From the NCBI RefSeq assembly GCF_013409505.1, contig NZ_JACCBN010000001.1, forward strand, positions 2,294,001 to 2,358,000: a stretch of 64,000 nucleotides of DNA, read 5' to 3'. Positions within the stretch are counted from its first letter, which is position 1. Every line of letters starts with the position of its first letter. The position numbers and the translations under genes are program-made. The stretch comes from Actinomycetospora corticicola (GTDB lineage: Bacteria; Actinomycetota; Actinomycetes; Mycobacteriales; Pseudonocardiaceae). A model generated the notes under the pieces. That model was not told where the DNA came from. It worked only from the letters and a program-made list of their open reading frames with translations, and did no database searches. Below, in pieces: positions 1 through 64,000 of the stretch.

Positions 1-3000
1 CGCCCTGCGCGATCTTGATCTGGATGTCGTCGGCGTTGACCAGGTACTCGCTCGTGACGCCGAAGCGCCCGGAGGCCACCTGCTTGACGGCGGAGCGGCG
101 CGAGTCCCCGCTGGGGTCGCGGGTGAACCGCGACGGGTCCTCCCCGCCCTCGCCGGTGTTCGAGCGGCCGCCGAGACGATTCATCGCGATCGCGAGGACC
201 TCGTGCATCTCCTGCGAGATCGACCCGTAGGAGATGGCCCCGGTGTTGAACCGCTTGACGATCGCGGAGACCGGCTCGACCTCCTCGATCGGCACCGGCG
301 TGCGCTCGCCGTCCTTGAACCCGAACAGGCCGCGCAGGGTCAGCAGCGCGCTCGACTGCTCGTCGACGGCGCGCGTGTACTCCTTGAACGTGTCGTAGTT
401 CTGGGTGCGCGTGGAGTGCTGCAGCTTGAAGACCGTGTGCGGGTTGAACACGTGCAGCTCGCCCTCGCGGCGCCACTGGTACTCGCCGCCGACCACGAGC
501 TCGCGGTGCGCGGCGTGCACGCCGTCGGCCGGCCACGCCACCCGGTGGCGCAGTGCGACCTCCTCGGCGAGGACGTCGTAGCCGATGCCGCCCAGGCGGG
601 AGGTGGTGCCGGCGAAGCAGTCCTCCACGACCTCGTCGCCGAGCCCGATCGCCTCGAAGATCTGGGCGCCGATGTAGGACGCGACCGTCGAGACGCCCAT
701 CTTGCTCATGATCTTGCGGACGCCCTTGGCCAGCGCCTCCACCACGTTGCGGGTGGCGGTGGGCACGCCGACGCCGGTGATCACGCCGCGGTCGATGAGG
801 TCGGCGACGGAGTCCAGGGCCAGGTACGGGTTGACCGCCGAGGCGCCGTACCCGAGCAGCAGCGAGACGTGGTGGGTCTCGCGGACGTCGCCCGCCTCGA
901 CGACGAGGTCGACCCGCGTCCGGGTCTTCTCCCGGACGAGGTGCTGGTGCACGGCCCCGGTGAGCAGCAGCGACGGGATCGGCGCGAACCGACCGTCGGA
1001 GTTGCGGTCGGACAGGATGATCACGCGGGCGCCCTCGGCGATCGCCGACGAGACCTCCGCGCGGATCTCGGCGAGCCGGCCGCGCAGCGCGTCCCCGCCG
1101 CCGGAGGCCTCGTAGAGCCCGGACACCACGTGCGGGGCGAAGCCGGGCAGGTTCCCGTCGTCGTTGATCCCGACCAGCTGCGCGAGCTCGTCGTCGTCGA
1201 TGACCGGCAGGGGCAGGACCACGCGCCGGCAGGACGCGGGCGAGACCTCGAGCAGGTTGGTCTCGGAGCCGAGCTGGACCTGCAGCGAGGTGACGAGCTC
1301 CTCGCGGTAGGCGTCCAGCGGCGGGTTGGTCACCTGCGCGAACAGCTGCGTGAAGTAGTCGAACAGCGACCGGCTGCGGCTGGAGAAGGCCGCGAGCGGC
1401 GCGTCGTTGCCCATCGAACCGGTGGCCTCGGCGCCCCCGGTGGCCATCGGGCGCAGGAGCAGCGTGAGCTCCTCGCCGGTGTAGCCGAAGGTCTGCTGCC
1501 GGCGGACCAGCACGTCGTGGTCGAACGGCACGCGGTGGCGGGCCGGCAGGTCGGCCAGCTCGATCATCCCGGCGTGCAGCCACTCGCCGTAGGGGTGCTC
1601 GGCCGCGAGCTCGCCCTTGATCTCGTCGTCGTCGACGATGCGCCGTCCGACGGTGTCGACGAGGAACATGCGGCCCGGCTCGAGCCGGCCCTTCCGGACG
1701 ACGGCGGAGGGCTCGATGTCGAGCACGCCGACCTCGGAGCCGAGGACGACCAGGCCGTCCTCGGTCACCCAGTACCGCGCCGGGCGCAGACCGTTGCGGT
1801 CGAGCACGGCGCCGATGACGGAGCCGTCGGTGAAGGCCGCGAGCGCGGGCCCGTCCCAGGCCTCCATGAGGGTGGAGTGGTAGCGGTAGAAGGCCCGGCG
1901 GGCCGGGTCCATCTCGGTGTGGTTCTCCCACGCCTCCGGGATCATCATCAGCACGGCGTGCGGCAGCGACCGGCCGCCGAGGTGCAGCAGCTCGAGGACC
2001 TCGTCGAAGCTGGCCGAGTCGCTGGCCCCCGGCGTGACGATGGGGAACAGCCGGTCCATGTCGTACTTGGAGAAGGCCCCGGTCGAGAGCATCGACTCCC
2101 GCGCCCGCATCCAGTTGCGGTTGCCGCGCAGCGTGTTGATCTCGCCGTTGTGGGCGAGGTAGCGGTACGGGTGCGCGAGGCCCCACGCCGGGAAGGTGTT
2201 CGTGGAGAACCGGCTGTGCACCAGCGCGATCGAGCTGGTGGTCCGCTGGTCGGTCAGGTCGGCGTAGAACGGTCCGAGCTGCTCCTCGGCGAGCATGCCC
2301 TTGTAGACCACGGTGCGGCTCGAGAGCGAGGGGAAGTACGTCTCGCAGCCCGTGGCGGCAGTCTCGTGCTCGGTGCGCTTGCGCAGCGCGAAGGCGCGGC
2401 GCTCCATGGTGAGCTCGATCCCGGCCTCGTCGTCGCCCGCGTTCGGCGTGTCGACGACCGTCTCCACGTCCTGCGGGAGCCCGATGAAGAGCTGACGGAA
2501 GGTCGGCATGACCTCGCGCGCGGTCGGGCCGATCCCCGCCCCGTCCGGGTCGACCGGCAGGTCGCGCCAGGCGAGGACCTCGACGCCCTCCTCGGCGGCG
2601 AGCCGCTCCACGATGGCCACCGCCTCGGCGGCCCGGTCCGGGTCCGCGGGCAGGAAGGCCACGCCGGCCGCGTACCGGCCGACGGGCGGCAGCGTCACGC
2701 CCTGCTCGGCGAGCACCGGGCGGTAGAGGCCGTCCGGGAGCTGGATGAGGATGCCCGCGCCGTCCCCGGTCGCGTGCTCGGCCCCGCGGGCCCCGCGGTG
2801 CTCGAGGTTGATCAGCGCCGTCAGCCCCTTGGCGACGATGCCGTGGTCGCGGCGACCGGCGATGTCGGCGACGAAGGAGACCCCGCAGGCGTCGTGCTCG
2901 TGGGCCGGGTCGTAGAGCCCCTGGCGGGGCGCCGTGGTGGTGGCGCCGGCGGCTGGGGTCGCAGGGGTCGTGCTGGCGGCGGCGCCCTCGGCGGCAGCCC

Positions 3001-3016
3001 CGGAGGTGATGGTCAC
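1..3016 (-). CDS. gltB: Glutamate synthase large subunit, N-terminal two thirds (3' end beyond window)
   Basis: Makes glutamate from glutamine and 2-oxoglutarate with the small subunit GltD, in the cytoplasm. About 1005 codons are visible from a GTG start at 3016, against roughly 1500 residues in the family; the C-terminal part lies left of the window. After an Ala/Thr-rich leader, [11 protein letters not shown] gives the class II amidotransferase nucleophile (Cys44), which implies removal of a propeptide. [11 protein letters not shown] and the RNGLRPARY substrate motif follow. The central domain and the start of the FMN-binding synthase domain ([10 protein letters not shown] loop near residue 970) are present. 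The 3Fe-4S cysteines are expected beyond the edge. No gltD is visible on this side. Identity is very secure. Confidence 0.96.
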
Positions 3017-3634
3017 GGCCTCGTGCCCTCCCGTCGTCGTGTGGTGGTCGTCGCGCCGCGGTGGGTCCGCGGGGCGGCGCCGGGTGTCCCCGGGGTGGGT
3101 CGGTGGGCGGCACGCTGGTGCCGCCCGGGAGCGGGCGCAGGTCGGTGGGATCGGGCCGGCTCCGGCGGCCGGGACGCGTCCGTGCGGCCCGCGCCGGACG
3201 TCGTGGCCGTGTGGTGGCCGAAGCAACACGACGTTAACGGTGGTGATCGCCGGGCGCACCCGTCGGCCACCGATTCGAATCGTGCTGATCGCCACGTTCC
3301 GGCAACGATCCCGCCTCCCCGCCGCCACCGGCCCGTGACGACGCTGTCACGAACGGGGTGGGATGTGGTCGTGCGGAGGACGGTGCAGGGGCGGAGACCT
3401 CCGGCCCGCCGCGCGGGGTCACCGCGGCCGGTGGCCGGTCCCGGTCGTCCGACCGTGGACACCGCAGCCCGATCTGCGGGGTCCGTCGGGTATCGGGACC
3501 CCGGTGTCGGGGTATGCCGCTACCGTGTCGAACGGGTGTTCGATCGCCCGGCGGGTCTGTGTCGACCCGTCCGATCATCACCCGTCGCCAGCCGACCACG
3601 CCGTACGACGGCCGAGAACCCGGGAGCCATCATC
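3017..3634. other. Intergenic region between divergent gltB and the DUF3072 gene
   Basis: About 620 bases with no convincing gene. ORFs here on both strands are short, arginine/proline-rich shadows without ribosome-binding sites. It should hold the promoters of gltB (leftward) and of the DUF3072 gene (rightward). GGGTAT hexamers at 3488-3493 and 3510-3515 resemble the -10 of actinobacterial stress sigma factors, but no clear -35 accompanies them. Confidence 0.5.
3478..3502. promoter_or_regulatory. Perfect 7-bp inverted repeat upstream of the DUF3072 gene
   Basis: GGGGTCC and GGACCCC form perfect 7-base arms around an 11-base centre, about 133 bases upstream of the start codon at 3635. It could be an operator or a hairpin. 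There is no T-tract, so a terminator is less likely. The loop contains one of the GGGTAT hexamers. Confidence 0.35.
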
Positions 3635-4105
3635 ATGAGCGAGACCGACACGCGGGACAGTCTGCCGGGCGACACGCCGTCCGGCCAAGACCCCGCCCGT
3701 CACACGGGCGTCACAGCTCCGGATCCGCACGAGGTGAAGCAGCAGGGCGAGGGGTCCGCCGCGGAGAAGGACCCGGCGAACTGGGTCACCGGCGACGAGC
3801 CGATGACCGGCCCGCAGGCCAGCTACCTGGAGACCCTGGCCCAGCAGGCGGGCGAGGAGCCGCCCTCCGACCTGACGAAGGCGCAGGCCTCCGACGAGAT
3901 CGAGCGGCTGCAGGGCTCGGCCGACTCGAACCGGCAGGAGCGGCCGACCGGGGAGTGGGTCACCGGCGACGAGCCGATGACCGGGCCGCAGGCCAGCTAC
4001 CTGGAGACCCTGGCCCAGCGGGCGGGCGAGGAGCCGCCGGCCGACCTGACGAAGTCGCAGGCCTCCCGCGCCATCGACGACCTGCAGAAGCGCACGCAGG
4101 AGTGA
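3635..4105 (+). CDS. Tandem DUF3072 protein
   Basis: A 156-residue soluble, acidic protein of unknown function. After a disordered N-terminus rich in Asp, Pro and Gly, two nearly identical modules occur at about residues 48-90 and 107-150. Each begins WVTGDEPMTGPQASYLETLA, continues with AGEEPP and ends with a DLTK.QAS helix, which is the DUF3072 pattern. Most single-domain members carry one copy, so this one looks internally duplicated. The ATG at 3635 is the first methionine that keeps both modules. The stop overlaps the next gene's GTG, so the two are probably cotranscribed. The function is not known to me. Confidence 0.85.
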   Translation: MSETDTRDSLPGDTPSGQDPARHTGVTAPDPHEVKQQGEGSAAEKDPANWVTGDEPMTGPQASYLETLAQQAGEEPPSDLTKAQASDEIERLQGSADSNRQERPTGEWVTGDEPMTGPQASYLETLAQRAGEEPPADLTKSQASRAIDDLQKRTQE

Positions 4106-4845
4106 GGCACGTCTGGCCGCCCGGCGGTCCCGCCGGGGAGCTGGACCGCTCGGCGCTGGCGGAGCTGTACGCCTACCCGGCGCACCGCCCGTTCGTCCGC
4201 GTGAACTTCGCGGCGAGCGCGGACGGGGCCGTCAGCGTCGACGGTCGCTCCGCAGGCCTGGACGCCCCGGGCGACCGGGCGGTGTTCGGCCTGCTCCGCG
4301 AGCTGGCCGACGTCGTCCTCGCCGGGTCGGGCACCGTGCGCGCCGAGGACTACCGGGGGGCACGGACCTCCGCCGCCGTACAGGAGCGGCGGCGGGCGCG
4401 GGGGCAGGCCGCGGTGCCGCCCGTGGCGGTGGTCACGGCCTCTCCGGCCCTCGACCCGGCGGCTGCACTGTTCACCGACACCTCCGTGCCCCCGCTCGTC
4501 GTGACCACCACGGCGGCCGCCGACACGGCCCGCCGGCGCCACGGCGACGCCGCGGAGGTCGTCGACGCGGGCGACCTCTCCCCCGCCGCGGTGCTCGACG
4601 CGCTCGCCGCCCGCGGGCTGGGACGGGTGCTGTGCGAGGGCGGGCCCACCCTGTTCGGTGCCTTCGCGGCGGCCGGGCTGGTCGACGAGCTCTGCCTGTC
4701 GCTCGCGCCGAGCCTCGTGGGCGCCGGACCGGGTCGCATCCTGGCCGGTCCCGACCTGCCGGTCCCGCTCCCGATGCGGCTGACCTCCGCCCTCGCCCAC
4801 GACGACGGACTGCTCCTGCGATACGCCGTTGGTCCGTTCGAGTGA
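4102..4845 (+). CDS. Pyrimidine reductase family protein (RibD C-terminal domain)
   Basis: A 247-residue protein matching the NADPH-dependent 5-amino-6-(5-phosphoribosylamino)uracil reductase fold (RibD_C). Visible family features are RPFVRVNFAASADGA near the N-terminus, LADVVLAGSGTVRAEDY in the middle, and VLCEGGPTLFGAF near residue 180 for the cofactor/substrate site. The deaminase half of RibD is absent, and no other riboflavin genes adjoin, so a stand-alone reductase of unknown substrate is as likely as a riboflavin enzyme. The GTG start at 4102 overlaps the stop of the DUF3072 gene by four bases, implying translational coupling. Confidence 0.85.
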   Translation: MRHVWPPGGPAGELDRSALAELYAYPAHRPFVRVNFAASADGAVSVDGRSAGLDAPGDRAVFGLLRELADVVLAGSGTVRAEDYRGARTSAAVQERRRARGQAAVPPVAVVTASPALDPAAALFTDTSVPPLVVTTTAAADTARRRHGDAAEVVDAGDLSPAAVLDALAARGLGRVLCEGGPTLFGAFAAAGLVDELCLSLAPSLVGAGPGRILAGPDLPVPLPMRLTSALAHDDGLLLRYAVGPFE

Positions 4846-4960
4846 CAATGCGTGAGGGTCACCCGGCGTGTGGCGTCGGACGGGTAGTCGCCGCGCACAG
4901 CGGTCGACGCCCACGGCGGCGCACGGCCGCCACCCGATGCCTGCGCAGAGGAGCGCCCTC

Positions 4961-5446
4961 ATGACGACCCCTTCCGACTCGGCCATCTCCACGCCGGCCG
5001 CGCCGCGGACCGGTGGCGCGAACCCCGCCCGCCTCGCCGACGACTCGGGGCAGGGCAAGACCACGATCGCGTCCGGCGTGGTGCAGAAGATCGCCGGGAT
5101 CGCCGCCCGCGAGGTCTCCGGCGTCTACTCCATGGGCGGCGGCGTCTCCCGCGCCTTCGGTGCCATCCGCGAGCGGATCCCCGGTGGCAGCGGCACGTCG
5201 CAGTCCGCCGGCGTGCAGGTCGAGGTCGGCGAGAAGCAGGCCGCGATCGACCTCGACATCGTCGTCGAGTACGGCGCGGGCATCGTCGAGCTCGCCCGCG
5301 CGGTCCGCCGCAACGTCATCGGCGCCGTCGAGCAGATGACCGGTCTCGAGGTCATCGAGGTCAACATCGCCGTCAACGACATCCACCTGCCCGGCGACGA
5401 GGACGACTCCGCGCCCGCGCCCGCCCCGACCTCGCGGGTCGAGTGA
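4961..5446 (+). CDS. Asp23/Gls24 family envelope stress response protein
   Basis: A 161-residue member of the Asp23/Gls24 family, small proteins that line the cell envelope and are held there by the membrane anchor AmaP. The core from about residue 30 reads GKTTIASGVVQKIAGIAARE, followed by VQVEVGEKQAAIDLDIVVEYG and a C-terminal segment ending VNDIHLP, all typical. The start is ATG 4961, behind AGAGGAG at 4946-4952. It opens a run of seven genes to 7992 in which almost all junctions overlap by 1-4 bases, including a second Asp23 protein and the AmaP anchor. Confidence 0.92.
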   Translation: MTTPSDSAISTPAAPRTGGANPARLADDSGQGKTTIASGVVQKIAGIAAREVSGVYSMGGGVSRAFGAIRERIPGGSGTSQSAGVQVEVGEKQAAIDLDIVVEYGAGIVELARAVRRNVIGAVEQMTGLEVIEVNIAVNDIHLPGDEDDSAPAPAPTSRVE

Positions 5447-5889
5447 CCGGCCCCGCCGGGCGGGGCCCGGCCGTCGGCAGCGGCGCCGTCCCGCCGGCCG
5501 GCCCGCCGTCGGGCACCGCCGCGGGGATCCGCGCCGTGTCCCCCGGGTCCGCCGACGCGCCCGGGCTCGGCACGCTCTCCGAGCGCGTGGCCGGGGCGCT
5601 GCTGGCGCACCCCGACGTCGTCCGGCTCTCCGGCGGCACCTTCGGCGCCATCGCCACCTACCTGCCCGGCCGCCGGCTCCTCGGCGTCGCACTCGGCGAC
5701 GGCGACGAGCCGACCCGGGTGAGCGTGGTGCTCCGCCTCGGGGCGCGGGTGCGGCCGACCGCCGAGGCGCTGCGCGCCCTGGTGGCCGCCGAGACCGGGG
5801 CGCGCCGGGTGGACGTGGTCGTCACCGACCTCGCCGACCCCACCGATCCGGTCGGATCCGCAGCCACCGCCGGCCACGCGACACCGTGA
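5443..5889 (+). CDS. Uncharacterised protein of the Asp23 operon
   Basis: A 148-residue protein starting at a GTG that overlaps the preceding stop (GTGA). The first 40 residues are Pro/Gly/Ala-rich. The rest (LSERVAGALLAHPDVVRLSG, then a strand-helix-strand pattern ending RRVDVVVTDLAD) resembles a divergent Asp23/Gls24 fold: ERVAGALLAHPDV parallels the helix preceding the Asp23 strands, and the last strand parallels the VNDI segment. It is predicted soluble and cytoplasmic, and probably partners with the true Asp23 proteins on either side. No family name is recognised with confidence. Confidence 0.75.
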   Translation: MTGPAGRGPAVGSGAVPPAGPPSGTAAGIRAVSPGSADAPGLGTLSERVAGALLAHPDVVRLSGGTFGAIATYLPGRRLLGVALGDGDEPTRVSVVLRLGARVRPTAEALRALVAAETGARRVDVVVTDLADPTDPVGSAATAGHATP

Positions 5890-6221
5890 ACGCCGCCCCG
5901 ACCCCGGCCGCCGAGTTCCGGGCCTTCGTCCGTCGGCACCATCCCGACGTCGGGGGCGACCCGGAGGTCTTCCGCCGGGGTCTGGCGGCCTTCCGCGCCG
6001 GACGCTCGCCGTTCGAGGTCGTCCCGGCCGCGGACGACGGCCGCCCCTCCGACGCCCGGACCGACGCAGCGTCGCGCTGGTCGATCGCGGAGGACGACCC
6101 CCGGCTCGACGCCCCGATCGTCGCGGTGTCCGGCCACGTCGTCCCCCGCACCCTGCGGGCCGGCCGCCGCTGGCTGGGCCGCGCGCCCCTGAACCCGGTC
6201 CGTACCCGCCGGGTCGTCTGA
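5886..6221 (+). CDS. Small protein with a partial J-domain-like HPD segment
   Basis: A 111-residue protein starting at a GTG overlapping the previous stop. Residues 10-38 (FRAFVRRHHPDVGGDPEVFR) look like the end of helix II, the HPD loop and the start of helix III of a DnaJ J-domain. Helix I and most of helix II are missing, so it could contact DnaK only weakly, or it is a reused fragment. The C-terminal half is basic (RRWLGRAPLNPVRTRR) with no membrane segment. Its place inside the Asp23/AmaP operon suggests an envelope-stress role; that is inference. Confidence 0.7.
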   Translation: MNAAPTPAAEFRAFVRRHHPDVGGDPEVFRRGLAAFRAGRSPFEVVPAADDGRPSDARTDAASRWSIAEDDPRLDAPIVAVSGHVVPRTLRAGRRWLGRAPLNPVRTRRVV

Positions 6222-6252
6222 CCCGTCCCACCCTCGAACACGGGAGCACACC

Positions 6253-6432
6253 ATGAGTGCCACCACGGCCGGCCTGTTCGTCGGCCTCCTGCTCGGCGTC
6301 GCCGCCGCCGCCGGCGGTCTCGTCGGGTTCTTCATCGCCCTCGTCCTCGGCATCCTCGGTCTGGTCGTGGGCCGCGTGCTCGACGGCGAGCTCGACATCA
6401 CGCAGTTCACCGGCCGCGGTCGCGACCGATGA
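6253..6432 (+). CDS. Small two-helix membrane protein (DUF2273-like)
   Basis: A 59-residue protein consisting almost wholly of two hydrophobic stretches (GLFVGLLLGVAAAAGGLVG and FFIALVLGILGLVVGRVL) followed by LDGELDITQFTGRGRDR. This size and pattern match the DUF2273-type proteins commonly found in asp23/amaP operons. The ATG at 6253 follows GGGAG at 6242-6246. The stop codon overlaps the next ATG (ATGA), so translation is coupled to the second Asp23 gene. It is likely an accessory envelope component. Confidence 0.8.
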   Translation: MSATTAGLFVGLLLGVAAAAGGLVGFFIALVLGILGLVVGRVLDGELDITQFTGRGRDR

Positions 6433-6860
6433 GCAGCCCGGCCTCGGACGCCACCACGCCCGTCCCGGTCGTCACGCCGTCGACCGCGCCCGCCGCGGAC
6501 GACGAGGCCGGCGGGCGCGGACGGCTCGACATCGCGTTCGGTGTCGTGCGGCGCATCGCCGAGCACGCCGCCGACTCCACCGAGGGCACGGTGCGCACGG
6601 AGCGGCGCGTCGCCGGGCTGGGCTTCGGCGAGGCCGGGGCGTCGGCGAAGGTGTCGGGCTACGGCGACCAGGTCGACGTGCGGCTCGAGGTCCCGCTGGC
6701 CTACCCGGCCCCGATCGCCCTCACGGTCGACGCGGTCCGCGGCAACGTCCGCGAACGCGTGCAGACGCTCACCGGGTACGCCGTGCGCTCGCTCGACGTG
6801 ACCGTATCCGCCCTGTCCGTCCCGGCCGGTCCCCCGGCCCCGACCTCCCGGGTCCAGTGA
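6429..6860 (+). CDS. Second Asp23/Gls24 family protein
   Basis: A 143-residue paralogue of the first Asp23 protein in the operon. It has a Pro/Ala-rich N-terminus of about 30 residues, then GRLDIAFGVVRRIAEHAAD, a central VDVRLEVPLAYPAPI strand region and the family-like end VRSLDVTVSAL. The tail PAPTSRV recurs at the end of the first Asp23 protein (5446), supporting duplication. It starts at ATG 6429, overlapping the DUF2273-like gene, and its TGA shares a base with the next ATG. Confidence 0.88.
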   Translation: MSSPASDATTPVPVVTPSTAPAADDEAGGRGRLDIAFGVVRRIAEHAADSTEGTVRTERRVAGLGFGEAGASAKVSGYGDQVDVRLEVPLAYPAPIALTVDAVRGNVRERVQTLTGYAVRSLDVTVSALSVPAGPPAPTSRVQ

Positions 6861-7393
6861 TGCGCGTCGTCCTGCGGCTGCTCTCGCCGCTGCTCGGTCT
6901 GCTCGTGGCCGCCGTCGGCGTCCTGACCGCCCTCGAGGTGATCGTCGCCTGGGTCGCCCCCTCGTCGTCGCCGCTGGTCGTGCCCTGGCCCACCTGGCAG
7001 GCGGCCCTCGCGGGCCTGACCTGGTCGTCGGCCGCCGTGCGCGGCGTGGCGATCGGGGTCGGCGTCGTCGGCCTGCTGGTGCTGCTGGTCGGCCTCGTGG
7101 CGCGCCGCCACGACGTGACCCTCACCGAGCCGGTCCCCGAGGTCACCGTGACCACCTCGCCCCGTTCGCTGGCCCGCGCGGTCGGCCACGAGGTGCGGTC
7201 GCACTCCGACGTCGTGTCCGCGTCGGTCGTCGCCTCGCCGAAGAAGGTCGTGGTGCGGGCGGGCACGCTGGACACCCCCGAGGAGGTCCGGACCGCGGTC
7301 CGCGAGCGCGTCGACGAGGCCCTCGGCCGTCTCCCGCTCGCCCGCCGCCCCCGGGTCTCCGTCACCGTCGCCGCCACCAAGGGGGTCAAGTGA
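6860..7393 (+). CDS. DUF6286-type membrane protein of the Asp23/AmaP operon
   Basis: A 177-residue protein with two membrane helices (about residues 8-32, LLSPLLGLLVAAVGVLTALEV, and 62-82, AIGVGVVGLLVLLVGLVAR). A cytoplasmic Asp23-like domain follows, in which HEVRSHSDVVSASVVASPKK and VSVTVAATKG form the strands. This architecture is that of DUF6286 proteins, which accompany AmaP in actinobacteria. The ATG at 6860 overlaps the previous stop by one base. It is likely a membrane anchor or scaffold for the Asp23 proteins. Confidence 0.78.
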   Translation: MRVVLRLLSPLLGLLVAAVGVLTALEVIVAWVAPSSSPLVVPWPTWQAALAGLTWSSAAVRGVAIGVGVVGLLVLLVGLVARRHDVTLTEPVPEVTVTTSPRSLARAVGHEVRSHSDVVSASVVASPKKVVVRAGTLDTPEEVRTAVRERVDEALGRLPLARRPRVSVTVAATKGVK

Positions 7394-7992
7394 GCCGCCG
7401 CTCCCGGGCCGCCGTCGCCCGGTCCGCCGCCGGGGACCGCACGCTCGTCGTCCTCTCCGGTCTCGTCCTGCTCGCCGTCGGGGTCCTCGTGGTCCTTCTG
7501 GGGGCGGGGGTGTTCGGGTCCAACCGGGCCCAGCGCCCGCTGTTCGACCCGGTGCTCACCGGCTGGGTCGGTCAGAACGTCGACCTGACCCGCTGGATCG
7601 CCATCGCCGCCGGGATCGTGCTGCTCGTGATCGGTCTGGTCTGGGCGGTCCGGTCGCTGCGCCCCGAGCCCCGTCCCGACGTCGTCCTCTCCGAGACCCC
7701 GGGCGAGCGCCTGTCGGTGGACCACTCCGCCGTCGCCGACGCCGTCCGGCACGACGCCGAGGCGATCCACGGCGTCAGCCGGGCCCGCGTCCGGATGGTG
7801 GGCACCGAGCGTCGACCGGCGCTGCGGATGTCGCTCTGGCTCGTCGAGGGCACCGACGTCCGTGACGTGTGGGCCGACATCGACGGGCGGGTCCTCGCCC
7901 GCGCCCGGCAGGCGTTCTCGGTGGACGCGCTGCCGACGGCGGTCCGGCTCGAGCTCGACGCGGCGGCCTCGCACAGCCCGCGCGTGCAGTAG
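7390..7992 (+). CDS. amaP: Alkaline shock response membrane anchor protein
   Basis: A 200-residue membrane protein. Helices lie at about residues 20-40 (VVLSGLVLLAVGVLVVLLGAG) and 70-90 (IAIAAGIVLLVIGLVWAV), separated by an outer loop, with a cytoplasmic C-terminal domain that carries the Asp23-like fold. This is the AmaP layout; AmaP tethers Asp23 to the membrane in Gram-positive bacteria. It is the last gene of the operon, starts at a GTG overlapping the previous TGA, and is followed by a short gap before the ligase gene. Confidence 0.82.
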   Translation: MSRRSRAAVARSAAGDRTLVVLSGLVLLAVGVLVVLLGAGVFGSNRAQRPLFDPVLTGWVGQNVDLTRWIAIAAGIVLLVIGLVWAVRSLRPEPRPDVVLSETPGERLSVDHSAVADAVRHDAEAIHGVSRARVRMVGTERRPALRMSLWLVEGTDVRDVWADIDGRVLARARQAFSVDALPTAVRLELDAAASHSPRVQ

Positions 7993-8020
7993 CGGGACAC
8001 CGGCGGAGGAGACTGTCGCC

Positions 8021-9085
8021 GTGGACCTGCCCGTGATGCCGCCGGTGCTGCCGATGCTGGCCAAGCCCGTCACGTCGATCCCGGCCGACCAGTGCTTCGA
8101 ACCGAAGTGGGACGGCTTCCGGGCGATCGTCTTCCGGGACGGCGACGAGGTGGAGATCGGCAGCCGCAACACCAAGCCGATGACGCGGTACTTCCCGGAG
8201 GTGGTCGAGGCCCTCCGGGAACGGCTGCCGGAGCGATGCGTGGTCGACGGCGAGATCATCGTCGCCACGCCGGACGGGCACGGGCTGGACTTCGAGGCGC
8301 TCCAGCAGCGCATCCACCCCGCCGTCTCGCGGGTCACGCTGCTCTCCGAGCAGACCCCGGCGTCGTTCGTGGCCTTCGACCTGCTCGCCGTCGGCGACGA
8401 GGACCTGACGCGGCGCCCGTTCACCGAACGCCGCGCCCGGCTCGTCGAGGTGGTCGACGACCGCGCCCCGGTGCACGTCACGCCCATGACCACCGATCAC
8501 GACGAGGCGCAGGACTGGTTCGTGCGCTTCGAGGGGGCGGGGCTGGACGGACTCATCGCCAAGCGTCCCGACCTCACCTACCAGGCCGACAAGCGGGTGA
8601 TGAGCAAGATCAAGCACGTGCGCACCGCGGACTGCGTCGTCGCGGGCTACCGGGTGCACAAGTCCGGCCCGGACGCGCTCGGGTCCCTGCTGCTCGGGCT
8701 GCACACCGCCGACGGGACGCTCGCGAGCGTCGGCGTCGTCGGGGCCTTCACCATGGCCCGGCGTCGGGAACTGATGGCGGAGCTGCAGCCGCTGGTGACC
8801 AGCTTCGACGAGCACCCGTGGAACTGGGCGGCCCACGAGCAGGGCGAGCGCACGCCGCGCAAGAACGAGACCAGCCGGTGGAACGCCGGCAAGGACCTCT
8901 CGTTCGTCCCGCTGCGCCCCGAGCGGGTGGTCGAGGTGCGTTACGACTACCTCGAGGGCGACCGCTTCCGGCACACCACGCAGTTCGTCCGCTGGCGCCC
9001 GGACCGCGACCCGGAGTCCTGCACCTACGAGCAGCTCGACCGTCCGGTCAGCTTCGACCTCGCCGACATCCTGCCGCCGGGCTGA
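8021..9085 (+). CDS. ligC: ATP-dependent DNA ligase, LigC type
   Basis: A 354-residue DNA ligase. The nucleotidyltransferase motif I is EPKWDGFR, with Lys29 as the AMP acceptor. Motif Ia/II residues GSRN and VVDGEIIV, motif IV GLDGLIAKR and the SKIKHVRTADCVVAGYR segment follow. An OB-fold domain with VVEVRYDYLEGDRFRHTTQF completes it. The length equals mycobacterial LigC enzymes, which act in minor repair routes such as gap repair rather than replication. No Ku or LigD gene is adjacent. It starts at GTG 8021 behind GGAGGAG at 8004-8010; it may be read with the amaP operon. Confidence 0.93.
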   Translation: MDLPVMPPVLPMLAKPVTSIPADQCFEPKWDGFRAIVFRDGDEVEIGSRNTKPMTRYFPEVVEALRERLPERCVVDGEIIVATPDGHGLDFEALQQRIHPAVSRVTLLSEQTPASFVAFDLLAVGDEDLTRRPFTERRARLVEVVDDRAPVHVTPMTTDHDEAQDWFVRFEGAGLDGLIAKRPDLTYQADKRVMSKIKHVRTADCVVAGYRVHKSGPDALGSLLLGLHTADGTLASVGVVGAFTMARRRELMAELQPLVTSFDEHPWNWAAHEQGERTPRKNETSRWNAGKDLSFVPLRPERVVEVRYDYLEGDRFRHTTQFVRWRPDRDPESCTYEQLDRPVSFDLADILPPG

Positions 9086-9148
9086 CCCCCCGGCGCCGAC
9101 CCCCGGCGCCGACCCCACCGTCCGGACGCCGGGTCGTGCCCGGCCCCG

Positions 9149-10900
9149 GTGCCGGGCCCTCACCCCGGGTCGACCGCACGCCCGGCATCATGGGCGCGCG
9201 GCCGGCCGTCGTGGCTGCCCGCCGCCCGCCCGCCGTCGTCCGCCGTCGTCCGCCGCCGTCCGAGAGGTCCCGCCATCCGTCTGCCTCCCCGTCGCCGCGC
9301 CCGTCCGGGGACGCCGTCCGCCTGGCTGCTCGTCGCACTCCTCGCGGTGCTGCTCGCCGGGTGCGCCGTCGGTCCCAGCCGGCGGCCGCCCGTGGCGACG
9401 GTGAACAGCGACGAGCCGGCCGCCCCGGCGCCGAGCAGCGCCGCGCCCGCTCCCCCGCCGCCCTCGCTGCTGCCCCCGCTGATCGCCTCCCGACCCCAGC
9501 TCGACTTCGTCGACTGCACGGCCGGCCAGCTCGCCCGCCTGGGCGGCGCCGCCGTGTTCGCCGGACGGGACCTGCGGCTGGGGTGCGCCACCGTGCCGGT
9601 GGGCGGCGGCTACGCGAGCGGGTCGGTCACGAGCGCCGCCGAGGTCGACGTCACCCGCGTCTCCCTCGGGCCCGCGCCCGACGCCCCGACGGTGCCGATC
9701 GCGGTGCTGGGCGACCCGGGTCGGCGCTCCGGGGTCGAGCAGGCCGTCCGGCTCGCCGCCCGCGCCCCCGCCGACCTGCTCGACGGGCGGACCCTCTACG
9801 GGGTCGACGTGCGGGGCGCCGCCGCCGGCGGCGTCGACTGCATCACGCCCACCACCCGGGCCGCGATCGCCGACGCCGACCCGGCCGCCGCCGACCCCGC
9901 CGCCCTGGCCCCGCTGGCGGCGGCCGCGGCGACGGCGGCCCGGACGTGTTCCCAGCTGCTCGAGGACTCCCTCACCGAGTACGACACGGCGACCGACGCC
10001 GACGACCTCGACCAGGTCCGGCGGGCGCTCGGGGCCGTCCGGCTGCACGCCGTCGGTCTCGGCGGCGGCGCCGCGACCCTGGCGCGCTGGGCCCAGGACC
10101 ACCCCGAGCAGCAGGGCCGCCTCGTCCTCGACGCGCTGCCCGACCCGACCGCCGCCGCCGGCCTCACCGCCGACCAGCGGGGCGACGCCGCCCGCCGGGC
10201 CCTCGACGCGTTCGCCCAGAACTGCGTGGCGACCGGGTGCGCGCTCGGGGCCGATCCCCGGGGTGCCGTGACGGACCTCGTCGCCCGGCTGCGCACCGCA
10301 CCGCTCCCGGCGTCGCCCAGCGCGACCGGCTCGGTCCCGGGACGTCGGGTGACGGCGGGGACGGTGGTCAGCGTCCTCGTGCCGGGCCTCGCCGACCCCG
10401 ACGGCTGGCCCGCCCTCGCCACGGCGCTGGCCGCCGCCCGCGCCGGCGACCCCGCGGGTGTCCTCGCACTCGCCGATCGGGCCGAGAACGACGGCGGGTT
10501 CGACCTGGGCCTGGTCTCCGCGTGCAACGACGAGGCGGAGCGGCCGACCGTCGACCAGGTGGCGCAGGCGGCCGCGCGGGCCCGGGGCGTCGACCCCGTG
10601 TTCGGCGGCTGGTTCGCGCAGCGGGCGCTGGTGTGCTCCTCCTGGCCGGTGCCGACCGACCCGCCGACCCCGCTCGCCGGCACGGCCGTGCCGACCCTGC
10701 TGCTGGGGACCTCGGCCGACCCGCTCGTGCCGTTGGCGGAGAGTCAGCGGGTCTCGGCGGGCATGCAGGGCTCCGCCCTCGTGTCCTGGCTCGGCACCGG
10801 GCACGGGGCCTACCCGGCGACCCCGTGCATCAGCGGGATCGTGGACGACTACCTCCTGCGGGAGGACGTGCCCCGCGAGGAGACGGTCTGTCCGCCCTGA
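9149..10900 (+). CDS. Secreted lipoprotein, alpha/beta-hydrolase (TAP-like) fold, nucleophile apparently lost
   Basis: A lipoprotein signal (PSAWLLVALLAVLLAGC) precedes a Pro/Ala linker and an alpha/beta-hydrolase domain resembling Streptomyces tripeptidyl aminopeptidases (TAP C-terminal domain at about residues 455-580). The acid and histidine positions are visible (LGTSADPLVP and GTGHGAYP). The nucleophile elbow, however, reads HAVGLGGGAA where the family has G-x-S-x-G, so catalytic Ser appears replaced. The GTG at 9149 gives an unusually long leader of over 50 residues before the hydrophobic core. An ATC at 9275 lies seven bases after GAGAGG and would give a normal short signal, so a rare ATC start is possible. 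Confidence 0.8.
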   Translation: MPGPHPGSTARPASWARGRPSWLPAARPPSSAVVRRRPRGPAIRLPPRRRARPGTPSAWLLVALLAVLLAGCAVGPSRRPPVATVNSDEPAAPAPSSAAPAPPPPSLLPPLIASRPQLDFVDCTAGQLARLGGAAVFAGRDLRLGCATVPVGGGYASGSVTSAAEVDVTRVSLGPAPDAPTVPIAVLGDPGRRSGVEQAVRLAARAPADLLDGRTLYGVDVRGAAAGGVDCITPTTRAAIADADPAAADPAALAPLAAAAATAARTCSQLLEDSLTEYDTATDADDLDQVRRALGAVRLHAVGLGGGAATLARWAQDHPEQQGRLVLDALPDPTAAAGLTADQRGDAARRALDAFAQNCVATGCALGADPRGAVTDLVARLRTAPLPASPSATGSVPGRRVTAGTVVSVLVPGLADPDGWPALATALAAARAGDPAGVLALADRAENDGGFDLGLVSACNDEAERPTVDQVAQAAARARGVDPVFGGWFAQRALVCSSWPVPTDPPTPLAGTAVPTLLLGTSADPLVPLAESQRVSAGMQGSALVSWLGTGHGAYPATPCISGIVDDYLLREDVPREETVCPP

Positions 10901-10961
10901 TCCACCCCGGTGTTGATCACGTCCTGCGACGGGGGGCGGGGCGCCCGTAGGCTCTCGCCCC

Positions 10962-11954
10962 GTGCCGTTCCCGCGACTCCCGCGCCTGGTCGACGCCGCG
11001 CTCGACCGCCTCGTCGTCCCCGGGTACTCCAAGCTCGGTTACCTCGCCCGCTCCGCGGGCTGGCCCGCGCTCGCCCCGGACGCCCTCGCCGGCCGCACGA
11101 TCGCGGTGACCGGCGCCAGCTCCGGGCTCGGGACCGCCACGGCCGTCGGTCTCGCCGGGCTCGGCGCCGCGGTGGAGCTCGTCGTCCGGGATCGGAAGCG
11201 GGGCGAGGCCACCCGGGAGGAGATCCTCGCGGCGCACCCGCAGGCCCGGGTCACGGTCGCCCGCTGCGACCTGTCCGACCTCGCCGACGTCCGGCGCTAC
11301 GCGCTCGACGCCCGCGACCGTCTGCTGGCCCTGCACGGCCTGGTGCACAACGCCGGGGTGCTGCCCGCGGAACGGGTCGAGACCCCGCAGGGCCACGAGC
11401 TCTGCCTCGCCACCCACGTCCTCGCGCCGTTCCTGCTGACCCGCGAACTGCTGCCGCTGCTGCGGGCGGGGTCGCCGCCGGACCGCCCCGGCACCCCCGC
11501 CCGCGTCGTGTTCGTCTCGTCGGGGGGCATGTACACCGCCTCGCTGCGCACCGACGACCCGGAGTACACCGAGGGCCGGTACTCCGGCGGGGCCGCCTAC
11601 GCCCGGACCAAGCGCATGCAGGTGGTGCTGGCCGAGCTGCTCGCCGACGACCTCGCCGCCGCCGGCGTGGTGGTCCACAGCATGCACCCCGGCTGGGCCG
11701 ACACCCCCGGTGTGGCCGACTCGCTGCCCGGCTTCCACCGCCTCACCGGCCCGCTGCTGCGCACTGCGGAGCAGGGGGCCGACACCGCGGTGTGGTTGCA
11801 GGCCGCGGTCGAGCCCGGCCACTGCAGCGGGCTCTTCTGGCACGACCGCGCGCCCCGTCCGACGCACTACCTGTTCGGCGAGGAGACCGCCGCCGAGCGG
11901 GCCGCGCTGTGGACGCTGTGCGTGGATGCCACGCACGACGCCGAGGCCCGCTGA
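10962..11954 (+). CDS. SDR family NAD(P)-dependent oxidoreductase (DHRS12-like)
   Basis: A 330-residue short-chain dehydrogenase. The cofactor motif is AVTGASSGLGTATA near residue 48; HNAGVLP gives the NAG motif, VVFVSSGG carries the catalytic Ser, and YARTKRM is the Tyr-x-x-x-Lys pair. The C-terminal region MHPGWADTPGV and the long tail resemble DHRS12/retinol-dehydrogenase-like proteins. The N-terminal 45 residues before the Rossmann fold are amphipathic and may touch membrane. The substrate is unknown. It starts at GTG 10962 after a 61-base gap from the lipoprotein gene. Confidence 0.9.
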   Translation: MPFPRLPRLVDAALDRLVVPGYSKLGYLARSAGWPALAPDALAGRTIAVTGASSGLGTATAVGLAGLGAAVELVVRDRKRGEATREEILAAHPQARVTVARCDLSDLADVRRYALDARDRLLALHGLVHNAGVLPAERVETPQGHELCLATHVLAPFLLTRELLPLLRAGSPPDRPGTPARVVFVSSGGMYTASLRTDDPEYTEGRYSGGAAYARTKRMQVVLAELLADDLAAAGVVVHSMHPGWADTPGVADSLPGFHRLTGPLLRTAEQGADTAVWLQAAVEPGHCSGLFWHDRAPRPTHYLFGEETAAERAALWTLCVDATHDAEAR

Positions 11955-12067
11955 GGGTCGGTTCACCCGGATCGGTCCCTCCGGTTAACACCGACGGCCC
12001 CGCCGACGATGCGCCGGTCGAGGGACCCGCGTCGGAGCGGGGCCGCCGGCGCCATCGGGGGCGAGGC

Positions 12068-12643
12068 ATGAGCCAGGAAGCACCGCAGCTGCCCGGACCG
12101 GGCGAGCACGACACCGGGGCGGTGCGGGACCGACGACCGTCGCCGTCCGGGCCGCCCTCCGGACCGCCGGTCGTCCCGCCGCAGGCCGGGGCGCCGTCCG
12201 GGCCGCCGCACGTCGGGCCGCCGTCCGGAGCGCGGCCGATGGGACCGCGGCCGATGGGACCGCCGCCGATGGGACCGCCGTTCGTGCCGCCGCCCGGGAT
12301 GCCGCGGCAGGGCCCGCCCGGGTACGGCCACGGCCACCCGCCCCCCACCGGCGGCTGGGCCCCCATCGTCGACGACGTCGAGGACCCCGCCACCCCGGGC
12401 AACCCCGCCGCGGCGTTCTCGCTCGTCCTGGGGATCCTGGCCCTGCTCGTGGGCCTGCGCCCGCTGGCCTTCGGCAGCATGGCGCTCTCCTGGGACGGCT
12501 TCCTCGGCCTCGCGATCGCGCTCGTGGGGGTCGTTGCCGGGGCGTTCGGCCTGCGCGCCCCGGTACGCCGACCGCTCGCCGCGGTCGGGATGCTGCTCGG
12601 GGTGGCCGCGCTCCTCGTCGTCGCGACCCTGCCGACCTTCTGA
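12068..12643 (+). CDS. Proline-rich membrane protein (DUF4190-like)
   Basis: A 191-residue protein. Residues 1-105 are a Pro/Gly-rich cytoplasmic segment with repeated PMGP units. Three hydrophobic helices follow (AAAFSLVLGILALLVGL, FLGLAIALVGVVAGAFGL and AAVGMLLGVAALLVVATL). Such Pro-rich tails on small DUF4190-like membrane proteins are common in actinobacteria and have no assigned function. The ATG at 12068 follows GGGGGCGAGG at 12057-12066. It ends four bases before the convergent oxidoreductase gene. Confidence 0.75.
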   Translation: MSQEAPQLPGPGEHDTGAVRDRRPSPSGPPSGPPVVPPQAGAPSGPPHVGPPSGARPMGPRPMGPPPMGPPFVPPPGMPRQGPPGYGHGHPPPTGGWAPIVDDVEDPATPGNPAAAFSLVLGILALLVGLRPLAFGSMALSWDGFLGLAIALVGVVAGAFGLRAPVRRPLAAVGMLLGVAALLVVATLPTF

Positions 12644-12647
12644 CGGC

Positions 12648-13598
12648 TCAGAACGTGATGACGAGGCGCCCGCGGACGCCGCCCGCCTCGAGCCGCCGGT
12701 GGGTCTCCGCCGCCTGCTCGGCGGGCACGGTGTCCGCGACCCGAAGCGTCAGCACGCCGGACTCCACCTGCTCGCGCAGCCGGTCGAGGGCGGTCCGGTT
12801 GCGGGCGTAGTCCCGCACCCACACCGGGTGCCAGGTGATCCCGCGCCCGCTGCCGCCCTCGGGGCCGGCGTAGCCCCGGACGGTCGCGATCCGACCACCG
12901 TCGACCAGCGCGGGCACCAGGTCGTCGGTCTGCAGCGACCCGTCGGCGATGCCGTCGACCCCGCCGCCGACCGCCTCCCGGATCCGGTCGGCGACCCCGT
13001 CGCCCCGCCGGACCACGACGTCCGCGCCGAGGCCGCGCACGAGGTCCTCGTCGGCCTCCGACGCGTCCGCCACCACCCGGAGGCCCTCCGCGCGGGCGAG
13101 CTGGACCACGTAGCCGCCGAACGCTCCCGCCGCGCCCGTGACGGCGATCGTCGCGCCTGCGGGCAGCGCCAGGAGGTCGAGGGCGAGCCGTGCGGTGAGC
13201 CCGTTCATCGGCAGCGTGGCGGCCTCGACGTCGTCGGCGTCCGCGGGGGCCGGCGCGACCGAGTCGACGGGCAGCGCGATCCGCGACGAGTACCCGCCGT
13301 GCGCGCCGGACGGCACGACGATGCCCATCACCCGGTCGCCGACGGCGAGGCCCGCGTCCGCGGTGTCGGGACCCAGCGCGGCCACCGTGCCCGCGACGTC
13401 CATGCCCGGCACGTACGGCGGCGGGTCCCGGCGCAGCGTCTCCGCCCGCGCCCCGTTGCGGACGTACGTGTCCGTCGGGCTCACGGCGGCCGCCGCGACG
13501 TCCACGACCACCTCACCCGGGCCCGGCTCCGGGTCCGGCAGCTCGACGACGTGCAGGGCCTCCGGCCCACCGAACTCCGTCACTCCGACTGCTCGCAT
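12648..13598 (-). CDS. Zinc-less quinone oxidoreductase-like MDR protein
   Basis: A 316-residue NAD(P)-dependent alcohol dehydrogenase/quinone reductase family protein. It opens MRAVGVTEFGGPEALHVVEL, a standard MDR start. The GroES-like part includes YVPGMDVAGTVAALG, and the Rossmann part has AVTGAAGAFGGYVVQLA. No structural or catalytic zinc cysteine pattern is present, which fits the quinone-reductase subgroup. The ATG at 13598 is chosen over a longer upstream extension that lacks coding character. It is convergent with the Pro-rich membrane protein and divergent from the small ORF at 13690. Confidence 0.9.
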   Translation of the reverse strand: MRAVGVTEFGGPEALHVVELPDPEPGPGEVVVDVAAAAVSPTDTYVRNGARAETLRRDPPPYVPGMDVAGTVAALGPDTADAGLAVGDRVMGIVVPSGAHGGYSSRIALPVDSVAPAPADADDVEAATLPMNGLTARLALDLLALPAGATIAVTGAAGAFGGYVVQLARAEGLRVVADASEADEDLVRGLGADVVVRRGDGVADRIREAVGGGVDGIADGSLQTDDLVPALVDGGRIATVRGYAGPEGGSGRGITWHPVWVRDYARNRTALDRLREQVESGVLTLRVADTVPAEQAAETHRRLEAGGVRGRLVITF

Positions 13599-13689
13599 GC
13601 GCCGGGGCTTCCCCCGACGGACGGACGCCGATCCCCGTTGTGATGACGTCGCTGGGCCCGGCGCCGCGAGGGTGGCACCGTCGACCGCC

Positions 13690-13896
13690 ATGTCCTCCGA
13701 CGTCGACGCGTTCCGCGGCACCCCGATCTTCGACGAGGTCGACCGGTGGGCCCGGCGACCGGAGGAGGGGGCGCCGACGATGCTGACCTTCACCGGGACC
13801 CCGACCGCGCCGCCGTCGGGCGCACGCACCGTCCTCGCCCTGCTCGCGGCGGCCCGCGAGGAGCGCGCGCCGCGCCACGCCCTGCGCCGGGCGTGA
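13690..13896 (+). CDS. Small hypothetical protein
   Basis: A 68-residue ORF with a plausible GAGGGTGG ribosome-binding site at 13669-13676 upstream of the ATG. The N-terminal half (DVDAFRGTPIFDEVDRWARR) is acidic and could be a short helix. The C-terminal half is rich in Ala and Arg. There are no recognisable domains or membrane segments. It sits between the divergent oxidoreductase and the TetR gene and could be cotranscribed with the latter, 26 bases on. It may equally be a chance ORF. Confidence 0.45.
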   Translation: MSSDVDAFRGTPIFDEVDRWARRPEEGAPTMLTFTGTPTAPPSGARTVLALLAAAREERAPRHALRRA

Positions 13897-13921
13897 TCGT
13901 CCGGGACCGTACGATACGCGC

Positions 13922-14647
13922 GTGACGTCCTCCGAGTCCGCGCCGACGGTCCCGGAGCTCCCCGTCCCCGTCTCCGCCTGGGCGGACGAGGCGGTCGGGG
14001 AACGGACCCGCCGGACCCGCCGTCGTCTGCTGCTCGCGGCGGCCACGGTGTTCGACGCCCAGGGCTACCGCGGGGCCGCGCTGAGCGACATCCTCGCGGT
14101 CGCCGGCCTGACCAAGGGCGCGCTGTACTTCCACTTCCGGTCCAAGCAGGCCCTGGCCGAGGCGTTGCTGATCGAGGTGTGCGCCTCGTGGCTGCTCCTC
14201 GTCGACGAGATCGGCGCCCGGGAGCTGGACCCGATGTGGCGGCTGCTGCTCGAGACCGACGCCTACGTGGCCCGCTGGATGTACGACCCCCTGGTGCGGG
14301 GCATCAGCCGGGCCATCTCCGAACCCGATCTCCGCGAGCACCGCACCGCGTGGCTCACCGGGTGGGAGGAGGCCACCGCGGAGCGGCTGCACGAGGCCGA
14401 GGCGGCGGGGCTGCTGGCGCCGGGCGTCGACCCGGTGCGGGCCGCCCGCGCGATCGTCGCGGTGGCGTCCGGGAACTACAGCATCGCCGACGGTCCGGAG
14501 GCCCTCTGGACGCGGATGTCGGAGTCGTGGGAGGGCCTGGTCCCGATCCTCACGTGCCAGGAGTGGTCCGCACGATGGGCCGCGTCCGGGTGGCGGGACC
14601 GGCCGTGGCCGGACGGCGAGCGCTACCGCGCGGCCCGGGAACCCTAG
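13922..14647 (+). CDS. TetR/AcrR regulator, gamma-butyrolactone-receptor-like
   Basis: A 241-residue regulator. The N-terminal helix-turn-helix spans about residues 35-80; ILAVAGLTKGALYFHFRSKQ is the recognition region and closely matches the ScbR/ArpA group of autoregulator receptors. The C-terminal domain is all-helical, as expected for ligand binding. No butyrolactone synthase (AfsA-type) gene is visible in the window, so a signal-binding role is only suggested. It starts at GTG 13922. Its end overlaps the convergent DUF2127 gene by four bases. Confidence 0.88.
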   Translation: MTSSESAPTVPELPVPVSAWADEAVGERTRRTRRRLLLAAATVFDAQGYRGAALSDILAVAGLTKGALYFHFRSKQALAEALLIEVCASWLLLVDEIGARELDPMWRLLLETDAYVARWMYDPLVRGISRAISEPDLREHRTAWLTGWEEATAERLHEAEAAGLLAPGVDPVRAARAIVAVASGNYSIADGPEALWTRMSESWEGLVPILTCQEWSARWAASGWRDRPWPDGERYRAAREP

Positions 14648-15501
14648 GCGGGCGTGGTGCGGGCGAGGGCCTCCCAGCCCTGGTCCGCGGCCCGTGCGGC
14701 CTCCTCGGCGGCCGCGCCGCCCCGGAGGCCGAACAGCCGTTTCGCCACGAGCAGGTAGACGACGACGGCGACGTTGACCACCAGGGCGATCACCTTCGTC
14801 GGGGTGACCCGGACGGAGAGCTCGTAGATCTCGGGCACGAGCAGCACCGAGGTCGCGACGAGCGTGAGGTACTCCGCCCACCGCCGGCCCCACCACAGGC
14901 CGAGTGCCTCGACCCCCTCGAGCAGGGCGTAGGCCCCCAGGGCCACCCCGACCAGGACGATGGTCCGGTCCTGCGCGGTGAAGGCGCTGGTCACCTCGCC
15001 GAGGATCCCGTCGCGCAGGCTGTCGCCGAACCCGAGCGAGTCCCGCAACGTCTCCAGCACGGCGAAGAACGGGGTCCGCAGGGCGGCACGGTCGGCGAGG
15101 AAGACGAACACCGCGGCCGTGGCGAGCCCGAGCCCCACGAAGTGCAGCAGCCGGTCGAGGGCGATGAGGCGCAGGACGAACCGGTCGCGCAGGGCCCGGC
15201 CGCGCAGCGGCAGGTCCACCTCGTCGCGCGCGGGCAGTCGGTCGCGGATGGGGGCGGACGGCGGGGGCAGCGGCACCCACGAGTCGCACCGCAGGCAGCG
15301 GTGCCAGCGGCACCCGTCGCCCTCGCGCACCACCTGGTCGACCTCGAACCCGGGGTCGGGCGACCCGAGTGCGGCGGCGTCGGTGCCGAGCAGGGCGTGG
15401 CCCCGCAGGCCGCAGGTGATGAGCTCGTAGTGGAAGCGCGGGCGGAACCGGGCCGGGGGCACGGTGCCCGGGGGGCGGTGGACCACGGCCTGACGCGTCA
15501 C
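14644..15501 (-). CDS. DUF2127 membrane protein
   Basis: A 285-residue protein. The N-terminal 110 residues form a soluble, His/Cys-containing segment (HYELITCGLRGHAL; RWHRCLRCDSW, possibly one metal site). Four hydrophobic helices follow (LLHFVGLGLATAAVFVFLA, TIVLVGVALGAYALLEGVEA, YLTLVATSVLLVPEIYEL and VIALVVNVAVVVYLLVA). The GVEALGLWWGRRWAEYLTL stretch is the DUF2127 hallmark. The function is unknown. It starts at GTG 15501, just downstream of the ferredoxin gene's stop and on the same strand. Confidence 0.85.
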   Translation of the reverse strand: MTRQAVVHRPPGTVPPARFRPRFHYELITCGLRGHALLGTDAAALGSPDPGFEVDQVVREGDGCRWHRCLRCDSWVPLPPPSAPIRDRLPARDEVDLPLRGRALRDRFVLRLIALDRLLHFVGLGLATAAVFVFLADRAALRTPFFAVLETLRDSLGFGDSLRDGILGEVTSAFTAQDRTIVLVGVALGAYALLEGVEALGLWWGRRWAEYLTLVATSVLLVPEIYELSVRVTPTKVIALVVNVAVVVYLLVAKRLFGLRGGAAAEEAARAADQGWEALARTTPA

Positions 15502-15532
15502 CCGGTGATCGTAGGCCGGGGGCGGCCCGGCC

Positions 15533-15889
15533 CTACACCGCGACGGCCTCCATCGGGGCCGCCACGGCGGACCCCGCGACGGCCGGCACGGTCTCCTGCA
15601 CCCAGACCTGCCCGTCGTCGGTGACCGACACCGCGTGGGTGCGGACCGGCTTCTTCGCGGGCGGTCCGTCCGGCCGGCCGGTCCGCAGGTCGAAGCAGGC
15701 GGCGTGCAGCGGGCACTCCACCGCGCACCCCTCGAGGAACCCGTCGGAGAGCGACGCGTCCTGGTGGGTGCACGTGTCGTCGATGGCGAACAGCTCGCCC
15801 TCGGCGTGGAACACCGCGATGGCGACCGTCCCCTCCACCCGGACCGACTCGCCCTCGGGGATGTCGGCGAGCTCTCCCACGTAGATCAT
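15533..15889 (-). CDS. Rieske [2Fe-2S] ferredoxin, electron carrier for the oxygenase
   Basis: A 118-residue Rieske ferredoxin. The cluster ligands are Cys40 and His42 (DDTCTHQDASLS) and Cys59 and His62 (VECPLHAACF), the usual C-x-H / C-x2-H pattern. It would carry electrons from the FAD reductase encoded at 17584 to the Rieske oxygenase at 19100, the three-component arrangement of toluene-dioxygenase-like systems. The ATG at 15889 has AGGAG six bases upstream. It is divergent from the transporter gene. A GTTGCG/CGCAAC inverted repeat begins 11 bases upstream of the start, so its transcription is probably controlled there. Confidence 0.92.
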   Translation of the reverse strand: MIYVGELADIPEGESVRVEGTVAIAVFHAEGELFAIDDTCTHQDASLSDGFLEGCAVECPLHAACFDLRTGRPDGPPAKKPVRTHAVSVTDDGQVWVQETVPAVAGSAVAAPMEAVAV

Positions 15890-15899
15890 GTCCGCTCCT

Positions 15900-15935
15900 G
15901 TTGCGTAAGGCGCACCCGGTCTTGCTATCCGCAAC
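15900..15935. promoter_or_regulatory. GTTGCG-N24-CGCAAC operator, copy 1
   Basis: GTTGCG at 15900-15905 and CGCAAC at 15930-15935 form inverted arms in the ferredoxin/transporter divergent promoter. The same long-spaced dyad occurs twice more, at 18841 and 18991, in front of the reductase and oxygenase genes. The IclR regulator at 20516 is the best local candidate to bind it; that link is inference. Confidence 0.7.
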
Positions 15936-16025
15936 ACCAGCGTGACGATGGCGCGAAGCACCGTCAAGAGGTACACGCGACGATTCCGTGCCCGTCTGTT
16001 GCCATTGGATGACACGGCTGGTACT

Positions 16026-16044
16026 CGACTGATATGTCAGTGGG
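16026..16044. promoter_or_regulatory. CGACTGATATGTCAG element, copy 1 (candidate GntR site)
   Basis: CGACTGATATGTCAGTGGG lies 81-99 bases upstream of the transporter start. It shares CGACTRATATRTSA with the elements at 23601 (sdaA/gntR) and 33737 (glyA), suggesting common control by the FadR-type GntR regulator encoded at 23665. This copy is the most diverged of the three. Confidence 0.55.
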
Positions 16045-16124
16045 TCGGCCACCCCGGCGCCGCCGGGGTGACACACTGCGGGCCGCGAACCGGGGTCCGC
16101 CCCGTGCCCGTCGGGGGGAGGCGC

Positions 16125-17558
16125 ATGGTCGACCGGCCGCACCTCTGGCGCTCCGGGGGCCCACTGCCCGCCGTCGAGGGCGAGTACGTGCTGCGGCGGG
16201 CGACGACGGCCGCGGCCGTCGGGAACGTCGCGGAGTGGTACGACTTCGGCCTCTACTCCTACCTCGCGGGGACGGTGCTGAGCCGGGTCTTCTTCCCCGA
16301 CGCGGGCCCCTGGGCGGCGGTCTACACCCTCGGGGCCTTCGCGGCGGCGTTCGTCATGCGCCCCCTCGGCGGACTGGTCTTCGGACCGCTCGGGGACCGC
16401 ATCGGGCGGACGAAGGTCCTCTCGGCCACCGTCGTGCTGATGGCGGCGGCCACCCTGCTGCTCGGTCTCGTGCCCGGCCACGGGACGCTCGGGATCGCCG
16501 CCCCGATCCTCGTCCTGGTCGTCCGCATGCTGCAGGGCTTCTCCGCGGGCGGGGAGTACACCGGGGCGCTGACCCTCATCGCGGAGTACGCGCCCGACCG
16601 GCGCCGCGGCTTCTTCGGCAGCTGGCTGGAGTTCGGGACGCTGACCGGCTACACGCTGGGCGCGGGCGCGAGCGCCACGGTGATCGCACTGCTGCCCGAC
16701 GAGGCGCTGCTCTCCTGGGGCTGGCGGCTCCCCTTCATGCTGGCGCTCCCGCTCGGGATCACGGGCATCTACCTGCGGCTGCGCCTCGAGGACACCCCGG
16801 CGTTCCGCCAGCTCATGGACCGCTCCCCCGCGCTGTCCGGCATGCCGTTGCGGCGCGCGCTGCGGATCGTGCTCGTCCGCTACCGCCGGGGGGTGCTCGT
16901 CGCCGGCGGCCTCGTCGTCGCCTGGAACGTGGCGAACTACGTCATGACCAGCTATGTCCCCACGTACCTCACGAGCACGCTGGTGGAGTACGGCGAGGCC
17001 GGCAGCGGCAGCGCTGTGGCGACGGGTCTGCAGGTCGCGGTGATGCTGGGCATGCTGGCGGTGATCACCGGCCTCGGGCGGCTCAGCGACCGCGTCGGGC
17101 GCCGCCCGATCCTCCTCACCGGCAGCATCGCCCTCGTCGTCACCGGGTTGCCGTCGGTGTGGCTGCTGCGCCAGGGGCTGGCCGGCCAGGTGGGCGGGCT
17201 CGCACTCATGGGGACGTGCCTCGTCTGCTTCGCCGCCGTGGCGCCCTCGACGCTGCCGGCCGTCTTCCCGACGCTGGTGCGCTACGGCGGCCTGGCGCTC
17301 ACCTTCAACATCGCGGTGTCGGTCTTCGCCGGGACCTCGCCGACCGCCATCGCGGCGCTCACGGCCGCGACCGGCTACCTGGACTGGGCCGGCTGGTTCC
17401 TCGTCGCGGCCGGGGTCGTCGGGATCGTCAGCGTGGCCTTCCTCGAGGAGAGCGCCGGACGACCGCTCGCCGGTGCCCGGCCGCTCGCCTCGAGCGCGGA
17501 CCTGCCGCTCCCCGAGCGGTCGCCCGACGGGGTCTTCCTGGAACACCCCCGGGACTGA
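16125..17558 (+). CDS. MFS transporter, MHS family (ProP/betaine-like)
   Basis: A 477-residue, twelve-helix secondary transporter of the metabolite:H+ symporter family. WYDFGLYSYLA in helix 1, PLGGLVFGPLGDRIGRTKVL in loop 2-3 (the MFS signature) and a second GRLSDRVGRRPIL in loop 8-9 are visible; RMLQGFSAGGEY is typical of the ProP/KgtP group. In this gene set it most likely imports glycine betaine or a related methylated amine. The ATG at 16125 follows a strong GGGGGGAG at 16113-16120. Its promoter region carries both repeated operators of the cluster, which suggests induction by substrate and by a downstream signal. Confidence 0.9.
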   Translation: MVDRPHLWRSGGPLPAVEGEYVLRRATTAAAVGNVAEWYDFGLYSYLAGTVLSRVFFPDAGPWAAVYTLGAFAAAFVMRPLGGLVFGPLGDRIGRTKVLSATVVLMAAATLLLGLVPGHGTLGIAAPILVLVVRMLQGFSAGGEYTGALTLIAEYAPDRRRGFFGSWLEFGTLTGYTLGAGASATVIALLPDEALLSWGWRLPFMLALPLGITGIYLRLRLEDTPAFRQLMDRSPALSGMPLRRALRIVLVRYRRGVLVAGGLVVAWNVANYVMTSYVPTYLTSTLVEYGEAGSGSAVATGLQVAVMLGMLAVITGLGRLSDRVGRRPILLTGSIALVVTGLPSVWLLRQGLAGQVGGLALMGTCLVCFAAVAPSTLPAVFPTLVRYGGLALTFNIAVSVFAGTSPTAIAALTAATGYLDWAGWFLVAAGVVGIVSVAFLEESAGRPLAGARPLASSADLPLPERSPDGVFLEHPRD

Positions 17559-17583
17559 TCCCGGCGCATCCTCGAGGCGCGCG

Positions 17584-18771
17584 TCAGCGGGTCGCGGGAC
17601 GCGGCAGCTCGGTCCGGCGCAGCCGGCCGAACGTGCGGGGGTCGGCCATGGCGAACAGGCCCGTCGTCGTGCCGTCGGCGCGACGGTAGCGGGCGACGAA
17701 GCGCCGCTCGTCGACGTCGCCGTGCAGGATCTCGACCTCGTCCGCGGGATCGGGGTGCCCGGCGAGCTGGAGCATCCGCCCGTACTGCTCCGACCAGACG
17801 TAGCCCGAGGGCGCCACCGTGCGGACCGTGGCGCCCGCCAGCAGGTTCTCCGCCGCCACCGCGGCCTGCTCCCCCGCGCTGGTCCAGTGCTCGTGGCGGT
17901 GCGACGCCGGGCCCCGGGACCAGCGGGCGACGTCGCCCACGGCCACGACGGCGGGCACGTCGGTCACCATGCCGTCGTCGGTGCGCGCCCCCTGGTCGAC
18001 CTTGACCCCCGAGCCCTGCAGCCACCCGGTGTTCGGGGTGATGCCGACGCCGACCACGACCACGTCGGCCGGGACCTCCCGCCCGTCGCGCAGGCGCACC
18101 CCGGTCACCCGACGGCCGCCGTCGGCCGTCGACGCCGTGGCGAGCCCCTCGACCGCGGCGCCGGTGTGCAGCGTGGTGCCGTGCTCGGCGTGGAGGGCCA
18201 CGCAGGGGCGGGCGAGGGTCTCCCCCAGGACCGGCGACAGCGGCGTGGGGAGCCCGTCGAGCACCGTGACCGGCAGGCCGAGTGCCCGGCACGTCGAGGC
18301 GACCTCGGCCCCGATGAACCCGCCCCCGACCACGACCACCCGCGCGCCCGGCACGAGCTCCGCCCGCAGCGCGCGGGCGTCGTCGAGCGTGCGCAGCGCG
18401 TGCACGCCCCCGACGTCCTCCGTGCCGGGCAGCCGCCGGGCGGACCCCCCGGTGGCGACCACGACGCCGTCCGCGCCGAGCTCCGTGCCGTCGTCGCAGC
18501 GCACGCGGCCCGCCGCGGTGTCGAGCGCGACGGCGCGCACCCCCGCGCGCAGGTCCAGCGACAGGTCGGCGAGGTCGTCGTCGTCGAGCAGCGCGAGGTC
18601 CGCCTCGTCGCTCCGCCCGGCCAGGTAGGCCTTCGACAGGGGCGGCCGGTCGTAGGGGGCGTGCGGGTCGTCGCCCAGCAGGGTCAGCCGACCGTCGAAC
18701 CCGGCCTGCCGCAGGGCCTGCGCCGCGCGCACCCCGGCCACGGAGGCCCCCACGATCGCGATGGTCTTCAT
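17584..18771 (-). CDS. FAD-dependent NAD(P)H:ferredoxin reductase of the Rieske oxygenase system
   Basis: A 395-residue reductase of the BphA4/putidaredoxin-reductase type. It has an N-terminal FAD-binding motif (IVGASVAGVRAAQALR), YDRPPLSKAYLAG, a central NAD-binding motif (VVVVGGGFIGAEVAST), a second FAD motif (VPAVVAVGDVARW) and the C-terminal dimerisation domain with the YVWSEQYG pattern. It takes electrons from NADH to the Rieske ferredoxin at 15533. It is transcribed divergently from the oxygenase gene; the 328-base divergent region carries two mirror-placed GTTGCG/CGCAAC dyads. It converges with the transporter gene across a 25-base gap. Confidence 0.93.
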   Translation of the reverse strand: MKTIAIVGASVAGVRAAQALRQAGFDGRLTLLGDDPHAPYDRPPLSKAYLAGRSDEADLALLDDDDLADLSLDLRAGVRAVALDTAAGRVRCDDGTELGADGVVVATGGSARRLPGTEDVGGVHALRTLDDARALRAELVPGARVVVVGGGFIGAEVASTCRALGLPVTVLDGLPTPLSPVLGETLARPCVALHAEHGTTLHTGAAVEGLATASTADGGRRVTGVRLRDGREVPADVVVVGVGITPNTGWLQGSGVKVDQGARTDDGMVTDVPAVVAVGDVARWSRGPASHRHEHWTSAGEQAAVAAENLLAGATVRTVAPSGYVWSEQYGRMLQLAGHPDPADEVEILHGDVDERRFVARYRRADGTTTGLFAMADPRTFGRLRRTELPRPATR

Positions 18772-18840
18772 GCGTACTCCTCACCGACGGGGGAGGGAGA
18801 CCGCGGCGCGACACGGGGCCGCGGCACCGGAAGGACCGAC

Positions 18841-18877
18841 GTTGCGTCCTGAGCGCGCGTGATCCTTCATGCGCAAC
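18841..18877. promoter_or_regulatory. GTTGCG-N25-CGCAAC operator, copy 2 (reductase side)
   Basis: The arms are at 18841-18846 and 18872-18877. The dyad starts 70 bases upstream of the reductase ATG (18771), nearly the same distance as copy 3 from the oxygenase start. The rest of the divergent region 18772-19099 contains no gene. Confidence 0.7.
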
Positions 18878-18990
18878 ACGAACCGTGCGATACGGCCCCC
18901 GGCCCCGTCAAGGACCCGTCGTCGGACGGACGGAACGTCCGGTGACCGAGCAGGCCTTGACACGGGTCCTTCCCGACCTGGACCGTGCTC

Positions 18991-19027
18991 GTTGCGCGAT
19001 GAGAACAGTAGTTCCGTATCACGCAAC
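18991..19027. promoter_or_regulatory. GTTGCG-N25-CGCAAC operator, copy 3 (oxygenase side)
   Basis: The arms are at 18991-18996 and 19022-19027. They extend imperfectly to GTTGCGCGAT and ATCACGCAAC, making this the best-conserved copy. It ends 73 bases upstream of the oxygenase ATG at 19100. A TTGACA hexamer lies at 18957-18962, but no clear -10 follows at normal spacing. Confidence 0.7.
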
Positions 19028-19099
19028 AGGGACACCGCGGTTCCGATTCTCCGGATCCGTCGCCCACCCGGGCCGACCCCTCGTCGAGGAGCACGCACG

Positions 19100-20245
19100 A
19101 TGACCACTGGTGAGTACGTCGGGTCGATCGCCGACACCCAGCTCCCCGAGAGCCTCCGGGCCACGTTGCCGGGGCGGTACTACACCGATCCCGCGATCTT
19201 CGCGGCCGAGCAGGCACTGATCCTGGAGGAGGGCTGGTTCTGCGCCGTCCTCGCGGCCGACATCCCGACGGCGGGCGACTTCGAGACCGTGCAGGTCGGC
19301 CGCGAGAGCGTCATCGTCGCCCGCGGCCGGACCGGCGACGTGCACGCCTACCTCAACGTGTGCCGGCACCGCGGTGCCCGGCTCTGCACCGAGGAGAAGG
19401 GCTCGGTCCGGCGCTCCTTCCAGTGCCCTTACCACGCCTGGACCTACGGCCTCGACGGCAAGCTCATCTCGGCCCCGAACATCGCCTCGATGCCCGACAT
19501 CGACCGCCGCGAGTACGGGCTGAACCGCGTCGCGGTGCAGGAGTGGCTCGGCTACGTCTGGGTCTGCCTCGCCGACGAGCCGCCGTCGTTCGCCGACACC
19601 GTGATCGCGGACGTCACCACCCGGCTCGGCTCCCCCGAGGCCATCGTCGGCTACGACGTCGCCGGCCTGCAGCTCGGCCGGCGCATCTCCTACGACGTCG
19701 CGGCGAACTGGAAGCAGATCGTCGAGAACTTCATGGAGTGCTACCACTGCGGCACGATCCACCCGGAGCTGACCGAGGTGCTCCCCGAGTTCGCGGACGG
19801 TCTCGCCGCCCAGTACTTCGTCGGGCACGGCGCGGAGTTCGGCGAGGACGTCGCGGGCTTCACCGTCGACGGCTCGGCGGGTCTCGCGCGGCTGCCCGGC
19901 GTCGCCGCGGAGCAGGACCGCCGCTACTACGCGATCACGGTCCGCCCGCAGGTCTTCATCAACCTGGTGCCCGACCACGTGGTCCTGCACCGGATGTTCC
20001 CGCTCTCCGCGGACCGGACCCTCGTGGTCTGCGACTGGCTCTACCTCCCCGAGGTCGTCGCCTCGGGTGCCGACCTCGACCGCTCCGTCGAACTCTTCCA
20101 CCGGGTCAACCAGCAGGACTTCGAGGCCTGCGAGCGCTGCCAGGTGTCGATGGACTCGCGTTCCTACGCGCGCGGCGGGGTGCTCGTGCCCAGTGAGCAC
20201 CACATCGGCGAGTTCCACGACTGGGTCCGCGAGCGCGTCGGCTGA
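19100..20245 (+). CDS. gbcA: Rieske oxygenase alpha subunit, probable glycine betaine demethylase
   Basis: A 381-residue ring-hydroxylating-type oxygenase. Rieske ligands are Cys88, His90, Cys109 and His112 (NVCRHRGARLC ... FQCPYHAW). The mononuclear iron region is ENFMECYHCGTIHPEL, with His216 and His221 as the two-histidine pair. This sequence type includes glycine betaine monooxygenase (GbcA) and stachydrine demethylases. The dimethylglycine and sarcosine oxidases encoded in the same cluster favour betaine N-demethylation to dimethylglycine, releasing formaldehyde. Unlike Pseudomonas GbcAB, electrons appear to come from a separate ferredoxin and FAD reductase. Substrate identity is inference. 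Confidence 0.87.
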   Translation: MTTGEYVGSIADTQLPESLRATLPGRYYTDPAIFAAEQALILEEGWFCAVLAADIPTAGDFETVQVGRESVIVARGRTGDVHAYLNVCRHRGARLCTEEKGSVRRSFQCPYHAWTYGLDGKLISAPNIASMPDIDRREYGLNRVAVQEWLGYVWVCLADEPPSFADTVIADVTTRLGSPEAIVGYDVAGLQLGRRISYDVAANWKQIVENFMECYHCGTIHPELTEVLPEFADGLAAQYFVGHGAEFGEDVAGFTVDGSAGLARLPGVAAEQDRRYYAITVRPQVFINLVPDHVVLHRMFPLSADRTLVVCDWLYLPEVVASGADLDRSVELFHRVNQQDFEACERCQVSMDSRSYARGGVLVPSEHHIGEFHDWVRERVG

Positions 20246-20290
20246 CGCCGCTCCCCCACCTCCACCCCACCCCTGCCGACGAGACGAGCC

Positions 20291-20506
20291 ATGAGCGCCG
20301 ACCCGGACCCCACCTCCCGTCCCCTCGCCCCCGAACCCCTCGCCGACGCCTTCGCGGTCGCCGACCAGCTCGCCGTCCACGGCAGCGACTGCGTCTGCCC
20401 GCGGTGCGCGGGGCGCCTGCCCTTCCTCCTCCGCGACCTCGCGCGCGCCCTCGACGGCGCCGACGGGCCGGACGGGTCCGGCCGGTCGGCCGACCAGGGC
20501 AGATAG
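20291..20506 (+). CDS. Small CxCxxC protein downstream of the Rieske oxygenase
   Basis: A 71-residue ORF lying 45 bases after the oxygenase and 9 bases before iclR, on the same strand, so probably in one transcript. The middle carries DCVCPRCAGRLPFLLRDLARAL, a cysteine trio (C-x-C-x2-C) followed by an amphipathic helix, flanked by Pro/Asp-rich ends. Three cysteines could take part in a metal site or oligomerisation. I know no family name. Its small size leaves some doubt, but spacing and composition favour a real gene. Confidence 0.6.
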   Translation: MSADPDPTSRPLAPEPLADAFAVADQLAVHGSDCVCPRCAGRLPFLLRDLARALDGADGPDGSGRSADQGR

Positions 20507-20515
20507 CCTCCGCGG

Positions 20516-21310
20516 ATGTCCGAGCCGACCGCTGCCGCGTCCGGGGCGACCCCCCGGGTCGGCGCGGTCCAGTCGGTCGACCGCGCGATGACCGTCCTGG
20601 AGATCGTCGCCGAGCACGGCGAGTGCGGGATCTCCGAGATCGCGGCGGCCCTCGACGTGCACAAGTCCACGGCGTCGCGCCTGGTCGCGGCGCTGGAGCG
20701 CCGGTCCCTGGTCGAGCAGCACGGCGACCGGAAGAAGTACGCGCTCAGCTTCGGGCTGATCCGGCTCGCGGCCGCGGCGACGGCGCGGCTCGACGTCTCG
20801 CGCCTCGGCCGGCCGGTGTGCCAGCGCCTCGCGGAGTCGCTCGGCGAGACGGTGAACATCGCGGTCAGCGACGGCGAGGCGGGGATCACCGTCGCGCAGG
20901 AGAGCGGGACGGCCTCCGTCGTCAGCGAGAACTGGGTGGGCCGCCGGACCCCGCTGCACGCGAGCTCGGCGGGCAAGGTGCTGCTCGCGTGGATGGATCC
21001 GGCGGACCGCCGGCGGGTGCTGCGTCGCCCCCTGGAGCGGTTCACCGAGGAGACGATCGTGTCGGCGCCCGCGCTGCGGATCGAGCTCGCGCGCGTGTTC
21101 GACGAGGGCCACGCCCGCTCCTTCGAGGAGCTCGAGGTGGGGATGCACGCGGTCGCCGTCCCGGTGTTCTCCGGCGACGGCTCCGTCGGGTCGTCCCTGT
21201 CGGTGACCGGCCCGGCCTACCGGCTGCCCCGCCGCCGGGCCCGCGCCGTCGTCGGCGAGCTCCGGGAGGCCGCGGCCGAGCTCTCCGCGAAGCTCGGCCA
21301 CACCTCCTGA
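20516..21310 (+). CDS. IclR family transcriptional regulator
   Basis: A 264-residue regulator. The winged helix-turn-helix is at about residues 20-80 (QSVDRAMTVLEIVAEHGECG, then HKSTASRLVAALERRSLV), followed by the IclR effector domain (GRRTPLHASSAGKVLLAWM; EELEVGMHAVAVPVF). IclR proteins commonly control catabolism of small acids and aromatics from the adjacent operon. It sits directly downstream of the oxygenase gene. The three long-spaced GTTGCG/CGCAAC dyads in the two divergent promoters are its most likely targets, though this is untested. Confidence 0.92.
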   Translation: MSEPTAAASGATPRVGAVQSVDRAMTVLEIVAEHGECGISEIAAALDVHKSTASRLVAALERRSLVEQHGDRKKYALSFGLIRLAAAATARLDVSRLGRPVCQRLAESLGETVNIAVSDGEAGITVAQESGTASVVSENWVGRRTPLHASSAGKVLLAWMDPADRRRVLRRPLERFTEETIVSAPALRIELARVFDEGHARSFEELEVGMHAVAVPVFSGDGSVGSSLSVTGPAYRLPRRRARAVVGELREAAAELSAKLGHTS

Positions 21311-21335
21311 CGACGGATCGGCGCCGGACGACGGG

Positions 21336-22184
21336 TCAGCGCAGGACGACGGTGCTGTGGCCGTCGAGGAGCACCCGGTGCTGGCAGTGCCAGCGCACGG
21401 CGCGGGACAGCGCGAGGGCCTCGGCGTCCCGCCCGACCATCTGCAGGGCGTGCGGGTCGTAGGAGTGGTCGATCCGGATCACCTCCTGCTCGATGATGGG
21501 GCCCTCGTCGAGGTCGGCGGTGACGTAGTGGGCGGTCGCCCCGACGAGCTTCACCCCGCGGTCGTACGCCTGGTGGTAGGGCTTGGCGCCCTTGAAGCCG
21601 GGCAGGAACGAGTGGTGGATGTTGATGGCGCGGCCCCGCAGGGCGGTACACGTCCGGTCGGAGAGGACCTGCATGTAGCGCGCGAGCACGACCAGCTCCG
21701 CGTCCAGCCGCCGGACGACCTCGAGGAGCCCGGCCTCGGCGTCGGCCTTCGTCGCCGGTGTGACCGGCAGGTGGACGAACGGCAGCCCGGCCGCCTCGGC
21801 CATGGGGCGCAGGTCCTCGTGGTTGGACACGACGCCGACCAGCTCCGCGCCCAGCGAGCCGGAGCGCCACCGGAAGATCAGGTCGTTCAGGCAGTGCCCG
21901 AGCTTCGAGACCATGACGAGGACCCGGACGGGGCGGGCCGGGTGGAACGTGTGCTCCATGTCGAACGCGGCGGCGACCGCGTCGAACCCCGCGGCGACCT
22001 CGTCGACCGTCGTGCCGTCCGGCACGGCGATCTCGGTGCGCATGAACAGCCGGCGGCGCACCGCGTCGTCGAACTGCTGGTGCTCGACGATGTCGCAGCC
22101 TCGGGCGGCGAGATGGCTCGCCACCGCGTGGACGATGCCACTGCGGTTCGGGCAGCTCAGGGTGAGGGTCAGGGTGTCGCTCAC
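21336..22184 (-). CDS. purU: Formyltetrahydrofolate deformylase
   Basis: A 282-residue enzyme hydrolysing 10-formyl-THF to formate and THF. An N-terminal ACT domain (TLTLSCPNRSGIVHAVASHL) precedes the formyltransferase-fold domain with VLVMVSKLGHCLNDL, NIHHSFLPGFKGAKPYHQA, VGATAHYVTADLDEGPII and a final segment typical of PurU. In betaine and sarcosine catabolism it relieves the flood of one-carbon folates. It starts at GTG 22184, only 10 bases after the sdaA stop, so sdaA-purU form an operon. It converges with iclR. Confidence 0.95.
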   Translation of the reverse strand: MSDTLTLTLSCPNRSGIVHAVASHLAARGCDIVEHQQFDDAVRRRLFMRTEIAVPDGTTVDEVAAGFDAVAAAFDMEHTFHPARPVRVLVMVSKLGHCLNDLIFRWRSGSLGAELVGVVSNHEDLRPMAEAAGLPFVHLPVTPATKADAEAGLLEVVRRLDAELVVLARYMQVLSDRTCTALRGRAINIHHSFLPGFKGAKPYHQAYDRGVKLVGATAHYVTADLDEGPIIEQEVIRIDHSYDPHALQMVGRDAEALALSRAVRWHCQHRVLLDGHSTVVLR

Positions 22185-22194
22185 GATCGTCTCC

Positions 22195-23568
<1,374 letters not shown>

Positions 23569-23600
23569 GAGATCTCCCGCCCGCTCGCGCCATTCGTACG

Positions 23601-23623
23601 CGACTAATATATGAGTTGCCGAC
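23601..23623. promoter_or_regulatory. CGACTAATATATGAGTTGCC element, copy 2 (candidate GntR operator)
   Basis: It lies between divergent sdaA and gntR. It agrees with the glyA-promoter copy at 33737 in about 19 of 23 positions, including the flanking TGCCGA. Position between divergent genes, one of them the regulator, fits autoregulation. Confidence 0.72.
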
Positions 23624-23627
23624 GTGC

Positions 23628-23658
23628 TTGTGAAGACTGCGCGCACCACCGCTATGAT
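23628..23658 (+). promoter_or_regulatory. Probable promoter of the GntR regulator gene (leaderless transcript)
   Basis: TTGTGA at 23628-23633 and a near-perfect TATGAT at 23653-23658 are separated by 19 bases. Transcription would begin about seven bases after the -10, which is exactly the GTG at 23665. The GGAG next to that GTG is too close to act as a ribosome-binding site. A leaderless mRNA is therefore the simplest reading. Confidence 0.55.
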
Positions 23659-23664
23659 CGGGAG

Positions 23665-24333
23665 GTGACCGTCCTCCCGGAAGCACCGACCGCCCGTGGT
23701 CCGCTGTCGCTGTCCGAACAGGCCTATGCGGCCATCCAGGACCGGCTGATCATGTTGGACATCCCCCCGATGTCCCCCATCGACGAGGTCGGCCTGGTCG
23801 CCGCCCTCGGCGTCGGACGCACCCCGGTGCGGGAGGCCCTCAAGCGCCTCGAGGTCGACCGGCTGGTGGTCTCCTACGCCCGCCGCGGCACGTTCGCCAC
23901 CGCGGTGGACATCACCGACCTGGCCTACATCTCCGAGATCCGGGTGCAGCTGGAGCCGCTCGCCGCCCGCCGGGCCGCCGACGTCTCCACCGCCGACGTG
24001 CGCGACGAGCTGCGCGCGCTCGCCGACGCGACCGAGGCCCTCGACGTGCCGACCCTCACCCGCGACGAGCTCATGCGCTGGGACCTCCGCGTCCACCGGG
24101 CGATCTACCGGGCGGCGGGCAACCCGCACCTCGAGGACACGCTGGTGCGCTACGACAACCTCGCGACCCGCATCTTCTGCCTGTTCCTCGACCGGATGTC
24201 GGACTTCGTCTCCCACGTCGAGGAGCACGCGGGCCTCCTGCGCACGATCGCGGACGGGGACGGCGACGCCGCGGCCCGCCGCGCCCGCCAGCACGTCCAG
24301 GGCTTCGAGAAGGCGGTCCGCGCGGTCATCTGA
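23665..24333 (+). CDS. GntR family regulator, FadR/FCD type
   Basis: A 222-residue regulator. The winged helix (about residues 12-75: SEQAYAAIQDRLIMLDIPP, GVGRTPVREALKRLEVDRLV, ARRGTFATAVD) is followed by an all-helical FCD ligand-binding domain with EIRVQLEPLAARRA and HRAIYRAAGNPHLEDTL, where Asp and His residues normally bind a metal. It lies inside the pathway, divergent from sdaA and convergent with fchA. It probably responds to an intermediate of glycine/serine metabolism through the CGACTRATATRTSA sites. A start at 23611 would lie inside the operator and is rejected. Confidence 0.9.
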   Translation: MTVLPEAPTARGPLSLSEQAYAAIQDRLIMLDIPPMSPIDEVGLVAALGVGRTPVREALKRLEVDRLVVSYARRGTFATAVDITDLAYISEIRVQLEPLAARRAADVSTADVRDELRALADATEALDVPTLTRDELMRWDLRVHRAIYRAAGNPHLEDTLVRYDNLATRIFCLFLDRMSDFVSHVEEHAGLLRTIADGDGDAAARRARQHVQGFEKAVRAVI

Positions 24334-24343
24334 CCGGGAGGGG

Positions 24344-24961
24344 TCACCGCACGATCTGCTCCCGCACCGCGGCCGTCACCTTCGCGGCGCGCAGGACCAG
24401 GTCGTCGACGTGCTCGACGGCGTCGAGCAGCTCCTCCCGGACGGCGGGGTCGGTGATCCCGGTGAGGGCGACCTCGACGTTGACCCGGGCCGTGCCCGCC
24501 GCCGCCCGCAGCACCTCGGCCGCGGCCGCGATGCCCGGGGCCGCCGGGCGACCGCCGACCGGCCGCAGCACCTCGGCGAGCGTGAGGACCTGCTCGGTCA
24601 CCCCGATCACCCGCACCGCGAGCCGACCGGCGGCGAGGAGCGCCTCCGCGCGCCGGAGCTCCGCGTCGTCGGCATCCTCGTGGCCCCCGTCGTCGGGTCG
24701 TGGCACCGCCGCCACCCCGGCGGCGACCCGGCCGTCCTCGGCCGCGAGGTCCAGCGCGAGCTCCCGGAGCTCGTCGCAGCGGTCCCGGGTCCGGGTGGCG
24801 ACGTCGGACGCGGCGGGCCGCCCGCCGGCCGACGACCGCGCCACCGCGGCGACCAGGGCCGCACCCTGCGCCGCGTGGAGCGCGGCGCCGGGACCCGTGC
24901 CCGGTACGGGGGCGCGCGCCGCCGCCCCCGCGAGGTACCCCTCGATGGTCTCGGTGCGCAC
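24344..24961 (-). CDS. fchA: Methenyltetrahydrofolate cyclohydrolase (cyclodeaminase family)
   Basis: A 205-residue protein of the FTCD C-terminal/cyclodeaminase family. The pattern PVPGTGPGAALHAAQGAALVAAVARSS corresponds to the family's P-x-PGGGS-x-AAL helix start, although the third Gly-Ser is altered to Gly-Pro. The remainder is helical, with several conserved-looking Glu/Asp positions. It would interconvert 5,10-methenyl-THF and 10-formyl-THF, feeding PurU. It is the last gene of the glyA-sox operon, 29 bases after the dimethylglycine oxidase gene, and starts at GTG 24961. Enzyme versus non-catalytic relative is not settled. Confidence 0.8.
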   Translation of the reverse strand: MRTETIEGYLAGAAARAPVPGTGPGAALHAAQGAALVAAVARSSAGGRPAASDVATRTRDRCDELRELALDLAAEDGRVAAGVAAVPRPDDGGHEDADDAELRRAEALLAAGRLAVRVIGVTEQVLTLAEVLRPVGGRPAAPGIAAAAEVLRAAAGTARVNVEVALTGITDPAVREELLDAVEHVDDLVLRAAKVTAAVREQIVR

Positions 24962-24990
24962 GGCTGGCTCCTCGTGACGGTGGACCCGGC

Positions 24991-27480
<2,490 letters not shown>

Positions 27481-28110
27481 TCAGGCGGAGGCGGGTGCGA
27501 GGGACCGGGCGGCGTCGACGAGACGGTCGACGACGTAGCCCGCGAACGAGGTGCGGACGAGCACGACCAGGTCGTCGTCGCCGTGGGCGACGAGCAGGAC
27601 GGCGGCCTGGCCGAGCAGCGTCTGCGCGCAGCGGCCCCGGCCGAACCGGGTCGGGCGGAGGTCGAGCGAGCAGCTGGACGCCAGCAGCTCGCGGGCCGAG
27701 CGGCCCTGCAGCCGGACCCCGACGCGTTGCGCGGTGACGTCCACGGCCATCCCGCCGAAGGGCGCCGCGAGGGCGTCCACGCGGTCCTCCCAGCGCTCGG
27801 GGGTCGCCGTGGCGTCGGTGAGCAGCCACTCGTCCGGGCCGAGGCGCAGGGCCTGCCCGTCCGCGAGGGCGGTCCAGGCGTCGGCCGGGTGCGGGAGCAC
27901 CCCGCCGAGCGCCGCGCCGAGGGCGGCGAGCGCCCCCGGCTCCGGGTCGACGCGCAGGTCGACGACGCTGACCGGCGGTTCGAGTGTGAGCGTCGGGTCG
28001 CCGGTGAGGGCCTCGAGCGTCGCCCGCCGGCTCTCCAGCGGGTGGCGTCGGGTGAGGACGGTGGGAGACGGAGCGGAGCGGAGCTCGACCCCGCTGGTCA
28101 GTTCAGCCAT
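27481..28110 (-). CDS. soxG: Sarcosine oxidase gamma subunit
   Basis: A 209-residue subunit of heterotetrameric sarcosine oxidase. It contributes to the folate-channel side and resembles a reduced GcvT fold. Family-type segments are LRLGPDEWLLTD, VDVTAQRVGVRLQGRSAREL, CSLDLRPTRFGRGRCAQTLL and the end FAGYVVDRLVDAAR. The ATG at 28110 overlaps the soxA stop by eight bases; an adjacent GTG at 28113 is the alternative start. Assembly with the alpha, beta and delta subunits encoded upstream is expected. Confidence 0.93.
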   Translation of the reverse strand: MAELTSGVELRSAPSPTVLTRRHPLESRRATLEALTGDPTLTLEPPVSVVDLRVDPEPGALAALGAALGGVLPHPADAWTALADGQALRLGPDEWLLTDATATPERWEDRVDALAAPFGGMAVDVTAQRVGVRLQGRSARELLASSCSLDLRPTRFGRGRCAQTLLGQAAVLLVAHGDDDLVVLVRTSFAGYVVDRLVDAARSLAPASA

Positions 28111-30856
28111 CACGACGGGCTCCTTCGGGGTCGACCAGGACGGGGCCGCCGATCTCCACGGACACGAGCTGGTCGCCGATCGGGACGGCGACGACGTCGC
28201 CGATGCGCTCCCGACCTCCTCGGACCAGGGCCAGGGCGAACGGCCGCCCGAGAGCGGCGCTGCGGTAGCTGGAGGTGACGTGGCCGAGCATCGGCACCGG
28301 GGGCGGCGGCAGCCGCCCGTCGTCGGGAAGGGCGACGACCTGCGAGCCCTCGGGCAGCGTCGTCGTCGCGTCGGTGGGGAGCAGCGAGACGAGGTGCTTG
28401 CGCTGCGGGTCGGCGTTGAGCGGGCGGGCGAAGGAGCGCTTCCCGACGAAGTCGGGCTTCTTCCTCGAGACCGCCCACGACATCCCGAGGTCGTGCGGCG
28501 TGACGGTGCCGTCGGTGTCCTGCCCGATGATCGGGTAGCCCTTCTCGGCGCGGAGGACGTGCATCGTCTCAGTGCCGTAGGGCGTGATGCCGTACTCGGC
28601 GCCCGCGGCGAGGAGCCGGTCCCACAGCGGCGCGGCGTACCAGGAGGCGACGCTGACCTCGAAGGCGAGCTCGCCGGAGAAGGAGATGCGCGCCAGGCGC
28701 ACCGGCACGCCGTCGAGGACGGTGTCCTGCCAGGTCATGAAGCCGAAGGCGTCGTTCGAGACGTCGACGTCGGCGAACACGCGACCGACGACGTCGCGGG
28801 ACCGCGGGCCGGCGACCGCGAGGATCGACCACTGCTCGGTGACCGAGGTCAGCCGCACGCGCAGGTCGGGCCACTCCGTCTGGAGCCACTCCTCCATCGT
28901 GTCCAGCACGTGGGCGGCGTTGCCGGTGGTGGTGGTGACGAGGAACCGGTCCTCGGCGAGGCGGAGCACCGTCCCGTCGTCGACCACCATGCCGTCGTGG
29001 CCGCACATCACGCCGTAGCGCACGCGGCCGACCTTCAGCGTGCTCATCAGGTTCGTGTAGAGGTGGTCGAGCAGCACCCCGGCGTCCGGCCCGCGCACGT
29101 CGATCTTGCCGAGCGTCGAGCCGTCCATCATGCCGACCGCGTCCCGCACGGCCGCGCACTCCCGCAGTACCGCCGCGGTCATGTCCTCCCCCGGGTGCGG
29201 GTAGTACCGCGCCCGCTTCCACTGCCCCACGTCCTCGAACACCGCCCCGGCCTCGACGTGCCGGTGGTGGACGGGCGTCGTGCGCACCGGGTCGAACAGG
29301 TCGCCGCGGTCCCGGCCCGCGAGGGCCGCGAACGGCACCGGCGTGTACGGCGGCCGGAAGGTCGTGGTGCCCATCGCCTCCACCGGGCGGCCGAGGAGCT
29401 CCGCGGTGATGCCCGAGGCGAGCACGCCGGAGGTCTTGCCCTGGTCGTGGGCGGTGCCGATCGTGGTGTAGCGCTTCACGTGCTCGACCGAGGTCATCCC
29501 GGCCCCGACGGCGCGGGCGACGTCGGCGACCGTCGCGTCCCGGGCGATGTCGACGAACTGGCGGGCCGGGTCGCCCGGGGTGCGCCAGAGCAGCGCGCGC
29601 GGGGTGATCTCCTCGGGCCGGGCGGTCGGCGCGTCGTCGCCGCCCGCCTCCCGGAGCACGTCGGCCAGGGCGTAGGCGCCGTTCGCCGCGCCCACCACGG
29701 CGGTGCGCGGGAGGTCCCCGGCGGGCCGGAAGGCGACGAGCCCGGCGTCCCAGCGCAGCGGTCCGCCGACGTGGCTGAACAGGTTCGCGGTGGGGTTCCA
29801 CCCGCCGGCGAGCAGGAGCAGGTCGCAGGGCACCGCCCGGCGGTCCTCCCCCACGAGCACGGCCTCGACCCGCCGCTCCCCGACGGTGCCGCGGACGTCG
29901 GTGCCGGCCTCGACGGGCACGCCGGCCTCGGCGCACCGCCGGGCCCAGCCCGCGGGGGCCTGCGGCCGTCCGTCGACGACCCGGACCGAGGCCCCGGCCG
30001 CGTGCAGGTCGAGCGCGGCGGCGTAGGCGCTGTCGTCGACGGTGAACACGACGACCTCGCGCCCGGCGAGGACGCCGTACCGGTGCAGCAGGTCGCGCGC
30101 GGCGGAGGCGAGCATGACGCCGGGTCGGTCGCCGTCCTCGACGACGATCGGCCGCTCGATCGCGCCGGCGGCGACGACCACGCGGCCGGCCCGGATGCGG
30201 TGCACCCGCTGCCGGGGCCCGGGGCCACCCTCGCCGCGGCGCTCGAGGGCGAGCACGAACCCGTCGTCGTAGTGCCCGAAGGCGGTGGTGGCCTGCAGGT
30301 GCGTGACGTGGGGGGCGGCCGCCAGCTCGGCGACGACGTCGGCCACGAACTCGTCCGCGGGACGGCCGTCGATCGTCTCGGTGCCGGTCAGGGTGCCGCC
30401 GGGGGTCGCCCGGTCGTCGACGAGCACCACGTCCTGCCCCGCCCGGGCCGCGGTGCGCGCGGCGACGAGCCCGGCCGGGCCGGCACCGACGACGAGGACG
30501 TCGCAGTGGACGTGCCGGTGGTCGTAGCGGGCGGTGTCGCCGACCTCCGCGAGGCGTCCCTGGCCGGGCACGCCGCGGGCGACGAGGCCCTCGGTGACCT
30601 CGACGGTCGTGGCGAGCAGCATCGGCTCGGGGAAGGGCTCCTCGATCTGGACGAGGCCGCCCGGGTCCTCGGTCCAGGCGCCGACGACGCCACGGGGACG
30701 GCCGAGCTTGACGCTCGTGCCCAGGGCGACGACGTCGTGCGCGAGGAGCGCGGAGGCGAGGGTGTCGCCGGGGTGGGCGGTGTAGCCGACCCCGTCGAAG
30801 GTGAACGACACGGTGCGGGACCGGTCGACCCGGCCGTATCCGTCGACGCGGCTCAT
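28103..30856 (-). CDS. soxA: Sarcosine oxidase alpha subunit
   Basis: A 917-residue subunit. Residues 10-100 form the 2Fe-2S-ferredoxin-like fold (VSFTFDGVGYTAHPGDTLASALLA), here probably without a cluster. A NAD/FAD domain follows with VLVVGAGPAGLVAARTAARA. The C-terminal half from about 510 is a GcvT-type folate domain (GKIDVRGPDAGVLLDHLYTN). It oxidises sarcosine to glycine with SoxB and transfers the methyl carbon to THF, giving 5,10-methylene-THF and hydrogen peroxide. The start ATG 30856 overlaps the soxD stop by four bases; its own stop overlaps soxG. Confidence 0.96.
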   Translation of the reverse strand: MSRVDGYGRVDRSRTVSFTFDGVGYTAHPGDTLASALLAHDVVALGTSVKLGRPRGVVGAWTEDPGGLVQIEEPFPEPMLLATTVEVTEGLVARGVPGQGRLAEVGDTARYDHRHVHCDVLVVGAGPAGLVAARTAARAGQDVVLVDDRATPGGTLTGTETIDGRPADEFVADVVAELAAAPHVTHLQATTAFGHYDDGFVLALERRGEGGPGPRQRVHRIRAGRVVVAAGAIERPIVVEDGDRPGVMLASAARDLLHRYGVLAGREVVVFTVDDSAYAAALDLHAAGASVRVVDGRPQAPAGWARRCAEAGVPVEAGTDVRGTVGERRVEAVLVGEDRRAVPCDLLLLAGGWNPTANLFSHVGGPLRWDAGLVAFRPAGDLPRTAVVGAANGAYALADVLREAGGDDAPTARPEEITPRALLWRTPGDPARQFVDIARDATVADVARAVGAGMTSVEHVKRYTTIGTAHDQGKTSGVLASGITAELLGRPVEAMGTTTFRPPYTPVPFAALAGRDRGDLFDPVRTTPVHHRHVEAGAVFEDVGQWKRARYYPHPGEDMTAAVLRECAAVRDAVGMMDGSTLGKIDVRGPDAGVLLDHLYTNLMSTLKVGRVRYGVMCGHDGMVVDDGTVLRLAEDRFLVTTTTGNAAHVLDTMEEWLQTEWPDLRVRLTSVTEQWSILAVAGPRSRDVVGRVFADVDVSNDAFGFMTWQDTVLDGVPVRLARISFSGELAFEVSVASWYAAPLWDRLLAAGAEYGITPYGTETMHVLRAEKGYPIIGQDTDGTVTPHDLGMSWAVSRKKPDFVGKRSFARPLNADPQRKHLVSLLPTDATTTLPEGSQVVALPDDGRLPPPPVPMLGHVTSSYRSAALGRPFALALVRGGRERIGDVVAVPIGDQLVSVEIGGPVLVDPEGARRDG

Positions 30857-31149
30857 GCGGACCTCTCGGGGCGAGCGGAGCGACGGGGGAAGGACCCGTA
30901 GGGACGGGTCTCGGCGAAGACGTAGGTGCGGGTGTCGCGCACGGCGCGCAGCCAGCGGCGGCACCCGGCGTCGTGGCACCAGCGCTCCGCGAACGCGCCC
31001 TCGGGGTTGTCGCGGAAGAAGACGAACCGGGCCCACTGCTCGTCGTCGAGCGCGGCGGGGTCGGCCGGGTACTCGAGGCCGGCCTGGCCGCCGTAGCGGA
31101 ACTCGTTCTCCTCGCGCGGCCCGCACCAGGGGCAGGTGATCAGTTGCAC
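30853..31149 (-). CDS. soxD: Sarcosine oxidase delta subunit
   Basis: A 98-residue subunit with the typical start MQLITCPWCGPREENEF. Cys6 and Cys9, plus the His/Cys residues of RWCHDAGCRRW, make the structural zinc site of the delta chain. The middle (FVFFRDNPEGAFAERW) and the TYVF end are family hallmarks. The start is ATG 31149, 43 bases after the soxB stop. It overlaps soxA by ATGA. Confidence 0.95.
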   Translation of the reverse strand: MQLITCPWCGPREENEFRYGGQAGLEYPADPAALDDEQWARFVFFRDNPEGAFAERWCHDAGCRRWLRAVRDTRTYVFAETRPYGSFPRRSARPERSA

Positions 31150-31192
31150 GGTGGTCTCCGGGTGGGTGCGACGGGGTCGGTGCGGGAACGGG

Positions 31193-32428
31193 TCAGTGCG
31201 CGACGCCGGCGGCGCCGTGCTCGTCGACGAGCGCGCCGGTGACGAACCGTTCGAGGGCGAAGGGGGCGACGAGCGGGTGCGGGCGGCCGTGCGCGACGGT
31301 GTCGGCGAAGGCCCAGCCGATGCCCGGGGTCGCCTTGAAGCCGCCGGTGCCCCAGCCCGCGTTGACCAGCACGTTCTCGTAGGGCGTGTGGCCGACGATC
31401 GGGCTGGCGTCGGGGGTGACGTCGACGATGCCGGCCCAGCTGCGCAGCAGGTGGGCGCGGGCGAACACGGGGAAGAGCTCGACGGCGGCGGCCATCTGGC
31501 GCTCGATGACCCCGAAGGCCCCGCGCCGGCCGTAGCCGTTGTAGCCGTCGACGCCCGCGCCCATCACGAGCTCGCCCTTGTGGGCCTGCGAGACGTACAC
31601 GTGGACGGCGTTGGACATGACGATCGTCGGGTGGACCGGCTCGAGCAGCTCGGAGACGAGCGCCTGCAGCGGGTGGGACTGCAGCGGGGTCCGCACGCCG
31701 AGCCGGTCGAGCAGCACCGAGGTGTGCCCGGCGGCGCAGAGCGCCACGGTGCCGCAGCCGATGTCGCCGCGGGTGGTGCGGACGCCGGTGACCCGGTCGC
31801 CGTCGACGACGAAGTCGGTGACCTGGCAGTTCTGGATGATGTCGATGCCGGCGGCGTCGGCGCGGCGGGCGAAGCCCCAGGCGACGTAGTCGTGCTTCGC
31901 GATCCCGGCCCGGGGCTGGTAGGTGGCGCCCTGCACGGGGTAGCGGATGTCGTCGGAGACGTTGACGATCGGGCAGATCTTGGCGACCTCGTCGGGGCCG
32001 AGCCACTCGGCGTCGATCCCGTTGAGGCGGTTGGCCTCCACCCGGCGCACCGAGTCGCGGACGTCCTGCTCGGTGTGGGCGAGGTTGAGCACGCCGCGCT
32101 GGCTGAACAGGATCGGGTAGCCGAGGTCGTCCTCGAGGCCCTCCCAGAGCTTGAGGGAGTGCTCGTAGATCGCGGCCGACTCGTCCCACAGGTAGTTCGA
32201 GCGGATCAGCGTGGTGTTGCGGGCCATGTTGCCGCCGGCCAGCCACCCGCGCTCCAGCACGGCGACGTTCGTGATGCCGTGCTTCTGCGCGAGGTAGTGG
32301 GCGGTGGCCAGGCCGTGCCCGCCGCCGCCGACGATGACCACGTCGTAGGTCTTCTTCGGCTCGGGCGTGCGCCAGAGGAAGTCCGGGTGCTCGGGCAGCG
32401 CGGCGCCGGGGGGAACGGTGCTCGTCAT
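31193..32428 (-). CDS. soxB: Sarcosine oxidase beta subunit
   Basis: A 411-residue flavoprotein holding the sarcosine oxidation site. [20 protein letters not shown] binds [20 protein letters not shown] places His179 as the residue carrying covalent FMN at the subunit interface. [11 protein letters not shown] near residue 360 is the C-terminal FAD contact seen in SoxB. The ATG at 32428 overlaps the glyA stop (ATGA), so glyA-soxB translation is coupled. Expression is expected to follow the GntR-type site in front of glyA. Confidence 0.96.
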
Positions 32429-33720
32429 GACTGCAGCTCCGGGTAGAGGGGGTGGCGGTCGGCCAGCGCGGCGACGCGGTAGGCCAGGGCGTCGAGCTCG
32501 ATCTCGGTGACGTCGGGGCGCAGGGCGCGGGCGACGACGTCGGCGACCTCGCGGAAGTCGGAGACGGTGAACCCGCGGGTCGCGAGCGCGGCGGTGCCGA
32601 TGCGCACGCCGGAGCTGACCATCGGGGGCCGGGGGTCGAACGGGACGGCGTTGCGGTTGACCGTGACCCCGACGCGGTGCAGCCGGTCCTCGGCCTGCTT
32701 GCCGTCGAGCACGTGGTCGCGCAGGTCGACCAGGACGAGGTGCACGTCGGTGCCGCCGGAGACCACCCCGACGCCGGGCTCGGTGAGCAGCCGCTCGGCG
32801 AGGACGCGGGCGCCGGCGAGCGTGCGCTCGCAGCGCTCCCGGAACTCGGGGGTGCCCGCGAGCTTGAAGGCGACGGCCTTGGCGGCGATCACGTGCTCGA
32901 GGGGGCCGCCCTGCTGGCCGGGGAAGACCGCGGAGTTGAGCGCCTTGGCCAGGGAGCGGTCCGCCGCGAGGATCACGCCGCCGCGCGGGCCGCCGAGCGT
33001 CTTGTGCGTGGTCGAGGTGACGACGTGCGCGTGCGGCACCGGCGAGGGGTGCAGCCCGGCCGCGACGAGCCCGGCGAAGTGGGCCATGTCGACCATCAGG
33101 TACGCACCGACCTCGTCGGCGATCCGCCGGAACGCCGCGAAGTCGAGCTGCCGGGGGTAGGCCGACCACCCGGCGATGATCAGCTTGGGGCGGTGCTCCC
33201 GGGCGAGTCGGGCGACCTCGTCCAGGTCGACCCGGTGGTCGTCGGCCCGCACGTGGTAGGCGGCGACGTCGTAGAGCCGGCCCGAGAAGTTCAGGCGCAT
33301 GCCGTGGGTGAGGTGCCCGCCGTGCGCGAGGTCCAGCCCGAGGATCGTGTCGCCCGGCGTCAGCAGCGCGGCCATGACCGCGGCGTTGGCCTGCGCACCG
33401 GAGTGCGGCTGGACGTTCGCGTACTCGGCGCCGAAGAGGTCCTTGAGCCGCTCGATGGCGAGGGTCTCGACGACGTCGACGTGCTCGCACCCGCCGTAGT
33501 ACCGGCGGCCCGGGTAGCCCTCGGCGTACTTGTTGGTGAGCACCGAGCCCTGCGCCGCCATCACCGCGAGCGGCGCGAAGTTCTCGCTGGCGATCATCTC
33601 GAGCGTGCCGTGCTGCCGGTCGAGCTCCCGGGCGACCGCGGCGTGCACCTCGGGATCGACCTCCGCCAGGGACCCGTCGAGGGCCGCGCGGGGCCCCGTC
33701 CCCACCGTCGTCGTGCTCAT
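32425..33720 (-). CDS. glyA: Serine hydroxymethyltransferase
   Basis: A 431-residue PLP enzyme joining glycine and 5,10-methylene-THF to serine. Visible are [20 protein letters not shown], the substrate loop HGGHLTHG, and the PLP site [16 protein letters not shown] with Lys240. It uses both products of sarcosine oxidase and so heads the catabolic operon glyA-soxBDAG-dimethylglycine oxidase-fchA (33720 down to 24344). It is likely a second, pathway-specific SHMT beside a housekeeping one elsewhere. The start is ATG 33720; the candidate GntR operator begins 17 bases upstream. Confidence 0.96.
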
Positions 33721-33736
33721 CGTCGCTCCCGCTCGC

Positions 33737-33759
33737 CGACTGATATATCAACTGCCGAG
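33737..33759. promoter_or_regulatory. CGACTGATATATCAACTGCC element, copy 3 (candidate GntR operator)
   Basis: It contains the perfect 10-base palindrome TGATATATCA. It shares the CGACTRATATATSA core and TGCCGA flank with the sdaA/gntR site at 23601. Lying 17-39 bases before glyA, binding here would block the promoter of the whole seven-gene operon. Confidence 0.75.
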
Positions 33760-33857
33760 GACTGTAGACACGGCTGCCGACGAGGGTCAACACTCGTCAC
33801 GCCGCGACCTCACGGCGACCGGGTGACACCTCGGAAGACGACGCAGGAGGAGCCACG

Positions 33858-34103
33858 ATGACGACCGGGACGACGACCGGGATCCAGACCGGCAGGACCC
33901 CCGGCCGGGGCCTCGACGAGGTCGCCCGGCTGGACCGCTGGCTGCGCGCGCGGGCCACTCCCGACCGCGCACTGGGCTGCACCATCCGCGCGGCCGACCG
34001 GGACGCGGCGGCGGAGGTGGCCGCGCGCCACGGCTACGCGCTGCGGGCCAGTGCGGTGGAGGAGCCCGGGGCGCTGTGGGCGGAGTTCCGACCGGTGGAC
34101 TGA
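33858..34103 (+). CDS. Small hypothetical protein divergent from glyA
   Basis: An 81-residue protein with a strong AGGAGG at 33848-33853 before the ATG at 33858. A Thr/Gly-rich start precedes an alpha/beta-looking core (LDEVARLDRWLRARATPDRA; DRDAAAEVAARHGYALRAS), ending in LWAEFRPVD. It has no membrane segment or cysteine. Its divergent position means it shares the promoter region, and possibly the GntR-type site, with glyA. No family is recognised; a role in the betaine pathway is only suggested by location. Confidence 0.68.
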   Translation: MTTGTTTGIQTGRTPGRGLDEVARLDRWLRARATPDRALGCTIRAADRDAAAEVAARHGYALRASAVEEPGALWAEFRPVD

Positions 34104-34150
34104 GCCCCGAGTGGTGGTCGCGGGGCGCAGCGGTCAGGCTGGCGGGTGCC

Positions 34151-35512
34151 ATGACCGCACCCCGTCACGCGCGCGCCCGCCGTCTCGGCCTGGCCGGTGC
34201 CGCCGCCCTGCTGCTCCTCGTGTCCGCCTGTTCCTCCGACGGTGGGTCCTCCCCCGGGAGCCCGCCCTCGCCGGTGGCGGTGACGGCCCCCGTCGCCGCC
34301 ACGCCGGACGGGCTGGTGCAGTCCCCCGTCACCGTGCCCGCCGGGATGGGCGACGCCCCGTTCGACAGCCCGCGCTCGGTGCTCACCCCGCCCGGGTGGA
34401 CGGTGTCGGTGTGGGCCCGGGTGCCGAAGGCGCGCCTGGAGACGTGGGCGCCGGACGGGTCGCTGCTCGTGTCGTTGCCGGGCAGCGGTGAGGTGGCCCG
34501 CCTCGTCCCGGGCGCGAACGGCGCCGCGCCGCAGCAGTCGACGCTGCTCTCGGGCCTCACCCAGCCGCACGGCATGGCCTTCGACGGCGGGACGCTCTAC
34601 GTCGCCGAGAGCGACCAGATCTCCGCCTACGACTACGCGAACGGCGCCGCCACCAACAAGCGCGTCGTGGTGCCGAACCTGCCCGACGCCAAGAGCCCGG
34701 ACCTGCGCGGCGCCTACGCGCACGCGCTGAAGACCGTGGTGGTGGGCCCGGACAGGTCGCTGTACGTCTCGGTCGGCTCGACCGCGAACATCTCCCCGCA
34801 GGACCGCGACGCGACCCCGCAGCGGGCCGCGATCCTGCGCGTCCCACCCGGCTCGAACACCCCGGAGGTCTTCGCGCGCGGCGTGCGCAACGGCACCGGC
34901 CTGGCGTTCGCGCCCGACGGCCGGCTGTGGACCGCCGTGAACAACCGCGACAACATCGCCTACCCGTGGCCGGGCCCGCAGTTCGGGCAGGTGCTGCCCG
35001 AGTACGTCAACGACCACCCGCCGGAGGAGCTGGCCGCGCTCACGCCCGGTCGCGACCTGGGCTGGCCCTACTGCAACCCGGAGCCCGACGTCCGACCCGG
35101 CCAGGCCGACTCGCCGATGCGGAACGCGGACCTGCCGTTCACCCGCGACGTCGAGACCAACGCCGACGGCTCGAAGCTCGACTGCTCCACGCTCCCGCCG
35201 CTCGAGCAGACCTTCGGCGCCCACTCGGCGCCGCTCGGACTCGCGTTCGCGGACCTGCCGGGGCTCGGCGAGGGCGCGGTCGCCGGCGTGCACGGGTCCT
35301 GGAACCGGACCGCTCCGCGCGCGCCGGAGGTCTCGTTCTTCCCGTGGTCGGGCGGCCGCATGGGCGACCAGCGGACGCTCGTCGGCGGCTTCCAGGCCCC
35401 CGACGGCTCGCGCTGGGGGCGCCCGGTCGCGGCGGTGCCCGGTCCCGACGGTGCGCTCTACGTCTCCGACGACGGGGCCGGGGCGATCTACCGGGTCGCG
35501 CGCAGCAACTGA
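34151..35512 (+). CDS. Sorbosone-dehydrogenase-like (PQQ/GDH-fold) lipoprotein
   Basis: A 453-residue exported lipoprotein. The signal LGLAGAAALLLLVSAC ends in a lipobox cysteine, followed by a Ser/Pro linker. From about residue 80 a six-bladed propeller resembling soluble glucose/L-sorbosone dehydrogenases is seen: SGLTQPHGMAFDGGTLYVAE, RGVRNGTGLAFAPDGRLWTA, FGAHSAPLGLAFADLPG and a final YVSDDGAGAIYRV. Members oxidise sugars using PQQ, but some lack activity, and no PQQ synthesis genes are here. Start ATG 34151. Its 3' end overlaps the convergent glycerate kinase gene by 25 bases. Confidence 0.85.
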   Translation: MTAPRHARARRLGLAGAAALLLLVSACSSDGGSSPGSPPSPVAVTAPVAATPDGLVQSPVTVPAGMGDAPFDSPRSVLTPPGWTVSVWARVPKARLETWAPDGSLLVSLPGSGEVARLVPGANGAAPQQSTLLSGLTQPHGMAFDGGTLYVAESDQISAYDYANGAATNKRVVVPNLPDAKSPDLRGAYAHALKTVVVGPDRSLYVSVGSTANISPQDRDATPQRAAILRVPPGSNTPEVFARGVRNGTGLAFAPDGRLWTAVNNRDNIAYPWPGPQFGQVLPEYVNDHPPEELAALTPGRDLGWPYCNPEPDVRPGQADSPMRNADLPFTRDVETNADGSKLDCSTLPPLEQTFGAHSAPLGLAFADLPGLGEGAVAGVHGSWNRTAPRAPEVSFFPWSGGRMGDQRTLVGGFQAPDGSRWGRPVAAVPGPDGALYVSDDGAGAIYRVARSN

Positions 35513-36579
35513 TCGACGGCGCGGGTGACGAGCTCGGCCGCGTGCGCCTGCGCGCGGTCGAGGTCGGGCTCGAGGTCGAGCAGGGCCGCGGTCCCGACGA
35601 TGCCCGCCGCGGCCAGCTCGGCCGCGTCGAGGTCGACCCGGCCCGCGACCGCGAGGACCTCCACCCCGGCGGCCCGGGCCCGGGCGGCGACCCCGGCCGG
35701 GCCCTTCCCGCGCAGCGTCTGGGCGTCCAGCCGACCCTCACCGGTGACGACGAGGTCGGCGCGCGCGAGGCGCTCGTCGAAGCCGAGCAGGTCGGCGACC
35801 AGGTCGAAGCCCGGCCGCAACCGGGCGTCGAGCAGGCTCATGAGCCCGAACCCCGCTCCCCCGGCCGCACCGGCGCCGGGGACCTCCGCGAGGTCCGGCC
35901 CGACCACCTCCGCCCAGTGCGCGAGGGCGGCGTCGAGCGCCTCGACGTCGTCGGGACCGGCGCCCTTCTGCGGGCCGTAGACCGCGGCCGCCCCGTGCTC
36001 GCCGAGGAGCGGGTTGTCGACGTCGCAGGCGACCTCGATCGTCGCCCCGAGGCGCGGCGGACGCTCCGCGGTCACGACGGCGGGCAGGCCCCCGCCCCCG
36101 GTCCCGGGCGGCAGCTCCCGGCCGTCGGCGTCGCGCAGGACCGCGCCGAGCGCCTGGGCCAGTCCCGCGCCGCCGTCGGTCGAGGCGCTCCCGCCGAGCC
36201 CGAGGACGATCCGCCCGGCCCCTGCGTCGAGCGCCGCGCGGACCACCTCGCCGAGCCCGCGTGTGGAGGACGTGTACGGCTCGAGGACCCCACCGGGGAG
36301 CCGGACCAGCCCGCAGACGTCGGCGAGCTCGACGACCGCGGTGTCCCCGGAGCGGGCGAACGACGTGGCGACCGGCTCCCCGGTCGGCCCCGCGGCCGTG
36401 AGCGCACGGCGCTCGAACCCGGCGGCGACGGCGGCGTCCACCGTCCCGTCCCCGCCGTCGGCGATGGGACAGAGCTCGACGGTGTGCCCGTGGTCGGTGA
36501 GCGCCCGGGCGATCGCCTCGGCGACCCCGACGGCGGGCAGCGAACCCTTGAACTTGTCCGGCGCGACGAGGACGTGCAC
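35488..36579 (-). CDS. glxK: Glycerate kinase
   Basis: A 363-residue glycerate 2-kinase of the GarK/GlxK type. The start HVLVAPDKFKGSLPAVGVAEAIA, PIADGGDGTVDAAV, a substrate/ATP loop LGLGGSASTDGGAGLAQALG, and the C-terminal VVTGEGRLDAQTLRGKGPAGVA are characteristic. It phosphorylates D-glycerate into glycolysis. Closeness to serine/glycine genes may be meaningful, but it has its own promoter. The GTG at 36579 follows GGAGG. It is the last host-like gene before the composition drops near 36650. Confidence 0.95.
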   Translation of the reverse strand: MHVLVAPDKFKGSLPAVGVAEAIARALTDHGHTVELCPIADGGDGTVDAAVAAGFERRALTAAGPTGEPVATSFARSGDTAVVELADVCGLVRLPGGVLEPYTSSTRGLGEVVRAALDAGAGRIVLGLGGSASTDGGAGLAQALGAVLRDADGRELPPGTGGGGLPAVVTAERPPRLGATIEVACDVDNPLLGEHGAAAVYGPQKGAGPDDVEALDAALAHWAEVVGPDLAEVPGAGAAGGAGFGLMSLLDARLRPGFDLVADLLGFDERLARADLVVTGEGRLDAQTLRGKGPAGVAARARAAGVEVLAVAGRVDLDAAELAAAGIVGTAALLDLEPDLDRAQAHAAELVTRAVDQLLRATR

Positions 36580-36710
36580 CCGGGAAGCCTCCCCCGCGGT
36601 GGGCGGTCCCGTCGAGGGCGGGGTCAGAGCTGGGACGAGGAGCGGGCGTGGAAGGTCAGCGAACCATAAGGTCAGCAATTCTTTGAAGTCAGAGGTTTTC
36701 GCCTGTTCCT

Positions 36711-36755
36711 GTCATAATCTAAGTTATCGGATCGACATCGTCGCAGCTCAGCGTA
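36711..36755. repeat. Dispersed imperfect repeat, copy A
   Basis: GTCAYAATCTAAG, TCGGATCGACATC and CAGYTCAGC occur in the same order and near-identical spacing here and at 42512-42555. They lie in a low-GC stretch (36600-36807) that otherwise holds no gene. The two copies bracket the segment with the secreted protein, PLAT protein and lipoprotein pair. It could be a duplicated promoter, a mobile-element end or an integration scar. Confidence 0.55.
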
Positions 36756-36807
36756 CAGTCCTGACATAATATGCGATCGATGCAGGCCGTTGTACGACCA
36801 TCCGGAG

Positions 36808-37137
36808 TCAAGGTCGGCGCGCGCGTACAGATCGTCGTAATTCCGCCGTGTGGAGTGTCGGCGACGGGTCGCCGAGCTGGTCGATCAACAGGGGCGTTGC
36901 GAACACCCGCGCCTTCGCCTACCACCGCGTGGGGCCACCGGCATCGAGCAGGCGGACCTCGGGCGCGTCGGCGGTGAGCTGGTGCCAGACCGCGATGTTG
37001 AAGCCGACGATCTGAGCATCGGCGTTCCACTGTTCGAACTCGTCGGCCATCAATCGTTGGGCTTTGTCACCGTGGCCTCCCCGCGCCGCCTCGTCGGACA
37101 CGCCGACACGAACGAGTGAACTCCGGTCTCGCCACAT
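36808..37137 (-). pseudogene. Remnant ORF with internal stop
   Basis: One frame of 110 codons reads like protein on both sides of an internal TAG at 36919-36921. Upstream is ADEFEQWNADAQIVGFNIAV and WHQLTADAPEVRLLDAGGP. Downstream is KARVFATPLLIDQLGDPSP. No start-proximal motif or family is recognisable, and the piece may be the middle of a larger lost gene. Its position at the left edge of the island, beside other broken genes, supports decay rather than chance. Confidence 0.35.
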
Positions 37138-37208
37138 GACTACGCGCTAACAGCGCTGCCGACGTCTGCGAACCCCCCGCCAGCACCACGACGTCGGGGG
37201 ACGAACAG

Positions 37209-38135
37209 ATGACCAGCACGATGACCAGCAGGCCGCGCCACACGAGCTCCGCAGCCACCAGCTCCTGGCGCCACCCGTGGCTCGACGAGGACGCCGAGGT
37301 CACCGCGCCGCTACTGCTCCCCTCTGCCCATCGGGCCGCACCGCCCGCACCGGGTCCCCAGCCTCGTCCGCGGACCGCCCTACGAACCGCCCTCGTCGCG
37401 CTCGCGCTGGTACTGCTTGCCGGCACCGCCGGCGGGGCCTACCTCCTCGGCGCCACCAGCACCTCCGCCGCCACGCCCGCCGACCAGGCAGCCGGCGCGC
37501 CAGTCGACGGTGGGCCGGAGTTGCTTGAGGCCAACGGCAATCCCCTGGACGCCGCAGTCGCCGACCAGGTCCGCTTGGTCTACACCGCGCTGCAGCGCGG
37601 CGACCTCGGCTCTATCCGCGTCGCCTACGGCGCAGCCGGATCCGACGACGGTCTCGACACCGAACCCCACCTGCGCGATGCGGAGGTCCGGGCCCAGCTG
37701 CTCGCTGCGCTGCGCACCCACCCCATCCACGACGACCACGGCTACGACTACCGCGCCGGCGCATACGGGCTCGAGTTCAACCAGGCCATCGGCCCGCTCG
37801 GCGCCGGCCTCGGCCGGATCATCGGCCCCTGGAGCACCACAGTCGCCAGCATCCCGGCGAGCTCAACCCCCAGCACCACCCCGCGCGCGAGCTCCTCGAA
37901 GACGAAGACGGCACCGAAGACCACAGCGAAGGCCGCGTCCAAGACCTCCTCCGCGTCGTCCTACCCATACCAGCCCCTTGGTCAGGTCACCCGCCTGCCC
38001 GGCGAGAGCACCGCCAGCTGCGTCAACCGTGGCGGCACCAACGCCGAGTGCGGCGTCGAGAAGTGCGGCACACCGGGCGAGACCCCCGCGCAACGAGCCG
38101 AGGAAGCCGCCTGCCGTCGGCGCCTGGGAATCTGA
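37209..38135 (+). CDS. Membrane-anchored or secreted hypothetical protein
   Basis: A 308-residue protein. Residues 1-55 are a polar, cytoplasmic segment, followed by one hydrophobic helix (ALRTALVALALVLLAGTAGG) and an external domain. The external part has an alpha/beta core (DAAVADQVRLVYTALQRGDL through AYGLEFNQAIGPLG), a Ser/Thr/Lys-rich stalk at about 215-250 and a four-cysteine tail (SCVNRGG.NAECGVEKCG, then ACRRRL) likely to form disulfides. The ATG at 37209 has GGGGGA upstream. No family is recognised. It lies alone in the island, with no operon partner. Confidence 0.72.
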   Translation: MTSTMTSRPRHTSSAATSSWRHPWLDEDAEVTAPLLLPSAHRAAPPAPGPQPRPRTALRTALVALALVLLAGTAGGAYLLGATSTSAATPADQAAGAPVDGGPELLEANGNPLDAAVADQVRLVYTALQRGDLGSIRVAYGAAGSDDGLDTEPHLRDAEVRAQLLAALRTHPIHDDHGYDYRAGAYGLEFNQAIGPLGAGLGRIIGPWSTTVASIPASSTPSTTPRASSSKTKTAPKTTAKAASKTSSASSYPYQPLGQVTRLPGESTASCVNRGGTNAECGVEKCGTPGETPAQRAEEAACRRRLGI

Positions 38136-38639
38136 GATGAACTCCGCCTCGACCGGACCACAAGAAAACAGGACTCCAGCCGGTTCAACGCTGCTGCTCG
38201 ACGCGGCACGGGTACGTATCCGCCTCGGGATGTCAGCAACTACCCGCGAGCTGAGCGGGTCGCAGGCCTCGCCAAGCCGACAACGCGCGAAGTACGAAAA
38301 CGCGATATCTCCCAATATCCCGATGTCTCTCGATATCTCCCGATATCGCGGCATCGCGGCATCGCGGCATCGCGGTGAGCCTCCTACTGCATCAGCGGTG
38401 GACCCCAGTCGCGGGCTTGACTCCCTACAACGGTTCGTCACTACAGCTCGCGTTGCCGTCAGGTCCAACCTGAGGCGGTGGACCGGTGATCACCAAACGG
38501 CCGGCCCTTGCCGTATCGCACTGGCAGCAGCAAGCCCGCCCGAACCCACACCTCATTCGAGAGCACCGGCCCACGACGCACGCCAGCATCGTGGACCGGC
38601 CCAGCTCATGGACTCGGGCGACACGCTCTAGCTCTGAAC
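38136..38639. other. Gene-poor spacer with a tandem repeat tract
   Basis: About 500 bases with no believable gene on either strand. ORFs crossing it are shadows of the neighbour or are generated by the repeat tract at 38303-38375. Confidence 0.5.
38303..38375. repeat. Iterated CGATATCTCC / CATCGCGG tandem repeats
   Basis: The tract runs CGATATCTCC, CAATATCC, CGATGTCTCT, CGATATCTCC, CGATATCGCGG, then three exact copies of CATCGCGG. Units of 8-10 bases with a shared CGAT..C core look like iterons or a protein-binding array. They may also be a slippage product in a dying segment. No Rep or Par gene is adjacent. Confidence 0.6.
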
Positions 38640-39095
38640 CTAGGGCTGTTCGATAGTGCCCAGCCGGTCGAGCTTGAACCATCCTTCCGTAGTAACCCAG
38701 TCTTCGTGCGTTAAGCTCAGGGTCCCCACGTTCGCCCAGCTGAGGAACCAATCAGATTTGGCACCCGAGGGCCGGAAGTACACAAACGCCGCCGTCAGAG
38801 CGCCGAGGTCCGACAGCTGCAATTCGAAGACATCTGTCTGGTTTCGTTCGAAATTGTCGCGGTCGTTGTCCAGTGACTGCCATCCCGACCGACCGCGGTT
38901 CCCGTCGATCCACAACCAGACGTCTCCGTCTGTACCGGCACCTTCGACGTCCCCGGTGTGTACCTCCACCCTGTAGATCACGTGATATCTCCGCTCCGTC
39001 GACGCTCCTCTGGAGCGCGACCCGCTGCCCGATGTGGTCGGCTTCCGAAATTCCTGCCACTCGTGCGCGCCCCCTATCCCCACGGATATCTGCAC
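38640..39095 (-). CDS. PLAT/LH2-domain protein
   Basis: A 151-residue protein of which about 105 residues form a PLAT/LH2 beta-sandwich: VIYRVEVHTGDVEGAGTDGD, VWLWIDGNRGRSGWQSL, then FERNQTDVFELQLSDLGAL and SDWFLSWANVGTLS. The TGD..GAGTD..V and DWF features are the family signature; PLAT domains bind lipids or other proteins and often calcium. There is no signal peptide, enzyme domain or membrane helix, so it is a stand-alone domain. The GTG start at 39095 is uncertain. Its neighbours are a repeat tract and a pseudogene. Confidence 0.75.
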   Translation of the reverse strand: MQISVGIGGAHEWQEFRKPTTSGSGSRSRGASTERRYHVIYRVEVHTGDVEGAGTDGDVWLWIDGNRGRSGWQSLDNDRDNFERNQTDVFELQLSDLGALTAAFVYFRPSGAKSDWFLSWANVGTLSLTHEDWVTTEGWFKLDRLGTIEQP

Positions 39096-39239
39096 CCGAC
39101 CTTATGACAGCGATATCGGCGTTCTCGCGTCAGAGCCAACTGAGTGAATCTCGCACCGAGATAGCCGCGCAGCTACGTCCGTCACCGAGTATCTCCCTTC
39201 AGTCGCCACTGCCAACCTCTTCGATTCTCGATCTCCCGA

Positions 39240-39811
39240 GGAGCGGGTGCACCACGTCGAGAGCTGGTTGGCGGTGATCCGGGTCGTGGCCGCTTCAGCA
39301 GCTCGGCGCCCCAGCGCGTAGGTGCCGTAGCGGGCCCGTTGGTCCTCATTGTCGGGGGCGAAGCCATGGGGGAACTCGAGCAGCTTGGACTTGAAGTGGC
39401 AGGCCATGAGCTGCAGCGGCCCGCCGTCCACGGTGATCGTCGCCTGCAGTGCGGGGCGAGAGAGCTTGTCCAGCGTGCCTTCCTGGTCGTCGATGACCAC
39501 GGGGGCGATCTTCGGGGCGTAGTCGCGGACCTGGACGAGGTCGTCGAACTCGTAGCGGGCGAGGAACCCGACCCGGATACCTCGCTGGTCCGGGTTGGCC
39601 GTCGCGGCGAACCACGACCCGTCGAGTCGTTGGTCAGCTCGTCGAGTGCCTCCGGCGCGCCGACCTCCTCCACCGCGAGCACATCCACGTCCAACGCGGT
39701 GATCGTCTCGGCGATGGCGTGCAGCTTCGCCTCGTAGGCCTCCTCATCCGGCGGCCCGCCCGCTACCCCCGGCAAGACCAGGTTCTCGAGGATCCACGTA
39801 CCCACCCGCAT
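39240..39811 (-). pseudogene. Endonuclease/exonuclease/phosphatase family gene, frameshifted and truncated
   Basis: The start from ATG 39811 is intact: MRVGTWILENLVLPG, ALDVDVLAVEEVGAPEALDELTND. Near 39615-39625 the frame shifts; the continuation in another frame reads GSWFAATANPDQRGIRVGFL, VVIDDQEGTLDKLSRPALQA and MACHFKSKLLEFPHGF, all in the order expected for the EEP fold. Restoring one base (AACGAC-C-TCGACGGG) joins the halves as NDLDGSWF. Similarity fades after TRITANQLST near 39250, so the C-terminal catalytic His region is missing. It was probably a DNase/phosphoesterase-like protein. Confidence 0.7.
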
Positions 39812-40355
39812 GACTCCCCCTCGCGTCGGCGCGCCCCCGGCCTCCCAGCGCGCTGTGTCCTCAAAGCGGCGCGAACCTCGACAGGAGGTCCTGCGCCGAA
39901 TCGGCTCGCGCGGTGGGTCATCGAGGCGAGACAGCAACAAAGATCTGGCGTGATCCCGAGTCCTGTCTGCAGTAGTCCACTACGGCATCACTTTCAGTGG
40001 AAGAACCGCCACTGGCGGCGATCGATTGAAAGGAACTCATTGCCAGGCGATCGCGACGCCGGAGCGCGCATCGACCCTGAGAGGACACACGATCGGAGCA
40101 GCCGTCACTAGTTCGGAGTCATTGACGTTGTCAGCTGACCCAATTCATTCTTCACACAGAGCGCAGCAACCAAGGATTCCTCGATCGGCGAGTAGGAGCC
40201 AGATCAGGCCGGCGGGTCGGCGGGGGAAGCGGCCCAGCCGTGCGGCCTGAACTGGTTTGCGCCGCGCATCGCAGATCCTCTCGTGCGACGCCAGACGTTT
40301 GCCGTCACCCTCAACCGTCCCATCTTCGAAAACCGGACACGTTCGGGAGGGCCTC
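39812..40355. other. Intergenic stretch without a convincing gene
   Basis: About 540 bases of mixed composition. A perfect short palindrome, CCGCCA-C-TGGCGG, lies at 40006-40018. No ORF has both a ribosome-binding site and protein-like composition. Confidence 0.45.
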
Positions 40356-40985
40356 ATGCGCGGGAGGACTGCGAAACCATGTTGCTGCGGCGGACACCGC
40401 GTCGAACGCTCGCGGGCACGACTCGCGCGCCAGTCTGGTATGTGGCTCGGGCTTCCGTGTGTTGCGGCGCTGATCGCGGCCAGCTGCACGTTCGCCCCCA
40501 CCCCAGCGCCAACACCGGCACCGGCACCAGCCGGCTCTTCCAGCTCCACTCTGGTGCCCTCCTCTACGACCGCGGCAGTGACAACCGCACCGACAGCCGC
40601 GCCTTCGACGACTGTCTCGGCGGCGGCTGTTCCTGCTGCGTTGGTCGGGAGCTGGAGCATGACTGAGGACCAGGCGGAGTTCGCCTACCGCTTCCTCCCC
40701 GACGGACGCTTCCGGTCCGTCGAGATCCTCAGCCAAGCCCGTCCAGCAGGGGTCTTCGAGTACCGGCGCCAGCAGGAGGGACGCGCCCAGGTCATCGGAA
40801 ACCGCTTGGTACTTCAGGTGTCGTCGCTGACCACCACCCGCAGCGACCCGGGAGATCCAGCGGGTGACTACACCGACCGACCGCAGCAGCCGACCGACCT
40901 GACCTACACCTGGCGCACCTCCGGCACAACGCTGAGCCTGCGCAGCGGAGACGGGGTCATCCTCACCCTGGACCGCCAGCAGTGA
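40356..40985 (+). CDS. Lipoprotein of unknown function
   Basis: A 209-residue protein from ATG 40356, which has GGGAGG five bases upstream. A basic N-region leads to the hydrophobic core MWLGLPCVAALIAASC, a lipobox. A Pro/Ala/Thr/Ser stalk of about 50 residues and a C-terminal beta-rich domain (LVGSWSMTEDQAEFAYRFLP; GVFEYRRQQEGRAQVIGNRL; TYTWRTSGTTLSLRSGDG) follow. That domain resembles small lipocalin-like or META-type stress lipoprotein folds, but no family is assigned. If the second ATG (40440) is used, the leader is shorter and more typical. It is coupled to the next gene by a GTGA overlap. Confidence 0.72.
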   Translation: MRGRTAKPCCCGGHRVERSRARLARQSGMWLGLPCVAALIAASCTFAPTPAPTPAPAPAGSSSSTLVPSSTTAAVTTAPTAAPSTTVSAAAVPAALVGSWSMTEDQAEFAYRFLPDGRFRSVEILSQARPAGVFEYRRQQEGRAQVIGNRLVLQVSSLTTTRSDPGDPAGDYTDRPQQPTDLTYTWRTSGTTLSLRSGDGVILTLDRQQ

Positions 40986-42193
40986 GACCAGGGAGGGGTC
41001 TTCGAGCGCGCCGAGGGCGCGGACGGCTACGGCGCGTTCTGGCCGACCGGCGGCACGTCGTCCAGCTGGTCGCAGTGGTCCTCGGAGCGGTGCTCGCCGG
41101 ATTTGCCGCGGTCGAGTACAGCGACGCCAGCGGAGACTGGCAGGAGGCGATCCGGCAAGAAACGTCGCGCGCGTCGGCGGTGCAGGAGGAGGCCCGTGCC
41201 GTGTATGTCGACGAAGCCCCCGAGGCATTCCGCATCGCGAGCGCCCGAGTCCGCGCCAACGAGCTGCGGGCCATCGCCCCGTCCAGCCGTCTAGCAGCTT
41301 CCGAGCTGGTCATCGCAAACCAGATCGTTTTCGCCCGGTCCCGCGTCGCCCCGCCCGACACCCTCTCAGCAGGCAACCGGTACCTCCTCTCCAGCGGCGA
41401 ATACGACGTTGCGCGCCGGATCAGCGACGCGACGAAGCAAATAGCCCTTATGCCTGACCCGGATAGCACCTTCGCAGCGGGCGACCGCCACGCTGCCACT
41501 GCGAGATGGATCAGCGGGGTCACTGTGCTGCTGACCGGCCTGGCCATGGCAGCTGCGTCGGTCCGGCGGCGGCCTCGGCCCCGACCGGCCGGCGGGGACG
41601 AGCCTGAGATCATTCCCCAGCCCGGTGTCGCGGACCACCGACGCCGCAACACCATGGTCGTCCTGCTCGTCCTCTGGGCCGCCGGGGTCCTGCTCCCCTT
41701 CGCGCAGCTCGCCCTCGGTGGAGAGGAGCAGCGTTACCAGGCCATCGCGGCGAAGACGGCAGCCGAGATCGCCGGCGAGATCGCCACGAGCCAAGCCAGG
41801 ACTGGCTTCGACACCGATGCGCAGAAGGATGCCGTCGTGGCCCAGCTCGTCGCGGTCGCGCGGGAGATCGCCGCCCTCGAGGCAACAACCCCTGAGTCCG
41901 AGGCGGAACGGTTGACGGCCGGCGCCGAGGAACGAGCTGCAGTCGCCATCGGGCGCATCGCGGTTCAGATGGGTCGACCCCTCACAGAGCAGGAGGGAGT
42001 CGATCCCCTCATCAGCAAAGCGCTCACATCCACCGCAGAGGACTGGGGCGCCGATGCCGCTGTGCAGAGCTCCGCAGCGGATAGAGCAGAGACCTTCGGC
42101 GCCTGGTCAAACCGCGCCGTGGCGATGATCGCCGCTCTCGCCGCTGTGAGCGCCATCCTCGAGATCGCAGAAGTTCGGCCGCGGCGACCATGA
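40982..42193 (+). CDS. Four-helix membrane protein with coiled-coil-like loops
   Basis: A 403-residue protein starting at a GTG overlapping the lipoprotein's stop. It appears to be two copies of one unit: helix (VVQLVAVVLGAVLAGFAAVE), an Ala/Glu/Arg-rich soluble segment of 110 residues, helix (WISGVTVLLTGLAMAAASV), then helix (TMVVLLVLWAAGVLLPFAQL), a similar soluble segment, and helix (AVAMIAALAAVSAILEIAEV). The soluble parts are long helices with Q/E/A patterning and would face outside. No family is recognised. With the lipoprotein it forms a two-gene envelope module in the island. Confidence 0.72.
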   Translation: MRPGRGLRARRGRGRLRRVLADRRHVVQLVAVVLGAVLAGFAAVEYSDASGDWQEAIRQETSRASAVQEEARAVYVDEAPEAFRIASARVRANELRAIAPSSRLAASELVIANQIVFARSRVAPPDTLSAGNRYLLSSGEYDVARRISDATKQIALMPDPDSTFAAGDRHAATARWISGVTVLLTGLAMAAASVRRRPRPRPAGGDEPEIIPQPGVADHRRRNTMVVLLVLWAAGVLLPFAQLALGGEEQRYQAIAAKTAAEIAGEIATSQARTGFDTDAQKDAVVAQLVAVAREIAALEATTPESEAERLTAGAEERAAVAIGRIAVQMGRPLTEQEGVDPLISKALTSTAEDWGADAAVQSSAADRAETFGAWSNRAVAMIAALAAVSAILEIAEVRPRRP

Positions 42194-43104
42194 TTCGCGA
42201 TTCCGGCGGGTTCACCAGCAGCTTTAAAGCCGTATACGTTGCGGTGCTGGTCACTTGCCGCGGATTCAGGTCGGGAGGGCGGCGCCGATTGTACCGGTGA
42301 CCGCATCGTCGGCGTCGCAACCCGCAGCGCCGCCGGACACTCGCCCCGCTCCCAGCGGCCGTGCTTCCGGTCTGGCCTGGCCGGTCCGCCGGTCCATTCC
42401 TAGCCGCCGGCATCCACGACCAGTCGTCATGTCAGCAGGATGTTTGTAAACAAAAGGATCGGCACTCGTCGGACTCTCGTATGCAGGACACTCCAAAAAG
42501 CGGGATCCGCAGTCACAATCTAAGCTCGGATCGACATCCTGCCAGTTCAGCAGCGTGCGCTGAAGAAAAGTTGCGGTCCGCCATCAAACGCCGGGTGCCG
42601 CAGGGCGTTATCCCGCCACGGGTCGGCGACGTCAGGGTCGCCGAAAGCCCGCTCGCCGGGGTTGGCCGCCCCGATCGCTGCTAGAATGCACGCACTTGCT
42701 GGGAGCGCCGTGCTGCTCGTCGGCAGCTCCTCGACCAGGATGCGGGTGTTCATCTGGACCGACACGCGCAGCCCGGACCCACATCCGAACGGGCTTTTCC
42801 GCAACCCGTCGACTAGGCGATCGTCAGAAACATCTAAATTCGGCTGGGCAGGCTGTAATTCGTGATCGACGTATACCCCCGATCGACCTGCCAACCTGCG
42901 GCGTCCAACCGGTCCGAGGCCTCGCTGGCACTGCCCGTCGGCGTCCACTCAGTGTGTCTATCCCGCTCCGTTCCGCTCGAACACGCTGTCCTTGCTAGGC
43001 CGAACGGGTCGCAGCTCTGGACGGGCAACTACAAAACGCAGCATGCTCGCAGATAGCTGGTAACCCAGGCACCACCAACAACACCTCCGGGGGAAGTAGT
43101 TACC
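42194..43104. other. Gene-poor spacer upstream of the five-ORF operon
   Basis: About 910 bases without a supportable gene. It contains copy B of the dispersed repeat, an AT-rich palindrome TTTGT-AA-ACAAA at 42443-42454, and presumably the promoter of the operon starting at 43105. ORFs on both strands lack ribosome-binding sites and domain motifs. Confidence 0.5.
42512..42555. repeat. Dispersed imperfect repeat, copy B
   Basis: It matches 36711-36755 over about 44 bases, with TCACAATCTAAG, TCGGATCGACATC and CAGTTCAGC conserved and a few indels. The copies are in direct orientation, 5.8 kb apart. Confidence 0.55.
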
Positions 43105-43302
43105 GTGGATGAAGAGAAGAGCCCGCCTCCTATTGTGCAGCTCGATCCGGACGCCGCCGGACACGCGCCCATCTTGAGCTATAACGTTCCAGACAACACC
43201 TCGTACGCGGGGCGGAACTTGATCCGCTTGGTGTTCGTGGGAGACGATCCCTTTTTGGTCGGCGAACCCATCCTCGTCTCCGACCTCCTCGGAGGCACGT
43301 AA
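43105..43302 (+). CDS. Small first protein of the island operon
   Basis: A 65-residue acidic protein starting at GTG 43105 behind GGGGGAAG at 43090-43097. The TAA stop is followed immediately by the ATG of the 654-residue gene. The sequence (LSYNVPDNTSYAGRNLIRLV, FVGDDPFLVGEPILVSDLLG) suggests a small beta-structure with no signal peptide or cysteine. Third positions are far less GC-biased than in the host genes. No family is known; it may be a chaperone-like or structural partner of the large protein downstream. Confidence 0.68.
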   Translation: MDEEKSPPPIVQLDPDAAGHAPILSYNVPDNTSYAGRNLIRLVFVGDDPFLVGEPILVSDLLGGT

Positions 43303-45267
43303 ATGTTGCCTGTCAAGCCACGCCTAGGAGAAGGACCTCGCACGACTTTTGGGGACCCTCCGGTTCGGGCCATTCTGTCTGTAGGTCCTCCATCTGGAAC
43401 CCTGATCTCCGCGACAGGCGATAGCGCGAACGTCACGGTGCGCGTGAGCGTGAGGAGCACCCGCGGGACAGCGCTCAGTGTTGACGCGGTCGAGGTGTTG
43501 TTCAACGGTAATGCGGTCAACGCGAAGATGCTGTCCCTGGGTTCGTACGAGGCCGCATGGTCCGCTCCAGCTGGCACCCTGACAGTTCAGGCACGCACAT
43601 TAGTCGACGGCTTGGAATTCAACTCGCCCCCCGTCGAATATGTAGTACTGCTCTCTCCGGCGCCGGCCAGCACCGCACCAGTGGACGTCCTCCCTCCGGT
43701 GTTTGTCGAGCTTTCGCCGATCGACGGAACTACGATCAAGCTGGACTCGAATACAAGTACAGCCTCCGTCACTTTCTCGGGCAAGGTCGCTGATCCAGAC
43801 TCTTCGGCGACGGCGCCCGTAACAGTCTCGGTGCAGGCTCCTGGCGTGATTGAAGCGTCGGCCACAAGCACAGACCAGACTTTTAGCGTTGCAATTGAAC
43901 TGCCAGGCCCTGGTCTCTATCCTGTTAGGGTTACAGCAACGGACCATGTCGGCAACGCTGCGACGACGGTCGTGCAAGTCGTGGTACTAGAAAAAACTGT
44001 TGTCGCGGTGCATGAATTAGTTGTAGTGGAGTACATGCGCCTGTCGAACTATCTCGGCTCTTATGGAGCCGGACGTACAATCCAGACATTTAGCCTCCTT
44101 CCCGGTGAGAAAACGACAATTACCATCAAGTCTTTCCGGTCGACGACGCAGGAGCGCAGCGCCACGAGCAGTCTCCTCGAGGGAGACACCGGCACGACAA
44201 GAAAAGACTTAGAGGACGCTGTCGCTAGGGAGCAGACTACGAAGTCGACCGAGGACGAGTCGTTCAAGGCTGCTGCTTCGGTGGAGGCGGCTGGCAATTG
44301 GGGCGTGGCCTCGGCAAAGGTGAGTGGTTCGGTGGCGTACGGTACGAACGCTGCTCGAGAGAGTATGGGGAAGAGTGTCGTCAGCGCTATTGCGAAGAAC
44401 ACTAGCGAGGTGTCGTCGAAACGCGATTCCAGGGTAGAAAACGTATCGAAGGAGGCGACGACCGGTACGGATGAACAAACTACTCTTCGTGTTCTAGAGA
44501 ACACGAACATGAGCCGGACCCTCAACTTTGTCTTCCGTCAAATGAATCAGGAGTTCATCTCTCTGCTTCATCTGGTAGACGTGAAGATCGGACTCCTAAC
44601 AACATTCCTTACAGAGGACCAGCGTCCTTTGACGAAGCAGAATGGGGAGGTCGTCAGCCGGTATCGGGAATACACGCTGCCCGAGCTCGATAGTCTGCTC
44701 TCTGAGGTGGTCAAGCCTGACCGACAGGCAGATGTTCGAGCAAGGGTGCTTGCGCAACTTGACACAGTCGTCGACTGGCGAGGCCAACGCCGTGACGTCG
44801 TCGCTTGGAAGTCACTGACACGTCCGAAACGCGACTCAAGCGGCAAGCCAGTCGCCAACGAAACTGTGGTCGATGGCCCCTACCCGGTCTTCGAAGCCGC
44901 CGCGCGTCCTTCAGATGGTGATGAGAATCCAGCCCTACCGGCTGGTAAAGACACGTACGCCGATGAGACCGGCAACTCGATTGAAGTGTCCGGCGTCATT
45001 CTACAGGCGCAGAAGATCAGCCTCCGCAGCGACGGGATCATGCTTGATGCAGTTCTCGGTGGCGGAAATGCATTGGATCCCTACTCCAGCGGCCTCCAGC
45101 AGACTGCCATAGCCGCCAAGCGTCTAGCGAACAATCTCGCGGACGAGGAGGTAAAGCGGCTGGCCCTTGGTCGGTCTATCGTGGAGGGATTGAGTGGGCA
45201 AGCTGCGGCCGACGCTTTCCGCGCTCTGTTCGTTCCCGACCCTCCCCCAGCGCGATCCGACGCTTGA
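43303..45267 (+). CDS. Large Ig-like-repeat protein of unknown function
   Basis: A 654-residue protein without a signal peptide. Residues about 25-120 and 140-240 are two Ig-like beta-sandwich modules (SGTLISATGDSANVTVRVSV; PVFVELSPIDGTTIKLDSNT; HVGNAATTVVQVVV). Residues 250-430 begin SYGAGRTIQTFSLLPGEKTT and form a long Ser/Ala/Lys/Glu-rich amphipathic stretch. The well-ordered NFVFRQMNQEFISLLHLVDV motif follows, then a helical C-terminus. The middle could insert in a membrane or form a long coiled hairpin. It is the central gene of a five-ORF operon; its stop overlaps the next TTG start. I cannot assign a function. Confidence 0.78.
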   Translation: MLPVKPRLGEGPRTTFGDPPVRAILSVGPPSGTLISATGDSANVTVRVSVRSTRGTALSVDAVEVLFNGNAVNAKMLSLGSYEAAWSAPAGTLTVQARTLVDGLEFNSPPVEYVVLLSPAPASTAPVDVLPPVFVELSPIDGTTIKLDSNTSTASVTFSGKVADPDSSATAPVTVSVQAPGVIEASATSTDQTFSVAIELPGPGLYPVRVTATDHVGNAATTVVQVVVLEKTVVAVHELVVVEYMRLSNYLGSYGAGRTIQTFSLLPGEKTTITIKSFRSTTQERSATSSLLEGDTGTTRKDLEDAVAREQTTKSTEDESFKAAASVEAAGNWGVASAKVSGSVAYGTNAARESMGKSVVSAIAKNTSEVSSKRDSRVENVSKEATTGTDEQTTLRVLENTNMSRTLNFVFRQMNQEFISLLHLVDVKIGLLTTFLTEDQRPLTKQNGEVVSRYREYTLPELDSLLSEVVKPDRQADVRARVLAQLDTVVDWRGQRRDVVAWKSLTRPKRDSSGKPVANETVVDGPYPVFEAAARPSDGDENPALPAGKDTYADETGNSIEVSGVILQAQKISLRSDGIMLDAVLGGGNALDPYSSGLQQTAIAAKRLANNLADEEVKRLALGRSIVEGLSGQAAADAFRALFVPDPPPARSDA

Positions 45268-45542
45268 CGTGTTCTTCGTGCGGCCACTGCCAGATGTTTT
45301 CGTTAGAAGGCACGCGCGAGCTTCCGGTTGCCATTCTCCCCAGTCGCACCGCACGAGTTTGCGCTGCAATGGTCCCTAGCGCCCGAGCGCAGGTCGCGCT
45401 TACCGACAGTCCTCTGAGGAGCTTCCGAAGCGAGCCGGCCGGAAAGAAAATTGATGCGGCGACTTCATCCAGCCGAAGGAGTTCAGCGAAGGTAATGGTT
45501 GGTGGCTGCGGCAGGCCTAAACTCAAGACAAAGCGAGGATGA
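45264..45542 (+). CDS. Small cysteine-containing protein between the large protein and the nuclease genes
   Basis: A 92-residue ORF whose TTG start overlaps the previous stop (TTGA) and whose TGA overlaps the next ATG (GGATGATGAG), so its whole length is framed by coupled neighbours. The N-terminus MTCSSCGHCQMF has a C-x2-C-x2-C set. The middle is a helix with AAMVPSARAQVALTD, and the C-terminus is basic (KVMVGGCGRPKLKTKRG). A metal-binding or nucleic-acid-contacting role is possible. TTG usage and length leave doubt, but the exact fit between the two genes is hard to explain by chance. Confidence 0.55.
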   Translation: MTCSSCGHCQMFSLEGTRELPVAILPSRTARVCAAMVPSARAQVALTDSPLRSFRSEPAGKKIDAATSSSRRSSAKVMVGGCGRPKLKTKRG

Positions 45543-46426
45543 TGAGCGACCTATTGGTCCTTAAGCCACCGGCGTCCACCTTGATCACGCCCTCTGCGTT
45601 GACTCCGGACCCACGGGTACTCGTGCCTTCATCTCAATCTGGAGCTGCGGTCGCTGATTCGGGGGCCGTCAAGCAAGGCTCCGTCGACGATACAATCGCA
45701 GCTCGTTGCGTGGCAACCGCGCCAACGCTGAACTGGTCCGACCGCATCCTAAAAGCTTTCGACACGTTCACGGCAACCTGGAGCACAGAGGATATAGGTG
45801 CGCTCGGAGAGGTACCGTGGAAAGCAATTCGCGATGCCCCCGACTTGTTCGCGCTATCGATTTTGGATGCGGTCACTGAACACCTCTGGGCAGAAATCAA
45901 GGGCGTTGTCTCCTTCCTCGCTTCGGCTGGGGACGCGCTAGCCTCGACGGGCGCGTTAGTCAGTTGTACGCTCGATTACAGCCTAACTGCGCTCGCGGAC
46001 TACGTTTTCGAGCCCGATGGAGGAGCGCCGAGCAGTCTCCGGGAGTATTGCCCAGAAGTCGAACCGCTGGTTCGGACCTGGGATTCGATTAAAGAAGGCG
46101 TATCCTACCTGGCGAATTTGCGCGCCGACGAGGCATTCGAGAAGATCGCAAACTTCCTCGAGGGCCTGATCGTTGCCGGCGCTGAGTTGGCTGCCTCGCC
46201 AGAAATCAAGACCGCACTTCTGCTTTTAGCTGCGGATGTCACTAGACTCGGTCGACTAGTAGGAACAGTCATAGGTTTCGTTCTTTGGCAGGTACTGTCT
46301 TCAGTGCTGACAGCCGGATTGGGGCGGATCAAGGATCTCGGGCCAATCGGCAAAGCGGTGGCTGCATCGGGAGAAGCGGTCCTGAACCTGGCCGGGCCGT
46401 CCGATGGGGGTGAGTCCCTTGAGTGA
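45539..46426 (+). CDS. Toxin-like N-terminal part with membrane-active segments
   Basis: A 295-residue protein with no signal peptide. A Pro/Ser-rich N-terminus is followed by helical segments (WAEIKGVVSFLASAGDALAS; LVSCTLDYSLTALADYVFEP) and, near 230-275, a hydrophobic pair (TALLLLAADVTRLGRLVGTV, IGFVLWQVLSSVLTAGLG) of the kind seen before C-terminal nucleases in polymorphic toxins. The last 23 bases overlap the nuclease ORF in the +1 frame, across a run of five G at 46406-46410. One G fewer would fuse the two into a single 605-residue protein. It may therefore be the front half of one gene. Confidence 0.68.
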   Translation: MMSDLLVLKPPASTLITPSALTPDPRVLVPSSQSGAAVADSGAVKQGSVDDTIAARCVATAPTLNWSDRILKAFDTFTATWSTEDIGALGEVPWKAIRDAPDLFALSILDAVTEHLWAEIKGVVSFLASAGDALASTGALVSCTLDYSLTALADYVFEPDGGAPSSLREYCPEVEPLVRTWDSIKEGVSYLANLRADEAFEKIANFLEGLIVAGAELAASPEIKTALLLLAADVTRLGRLVGTVIGFVLWQVLSSVLTAGLGRIKDLGPIGKAVAASGEAVLNLAGPSDGGESLE

Positions 46427-47357
46427 ACTGTCACCAGCGCAACGAAAGCGCGTTCAGAAGTTGCTGGAGTCAGGCGATCTACGAGAGGGTCTTATACTTC
46501 TCGTTGCGGAAGCATTCACCGCGGCTCGGAGCATCGCGGTGGAAGGCGAACGTCGTATCGCGCATACGCCACGGAATCTCAATGCAAGGCAATTTCAACT
46601 GGTTAGCGACGCATTTGAGAATATGGGTATGACGGACAATGTAGTCTTACAGGGTGCCCGAAGTTTGTCAAGATGGGCAGTCCGCGAGTACGCCGACATC
46701 GCGCTCCGTCTCGACTCGTACAAGTCGCTTGTGGCGCGCACTAAGCCTTTAAACGATTCTGTTGTTGCATTAATGTCTTTTGATCCCTCCGCGCTGAGGC
46801 GGGCAGACGAAGCAGTGGCGGCGGCAGGCGGCGTAGCTAGACGGGTCACGCTTGGAGATGTTGCGGAGAGCACCCGGGCCGCCGCCTCAGGCGCTCCTGC
46901 GAAGGCTGCCCTGGCTGAGATCGAATTTGTCCTTGATGCGCACCATGTTATTGAGAGCCGATGGCATAGATTCTTCGAATCCGAGTTTGAATCTCTCGGC
47001 TGGAAGACGCCCGACGATATGTTAGCAATTGCAATACCTACTGATATCCATCAGCGCGAATTGTCATCGCTGGCCAAACGTCTAGGCGTCGCAGGTGGCC
47101 CTAGTCCTTCACAGACCGCTCAGTTCAAGCAAGTGACGGAGGCCCTGCAGCGCAGGATCTTAGACTCTAAAGGGTACAACAGCCTAAGTGCTGCTGAGCG
47201 GGACACTAAGCGATACTGGGAAATCGTTCCTGGACAGACGACTGCTCGGAAGCTGGTAGAGGCACACAGAGACGTGTACGCGAAAGAAGAAGGCCTCAAA
47301 TGGCTCTCCGACATCGTGGAGCCGAAGTTGGTCGAGATTCTTAATAAGCTTCCTTGA
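46404..47357 (+). CDS. HNH-like (AHH-type) nuclease toxin domain protein
   Basis: A 317-residue protein. The N-terminal 150 residues are helical (LSPAQRKRVQKLLESGDLRE). The C-terminal part has LDAHHVIESRWHRFF, then PDDMLAIAIPTDIHQRELSS: a His-His pair followed 35 residues later by a His-Gln, the layout of HNH/ENDO VII-type toxin nucleases. ATG 46404 is used here; TTG 46419, eight bases after a GGGGG tract and overlapping the previous TGA, is an equally good start. No immunity gene is recognisable in the following 600 bases. Nuclease assignment is by motif only. Confidence 0.7.
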   Translation: MGVSPLSELSPAQRKRVQKLLESGDLREGLILLVAEAFTAARSIAVEGERRIAHTPRNLNARQFQLVSDAFENMGMTDNVVLQGARSLSRWAVREYADIALRLDSYKSLVARTKPLNDSVVALMSFDPSALRRADEAVAAAGGVARRVTLGDVAESTRAAASGAPAKAALAEIEFVLDAHHVIESRWHRFFESEFESLGWKTPDDMLAIAIPTDIHQRELSSLAKRLGVAGGPSPSQTAQFKQVTEALQRRILDSKGYNSLSAAERDTKRYWEIVPGQTTARKLVEAHRDVYAKEEGLKWLSDIVEPKLVEILNKLP

Positions 47358-47977
47358 GTAGACTTGCCTCTCAGCGGTTGTTCGTCGCTCGGAGGCAACA
47401 AGACGGGCCAGTACTGCTCCTATTACATCGACGCACAGGCAGTCCAAGCAGGGGCGTTTCCCGCACCACCGCTCCGTAGGGCACGTCGCCGCAACCTGGA
47501 AGGACACCAGCGCTCGCCCTCGGACTCCGAAATGTCGTCAGTTAGCGCATCAGGTTTCTATTCCACTGCGGAGCACTCGCGTTGTCGTTGCGGAAGGACA
47601 ACTCAGGCAGCAGATCGACGGACTCAGCCGACTTCGCGCGTTATGTCAGCGGTCCGAGGCCTAGTCGTGTGGTACGCAGCGCTCAGCACGCCTTGCCGTG
47701 TCCAAGCACACCACCGCCTGCAGCCGTGGCCGCAATCCACCAACCGGGTCGGGCACCTTCCAACAGCAAGTCGCCGATGCGCCCGAGACCCGGCTTTCAC
47801 CGCTCGACGACCGGGGCTGAGCACTCGGAGCCAGCCAACTCCGGACACGTCGAGTCTCGGCCTCGTCGATGGAGCGGTCTGAATCGGCTGGGCGGGCGCA
47901 GAGGGAGGCGGGTACCCGACGGATCTGATCAGCGTCGGTAACGCACCTCCAACCTTGAGCGACCTCAGCCTCGGGCG
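47358..47977. other. Spacer without a supportable gene
   Basis: About 620 bases after the nuclease ORF. ORFs on both strands are rich in Arg, Pro, Ser and Thr, lack ribosome-binding sites and show no motif. An immunity gene would be expected here if the nuclease is a toxin, but none is apparent. The GC content rises again from about 47600. Confidence 0.4.
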
Positions 47978-49783
47978 ATGCCGACGGGGAGGCAGGTAGC
48001 AGTGGTGGTCTTGAGCGCTCAGGTGTGCGCCGAACGATCTTGCGAGAGGCCGGCAGCCTTCAAGACTCGCTCGAAGCCTGCGTGGTGCGACGACCACATC
48101 ACAGCGATCCTTCGGAAAGGTCGGCTCGAGCCGCTCTCGCCCTTTACAGGTCCTGCGAAGTGGCGCCTGACCCGCTGCCTTGACTGCGGATGCGAGGCCC
48201 ACTATCGCCTTGAATACACACTTGACAAAAATAAGACCGCTGAGGCCACTTGCCGCGCCTGCTTCTGGCGATCGTGGGCGGAAGGTGTTCGCCAGAGTCA
48301 AGCTGGCTACGTACAGCCTAAAGCGGTCTCAGTAAATGAGGCACGAGAGAAGGCAAACTCCAACGGTTACGACTACCTCGGCCCTTTGACGACGCCGTCC
48401 TTGACTGACGACCCGCATCACGTCCGCTGCCAGCACTGCGGCCGCGTCAGCGCCCAGCGCCTCGGCGACATCGGGTGGGGCTGCCAGTGCCAGGTCAACC
48501 CGCGCCGGGAGCCAGCCGCAAAGAAGGAGACCGACCGACCAAAGAACCGTAATCTGTTCAAGGACTCGGGACTAGACAGCGTGCAGTGGTGGGACCACTC
48601 AAGAAACAGCGTCGAGGCATGGAAAACTCTGACGGCCAGGGCCCGCAGCAAGACCTACTGGAAATGCCCGACGTGCAGCGCTGGGTTCGCCGCCGCCATC
48701 GAAGACATGGCGCCGACACCACGGTGCCCGCACTGCGCGAGCCGCGAGCTTCGTAAACGCGAAGAGCTCTTCAACCGACTCGGCGATACGCCTGTCTCCG
48801 CCATCCCGGAGCTGCTAGAGGCGTGGGCCGACGAGGCCGACCCGTCGACAGTGCCGGTAGCGGGCAGCTGGAAGTCGAGACGATTCGCGTGCCCCAAGGG
48901 CCATCATCCTCGTGTCTCACCCTCGAGTTTCCTCCTCTCGGGCTGCCCAAGCTGCCATGGAGCCGCTACCCTCGAGGAACGGCTGTCCGAGGTCGAGGTG
49001 AACCCCAAAGCCTTCGCAATGAATGCGGAGCTGTTTGAACAGTGGCACCCCACCGCCAACCCCAAGCTCGACCCTCGCCGCCTATCCCCGAACTCACGGC
49101 GCCAGGTGTGGTGGCGCGAGGCGAGCTGCGGGCACGAATGGCGAGCCAGCCCAGCCGACCGGGAAAAGCGCCAACGACTACGATGCCCTGAGTGCCGAAC
49201 CATCCTCGACTCACTCGCCTACCACTTCCCCCAACTGGTGGCTCAGTGGTCAAAGAGCAACCCCCTCAGCGCTTGGCAAGTTCGCCCCGCAGCGTCCTTG
49301 CCCTTTGTGCCAGAGTGGGTTTGCGCTGACCATCCCACGCACGTGTGGACCGCTTCATTGGCGGCTCGAACTAGCGGTACGGGTTGCCCCTCGTGTCGAG
49401 GCTTCGGCAAGTCCGCCATCGAGCTTCTTCACCTCAAGGCCGCCCAGGAACTGTTCGGCGATGCTGCCTCCGGGTTGCCATGGCGGAATACGGCTTTCAC
49501 GGCCCGTAGTGTCTGGTACCCCGACATCACCGTCACGCTCACCGGCGGTAGATCGCTCGTGATCGAGTACGACGGAGCCTACTGGCATGGCGAGAAGTAC
49601 GAAATCGACACGGCGAAGACTAAAGACTTACTGGCTACTGGCGCCCTCGTCGTTCGTCTCCGCGAGCACCCCTTACCTGCCCTCGCCATCAGCAGCGAAC
49701 GCTATCTTGAGCTCGTCACTTACTCCAGCGCACCAGAACCCGATAGCAATTTGTCACGGATAGCCCAATGGCTGAGAACCTGA
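47978..49783 (+). CDS. Multi-zinc-ribbon protein with C-terminal PD-(D/E)XK nuclease domain
   Basis: A 601-residue protein. It has at least five Cys-pair modules: RCLDCG/CRACF, RCQHCG, WKCPTC/RCPHC, FACPKGHH/GCPSCHG, ASCGHEW/RCPEC and CADHPTHVW/GCPSC. Several match the Trp-x-C...H-x-W zinc-ribbon repeat PF14311. The C-terminus FGKSAIELLHLKAAQELFG followed by WYPDITVTL, LVIEYDGAYWHGE and ALVVRLRE fits a Vsr/DUF559-like nuclease with Asp and Glu-x-Asp active-site residues. Such proteins occur in variable islands and may be defence nucleases. Start ATG 47978; a GTG inside the first 20 codons is possible. Confidence 0.8.
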   Translation: MPTGRQVAVVVLSAQVCAERSCERPAAFKTRSKPAWCDDHITAILRKGRLEPLSPFTGPAKWRLTRCLDCGCEAHYRLEYTLDKNKTAEATCRACFWRSWAEGVRQSQAGYVQPKAVSVNEAREKANSNGYDYLGPLTTPSLTDDPHHVRCQHCGRVSAQRLGDIGWGCQCQVNPRREPAAKKETDRPKNRNLFKDSGLDSVQWWDHSRNSVEAWKTLTARARSKTYWKCPTCSAGFAAAIEDMAPTPRCPHCASRELRKREELFNRLGDTPVSAIPELLEAWADEADPSTVPVAGSWKSRRFACPKGHHPRVSPSSFLLSGCPSCHGAATLEERLSEVEVNPKAFAMNAELFEQWHPTANPKLDPRRLSPNSRRQVWWREASCGHEWRASPADREKRQRLRCPECRTILDSLAYHFPQLVAQWSKSNPLSAWQVRPAASLPFVPEWVCADHPTHVWTASLAARTSGTGCPSCRGFGKSAIELLHLKAAQELFGDAASGLPWRNTAFTARSVWYPDITVTLTGGRSLVIEYDGAYWHGEKYEIDTAKTKDLLATGALVVRLREHPLPALAISSERYLELVTYSSAPEPDSNLSRIAQWLRT

Positions 49784-50166
49784 AGCGGCGAGACTCGCGA
49801 GAGGCAGCGACTGTTCGCCCCACAGCACGCGCTGAGCCGCCCCGCGTCCTACAGAAGTTCGTCAGACCGGCTGTTAATCTTCCGCACGAAAGTTGAAGTG
49901 TCCGCCCCGTTTGCCTGAGAGGCCGGGGGCAGCCAGCGATAAGATGGAGTTCGAGAACGCCGCGAGGCGACTTCGGCCGCACCCGAGCAGGAACGTCGCC
50001 GCAGGCGCAGCACGCCAAGGGCGGATGGCAGGAAGGGGACGCTGCGGCGAAGCACTGCGCCCGCCTACGGGCGGCTGGCGGCAGGTTCTGCGTGCAGCGA
50101 AGGGCGCTTGGTCTCTGTGCGCCACGGGCGATGTAACAAGACGTGTCGGCCGCCCGATAGCTCAGC
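49784..50166. other. Spacer without a supportable gene
   Basis: About 380 bases, more GC-rich than the flanking genes. Overlapping ORFs in several frames look like shadows. GATAGCTCAG at 50155-50164 resembles a tRNA D-arm, but no anticodon or T arm follows. Confidence 0.4.
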
Positions 50167-51222
50167 GTGTCCGTCGAGTCGTCAAGTAACGAGAGCGACG
50201 TGTACGTCGATGTCGACGATGTACAAGGTGCCCGCCTCCGTGAGTATCTATATGCCGATGTCGATCGCACCCAGTCGCTTCTCGCGCAGTTGCTCGGTTC
50301 CGTTCCGAGTTCCGAGTCTGGCACAACGACTCGGAGCAGGAAGCTGGGCGCCGGTCTGCGGGGTTATGCAGCCTATGACAGCGAGCGCAAGACTGAACAA
50401 AAAGAGGAGCGAACTCGACTCGACGCTCTCTTCCCGGAACTTGAGGACCTCCTCGAAGCCTCAGGCTGGTTGACTGACATCTCCGATATACTTGCCGACA
50501 CCAAATCGACCGACTACGGCGCCGTTCTTAAAGCCGTCCAGCCCGGTTCAATCGTGCGTCTCAGGGCACCTGGTTTGCTTTTCGATGCATCTTATGTAGC
50601 AAAGGTGATGGCGGGCAGTTCGGTTGCCATTAAGGGCGCACACGAGGTTTCTCCTCAGGGACCCGACGCATCCGACAATCTCTCCTTCAACTCTGCCGGA
50701 GGAAAAGGCAAAGCTGGAAGCGGTAGCAAGGGCAAGAGTCAGCCCGCCGAAGGCTCCCTAGAGGCGCAGATCGAGCATTTCGACGCATCCCTCTTGGGGG
50801 GCTTCTCCCCAGAGATGATGCGCGGCTTAGTTCGAACGTCTCGCGGCTTGTTCCCGGACGGCCTGTACATGCTGGTCGAGGCGACAGGGGCCGCTAAGTG
50901 GACAGCAACTGTCCGTCTGCAACGAGACAGACGCTATCTCGATGCTGAGCCGGAAGTCTTGTTCTCGCGCTACGGGACGACTCCTCAAAACTGGGTAATT
51001 GTTGGCACCCTTGGCCACTTCTCCAACATGACCGGCTTGGCAGGCTTCAGCCCAGTCAGCAACCTCACCACGACTACTGGAATCAATCGTCCAGCGTTTG
51101 TCAAATTCTTGAACGACTTTCTCGCAGCTCTAGGCGGGAGCGGGATGGCCGACACGCCGCCCTTTCCTGGCTTCTCTCTTGTCCCCTTCGGGATCTACCG
51201 CGAAATTCCGAAGCCATCATAA
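50167..51222 (+). CDS. DUF6414-like protein
   Basis: A 351-residue soluble protein. Near residue 20, ARLREYLYADVDRTQSLLAQ resembles the REYLYxDxxRxxSLLAQL start of DUF6414 proteins, which I recall from defence or mobile contexts; this is unverified. A Lys-rich flexible stretch at about 178-200 (GGKGKAGSGSKGKSQPAEG) separates two alpha/beta parts. The second contains LYMLVEATGAAKWTATVRLQ and VIVGTLGHFSNMTGLAGF. The GTG at 50167 has no clear ribosome-binding site. It is the last intact gene before the recombinase. Confidence 0.68.
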   Translation: MSVESSSNESDVYVDVDDVQGARLREYLYADVDRTQSLLAQLLGSVPSSESGTTTRSRKLGAGLRGYAAYDSERKTEQKEERTRLDALFPELEDLLEASGWLTDISDILADTKSTDYGAVLKAVQPGSIVRLRAPGLLFDASYVAKVMAGSSVAIKGAHEVSPQGPDASDNLSFNSAGGKGKAGSGSKGKSQPAEGSLEAQIEHFDASLLGGFSPEMMRGLVRTSRGLFPDGLYMLVEATGAAKWTATVRLQRDRRYLDAEPEVLFSRYGTTPQNWVIVGTLGHFSNMTGLAGFSPVSNLTTTTGINRPAFVKFLNDFLAALGGSGMADTPPFPGFSLVPFGIYREIPKPS

Positions 51223-51389
51223 GTATGGGCCATATCGGACAGTTAGTCGATCCTCGCTAGAATGGATCACTGTAGGCGCCGCGGTAACCGGGCTTATCAC
51301 GACAGCCGGGACCACTTTCGGTCCCGCTTACGTCACAGGATGGGGCTCGACGAGCGCCCACAGCACAAGGCCACTGGCCCGCGATCATC

Positions 51390-52615
51390 CTACTGAGCAG
51401 CACGGATGCCGATGTTGGACCACCACGGCCGGCGTGACCCTCGTCCACTGGGTTCAGGAGTCAGGGTGAGCCAGTGGGTGGGGTTGGTGGGGTCGAAGGT
51501 GCGGGCGGCGTCGATGTAGGGGTCCATGGAGGCGCGGGAGTGCCAGCGGCCGTGGCGTTGGACGTCGCGTTCGGGGACGCCGGCGGCGATGGCTTCGGTG
51601 GCGAACCCGCGCCGCAGGCTGTGTCCGCCCCACAGGTCGGCGTCCTCGAGCCCGGCCGCGGCGGCGCGGCGCTTGATGATCTCTGCGATCGAGTTGCGGT
51701 GCAGTCCACCGGCGCGGGGGCGGCGGCCGTAGCGGTCGATGCCGCGCCACGCGGGTCCGTCGAGGATGCCGTGGGAGCCGAGCAGGTCGCGCCAGCGGGT
51801 CCAGGCGGCACTGGCGTCGAGCAGCGTCGATTCGTCGCTCCCCTCCCCCACCACTAATTCCGGGGAGGGCGCGGCGATGCCGATCGTCGTGCCCGCGCCG
51901 TGCTGGTCGGTCTTGGAGCGGGACAGGTGCACGGAGAGGCCCTGGTCGGAGGGGTGCAGGTCGGCCATCTGCAGGCGGGCGAGGTCGTCGGTGCGCAGCG
52001 CCGCCTTCCACCCGACCAGCAGCAGCGCGTGGTCGCGGGCGTCCGCGAGCACCTCCTCGGGCTTCAGCAGCCGCAGCAGTTCGACCAGCGGCTCTCGGCG
52101 GGCGGCGGCGCGGCGGCGGGTGGGGGCGACACCGGGGTGGCGGCGGATGCCGGTGATGGTGCGCCGGACCGCTTCGGCCTGGACGGGGTTGTCGAGCTGC
52201 GCGGTCTGGTGGACCACCGAGATCGCCGCGAGGTAGCCGGACAACGTGCCTGGTCGCAGGCCTTTCCGCTCGCACACCTGCCCGGCGATCACCGAACTCG
52301 ACGGGTCGGCCGGGGTGGCCGGGCGCCAGACCGAGGCGAGGTCGGCGAGGAACCGGGCCACGGTCAGCGGACCCGCCGGCAGCGCCCGCTCCCCCACCGC
52401 CGCGCACCAGGTCTCGAAGCGGCGCCACTGCCGCTCGTAGGCCGACCAGGTGTTCGCCGCCCGGGCGCCGCGCGCGTAGGACTCGGCGCGGACGGTGATT
52501 CAGTTCCCGCAGTCGGCTGCACTGATCCTCGAAGTCGGCTGCACCCGCGGTGAGACTCGTGGCTCGATCCTGGCAGCAGCGGCGGGGCTGCCGCTGTCTC
52601 GGGCGTAGCGGTCAT
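51390..52615 (-). pseudogene. Tyrosine recombinase/integrase gene with two apparent single-base insertions
   Basis: From GTG 52397 an ORF of 335 codons keeps the whole catalytic domain: Arg135 (ALRTDDLARL), Lys162, His259 and Arg262 (GGHSLRRGF), His282 and His286 (HGRWH) and nucleophile Tyr294. The N-terminal core-binding domain continues upstream in frame (NTWSAYERQWRRFETWCAA) to a TGA at 52500-52502. It then continues in two other frames (AADFEDQCSRLREL; MTATPETAAAPPLLP) to an ATG at 52615. Removing one base near 52501 and one near 52571 gives a 407-residue integrase. Decay or sequencing error are both possible. Confidence 0.8.
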
Positions 52616-52697
52616 TTTCTTGACTGTTGCATCTCTGGCCTACCGCTCCGTCTCGCGTTCGACCGGTGAGCGGCCGCTCTGATGACCTCCATCGCGT

Positions 52698-53225
52698 TCA
52701 TGGTCGCGGTAGTTCCGCACCAGAGCGTTCTACGTTGATCGAGACCTGACGGGTGCCTGCGCGGCGGCGGGCCTGGCGGGCGATGACGCCGGCGGCGGTG
52801 GCGATCACGATGACGTCGAAGAGCAGTTGGGCGATGACGACGGCCCGGGCCATCTGGCCGACCGGGTGGATGTCGCCGAACCCGACTGTGGTCAGGGTGG
52901 ACAGCGCGAAGTAGAGGGCGTCGGTGCGGGTGGCGAGCCCGTCGAACTGGCCCTGCTGGGTGGTCGCGACGAGGTAGTCGGCGGCCGCGGCGAACAGGAC
53001 ACCGGCGACCACGGCGACGAGGAGTCCCTCGACGCCGCGGCCGCTCGTGGTGTCGTCGCTGTGCCGCGCGACGCGCCGGGCGATGGCCCGGCCCAGTACG
53101 ACGAACCCGACCAGGACGACGGCGAGCCGGACCCACAGCATGGGGTCAGCGCGGTCCCCGCCGAGCGGGACGACGTAGTAGAGCACCACGAGAACGGTGA
53201 TGTCGCGGAGCGCGCGCCACGTCAT
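52698..53225 (-). CDS. Two-helix potassium channel family protein
   Basis: A 175-residue membrane protein. Helices near the N-terminus (ITVLVVLYYVVPLG; LWVRLAVVLVGFVVLGRAI) precede a channel unit: VEGLLVAVVAGVLFAAAADY, pore loop TDALYFALSTLTTVGFGDIH with the TVGFGD selectivity filter, and inner helix MARAVVIAQLLFDVIVIATA. That is an Ion_trans_2 pore. The C-terminus is short with no RCK domain, so gating is unclear. Start ATG 53225, 29 bases after hdeD's stop, suggesting one transcript with it. Confidence 0.9.
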   Translation of the reverse strand: MTWRALRDITVLVVLYYVVPLGGDRADPMLWVRLAVVLVGFVVLGRAIARRVARHSDDTTSGRGVEGLLVAVVAGVLFAAAADYLVATTQQGQFDGLATRTDALYFALSTLTTVGFGDIHPVGQMARAVVIAQLLFDVIVIATAAGVIARQARRRAGTRQVSINVERSGAELPRP

Positions 53226-53254
53226 CCCGATCGCTCCCGGACCGGCGGGCGAGG

Positions 53255-53890
53255 TCAGGCTGTGTGTGCCGCGGTGGGCCGCGCGGTCGGCGCGGGCGCG
53301 GCGCTCGCGGGAGCGGTGGCCTTCTCGCGGGTGAACCCGCTGATGATCGCGACGATGCCGTGGGCGACGAGAAGGATGCCCAGGACCCAGGCCAGGCTGA
53401 CAGCGCTCGTCACGGGCGCGGACAGCACGATGATGCCGCCGATCACGCCGATGAGGCCGGCGACGATCGCCCACCCCCGGCCCTTCTCGCCACGCCCGGA
53501 GATGCCGGTGACGATCTCCACGATCCCGTTCGCCAGCCAGAAGGCGCCGAGGACCAGGGTCAGGACGACGATCGTCTGCAGGGGCGAGCGCAGGCAGATC
53601 ACGCCGACGATCACCGACAGGATGCCGACGACGATGGCGAGGACCTTCGTGCCGGTCGATGCGTCGGGGACGGCGAAGGCCGCGACGATGCGGAAGACTC
53701 CGAGCACGAACAGCTGCACGGAGAACACCACGGCCAGGGTCAGCAGGGTCGCCCCGGGCCAGGACAGGGCGGCGAGGCCGGCGATCAGGCTCAGCACGCC
53801 GTAGGCGATCGTCCACCACTTCGATGCACCGATCGAAGCGACGCGGTCAGTGATGTCGACGCTCTTGGCGGTCGCTCCGGACTCGCTCAT
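53255..53890 (-). CDS. hdeD: HdeD-like DUF308 membrane protein
   Basis: A 211-residue protein with six hydrophobic helices in three pairs (WTIAYGVLSLIAGLAALSWPGAT, LLTLAVVFSVQLFVLGVFRI, VVGILSVIVGVICLRSP, VLGAFWLANGIVEIVTGI, AGLIGVIGGIIVLSAPVTS, VLGILLVAHGIVAIISGF). The repeated G..S/A..GxxxL.WP pattern is the HdeD/DUF308 signature, linked to acid resistance in enterics. The C-terminus is Ala/Pro-rich. The 17-bp dyad at 53949-53965 lies 59 bases before the ATG, with a GATATC-type -10 candidate between them, so it is probably activated from there. Confidence 0.9.
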   Translation of the reverse strand: MSESGATAKSVDITDRVASIGASKWWTIAYGVLSLIAGLAALSWPGATLLTLAVVFSVQLFVLGVFRIVAAFAVPDASTGTKVLAIVVGILSVIVGVICLRSPLQTIVVLTLVLGAFWLANGIVEIVTGISGRGEKGRGWAIVAGLIGVIGGIIVLSAPVTSAVSLAWVLGILLVAHGIVAIISGFTREKATAPASAAPAPTARPTAAHTA

Positions 53891-53948
53891 GGCTGCACTC
53901 CTTGGATTCGGGTTCTCGATATCGTCGAGTCGAGCGGGTCGTCATGCC

Positions 53949-53965
53949 TCATCCGCAACGGATGA
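53949..53965. promoter_or_regulatory. TCATCCG-N3-CGGATGA dyad, copy 1 (hdeD)
   Basis: Perfect 7-base inverted arms with CAA between. The centre lies about 67 bases upstream of the hdeD start and roughly 45 bases upstream of a plausible transcription start after CGATATCG at 53917-53924. That spacing suits an activator touching the -35 region. Confidence 0.72.
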
Positions 53966-53976
53966 CCTCCCCGAGT

Positions 53977-54168
53977 TCAGTCGGGCAGCCGGTGCATGTC
54001 GGTCATGTCGAGTCCGAGCAGGCGGAACCGGGTGAGCAGGCCGTGGAGCTGGGCTGCGTCCTCGACCCGGCCGAACAGCGTCGTCGAGGAAGAGGTCCGG
54101 GTGAGGTGCGGGAATTCGGCGACGACGTCGTCGGGCACCTGGTCGGTGAACGTGAACTCGTAGCGCAC
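53977..54168 (-). CDS. Small conserved-type protein, copy 2 of a paralogous pair
   Basis: A 63-residue protein, MRYEFTFTDQVPDD through LGLDMTDMHRLPD. It shares start (MRYEF), middle (TLFGRVEDAAQLHGLLTRF) and end (LGL..D.HRLPD) with the 66-residue protein encoded directly upstream. The predicted fold is strand-helix-strand-helix, possibly ACT-like. It is 14 bases downstream of its paralogue, so both share the promoter with the dyad at 54443. Function unknown. Confidence 0.78.
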   Translation of the reverse strand: MRYEFTFTDQVPDDVVAEFPHLTRTSSSTTLFGRVEDAAQLHGLLTRFRLLGLDMTDMHRLPD

Positions 54169-54182
54169 GGGCCCTCCTGGGA

Positions 54183-54383
54183 TCAGTCCGGGAGGCGGTG
54201 GACGTCGACCAGCTCGAGGCCGAGATCGCCGAAGCGAGCGACGATGGCCCTGAGGTGGGCGGGATCGCGGACGTTTCCGAACAGACGCGTCCGGGCCGCT
54301 GGGCTCTCGACGCGGTCGAGCTCGGGGAACGCGGCGACGGCGGTGTCCGACAACCGCGACGCGACCGAGAACTCGTAGCGCAT
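54183..54383 (-). CDS. Small conserved-type protein, copy 1 of a paralogous pair
   Basis: A 66-residue protein, MRYEFSVASRLSDTAV ending LGLELVDVHRLPD, with TRLFGNVRDPAHLRAIVARF in the middle. It is clearly homologous to the next gene. ATG 54383 has GGAG upstream, and the 17-bp dyad at 54443-54459 begins 60 bases before it, the same distance as for hdeD. It could act as a small regulatory or dimerising protein in the stress block. Confidence 0.8.
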   Translation of the reverse strand: MRYEFSVASRLSDTAVAAFPELDRVESPAARTRLFGNVRDPAHLRAIVARFGDLGLELVDVHRLPD

Positions 54384-54442
54384 GCTCGCTCCATTCTCTC
54401 CACCAGAGACACCGACCGTGACAGGCCTGGGACGGATGCGCG

Positions 54443-54459
54443 TCGTCCGCTTCGGATGA
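54443..54459. promoter_or_regulatory. TCGTCCG-N3-CGGATGA dyad, copy 2 (small-protein pair)
   Basis: One mismatch to the hdeD copy. It lies 60 bases upstream of the ATG at 54383. Confidence 0.65.
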
Positions 54460-54496
54460 CCGTTGCGCCGACTTGCGCGACGCGGGTCGAGCAGCC

Positions 54497-55663
54497 TCAC
54501 GCGCTGGAATGGTGAGCAGGTGCCGGGCCGGGGTCGTTCCCCACCGGCGCAGCGCTCTCGGCAGCTCCCGGCCGGTCGGGCCGACGCGGCTTGCTCGCGA
54601 GCAGCCCGGAGATCCAGCGGGTGTTCGGGTCGACGTCGAGCAGCAGGGCCTTGACCAGCAGGGTCAGCGGGATGGCGAGGACGGCCCCGAGGGGGCCGAT
54701 GACGAAGGACCAGAAGGTCAGCGAGAGGAACGTCAGCGTCAGGGAGAGGTCGACGGCTTCGCCGACGTACTTGGGCTGGATCACCGATTGGATCACGAAG
54801 TTGATCACGATGTAGACGACGATCACGATGAGCATGAGTTGTGGGCCGCCCTCGAGAAGGGCGAGCAGGGCCGGCGGAGCGAGCCCGATGACGAAGCCGA
54901 CGTTGGGGATGTAGTTGGTGACGAACGCCAGCAGACCCCAGAGCAACGCCAGGGGGACACCGACGGCCCAGAGGAACACCCCGTCGATCGCAGCGACGAT
55001 CAACCCGAAGACGGTGGAGACCAGCAGGTAGCTGCGGGTACCGGCGACGAACCCGCCCAGCGCAGTGACCACCGCGGTCCGCTGGCCACCCGCCTCGGCG
55101 AGCCGACGGGAGAAGTGCGCCGCGTCGAGGCCCATGAACACCACGACGAAGAGGAGGAACACCAGGTTGGAGAAGGTTCCGGCGACACCGATCACCAGGC
55201 TGCTGACCAGCCCCGCGATCTGCCCGAAGGAGACGTGTCCGAGCAGCTCCTGCAGCTGCTCGGGTCCGACCCCGAGGCCGGCCAGCCAGGCCTGCGCGTT
55301 GGTGATCAAGGTGGCGAACCGGCCCTGGTAGGTGGGCAGCAGCGTGCCGAGCCGTGCGATCGAGACGGCGAACATCGCGGCCAGTCCGATGATGATGACG
55401 GCGAGTGTCAGCAGCGTGACCGCGACGGCGAGCCATTGGGGTGCGCCGCGGCGCCGGAGAATCCCGGTGAGCGGGTGCACGCCGATGACCATGACCAGCG
55501 CGAGCAGCACCGGCGCCAGGATCGAGGCGAACTGCTGCAACGCCAGGGTCGTGATGAGCAGCCCGGTGATCCCGAGGACGAGGATCAGGCCCCGGGGCAG
55601 TGCGGCCGCGGGCGTCACCGCCGGCGAGTCGGGCGCGGATGTGGACGAGCCGTCGACGGTCAT
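54497..55663 (-). CDS. AI-2E family transporter (PerM-like permease)
   Basis: A 388-residue membrane protein of the AI-2E/UPF0118 family. Eight or so helices are visible, starting GLILVLGITGLLITTLALQQ, with the periplasmic-loop region HFSRRLAEAGGQRTAVVTAL, then LLWGLLAFVTNYIPNVGFVIG, where the N-Y-I-P-x-[IV]-G motif is diagnostic, and VIQPKYVGEAVDLSLTLTFL near the end. Substrates vary; sodium/proton antiport and signal export have been reported for relatives. The start is ATG 55663. A degenerate form of the local dyad lies 78 bases upstream. Confidence 0.92.
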   Translation of the reverse strand: MTVDGSSTSAPDSPAVTPAAALPRGLILVLGITGLLITTLALQQFASILAPVLLALVMVIGVHPLTGILRRRGAPQWLAVAVTLLTLAVIIIGLAAMFAVSIARLGTLLPTYQGRFATLITNAQAWLAGLGVGPEQLQELLGHVSFGQIAGLVSSLVIGVAGTFSNLVFLLFVVVFMGLDAAHFSRRLAEAGGQRTAVVTALGGFVAGTRSYLLVSTVFGLIVAAIDGVFLWAVGVPLALLWGLLAFVTNYIPNVGFVIGLAPPALLALLEGGPQLMLIVIVVYIVINFVIQSVIQPKYVGEAVDLSLTLTFLSLTFWSFVIGPLGAVLAIPLTLLVKALLLDVDPNTRWISGLLASKPRRPDRPGAAESAAPVGNDPGPAPAHHSSA

Positions 55664-55740
55664 GGTGGGGGTCCTCGTGTCCGGTGGGGCGGCCCAGGGT
55701 CGGTCCCCGTCATCGTCTCGGGCGGGCGCCCTCACCCACC

Positions 55741-55757
55741 TCGTCCCTCACGAATGA
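55741..55757. promoter_or_regulatory. Degenerate dyad TCGTCCC-N3-CGAATGA, copy 3 (AI-2E transporter)
   Basis: Three mismatches from TCATCCG-N3-CGGATGA, but the same length and arm positions. Listed because it falls in the right place for the divergent promoter. Confidence 0.4.
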
Positions 55758-55772
55758 TCCCCGGCGTGCACA

Positions 55773-55795
55773 CGATGTGACGCAATGTCACATCG
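55773..55795. promoter_or_regulatory. 23-bp perfect dyad between the AI-2E gene and the LuxR gene
   Basis: Arms CGATGTGAC and GTCACATCG are perfect over nine bases, with GCAAT between. It contains TGTGA and TCACA, as in CRP/GlxR sites, but with seven rather than six bases between them. It lies about 100 bases upstream of both divergent genes. Probably an operator; the binding protein is unknown. Confidence 0.65.
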
Positions 55796-55892
55796 CGACT
55801 TGGCGTTAGGCCAAACGGTGTGCAGCATGGCTCCTTGCGCAGACGTGGACCACGAGCCGGGGGGCTTGAGGTGATCGTTCTTGGGGAGCGTG

Positions 55893-58535
55893 ATGTCGAC
55901 CGTCAGCAGGCCACCGGATGGTCTCTCCTCGGCGACCGCGCTCAAGATTCGCGTTCCCCGGCAACCGCGGGGCACCATCGCGCGCCCCGAGCTGGAGGCG
56001 AAGCTCCACTCACCCGTCGTCAACCCCCCGGATGGACCCTCACCGGTCGTGCTGGTCACGGGGGCGGCGGGCGCCGGTAAGACCACCCTGGTCTCCGGGT
56101 GGGCGGCGCGTCGGCCCCCCGGCGAGGGGATCGCCTGGGTGACGCTCGATGCCGCGGACGACGTGACCACCCTCTGGAACGCGCTCCTCGCCGCGGTCGG
56201 CCGTGCCGGGGTGCATCCACGTCCGGGCTCCATCGCTCAACTCAACGGGCCGCGCCCGGGGGAGGTGGGCAGCTTCGTCGCCGAGATCGCCGAATCGTTG
56301 GCCGAGTGCTCGTGTCCGTTGTGGCTCGTGCTCGACGAGATCGAGCACCTGACCGATCCCGACGCCGTCAGAAGCCTCGAGCTCTTCCTGCGGTGGGTCC
56401 GGGAACCGGTCAGGATCGTGCTGGTCGGGCGCAGCGATCCGCCGATCGCGCTGCACCGGCAGCGGTTGGACGGGCGGCTCGTCGAGGTCCGCGGCCGTGA
56501 CCTGGCCCTGTCCGAGGTGCACGCCGTCGAACTCCTCGCCGACTACGGAATCCGACTCGACGAGGGCGATCTCCGACTGCTGCTGGGGCGGACGGAAGGC
56601 TGGGCCGCCGGGGTCCGGTTGGCCGCCCTCGCCCTGGAGAGCTCGGAGGACCCGCACCGCCATCTCGTCGACTTCGCCGGAGACGATCGAGCGGTGGCCG
56701 ACTTCCTGGTCGGCGAGGTCCTCGCCTCCCAGGCCGAGGACGTTCGGGAGTTCCTGCTCCAGACGTCGATCTGCGACGCGGTGTGCCCGTCGCTCGCGAC
56801 GCAGCTCACGGGCAGGGACGACGCCGGTGCCGTCCTCGACGAGCTCGCCCGCCGCAACGCGCTCACCGTCGAGCTGGGTGGGCACAACGGTTGGTTCCGT
56901 TATCACCTGCTGTTCGGCAGCTACCTGCGCGCCGAGCTCGAACGGCGCTCGCCGAAGGAGAAACGGGAACTCCATCGCGCTGCCGCCGCATGGTTCGAGG
57001 AACACGGCGATCCCGCGCGTGCCCTCGAGCACTCCGAGGCAGCCGGCGACATCACCCGGCTCGTGATTCTCACACGTCGCCACGGACTCGGTGCGCTGCT
57101 GGCGGGCCGGGCCGCGGACCTCGGCAGGATCACGACCGCCGTCCCTCCCGACGGCCACGTCGAACCGGCCGTCGCTCTGCTCGGCTGCGCCGTCGCACTC
57201 GACCGTGGGCAGACCGACGAGGCGGACCGACGGCTCGCCCAGGTCCCAGCCGGCGGTCTCGATCCGGCCGACGATGCCCTCCGCGCCGCCGTGGTGCTCT
57301 GGCGGGCCCGGCTCGCGGGTGACCACGACAAGGAGCTGGCCGCCCTCGAGGACACCGTCGCGGGACGCTCCGGCGACCGCGATCTCGACATGCTCGCGCT
57401 CGCCGAGCGCGGAATGAGCCGGTCCTGGTCGGGCCGGCTCGACGAGGCCGAGAGCGATCTCAACGAGGCCCTTGCCCGGGCGAGAGCAGACGGGCGCGAC
57501 CACCTCGCGCTGCCGTGCCTGGCGCACCTGGCCGCGCTGGCCTCGGCTCGAGGGGACCTGATCGAGGCCGCCCGGCGCGCCGAGGACACGATCTCCTCTG
57601 CGACCTCGCGTGGATGGTCACGCAGCGCCGGATGCTCGTGGGCGTACCTGGCGCGCGGCCTGTCGGCGTACCAGTCTCTCGACGACGATCAGGCTCGCCC
57701 GGACGCGGTCATGGCTCTCGAGCTGACAGAGCACGGAGCCGACCCGACGACCCGGTGGGCCGCAGCCTCCCTGGAACTCGCGACGCGCTTGCTGGTCACC
57801 GACGACCGTCACGCGGTAGCGGCGGAGGCGGGGAAGCTGTGGGCCGAAGGGGGCGCCGCCCACGTGGCGCCTGCGTTCGTCGCCTATGCGGCCCCCGCGC
57901 ATTTCCGGATGTGTATGCAGGTCGGCGAACGCGATCATGCTCGGCGGATCGTCGACATCACCAGGCAACGGCTCGGGGACGTCGGCGAGGTCAGGCTGCT
58001 CGAGGCGAGCCTGGCGGTGACGCGCGGGCGCGGGCAGGAGCGCCGACCACGGTTGCGCGAGGTGCTCGACGGCCGGATCCGGTGTGTCACTCCCACTGCA
58101 CTGGTGTCGGCATGGCTGCTCGAGGCGGTCCTCGCCGACGTCGTCGGCGACCGCGCGGCAGCTCAGAGGTGTGTGGCGGAGGCGCTGACGATCGCCATGC
58201 CGATCCGCGGCCTGCGGAGTTTCGCCGAGGGCGGGCAGCCCGTGCGGGATCTCCTCGCGACCGGCGCCGGTCGCTTCGGGCGCGCGGAGGCGTTCGCCGC
58301 TCAGATTCGTGACGCACTGCACCCGGGCCCGAGTCCGGCGGCGACCCTGCTCACGGTGCGGGAGCGAGAAGTTCTGGCCGAGCTGCCCTCGATGCGGACC
58401 GCGGGCGAGATCGCCGAAGGCATGTTCGTCTCCACGAACACGGTCAAGACACACATGCGCAGCATCTATCACAAGCTCGGCGTGCCCCACCGGCGCGGAG
58501 CGGTCGGCGAAGCGCGCCGGCAGGGACTGATCTGA
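55893..58535 (+). CDS. LuxR-type regulator with N-terminal ATPase (MalT/LAL class)
   Basis: An 880-residue regulator. Near residue 55, VVLVTGAAGAGKTTLVSGWA is the Walker A loop of a STAND-type ATPase; SCPLWLVLDEIEHL is Walker B. A long helical-repeat region (about 350-790, TPR-like) follows. The C-terminal LuxR HTH reads LLTVREREVLAELPSMRTAGEI, then MFVSTNTVKTHMRSIYHKLG. Such proteins bind small inducers and ATP, then activate transcription. ATG 55893 follows GGGGAG. It sits centrally among the units carrying the 17-bp dyad and is a candidate for binding it. Confidence 0.93.
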   Translation: MSTVSRPPDGLSSATALKIRVPRQPRGTIARPELEAKLHSPVVNPPDGPSPVVLVTGAAGAGKTTLVSGWAARRPPGEGIAWVTLDAADDVTTLWNALLAAVGRAGVHPRPGSIAQLNGPRPGEVGSFVAEIAESLAECSCPLWLVLDEIEHLTDPDAVRSLELFLRWVREPVRIVLVGRSDPPIALHRQRLDGRLVEVRGRDLALSEVHAVELLADYGIRLDEGDLRLLLGRTEGWAAGVRLAALALESSEDPHRHLVDFAGDDRAVADFLVGEVLASQAEDVREFLLQTSICDAVCPSLATQLTGRDDAGAVLDELARRNALTVELGGHNGWFRYHLLFGSYLRAELERRSPKEKRELHRAAAAWFEEHGDPARALEHSEAAGDITRLVILTRRHGLGALLAGRAADLGRITTAVPPDGHVEPAVALLGCAVALDRGQTDEADRRLAQVPAGGLDPADDALRAAVVLWRARLAGDHDKELAALEDTVAGRSGDRDLDMLALAERGMSRSWSGRLDEAESDLNEALARARADGRDHLALPCLAHLAALASARGDLIEAARRAEDTISSATSRGWSRSAGCSWAYLARGLSAYQSLDDDQARPDAVMALELTEHGADPTTRWAAASLELATRLLVTDDRHAVAAEAGKLWAEGGAAHVAPAFVAYAAPAHFRMCMQVGERDHARRIVDITRQRLGDVGEVRLLEASLAVTRGRGQERRPRLREVLDGRIRCVTPTALVSAWLLEAVLADVVGDRAAAQRCVAEALTIAMPIRGLRSFAEGGQPVRDLLATGAGRFGRAEAFAAQIRDALHPGPSPAATLLTVREREVLAELPSMRTAGEIAEGMFVSTNTVKTHMRSIYHKLGVPHRRGAVGEARRQGLI

Positions 58536-58545
58536 ACGCGGCTTC

Positions 58546-58562
58546 TCATCCGGTCCGCATGA
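58546..58562. promoter_or_regulatory. TCATCCG-N3-CGCATGA dyad, copy 4 (GAP-family gene)
   Basis: One mismatch to the hdeD copy. It lies just after the luxR stop and 106 bases before the GTG at 58668. Confidence 0.6.
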
Positions 58563-58667
58563 GGTCACCAGGCCGGCGGTGCCGCGAGCATGGCCGCCGA
58601 CCAGTCCGACATCGGGCACCGACCGACTGACGTCTCGGCGTGGTCCGGGTGGAGGTGAGGAGATCTC

Positions 58668-59333
58668 GTGGGCCAGGCCATCGGCGGTTCCCTCCCGCTG
58701 GCCATCGGTGTGGCGTTGAGCCCGGTACCGATGATCGCAGTCGTCCTGGTATTGACCTCCCGCCAGGCGCGGTCCAACTCGCTGGCCTTCGTGATCGGCT
58801 GGCTCACCGGCCTCGCGGTGGTCGGGACGATCGTCCTCACCGTCGCAGGGGAAGCCGACGCGAGTGTCGACGGTTCGCCCGCCGCCTGGGTCAGCTGGGC
58901 CAAGATCGTGCTCGGTGCAGGGCTGCTGCTGATCGCGGTCCGCCGGTTCCGGGGCAGGCCCCGGAACGGCGACGAAGCAGCTCTGCCGCGGTGGATGGCG
59001 ACGGTCGACACGATGAAGCCGGTCGCGGTGTTCGGCCTGGCGGCGGCCAGCCCGAAGAACCTCCTGCTCGCGACGAGCGCGGGCGCGGAGATCGCACAGA
59101 GCGGCATCCCCACCGCACAGCAGGCGGTCGCCTACGCCGTCTTCGCACTGATCGCCTCGATCGGGGTGGGGACCCCCCTGGCCATCTACTACGCGATGGG
59201 GCGGCGGTCGCAGGTGCTGTTGGCCTCGCTCAAGAGCTGGCTGGGCCACCACAACGCCGTCATCGTGTCCGTGCTCTGTCTGGTCCTCGCCACCAAGCTC
59301 ATCGGCGAAGCCATCGGTGCTCTGACGAGCTGA
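58668..59333 (+). CDS. GAP family (Sap/DUF2910-like) membrane protein
   Basis: A 221-residue protein with six predicted helices (GGSLPLAIGVALSPVPMIAV, LAFVIGWLTGLAVVGTIVL, AWVSWAKIVLGAGLLLIAV, then AVFGLAAASPKNLLLATSAG, a long helix AVAYAVFALIASIGVGTPLA, and the end IVSVLCLVLATKLIGEAI). The internally repeated PxP / SPKN helices are typical of GAP (glycolipid-addressing) and LysE-like proteins. GTG 58668 is preceded by GGAGGTGAGGAG. The substrate is unknown. Confidence 0.85.
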   Translation: MGQAIGGSLPLAIGVALSPVPMIAVVLVLTSRQARSNSLAFVIGWLTGLAVVGTIVLTVAGEADASVDGSPAAWVSWAKIVLGAGLLLIAVRRFRGRPRNGDEAALPRWMATVDTMKPVAVFGLAAASPKNLLLATSAGAEIAQSGIPTAQQAVAYAVFALIASIGVGTPLAIYYAMGRRSQVLLASLKSWLGHHNAVIVSVLCLVLATKLIGEAIGALTS

Positions 59334-59335
59334 CC

Positions 59336-59352
59336 TCATCCGCGACAGGTGA
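59336..59352. promoter_or_regulatory. TCATCCG-N3-CAGGTGA dyad, copy 5 (alkylsulfatase gene)
   Basis: The left arm is perfect; the right arm has two mismatches. It lies immediately after the GAP-gene stop and 97 bases before the GTG at 59449. Confidence 0.5.
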
Positions 59353-59448
59353 TGCCGGCCGATCCCGTAGCGCAACAACCTTGTGGCACCCGAGCCGTCG
59401 GCGCGATGAGCGCGGATCGGCCATCCTCATGAACCTGGAGACCCGGAC

Positions 59449-61251
59449 GTGACCGAGCTCGACGACGCCAACGACAGCGACTTCGCCGACGCGGACCGGG
59501 GCTTCCTCGGGACGCTGGACGACCCCGTCGTCACCGCGGCCGACGGACACGTGGTCTGGGACTGTTCCAAGTTCGACTTCATCACCGGCGACGCCCCCGA
59601 CACGGCGAACCCGAGCCTGTGGCGCCAGGGCAAGCTCACCGCCAAGCACGGTCTCTACGAGCTGACCGAGGGCGTCTACCAGGTGCGTGGCCTCGACCTC
59701 TCCAACATCTCCCTCGTCGAGACCGACACCGGGGTCATCGTCATCGACGCCCTCACCTCCAACGAGACCGCAGCAGCGGCCCTGGCGCTGTACCGCAAGC
59801 ACCGCGGCGACCGACCGGTGAAGGCGCTCATCATCACGCACTCACACGTCGACCACTACGGCGGCACCGCCGGCCTCGTCGACGCCGACACCCCGATCTA
59901 CGCCCCCGCCGGCTTCCTCGAGCACGCGGTGTCGGAGAACATCTACGCCGGCCCGGCGATGGGTCGTCGGGCCAACTACATCTACGCCGCGGGCCTCCCG
60001 GCCGAGCCGGCCGGCCAGATCGGCGTCGGGCTGGGCATCAGCATCTCCAACGGCACGATCTCGCTGCACGCCCCGACCATTGACGTCACCCACACCGGCC
60101 AGGAAGCCCTCATCGACGGCGTCCGGGTCGTCTTCCAGGTCACCCCGGGCACCGAGGCCCCCGCCGAGATGAACTTCTTCTTCCCCGATCATCGCGCGCT
60201 CTGCATGGCGGAGAACGCCACTCACACCCTCCACCAGATCCTGACCCTCCGCGGGGCCGAAGTACGGGACGCCCGCGCCTGGTCGCGATACCTCGGGGAG
60301 GCGCTGCGTCTGTTCGGCGCCGACACCGACGTGGTGTTCGCCTCCCACCACTGGCCCACGTGGGGAACAGACCGGATCACCACCTACCTCCGCCAGCAGC
60401 GCGACATCTACGCCTACATGCACGACCAGACCCTGCGGCGCATGAATCAGGGGCAGATCGGCACCGAGATCGCCGAAGAGTTCACCCTTCCCCCGGCGCT
60501 CGAGCGGGTCTGGAACGTCCGCGGCTACTACGGGTCGTTCAGCCACAACGTGAAAGGCATCTACCAGCGCTATCTCGGCTGGTACGACGGCAACCCGGCC
60601 CACCTGTGGTCGTATCCGCCGGAGCAGGAGGCGACCCGCTACGTCGAGTTCATGGGCGGCGCGGAACAGGTCCTGGAGAAAGCACGCAAGTCGCTCGCCG
60701 ACGGCGACCTGCGCTGGACCGCCACCGTCACCAGCCACGTCGTGTTCGCCGACCCGGACAACACCGAGGGCCGCGAGCTGCTCGCCGCCGCCCTGGAGAA
60801 GCTCGGCCACGGCGCTGAGAACGCGCTGTGGCGCAACATCTATCTACGAGGCGCCCAGGAGCTGCGCGACCCGCCCGCCGTGCGGGCCCCCGAGTTCGCG
60901 TCGCGCGAGGTCCTGGCCGCCCTCACGGTGGAGCAGATGTTCAACTCGCTCGGCGCCCGGATCGACGGTCCCCGCGCAGCGGAGGCCCAGGTCTGCATCG
61001 ACTGGGTCTTCACCGACCTCGGACGCACCTACCGCACCGAGCTCTCCCACGGCGCGCTCATCCACGACGACGCCGGCTACGGAAGCAGCGAGCCAGGCCT
61101 GACGATCACACTGACCAAATCGCAGCTGATCACCGTCATCAGCACCGGCACACTCGACTCGCTGCCATTCGAAGGCGACCCCGGTGTCGTGAAGACACTC
61201 CTGAGCCTGCTCGACAGCGTCGATCATCAGTTCCCGCTCGTCCTGCCCTGA
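59449..61251 (+). CDS. Alkyl/aryl-sulfatase of the metallo-beta-lactamase fold (SdsA1-like)
   Basis: A 600-residue enzyme hydrolysing primary alkyl sulfates. The N-terminus (FLGTLDDPVVTAADGHVVWD) and the binuclear zinc motif THSHVDHYGG (His131, His133, Asp135, His136) are typical. GTEAPAEMNFFFPDHRALCM supplies further ligands and VFASHHWPTWG the last His region. A helical dimerisation domain (YYGSFSHNVKGIYQRYLGWY, GNPAHLW) and an SCP2-like C-terminal domain follow. No signal peptide is present, so it appears cytoplasmic, unlike secreted SdsA1. The GTG at 59449 fits the family start. Confidence 0.93.
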   Translation: MTELDDANDSDFADADRGFLGTLDDPVVTAADGHVVWDCSKFDFITGDAPDTANPSLWRQGKLTAKHGLYELTEGVYQVRGLDLSNISLVETDTGVIVIDALTSNETAAAALALYRKHRGDRPVKALIITHSHVDHYGGTAGLVDADTPIYAPAGFLEHAVSENIYAGPAMGRRANYIYAAGLPAEPAGQIGVGLGISISNGTISLHAPTIDVTHTGQEALIDGVRVVFQVTPGTEAPAEMNFFFPDHRALCMAENATHTLHQILTLRGAEVRDARAWSRYLGEALRLFGADTDVVFASHHWPTWGTDRITTYLRQQRDIYAYMHDQTLRRMNQGQIGTEIAEEFTLPPALERVWNVRGYYGSFSHNVKGIYQRYLGWYDGNPAHLWSYPPEQEATRYVEFMGGAEQVLEKARKSLADGDLRWTATVTSHVVFADPDNTEGRELLAAALEKLGHGAENALWRNIYLRGAQELRDPPAVRAPEFASREVLAALTVEQMFNSLGARIDGPRAAEAQVCIDWVFTDLGRTYRTELSHGALIHDDAGYGSSEPGLTITLTKSQLITVISTGTLDSLPFEGDPGVVKTLLSLLDSVDHQFPLVLP

Positions 61252-61394
61252 CAGGTGCCGGGCCCCGGCGGAACGACGGAGCCGCGCAGCGCGAACGGCC
61301 ATCGGTCGGTGGCTCGTCCACGACGAACGCTGCGCCACGCCCCCGGTGCCGTGTCGCCTCGATTCCGATGCCGGAGACACGAAAGGAACGAGAC

Positions 61395-61478
61395 ATGAGC
61401 GAGCTCGCGACCCCGCAAACGTCCCGTCACGGGGCGATGTCATCGGCCGCGGCCGCGGCCGACGGTCGTCGGTCATGA
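61395..61478 (+). CDS. Very short leader-like ORF before lapA
   Basis: A 27-residue ORF, MSELATPQTSRHG then Ala-rich to the end, with GAAAGGAA at 61381-61388 upstream. Its stop overlaps the LapA ATG (ATGA). It may be a coupling leader or the surviving start of a lost gene. Composition is unhelpful at this length. Confidence 0.35.
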   Translation: MSELATPQTSRHGAMSSAAAAADGRRS

Positions 61479-61795
61479 ATGGCCGACCCGCCCCGATGAA
61501 CCGGTCGATCGAAGCAGAACCCCGGGAGAGCAGCCGAATCGCCGGCGGCGGAACGAACCGTGTGCTCTCCCTGGTGGGGACACACTGGTTACCGCTACTC
61601 CTGGCCGTCGTCGTGGCGTTCTTCATCGGGCAGAACCGCGACCGAATCTCGATCCACCTGTTCTGGATTCAGCTGCAGGCGCCCCTGTGGTGCGTCCTGG
61701 CGATCACCGGACTCGTCGGGGCACTGATCGCGACACTCGTCGCAGCCCAGCGGGCCTGGCGACGTCGCACGGCGCGATCAGCACCCAGGAGTTAG
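61475..61795 (+). CDS. LapA family two-helix membrane protein
   Basis: A 106-residue protein. After a polar 35-residue lead come helix 1 (HWLPLLLAVVVAFFIGQNRD), the short loop with ISIHLFWIQLQAPLW, and helix 2 (CVLAITGLVGALIATLVAAQ), ending in a basic tail. The N.....I.F...Q...PL pattern between two helices is the LapA (YciS/DUF1049) signature; LapA proteins act in envelope biogenesis. ATG 61475 overlaps the tiny ORF upstream; ATG 61496 is an alternative. Confidence 0.8.
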   Translation: MNGRPAPMNRSIEAEPRESSRIAGGGTNRVLSLVGTHWLPLLLAVVVAFFIGQNRDRISIHLFWIQLQAPLWCVLAITGLVGALIATLVAAQRAWRRRTARSAPRS

Positions 61796-61971
61796 ACGGC
61801 CTTCCCTCGGCCTTCAGGCCCGCGCACATCTCACTCGTTTCGGAGGAGGTCGGCCCGTCGACGGTACTGCCATCGTCGTCGCGGACAGGGCGAGCGAGGT
61901 ACGAGGGAAACGCCGCCGTGGTCCTGAGCTCAGAGATTCGTGACCTGACCATGACGAGAGGCGCTCAACGG

Positions 61972-62979
61972 ATGACACCACGTCGTACCGCCCGGTCGCT
62001 GGCCTGCCTGCTCATCGTGCTCGCCGCGACGGCGTGCTCTTCGGCCGCCACACCAGCCGCGGCGCCGGCTGAGTCGGATGTCGTGCAGACCGTGGCCGCA
62101 CAGGTCGACCCGAGTGCCGTCACCATCCTGACCGACGGCGGCAACGGTAGCGGCGTGGTGTTCGACGCGGACGGACTGATCGTGACGAACGAGCACGTGG
62201 TTCGCGGACGCACCGACGTCGAGGTCGCGTTCGTCGACGGGCAGCGCGTGGCGGGAACGGTGCGCGCGACCGACCCGGTCACCGACATCGCACTGGTTCA
62301 GGCGCAACGGCGAGGTCTACCGGCCGCTCGCTTCGAGCCGGCGCCGCCGGTGGTCGGGAGCCTGGCGATCGTGATCGGCAGTCCCCTGGGCTTCGAGAAC
62401 AGCGTCACCGCGGGAGTCATCTCGGGGCTGCACCGAGAGGTCCCCGGCAGTGCCGCATACGGCCAGTCACTCGTCGATCTCATCCAGACCGACGCCGCGA
62501 TCAGCCCAGGCAACAGCGGGGGCGCGCTGGTCAACCCGGCCGGCGCGGTCACCGGTATCAGCCTGGCCTACATCCCGCCGCAGTCCGGGGCGGTATCCAT
62601 CGGGTTCGCCATTCCCGCAGCCACCGTGCTCGACGTCGTCGACCAGTTGCAGCGCACCGGCCGCGCCACCCATGCCTTCGCCGGGCTCGCGCCGGCGGCC
62701 ATCACCCAGCAGATGGTCGATCGGCTCGGACTGCCCGACACCAACGGCGTGATCACCGCCGGGGTCGTGCCCGGAGGCCCGGCCGCCAGGGCCGGGATCC
62801 GCGCCGGCGACATCATCCGCAGCGTGAACGGCACCCCCGTCACGACACCGGAGAGCTTCCAGGCGGCACTCCGGACGCGACAGCCGGGCGAGTCGGCGAC
62901 CCTGGGCATTCGAGGGATCGACGGACAAGAACGCAACGTCACCATCACCCTCACCGACCGACCCGCTGTCAGCGGCTGA
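61972..62979 (+). CDS. HtrA-like trypsin-fold serine protease lipoprotein with PDZ domain
   Basis: A 335-residue lipoprotein. The signal RSLACLLIVLAATAC has its lipobox Cys at 22. The S1C protease domain (about 40-225) has the catalytic triad His75 (VTNEHVVRG), Asp105 (DPVTDIALV) and Ser182 (SPGNSGGALV). A PDZ domain (about 245-330) follows: GVITAGVVPGGPAARAGIRA, GDIIRSVNG. It probably degrades misfolded proteins outside the membrane. ATG 61972 follows GAGAGG at 61956-61961; ATG 61951 is the alternative. The 155-base gap from lapA implies its own promoter. Confidence 0.93.
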   Translation: MTPRRTARSLACLLIVLAATACSSAATPAAAPAESDVVQTVAAQVDPSAVTILTDGGNGSGVVFDADGLIVTNEHVVRGRTDVEVAFVDGQRVAGTVRATDPVTDIALVQAQRRGLPAARFEPAPPVVGSLAIVIGSPLGFENSVTAGVISGLHREVPGSAAYGQSLVDLIQTDAAISPGNSGGALVNPAGAVTGISLAYIPPQSGAVSIGFAIPAATVLDVVDQLQRTGRATHAFAGLAPAAITQQMVDRLGLPDTNGVITAGVVPGGPAARAGIRAGDIIRSVNGTPVTTPESFQAALRTRQPGESATLGIRGIDGQERNVTITLTDRPAVSG

Positions 62980-63163
62980 GCACTCGAGTCACCGAAGCAC
63001 CCGACCCGGGAACACCCAGGCCCGTTCGCCCGATCAGCACGTGCCGCTTCCCCGGAGCAGCGAGCCTGCGCGCCTGTTGCTCCGCCATGCCCGGTCCCGG
63101 ACCGCCGCGCCCCTGATCCCGACTCGAGTCGAACCGCCGACCACCGACAACACGGAGGACAAC

Positions 63164-64000
63164 ATGGGCGTCCCGCTCTGGGTCTGGCTCGTCACCATCG
63201 GCGTGACGATCGCGTTCTTCGTCATCGAGTTCATCGCGCACGTGCGGACCCCGCACGAGCCGACCATGCGGGAGTCGACCATCTGGTCGGCCTTCTACAT
63301 CGGCCTCGCGCTGCTCTTCGGCGTCGGGATCGGCACGGTCAGCGGATGGGAGTTCGGAGCGGAGTACTTCGCGGGATACCTCACCGAAAAAGCCCTCTCG
63401 GTCGACAACCTGTTCGTGTTCCTGCTGGTGATGAGTGCGTTCGCGGTACCCAAGGCCTACCAGCAGAAGGTGCTGCTGATCGGCATCGTGATCGCACTCG
63501 TCATGCGCGGCGGGTTCATCGCCGTCGGCGCGGCTCTCATCGAGAACTTCTCGTGGATCTTCTACCTGTTCGGCGCGCTCCTCCTGGTCCTGGCGTGGCG
63601 CCAGCTCCAGCACGACAACGAGGACGACGCCGGCGACAACGCTCTCACCCGCTGGTCCCGGCGAGTCCTGCCCGTCACGGACGACTTCCGCGGCGACCGG
63701 CTATTCGTCACAGAACACGGCAAGCGGTGGGTGACGCCGCTGTTCATCACTGTTCTCGCCATCGGCGTCGTCGACCTGATCTTCGCCGTCGACTCGATCC
63801 CGGCCATCTACGGCCTCACGGAGGAGGCGTATATCGTCTTCACGGCGAACGCCTTCGCCCTCATGGGACTAAGGCAGCTCTACTTCCTGCTCGGCGGAGT
63901 ACTGGAACGACTGATCTACCTCGCGCAGGGTTTAGCGTTCATCCTCGCCTTCATCGGCGTGAAACTGGTTCTGCACGCGCTGCACGTCAACGAACTGCCG
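63164..64000 (+). CDS. TerC family integral membrane protein (3' end beyond window)
   Basis: 279 codons are visible before the window ends. Helices begin VPLWVWLVTIGVTIAFFVIE. The TerC hallmarks are a membrane Glu/Asp pair and YLTEKALSVDNLFVFLLVMS, then VLLIGIVIALVMRGGFIAVG, and VVDLIFAVDSIPAIYGLTEE, where Asp residues in the helices suggest metal-ion transport. TerC relatives (Alx) export manganese, partly to metallate secreted proteins. ATG 63164 follows GGAGG at 63154-63158. The visible length is already close to the family minimum, so little is lost. Confidence 0.95.
   Translation, partial: MGVPLWVWLVTIGVTIAFFVIEFIAHVRTPHEPTMRESTIWSAFYIGLALLFGVGIGTVSGWEFGAEYFAGYLTEKALSVDNLFVFLLVMSAFAVPKAYQQKVLLIGIVIALVMRGGFIAVGAALIENFSWIFYLFGALLLVLAWRQLQHDNEDDAGDNALTRWSRRVLPVTDDFRGDRLFVTEHGKRWVTPLFITVLAIGVVDLIFAVDSIPAIYGLTEEAYIVFTANAFALMGLRQLYFLLGGVLERLIYLAQGLAFILAFIGVKLVLHALHVNELP

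Follow-up and report, generated by a model that had tools for sequence, protein, structure and literature searches.

Palindromic dyads with a fixed -10 element are probably the operators of a MalT-type regulator in Actinomycetospora corticicola

The 17-bp dyad TCATCCG-N3-CGGATGA, which recurs upstream of neighbouring transcription units in Actinomycetospora corticicola, is in all likelihood the operator of a LAL (STAND ATPase) regulator, a MalT-type member of the LuxR family encoded among those units (55893..58535, + strand), and would act through promoters whose -10 element lies at a fixed distance. Our high confidence extends to the regulator, its operator and the promoters, and not to the purpose of the regulon. 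Positions are those of the window, the whole stretch of 64,000 nucleotides that was analysed. On the model of MalT, a signal would switch on the sensor part and, with ATP bound, the regulator would oligomerise. Its GerE domains would then bind two inverted GGRTGA half-sites in the place of a -35 box, and RNA polymerase would be recruited to a -10 element beginning 23-24 nt past the dyad. The predicted transcription start is some 35 nt beyond the dyad. This scheme would serve six promoters, those of hdeD (perhaps together with an ion channel), a pair of small proteins, an AI-2E permease, SfLAP, an alkylsulfatase and an HtrA-type protease.

The only perfect dyad of the set (53949..53965, - strand) faces an hdeD-like gene of the DUF308 type (53255..53890, -), which matched the NCBIfam HdeD model below its cut-off, and the -10-like GACGAT of this promoter lies at 53921..53926 (-); an ion-channel gene downstream (52698-53222) may be co-transcribed. 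A dyad with one mismatch (54443..54459, -) and the -10-like CACGGT at 54415..54420 (-) precede two genes read in the same direction, encoding the 66-residue small protein A, which begins MRYEF (54183..54383, -), and its 63-residue paralogue B (53977..54168, -), neither with a Pfam match. The dyad with three mismatches (55741..55757, -), followed by GACGAT at 55712..55717 (-), faces the gene of an AI-2E family permease (54497..55663, -). Past the regulator gene, a dyad with one mismatch (58546..58562, +) and GAGCAT at 58586..58591 (+) face the gene for SfLAP (58668..59333, +), a Sap or sulfolipid-1-addressing protein that an earlier note on this DNA had called a GAP-family gene, and a dyad with two mismatches (59336..59352, +) and CAACCT at 59376..59381 (+) face the gene of an alkylsulfatase-like enzyme with an HSHVDH metal motif (59449..61251, +). 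That note had reported these five dyads at these positions and with these mismatch counts, and it was right on both, as it was on the 59 and 60 bases that separate the first two from the start codons of hdeD and the small-protein pair. Its statement that each dyad lies upstream of a unit of its own holds for all five, although the AI-2E dyad is only 6 bases from the GTG listed as the start (55735). From the position of the promoter, the AI-2E gene probably starts downstream of this GTG, most likely at ATG 55663, 78 bases from the dyad.

A sixth dyad, which the earlier note had missed, lies at 61831..61847 (+; TCACTCGTTTCGGAGGA). It has three mismatches to TCATCCG-N3-CGGATGA and two to the form TCAYCCG-N3-CGGRTGA, to which the consensus widens in relatives, and with the -10-like CATCGT at 61871..61876 (+) it faces the gene of an HtrA/Do-type serine protease (61951..62979, +; start at 61951 or at GTG 61918). 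Between the alkylsulfatase and protease genes lies a LapA-domain gene (61475-61795) that has no operator of its own in the window, unlike LapA-like genes elsewhere, which are found among the predicted targets described below (7 of 292). In other parts of the window there are a dyad at 34383, with at most two mismatches to the wider consensus and no -10 element, and two dyads with three mismatches that do have one, at 4767 and 24607. No dyad with a -10 element was found in the window for a promoter of the regulator gene itself.

The dyads are strongly clustered. In the host genome (6,166,488 bases, one contig) there are one perfect site, four sites with at most one mismatch and 15 with at most two, and the interval between 53949 and 59352 holds the perfect one, three of the four and four of the 15; the reversed pattern, used as a control, gives two sites at up to two mismatches. 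With the site density in the rest of the genome as the yardstick, and for a block picked beforehand for its sites, the clustering has a P of about 1e-10 at either level. The motif search of the full genome that the earlier note had proposed as a check thus returns extreme clustering in the block at zero to two mismatches. Up to three mismatches, the window has seven dyads against 4.38 expected, a number reached by 14 of 100 shuffles, so that there is no enrichment at this level and the letters of the 55741 site would not by themselves justify claiming it; in the genome as a whole there are 207 dyads of this kind, against 75 for the reversed control.

Even scatter of the motif in coding regions, which the earlier note had held would speak against a regulon, describes part of the picture. 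Eight of the 11 remote sites with at most two mismatches fall inside called reading frames, where the crude gene caller also placed two sites of the window, and three of the 11 (L006, L011 and L014) have a -10 element, a share not clearly above chance; the block itself is strongly clustered. The remote site with one mismatch (C1:1944301) has no -10 element. At L011:1501 (C1:3732919), an intergenic dyad with two mismatches and CACCGT at +24 faces a membrane-like gene; as the sole remote site that is both intergenic and provided with a -10 element, it is a possible seventh, distant target. It seems that the regulon is local and that distant members, if any, are few. One 17-mer (GCATCAGGAGCCGATGA, read directly or as its complement) is found at three distant places of the host genome (G000), C1:4737, 16838 and 1947781, perhaps as a repeated element.

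All five dyads named by the earlier note are followed by an xAnnnT element that resembles a -10 box, starts 23-24 nt past the 3' end of the dyad and faces the gene; its A stands at +24 or +25 from that end and its T four bases further. The chance of finding xAnnnT at +24/+25 is 0.043 per orientation, and five out of five corresponds to 1.4e-7. At the loci of LAL genes in other genomes, the occurrence of the element past the dyads peaks at +24/+25 and nowhere else. Of 250 orientations that face a called gene, 31% and 26% have it at +24/+25, and a peak at the same place is seen in 290 orientations that do not (18% and 12%), which we attribute to the crude gene caller. The share of dyads with the element, for zero, one, two and three mismatches, is 94, 91, 74 and 18% in loci L111-L150, 80, 71, 64 and 19% in L075-L094, and 69, 81, 71 and 24% (not a monotone series) in L151-L230, on a background of 5-8%. 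The start codons of 31 predicted targets that begin with ATG lie at +35 to +37, in a search that covered +34 onward only, the pattern that leaderless mRNAs with starts in this range would give.

The dyads are also conserved upstream of orthologous genes, a point that the earlier note had made decisive for its proposal. The nearest relative of the regulator (69% identical) is encoded at locus L075 of genome G233, in another genus of the same family, and beside it stand, in the same order, relatives of hdeD (73%), of the small proteins (70% and 41% when compared with protein A) and of the AI-2E permease (71%). Measured against the wider consensus, the dyads before these three units have one, two and two mismatches, and every one of them is followed by a -10 element, which for AI-2E is again GACGAT. 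The 55741 dyad was considered as the operator of the regulator gene itself and was rejected, since its -10 element faces AI-2E both in the window and in L075.

The G+C content of the block is 68-72%, as compared with 72-80% in the first 36 kb of the window and 58-68% in the adjoining stretch from 38 to 51 kb. A gene resembling those of tyrosine recombinases (51390-52397; matches below the NCBIfam cut-offs) stands beside the regulon, and the stretch of low G+C that ends at this gene (38000-52400) is probably a genomic island. Because of this setting, the recombinase-like gene and the closest relative being in another genus, it is likely that the block arrived by horizontal transfer.

Beyond L075, the dyad keeps company with LAL genes. 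Exact matches to the wider consensus number 0 to 5 in each of 28 genomes of the family, with at least one in 20 of them, and the reversed control has none. The genomes of 18 congeners have 36 exact sites between them. Of these, 13 fall inside 5 kb of a LAL match, where 0.2 would be expected, and 19 inside 20 kb, where 0.62 would be; the remaining 17 lie farther away. These distances use 66 LAL matches (E up to about 1e-20, some of them fragments), weaker rows and second pieces of one gene being omitted. The numbers of LAL genes and of sites in the 18 genomes are moderately correlated (Spearman 0.62 and 0.64), and two genomes with LAL matches, G014 and G017, have no exact site. Around 80 named loci of LAL relatives across Actinomycetota we found 176 dyads with at most two mismatches, against four for the reversed control, and 131 of the 176 have the -10 element; 19 of the 80 loci have no such dyad. 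Five of the named loci (L152, L192, L204, L208 and L218) belong to the same genomes as G174, G016, G002, G015 and G001, and the sets overlap to that extent. The operator with its fixed -10 element occurs around LAL genes of Pseudonocardiaceae, Rhodococcus, Kribbella, Streptomyces and Nitriliruptorales. Two dyads with a -10 element (L202:4583 and L211:10780) lie beside LAL relatives of Chloroflexota (Anaerolineales and Caldilineaceae); the operator may therefore reach beyond Actinomycetota, or these two sites could be due to chance.

As to purpose, the earlier note had spoken of a membrane and envelope-stress block. This is plausible but unproven: membrane proteins are overrepresented among the targets, where sulfatases and hdeD-like proteins also occur, but the only homologue that has been studied through its deletion reacts to maltose. 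We predicted 292 direct targets in the vicinity of LAL genes, with a crude gene caller some of whose frames look wrong; the commonest are small proteins (31), followed by DUF7144 (28) and DUF1269 proteins (25), the LAL gene itself (17), AI-2E permeases (15), MFS transporters (15) and SHOCT/PLDc_N proteins (14); arylsulfatases (9), GH15 enzymes (7), LapA-like (7) and hdeD-like proteins (6) and alkylsulfatases (5) form smaller groups. These family names were taken from representatives, and the LapA and BrkB ones do not reach the Pfam cut-offs. A membrane segment is predicted in 54% of the 292 targets and in 32% of 622 other called genes (L075-L150 and the window). When alkylsulfatase homologues of the genus were chosen by the enzyme alone (13 rows, from which the window and the unjudgeable fragment L243 were left out), ten of the 11 that could be judged had, within 420 bases upstream and facing the gene, a dyad with at most two mismatches and a -10 element, the exception being L234. 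Five of the ten (L232, L235, L238, L239 and L242) are on contigs without a LAL gene among the matches listed, so that in these cases the regulator would have to work from afar. The small-protein homologues provide a weaker test, with operator and -10 element in 13 of 30 rows, three of which are those of the window or L075; relatives of these proteins are present in 29 of 249 genomes of the family. In the Nitriliruptoraceae, relatives of the alkylsulfatase and small proteins adjoin a LAL gene at L154 and L155, and predicted operators face an alkylsulfatase gene (L154), hdeD-like genes (L154, L155 and L156), a small-protein gene (L155) and a LapA-like gene (L156). This recurrence suggests that the gene set of the window is old or has travelled together.

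These findings favour upkeep of the membrane or envelope as the purpose, with sulfatases as a second theme; in the window, the envelope would be maintained or defended, and alkyl sulfates perhaps used as well. The regulator could instead work exactly as proposed and serve carbon or nutrient status, a reading that we take seriously but find doubtful. It agrees with the response to maltose and the links to amino-acid metabolism described for Actinoplanes in the parts of PMC7567727 drawn on here, and the targets predicted in other genomes include amino-acid permeases, glutaminases and GH15 enzymes. Against it, sugar uptake or breakdown is not suggested by any of the six units in the window, and the targets met most often are small, membrane or unnamed proteins. 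Genes for hdeD-like proteins, glutaminases, chloride channels, arginine deiminases and amino-acid permeases also occur near LAL genes, and acid stress is one reading among several.

The protein at 55893-58535 has the domains expected of such a regulator, namely a C-terminal GerE helix-turn-helix (PF00196, 45.4 bits with a cut-off of 23.5) and an N-terminal ATP-binding domain (AAA_22, 38.3 bits with a cut-off of 27) in which the alignment keeps the Walker A motif GxxGxGKTT. Its sensor region matches TPR_MalT with an E of 9.5e-9 but at 35.4 bits, below the cut-off of 45. Residues 52-432 match the structure of Escherichia coli MalT (8bob, E 1.1e-40), and the NCBIfam MalT model gives 243.9 bits, below the cut-off of 537 for true MalT. 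It is the sole full-length LAL match in the host genome; there are seven other matches, and the five of these that are listed span the GerE end only. The earlier note had proposed one shared activator, with this protein as first candidate, and the clustering of the dyads with LAL genes and the Actinoplanes precedent (PMC7567727) strongly support it: the protein is very probably the activator of the units that bear the dyad, to which it is predicted to bind.

GerE domains of several classes bind dyads, and the seven other GerE-domain matches in the genome offer some choice of another activator encoded elsewhere, such as the NarL/DosR-type response regulator that the earlier note had named as an alternative, with the MalT-type protein as a bystander. 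We consider this quite improbable. Across the phylum, dyads with the fixed -10 element track LAL genes, and two congeners that are 98% complete and lack a LAL match (G008 and G013) keep other GerE-domain genes, yet none of their 12 dyads with at most one mismatch has a -10 element; on this result we reject the dyad as a DosR/NarL site. In the congeners G003 and G007, picked as rich in LAL genes, 34 of 45 such dyads have the element (Fisher 1.9e-6 against the pair without LAL matches). The operator described in Actinoplanes, moreover, belongs to a MalT-type protein (PMC7567727). In a third genome without a LAL match, G010, four of ten dyads have the -10 element, three of them on one contig; this genome is 59% complete and a LAL gene may be in the missing part. 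One of its loci (L303, G010:C271) has four near-consensus dyads in 5 kb, three of them with the element.

That the dyads are matches by chance or composition, without function, is scarcely credible: the unremarkable window count at three mismatches and the remote sites in reading frames agree with such an origin, which is likely for most remote sites, but for the block it is ruled out at up to two mismatches, and the genome-wide clustering, the reversed-pattern controls, the fixed -10 element, the conservation and the contrast with congeners lacking LAL genes all stand against it.

A broader proposal, which we make tentatively and which could well prove wrong, is that a large share of the MalT/LAL-type regulators in Actinomycetota have one operator in common, TCAYCCG-N3-CGGRTGA with a -10 element after it at +24/25, and that in the window this operator defines a stand-alone response concerned with the envelope and alkyl sulfates (detergents), of which unannotated proteins of about 60-90 residues are a core part. 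If this is true, the regulons of many unstudied LAL proteins could be read from sequence. An operator with a fixed -10 element across the phylum suggests that the code of a large and poorly understood class of regulators can be read, and the link of this class to recurring membrane proteins, sulfatases and an unnamed family of small proteins makes its inducer and purpose testable.

Among known systems, the Streptomyces proteins SCO6993, SCO0877 and SCO7173 belong to the same ATP-binding LuxR class. In the passages of PMC9628970 used here, SCO6993 is a repressor whose footprints lie on other sequences, with no consensus predictable, whereas we propose an activator and a dyad; the passages searched in the study of SCO0877 and SCO7173 (PMC3282765) contain no such motif. 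Our literature search found no report of the operator besides PMC7567727, an absence that is weakly informative given the thin coverage of subscription papers. E. coli MalT is a related protein, by the 8bob match and the NCBIfam MalT model, and its boxes, according to PMC7567727, have a GGA(T/G)GA core near -35. The window differs in that its half-sites are inverted with a 5-nt spacer, that no maltose genes are involved and that its protein falls below the cut-off for true MalT. Control of maltose genes, a trait of true MalT, is absent from the six units of the window and, as far as PMC7567727 was consulted, from Actinoplanes as well.

The closest precedent is that of Actinoplanes sp. SE50/110, in which, according to PMC7567727, the MalT-like LuxR regulator ACSP50_3915 activates a region of 51 genes. 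Its operator, TCATCC-5nt-GGATGA, was found to precede 17 start sites by 34.4 +/- 1.0 nt and to overlap the -35 region; deletion of the regulator lowered 42 of the 51 genes and its overexpression raised at least 39, expression of the region is higher on maltose, and the same site was found in four more genomes of Micromonosporaceae. The palindrome is identical, letter for letter, to the core of the dyad described here, and in both cases a MalT-like LuxR gene lies inside the cluster with TCATCC-N5-GGATGA upstream of several units around it. The start-site distance measured there fits the position of the -10 element in the window, where the starts are predicted; activation and the start-site position are taken over from this precedent by analogy. 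In a related region of Actinoplanes utahensis (L183), an hdeD-like gene, a gene for a class-II glutamine amidotransferase and others have operators with a -10 element in front of them. The two systems differ in size, 51 genes against six units, and in trigger, maltose there and no maltose-like unit among the six here; alkylsulfatase, AI-2E and HdeD do not occur in the main text of PMC7567727. The regulator-operator pair is thus known in kind, and the novelty lies in the target set, in the occurrence across the phylum and in the fixed geometry of the promoters.
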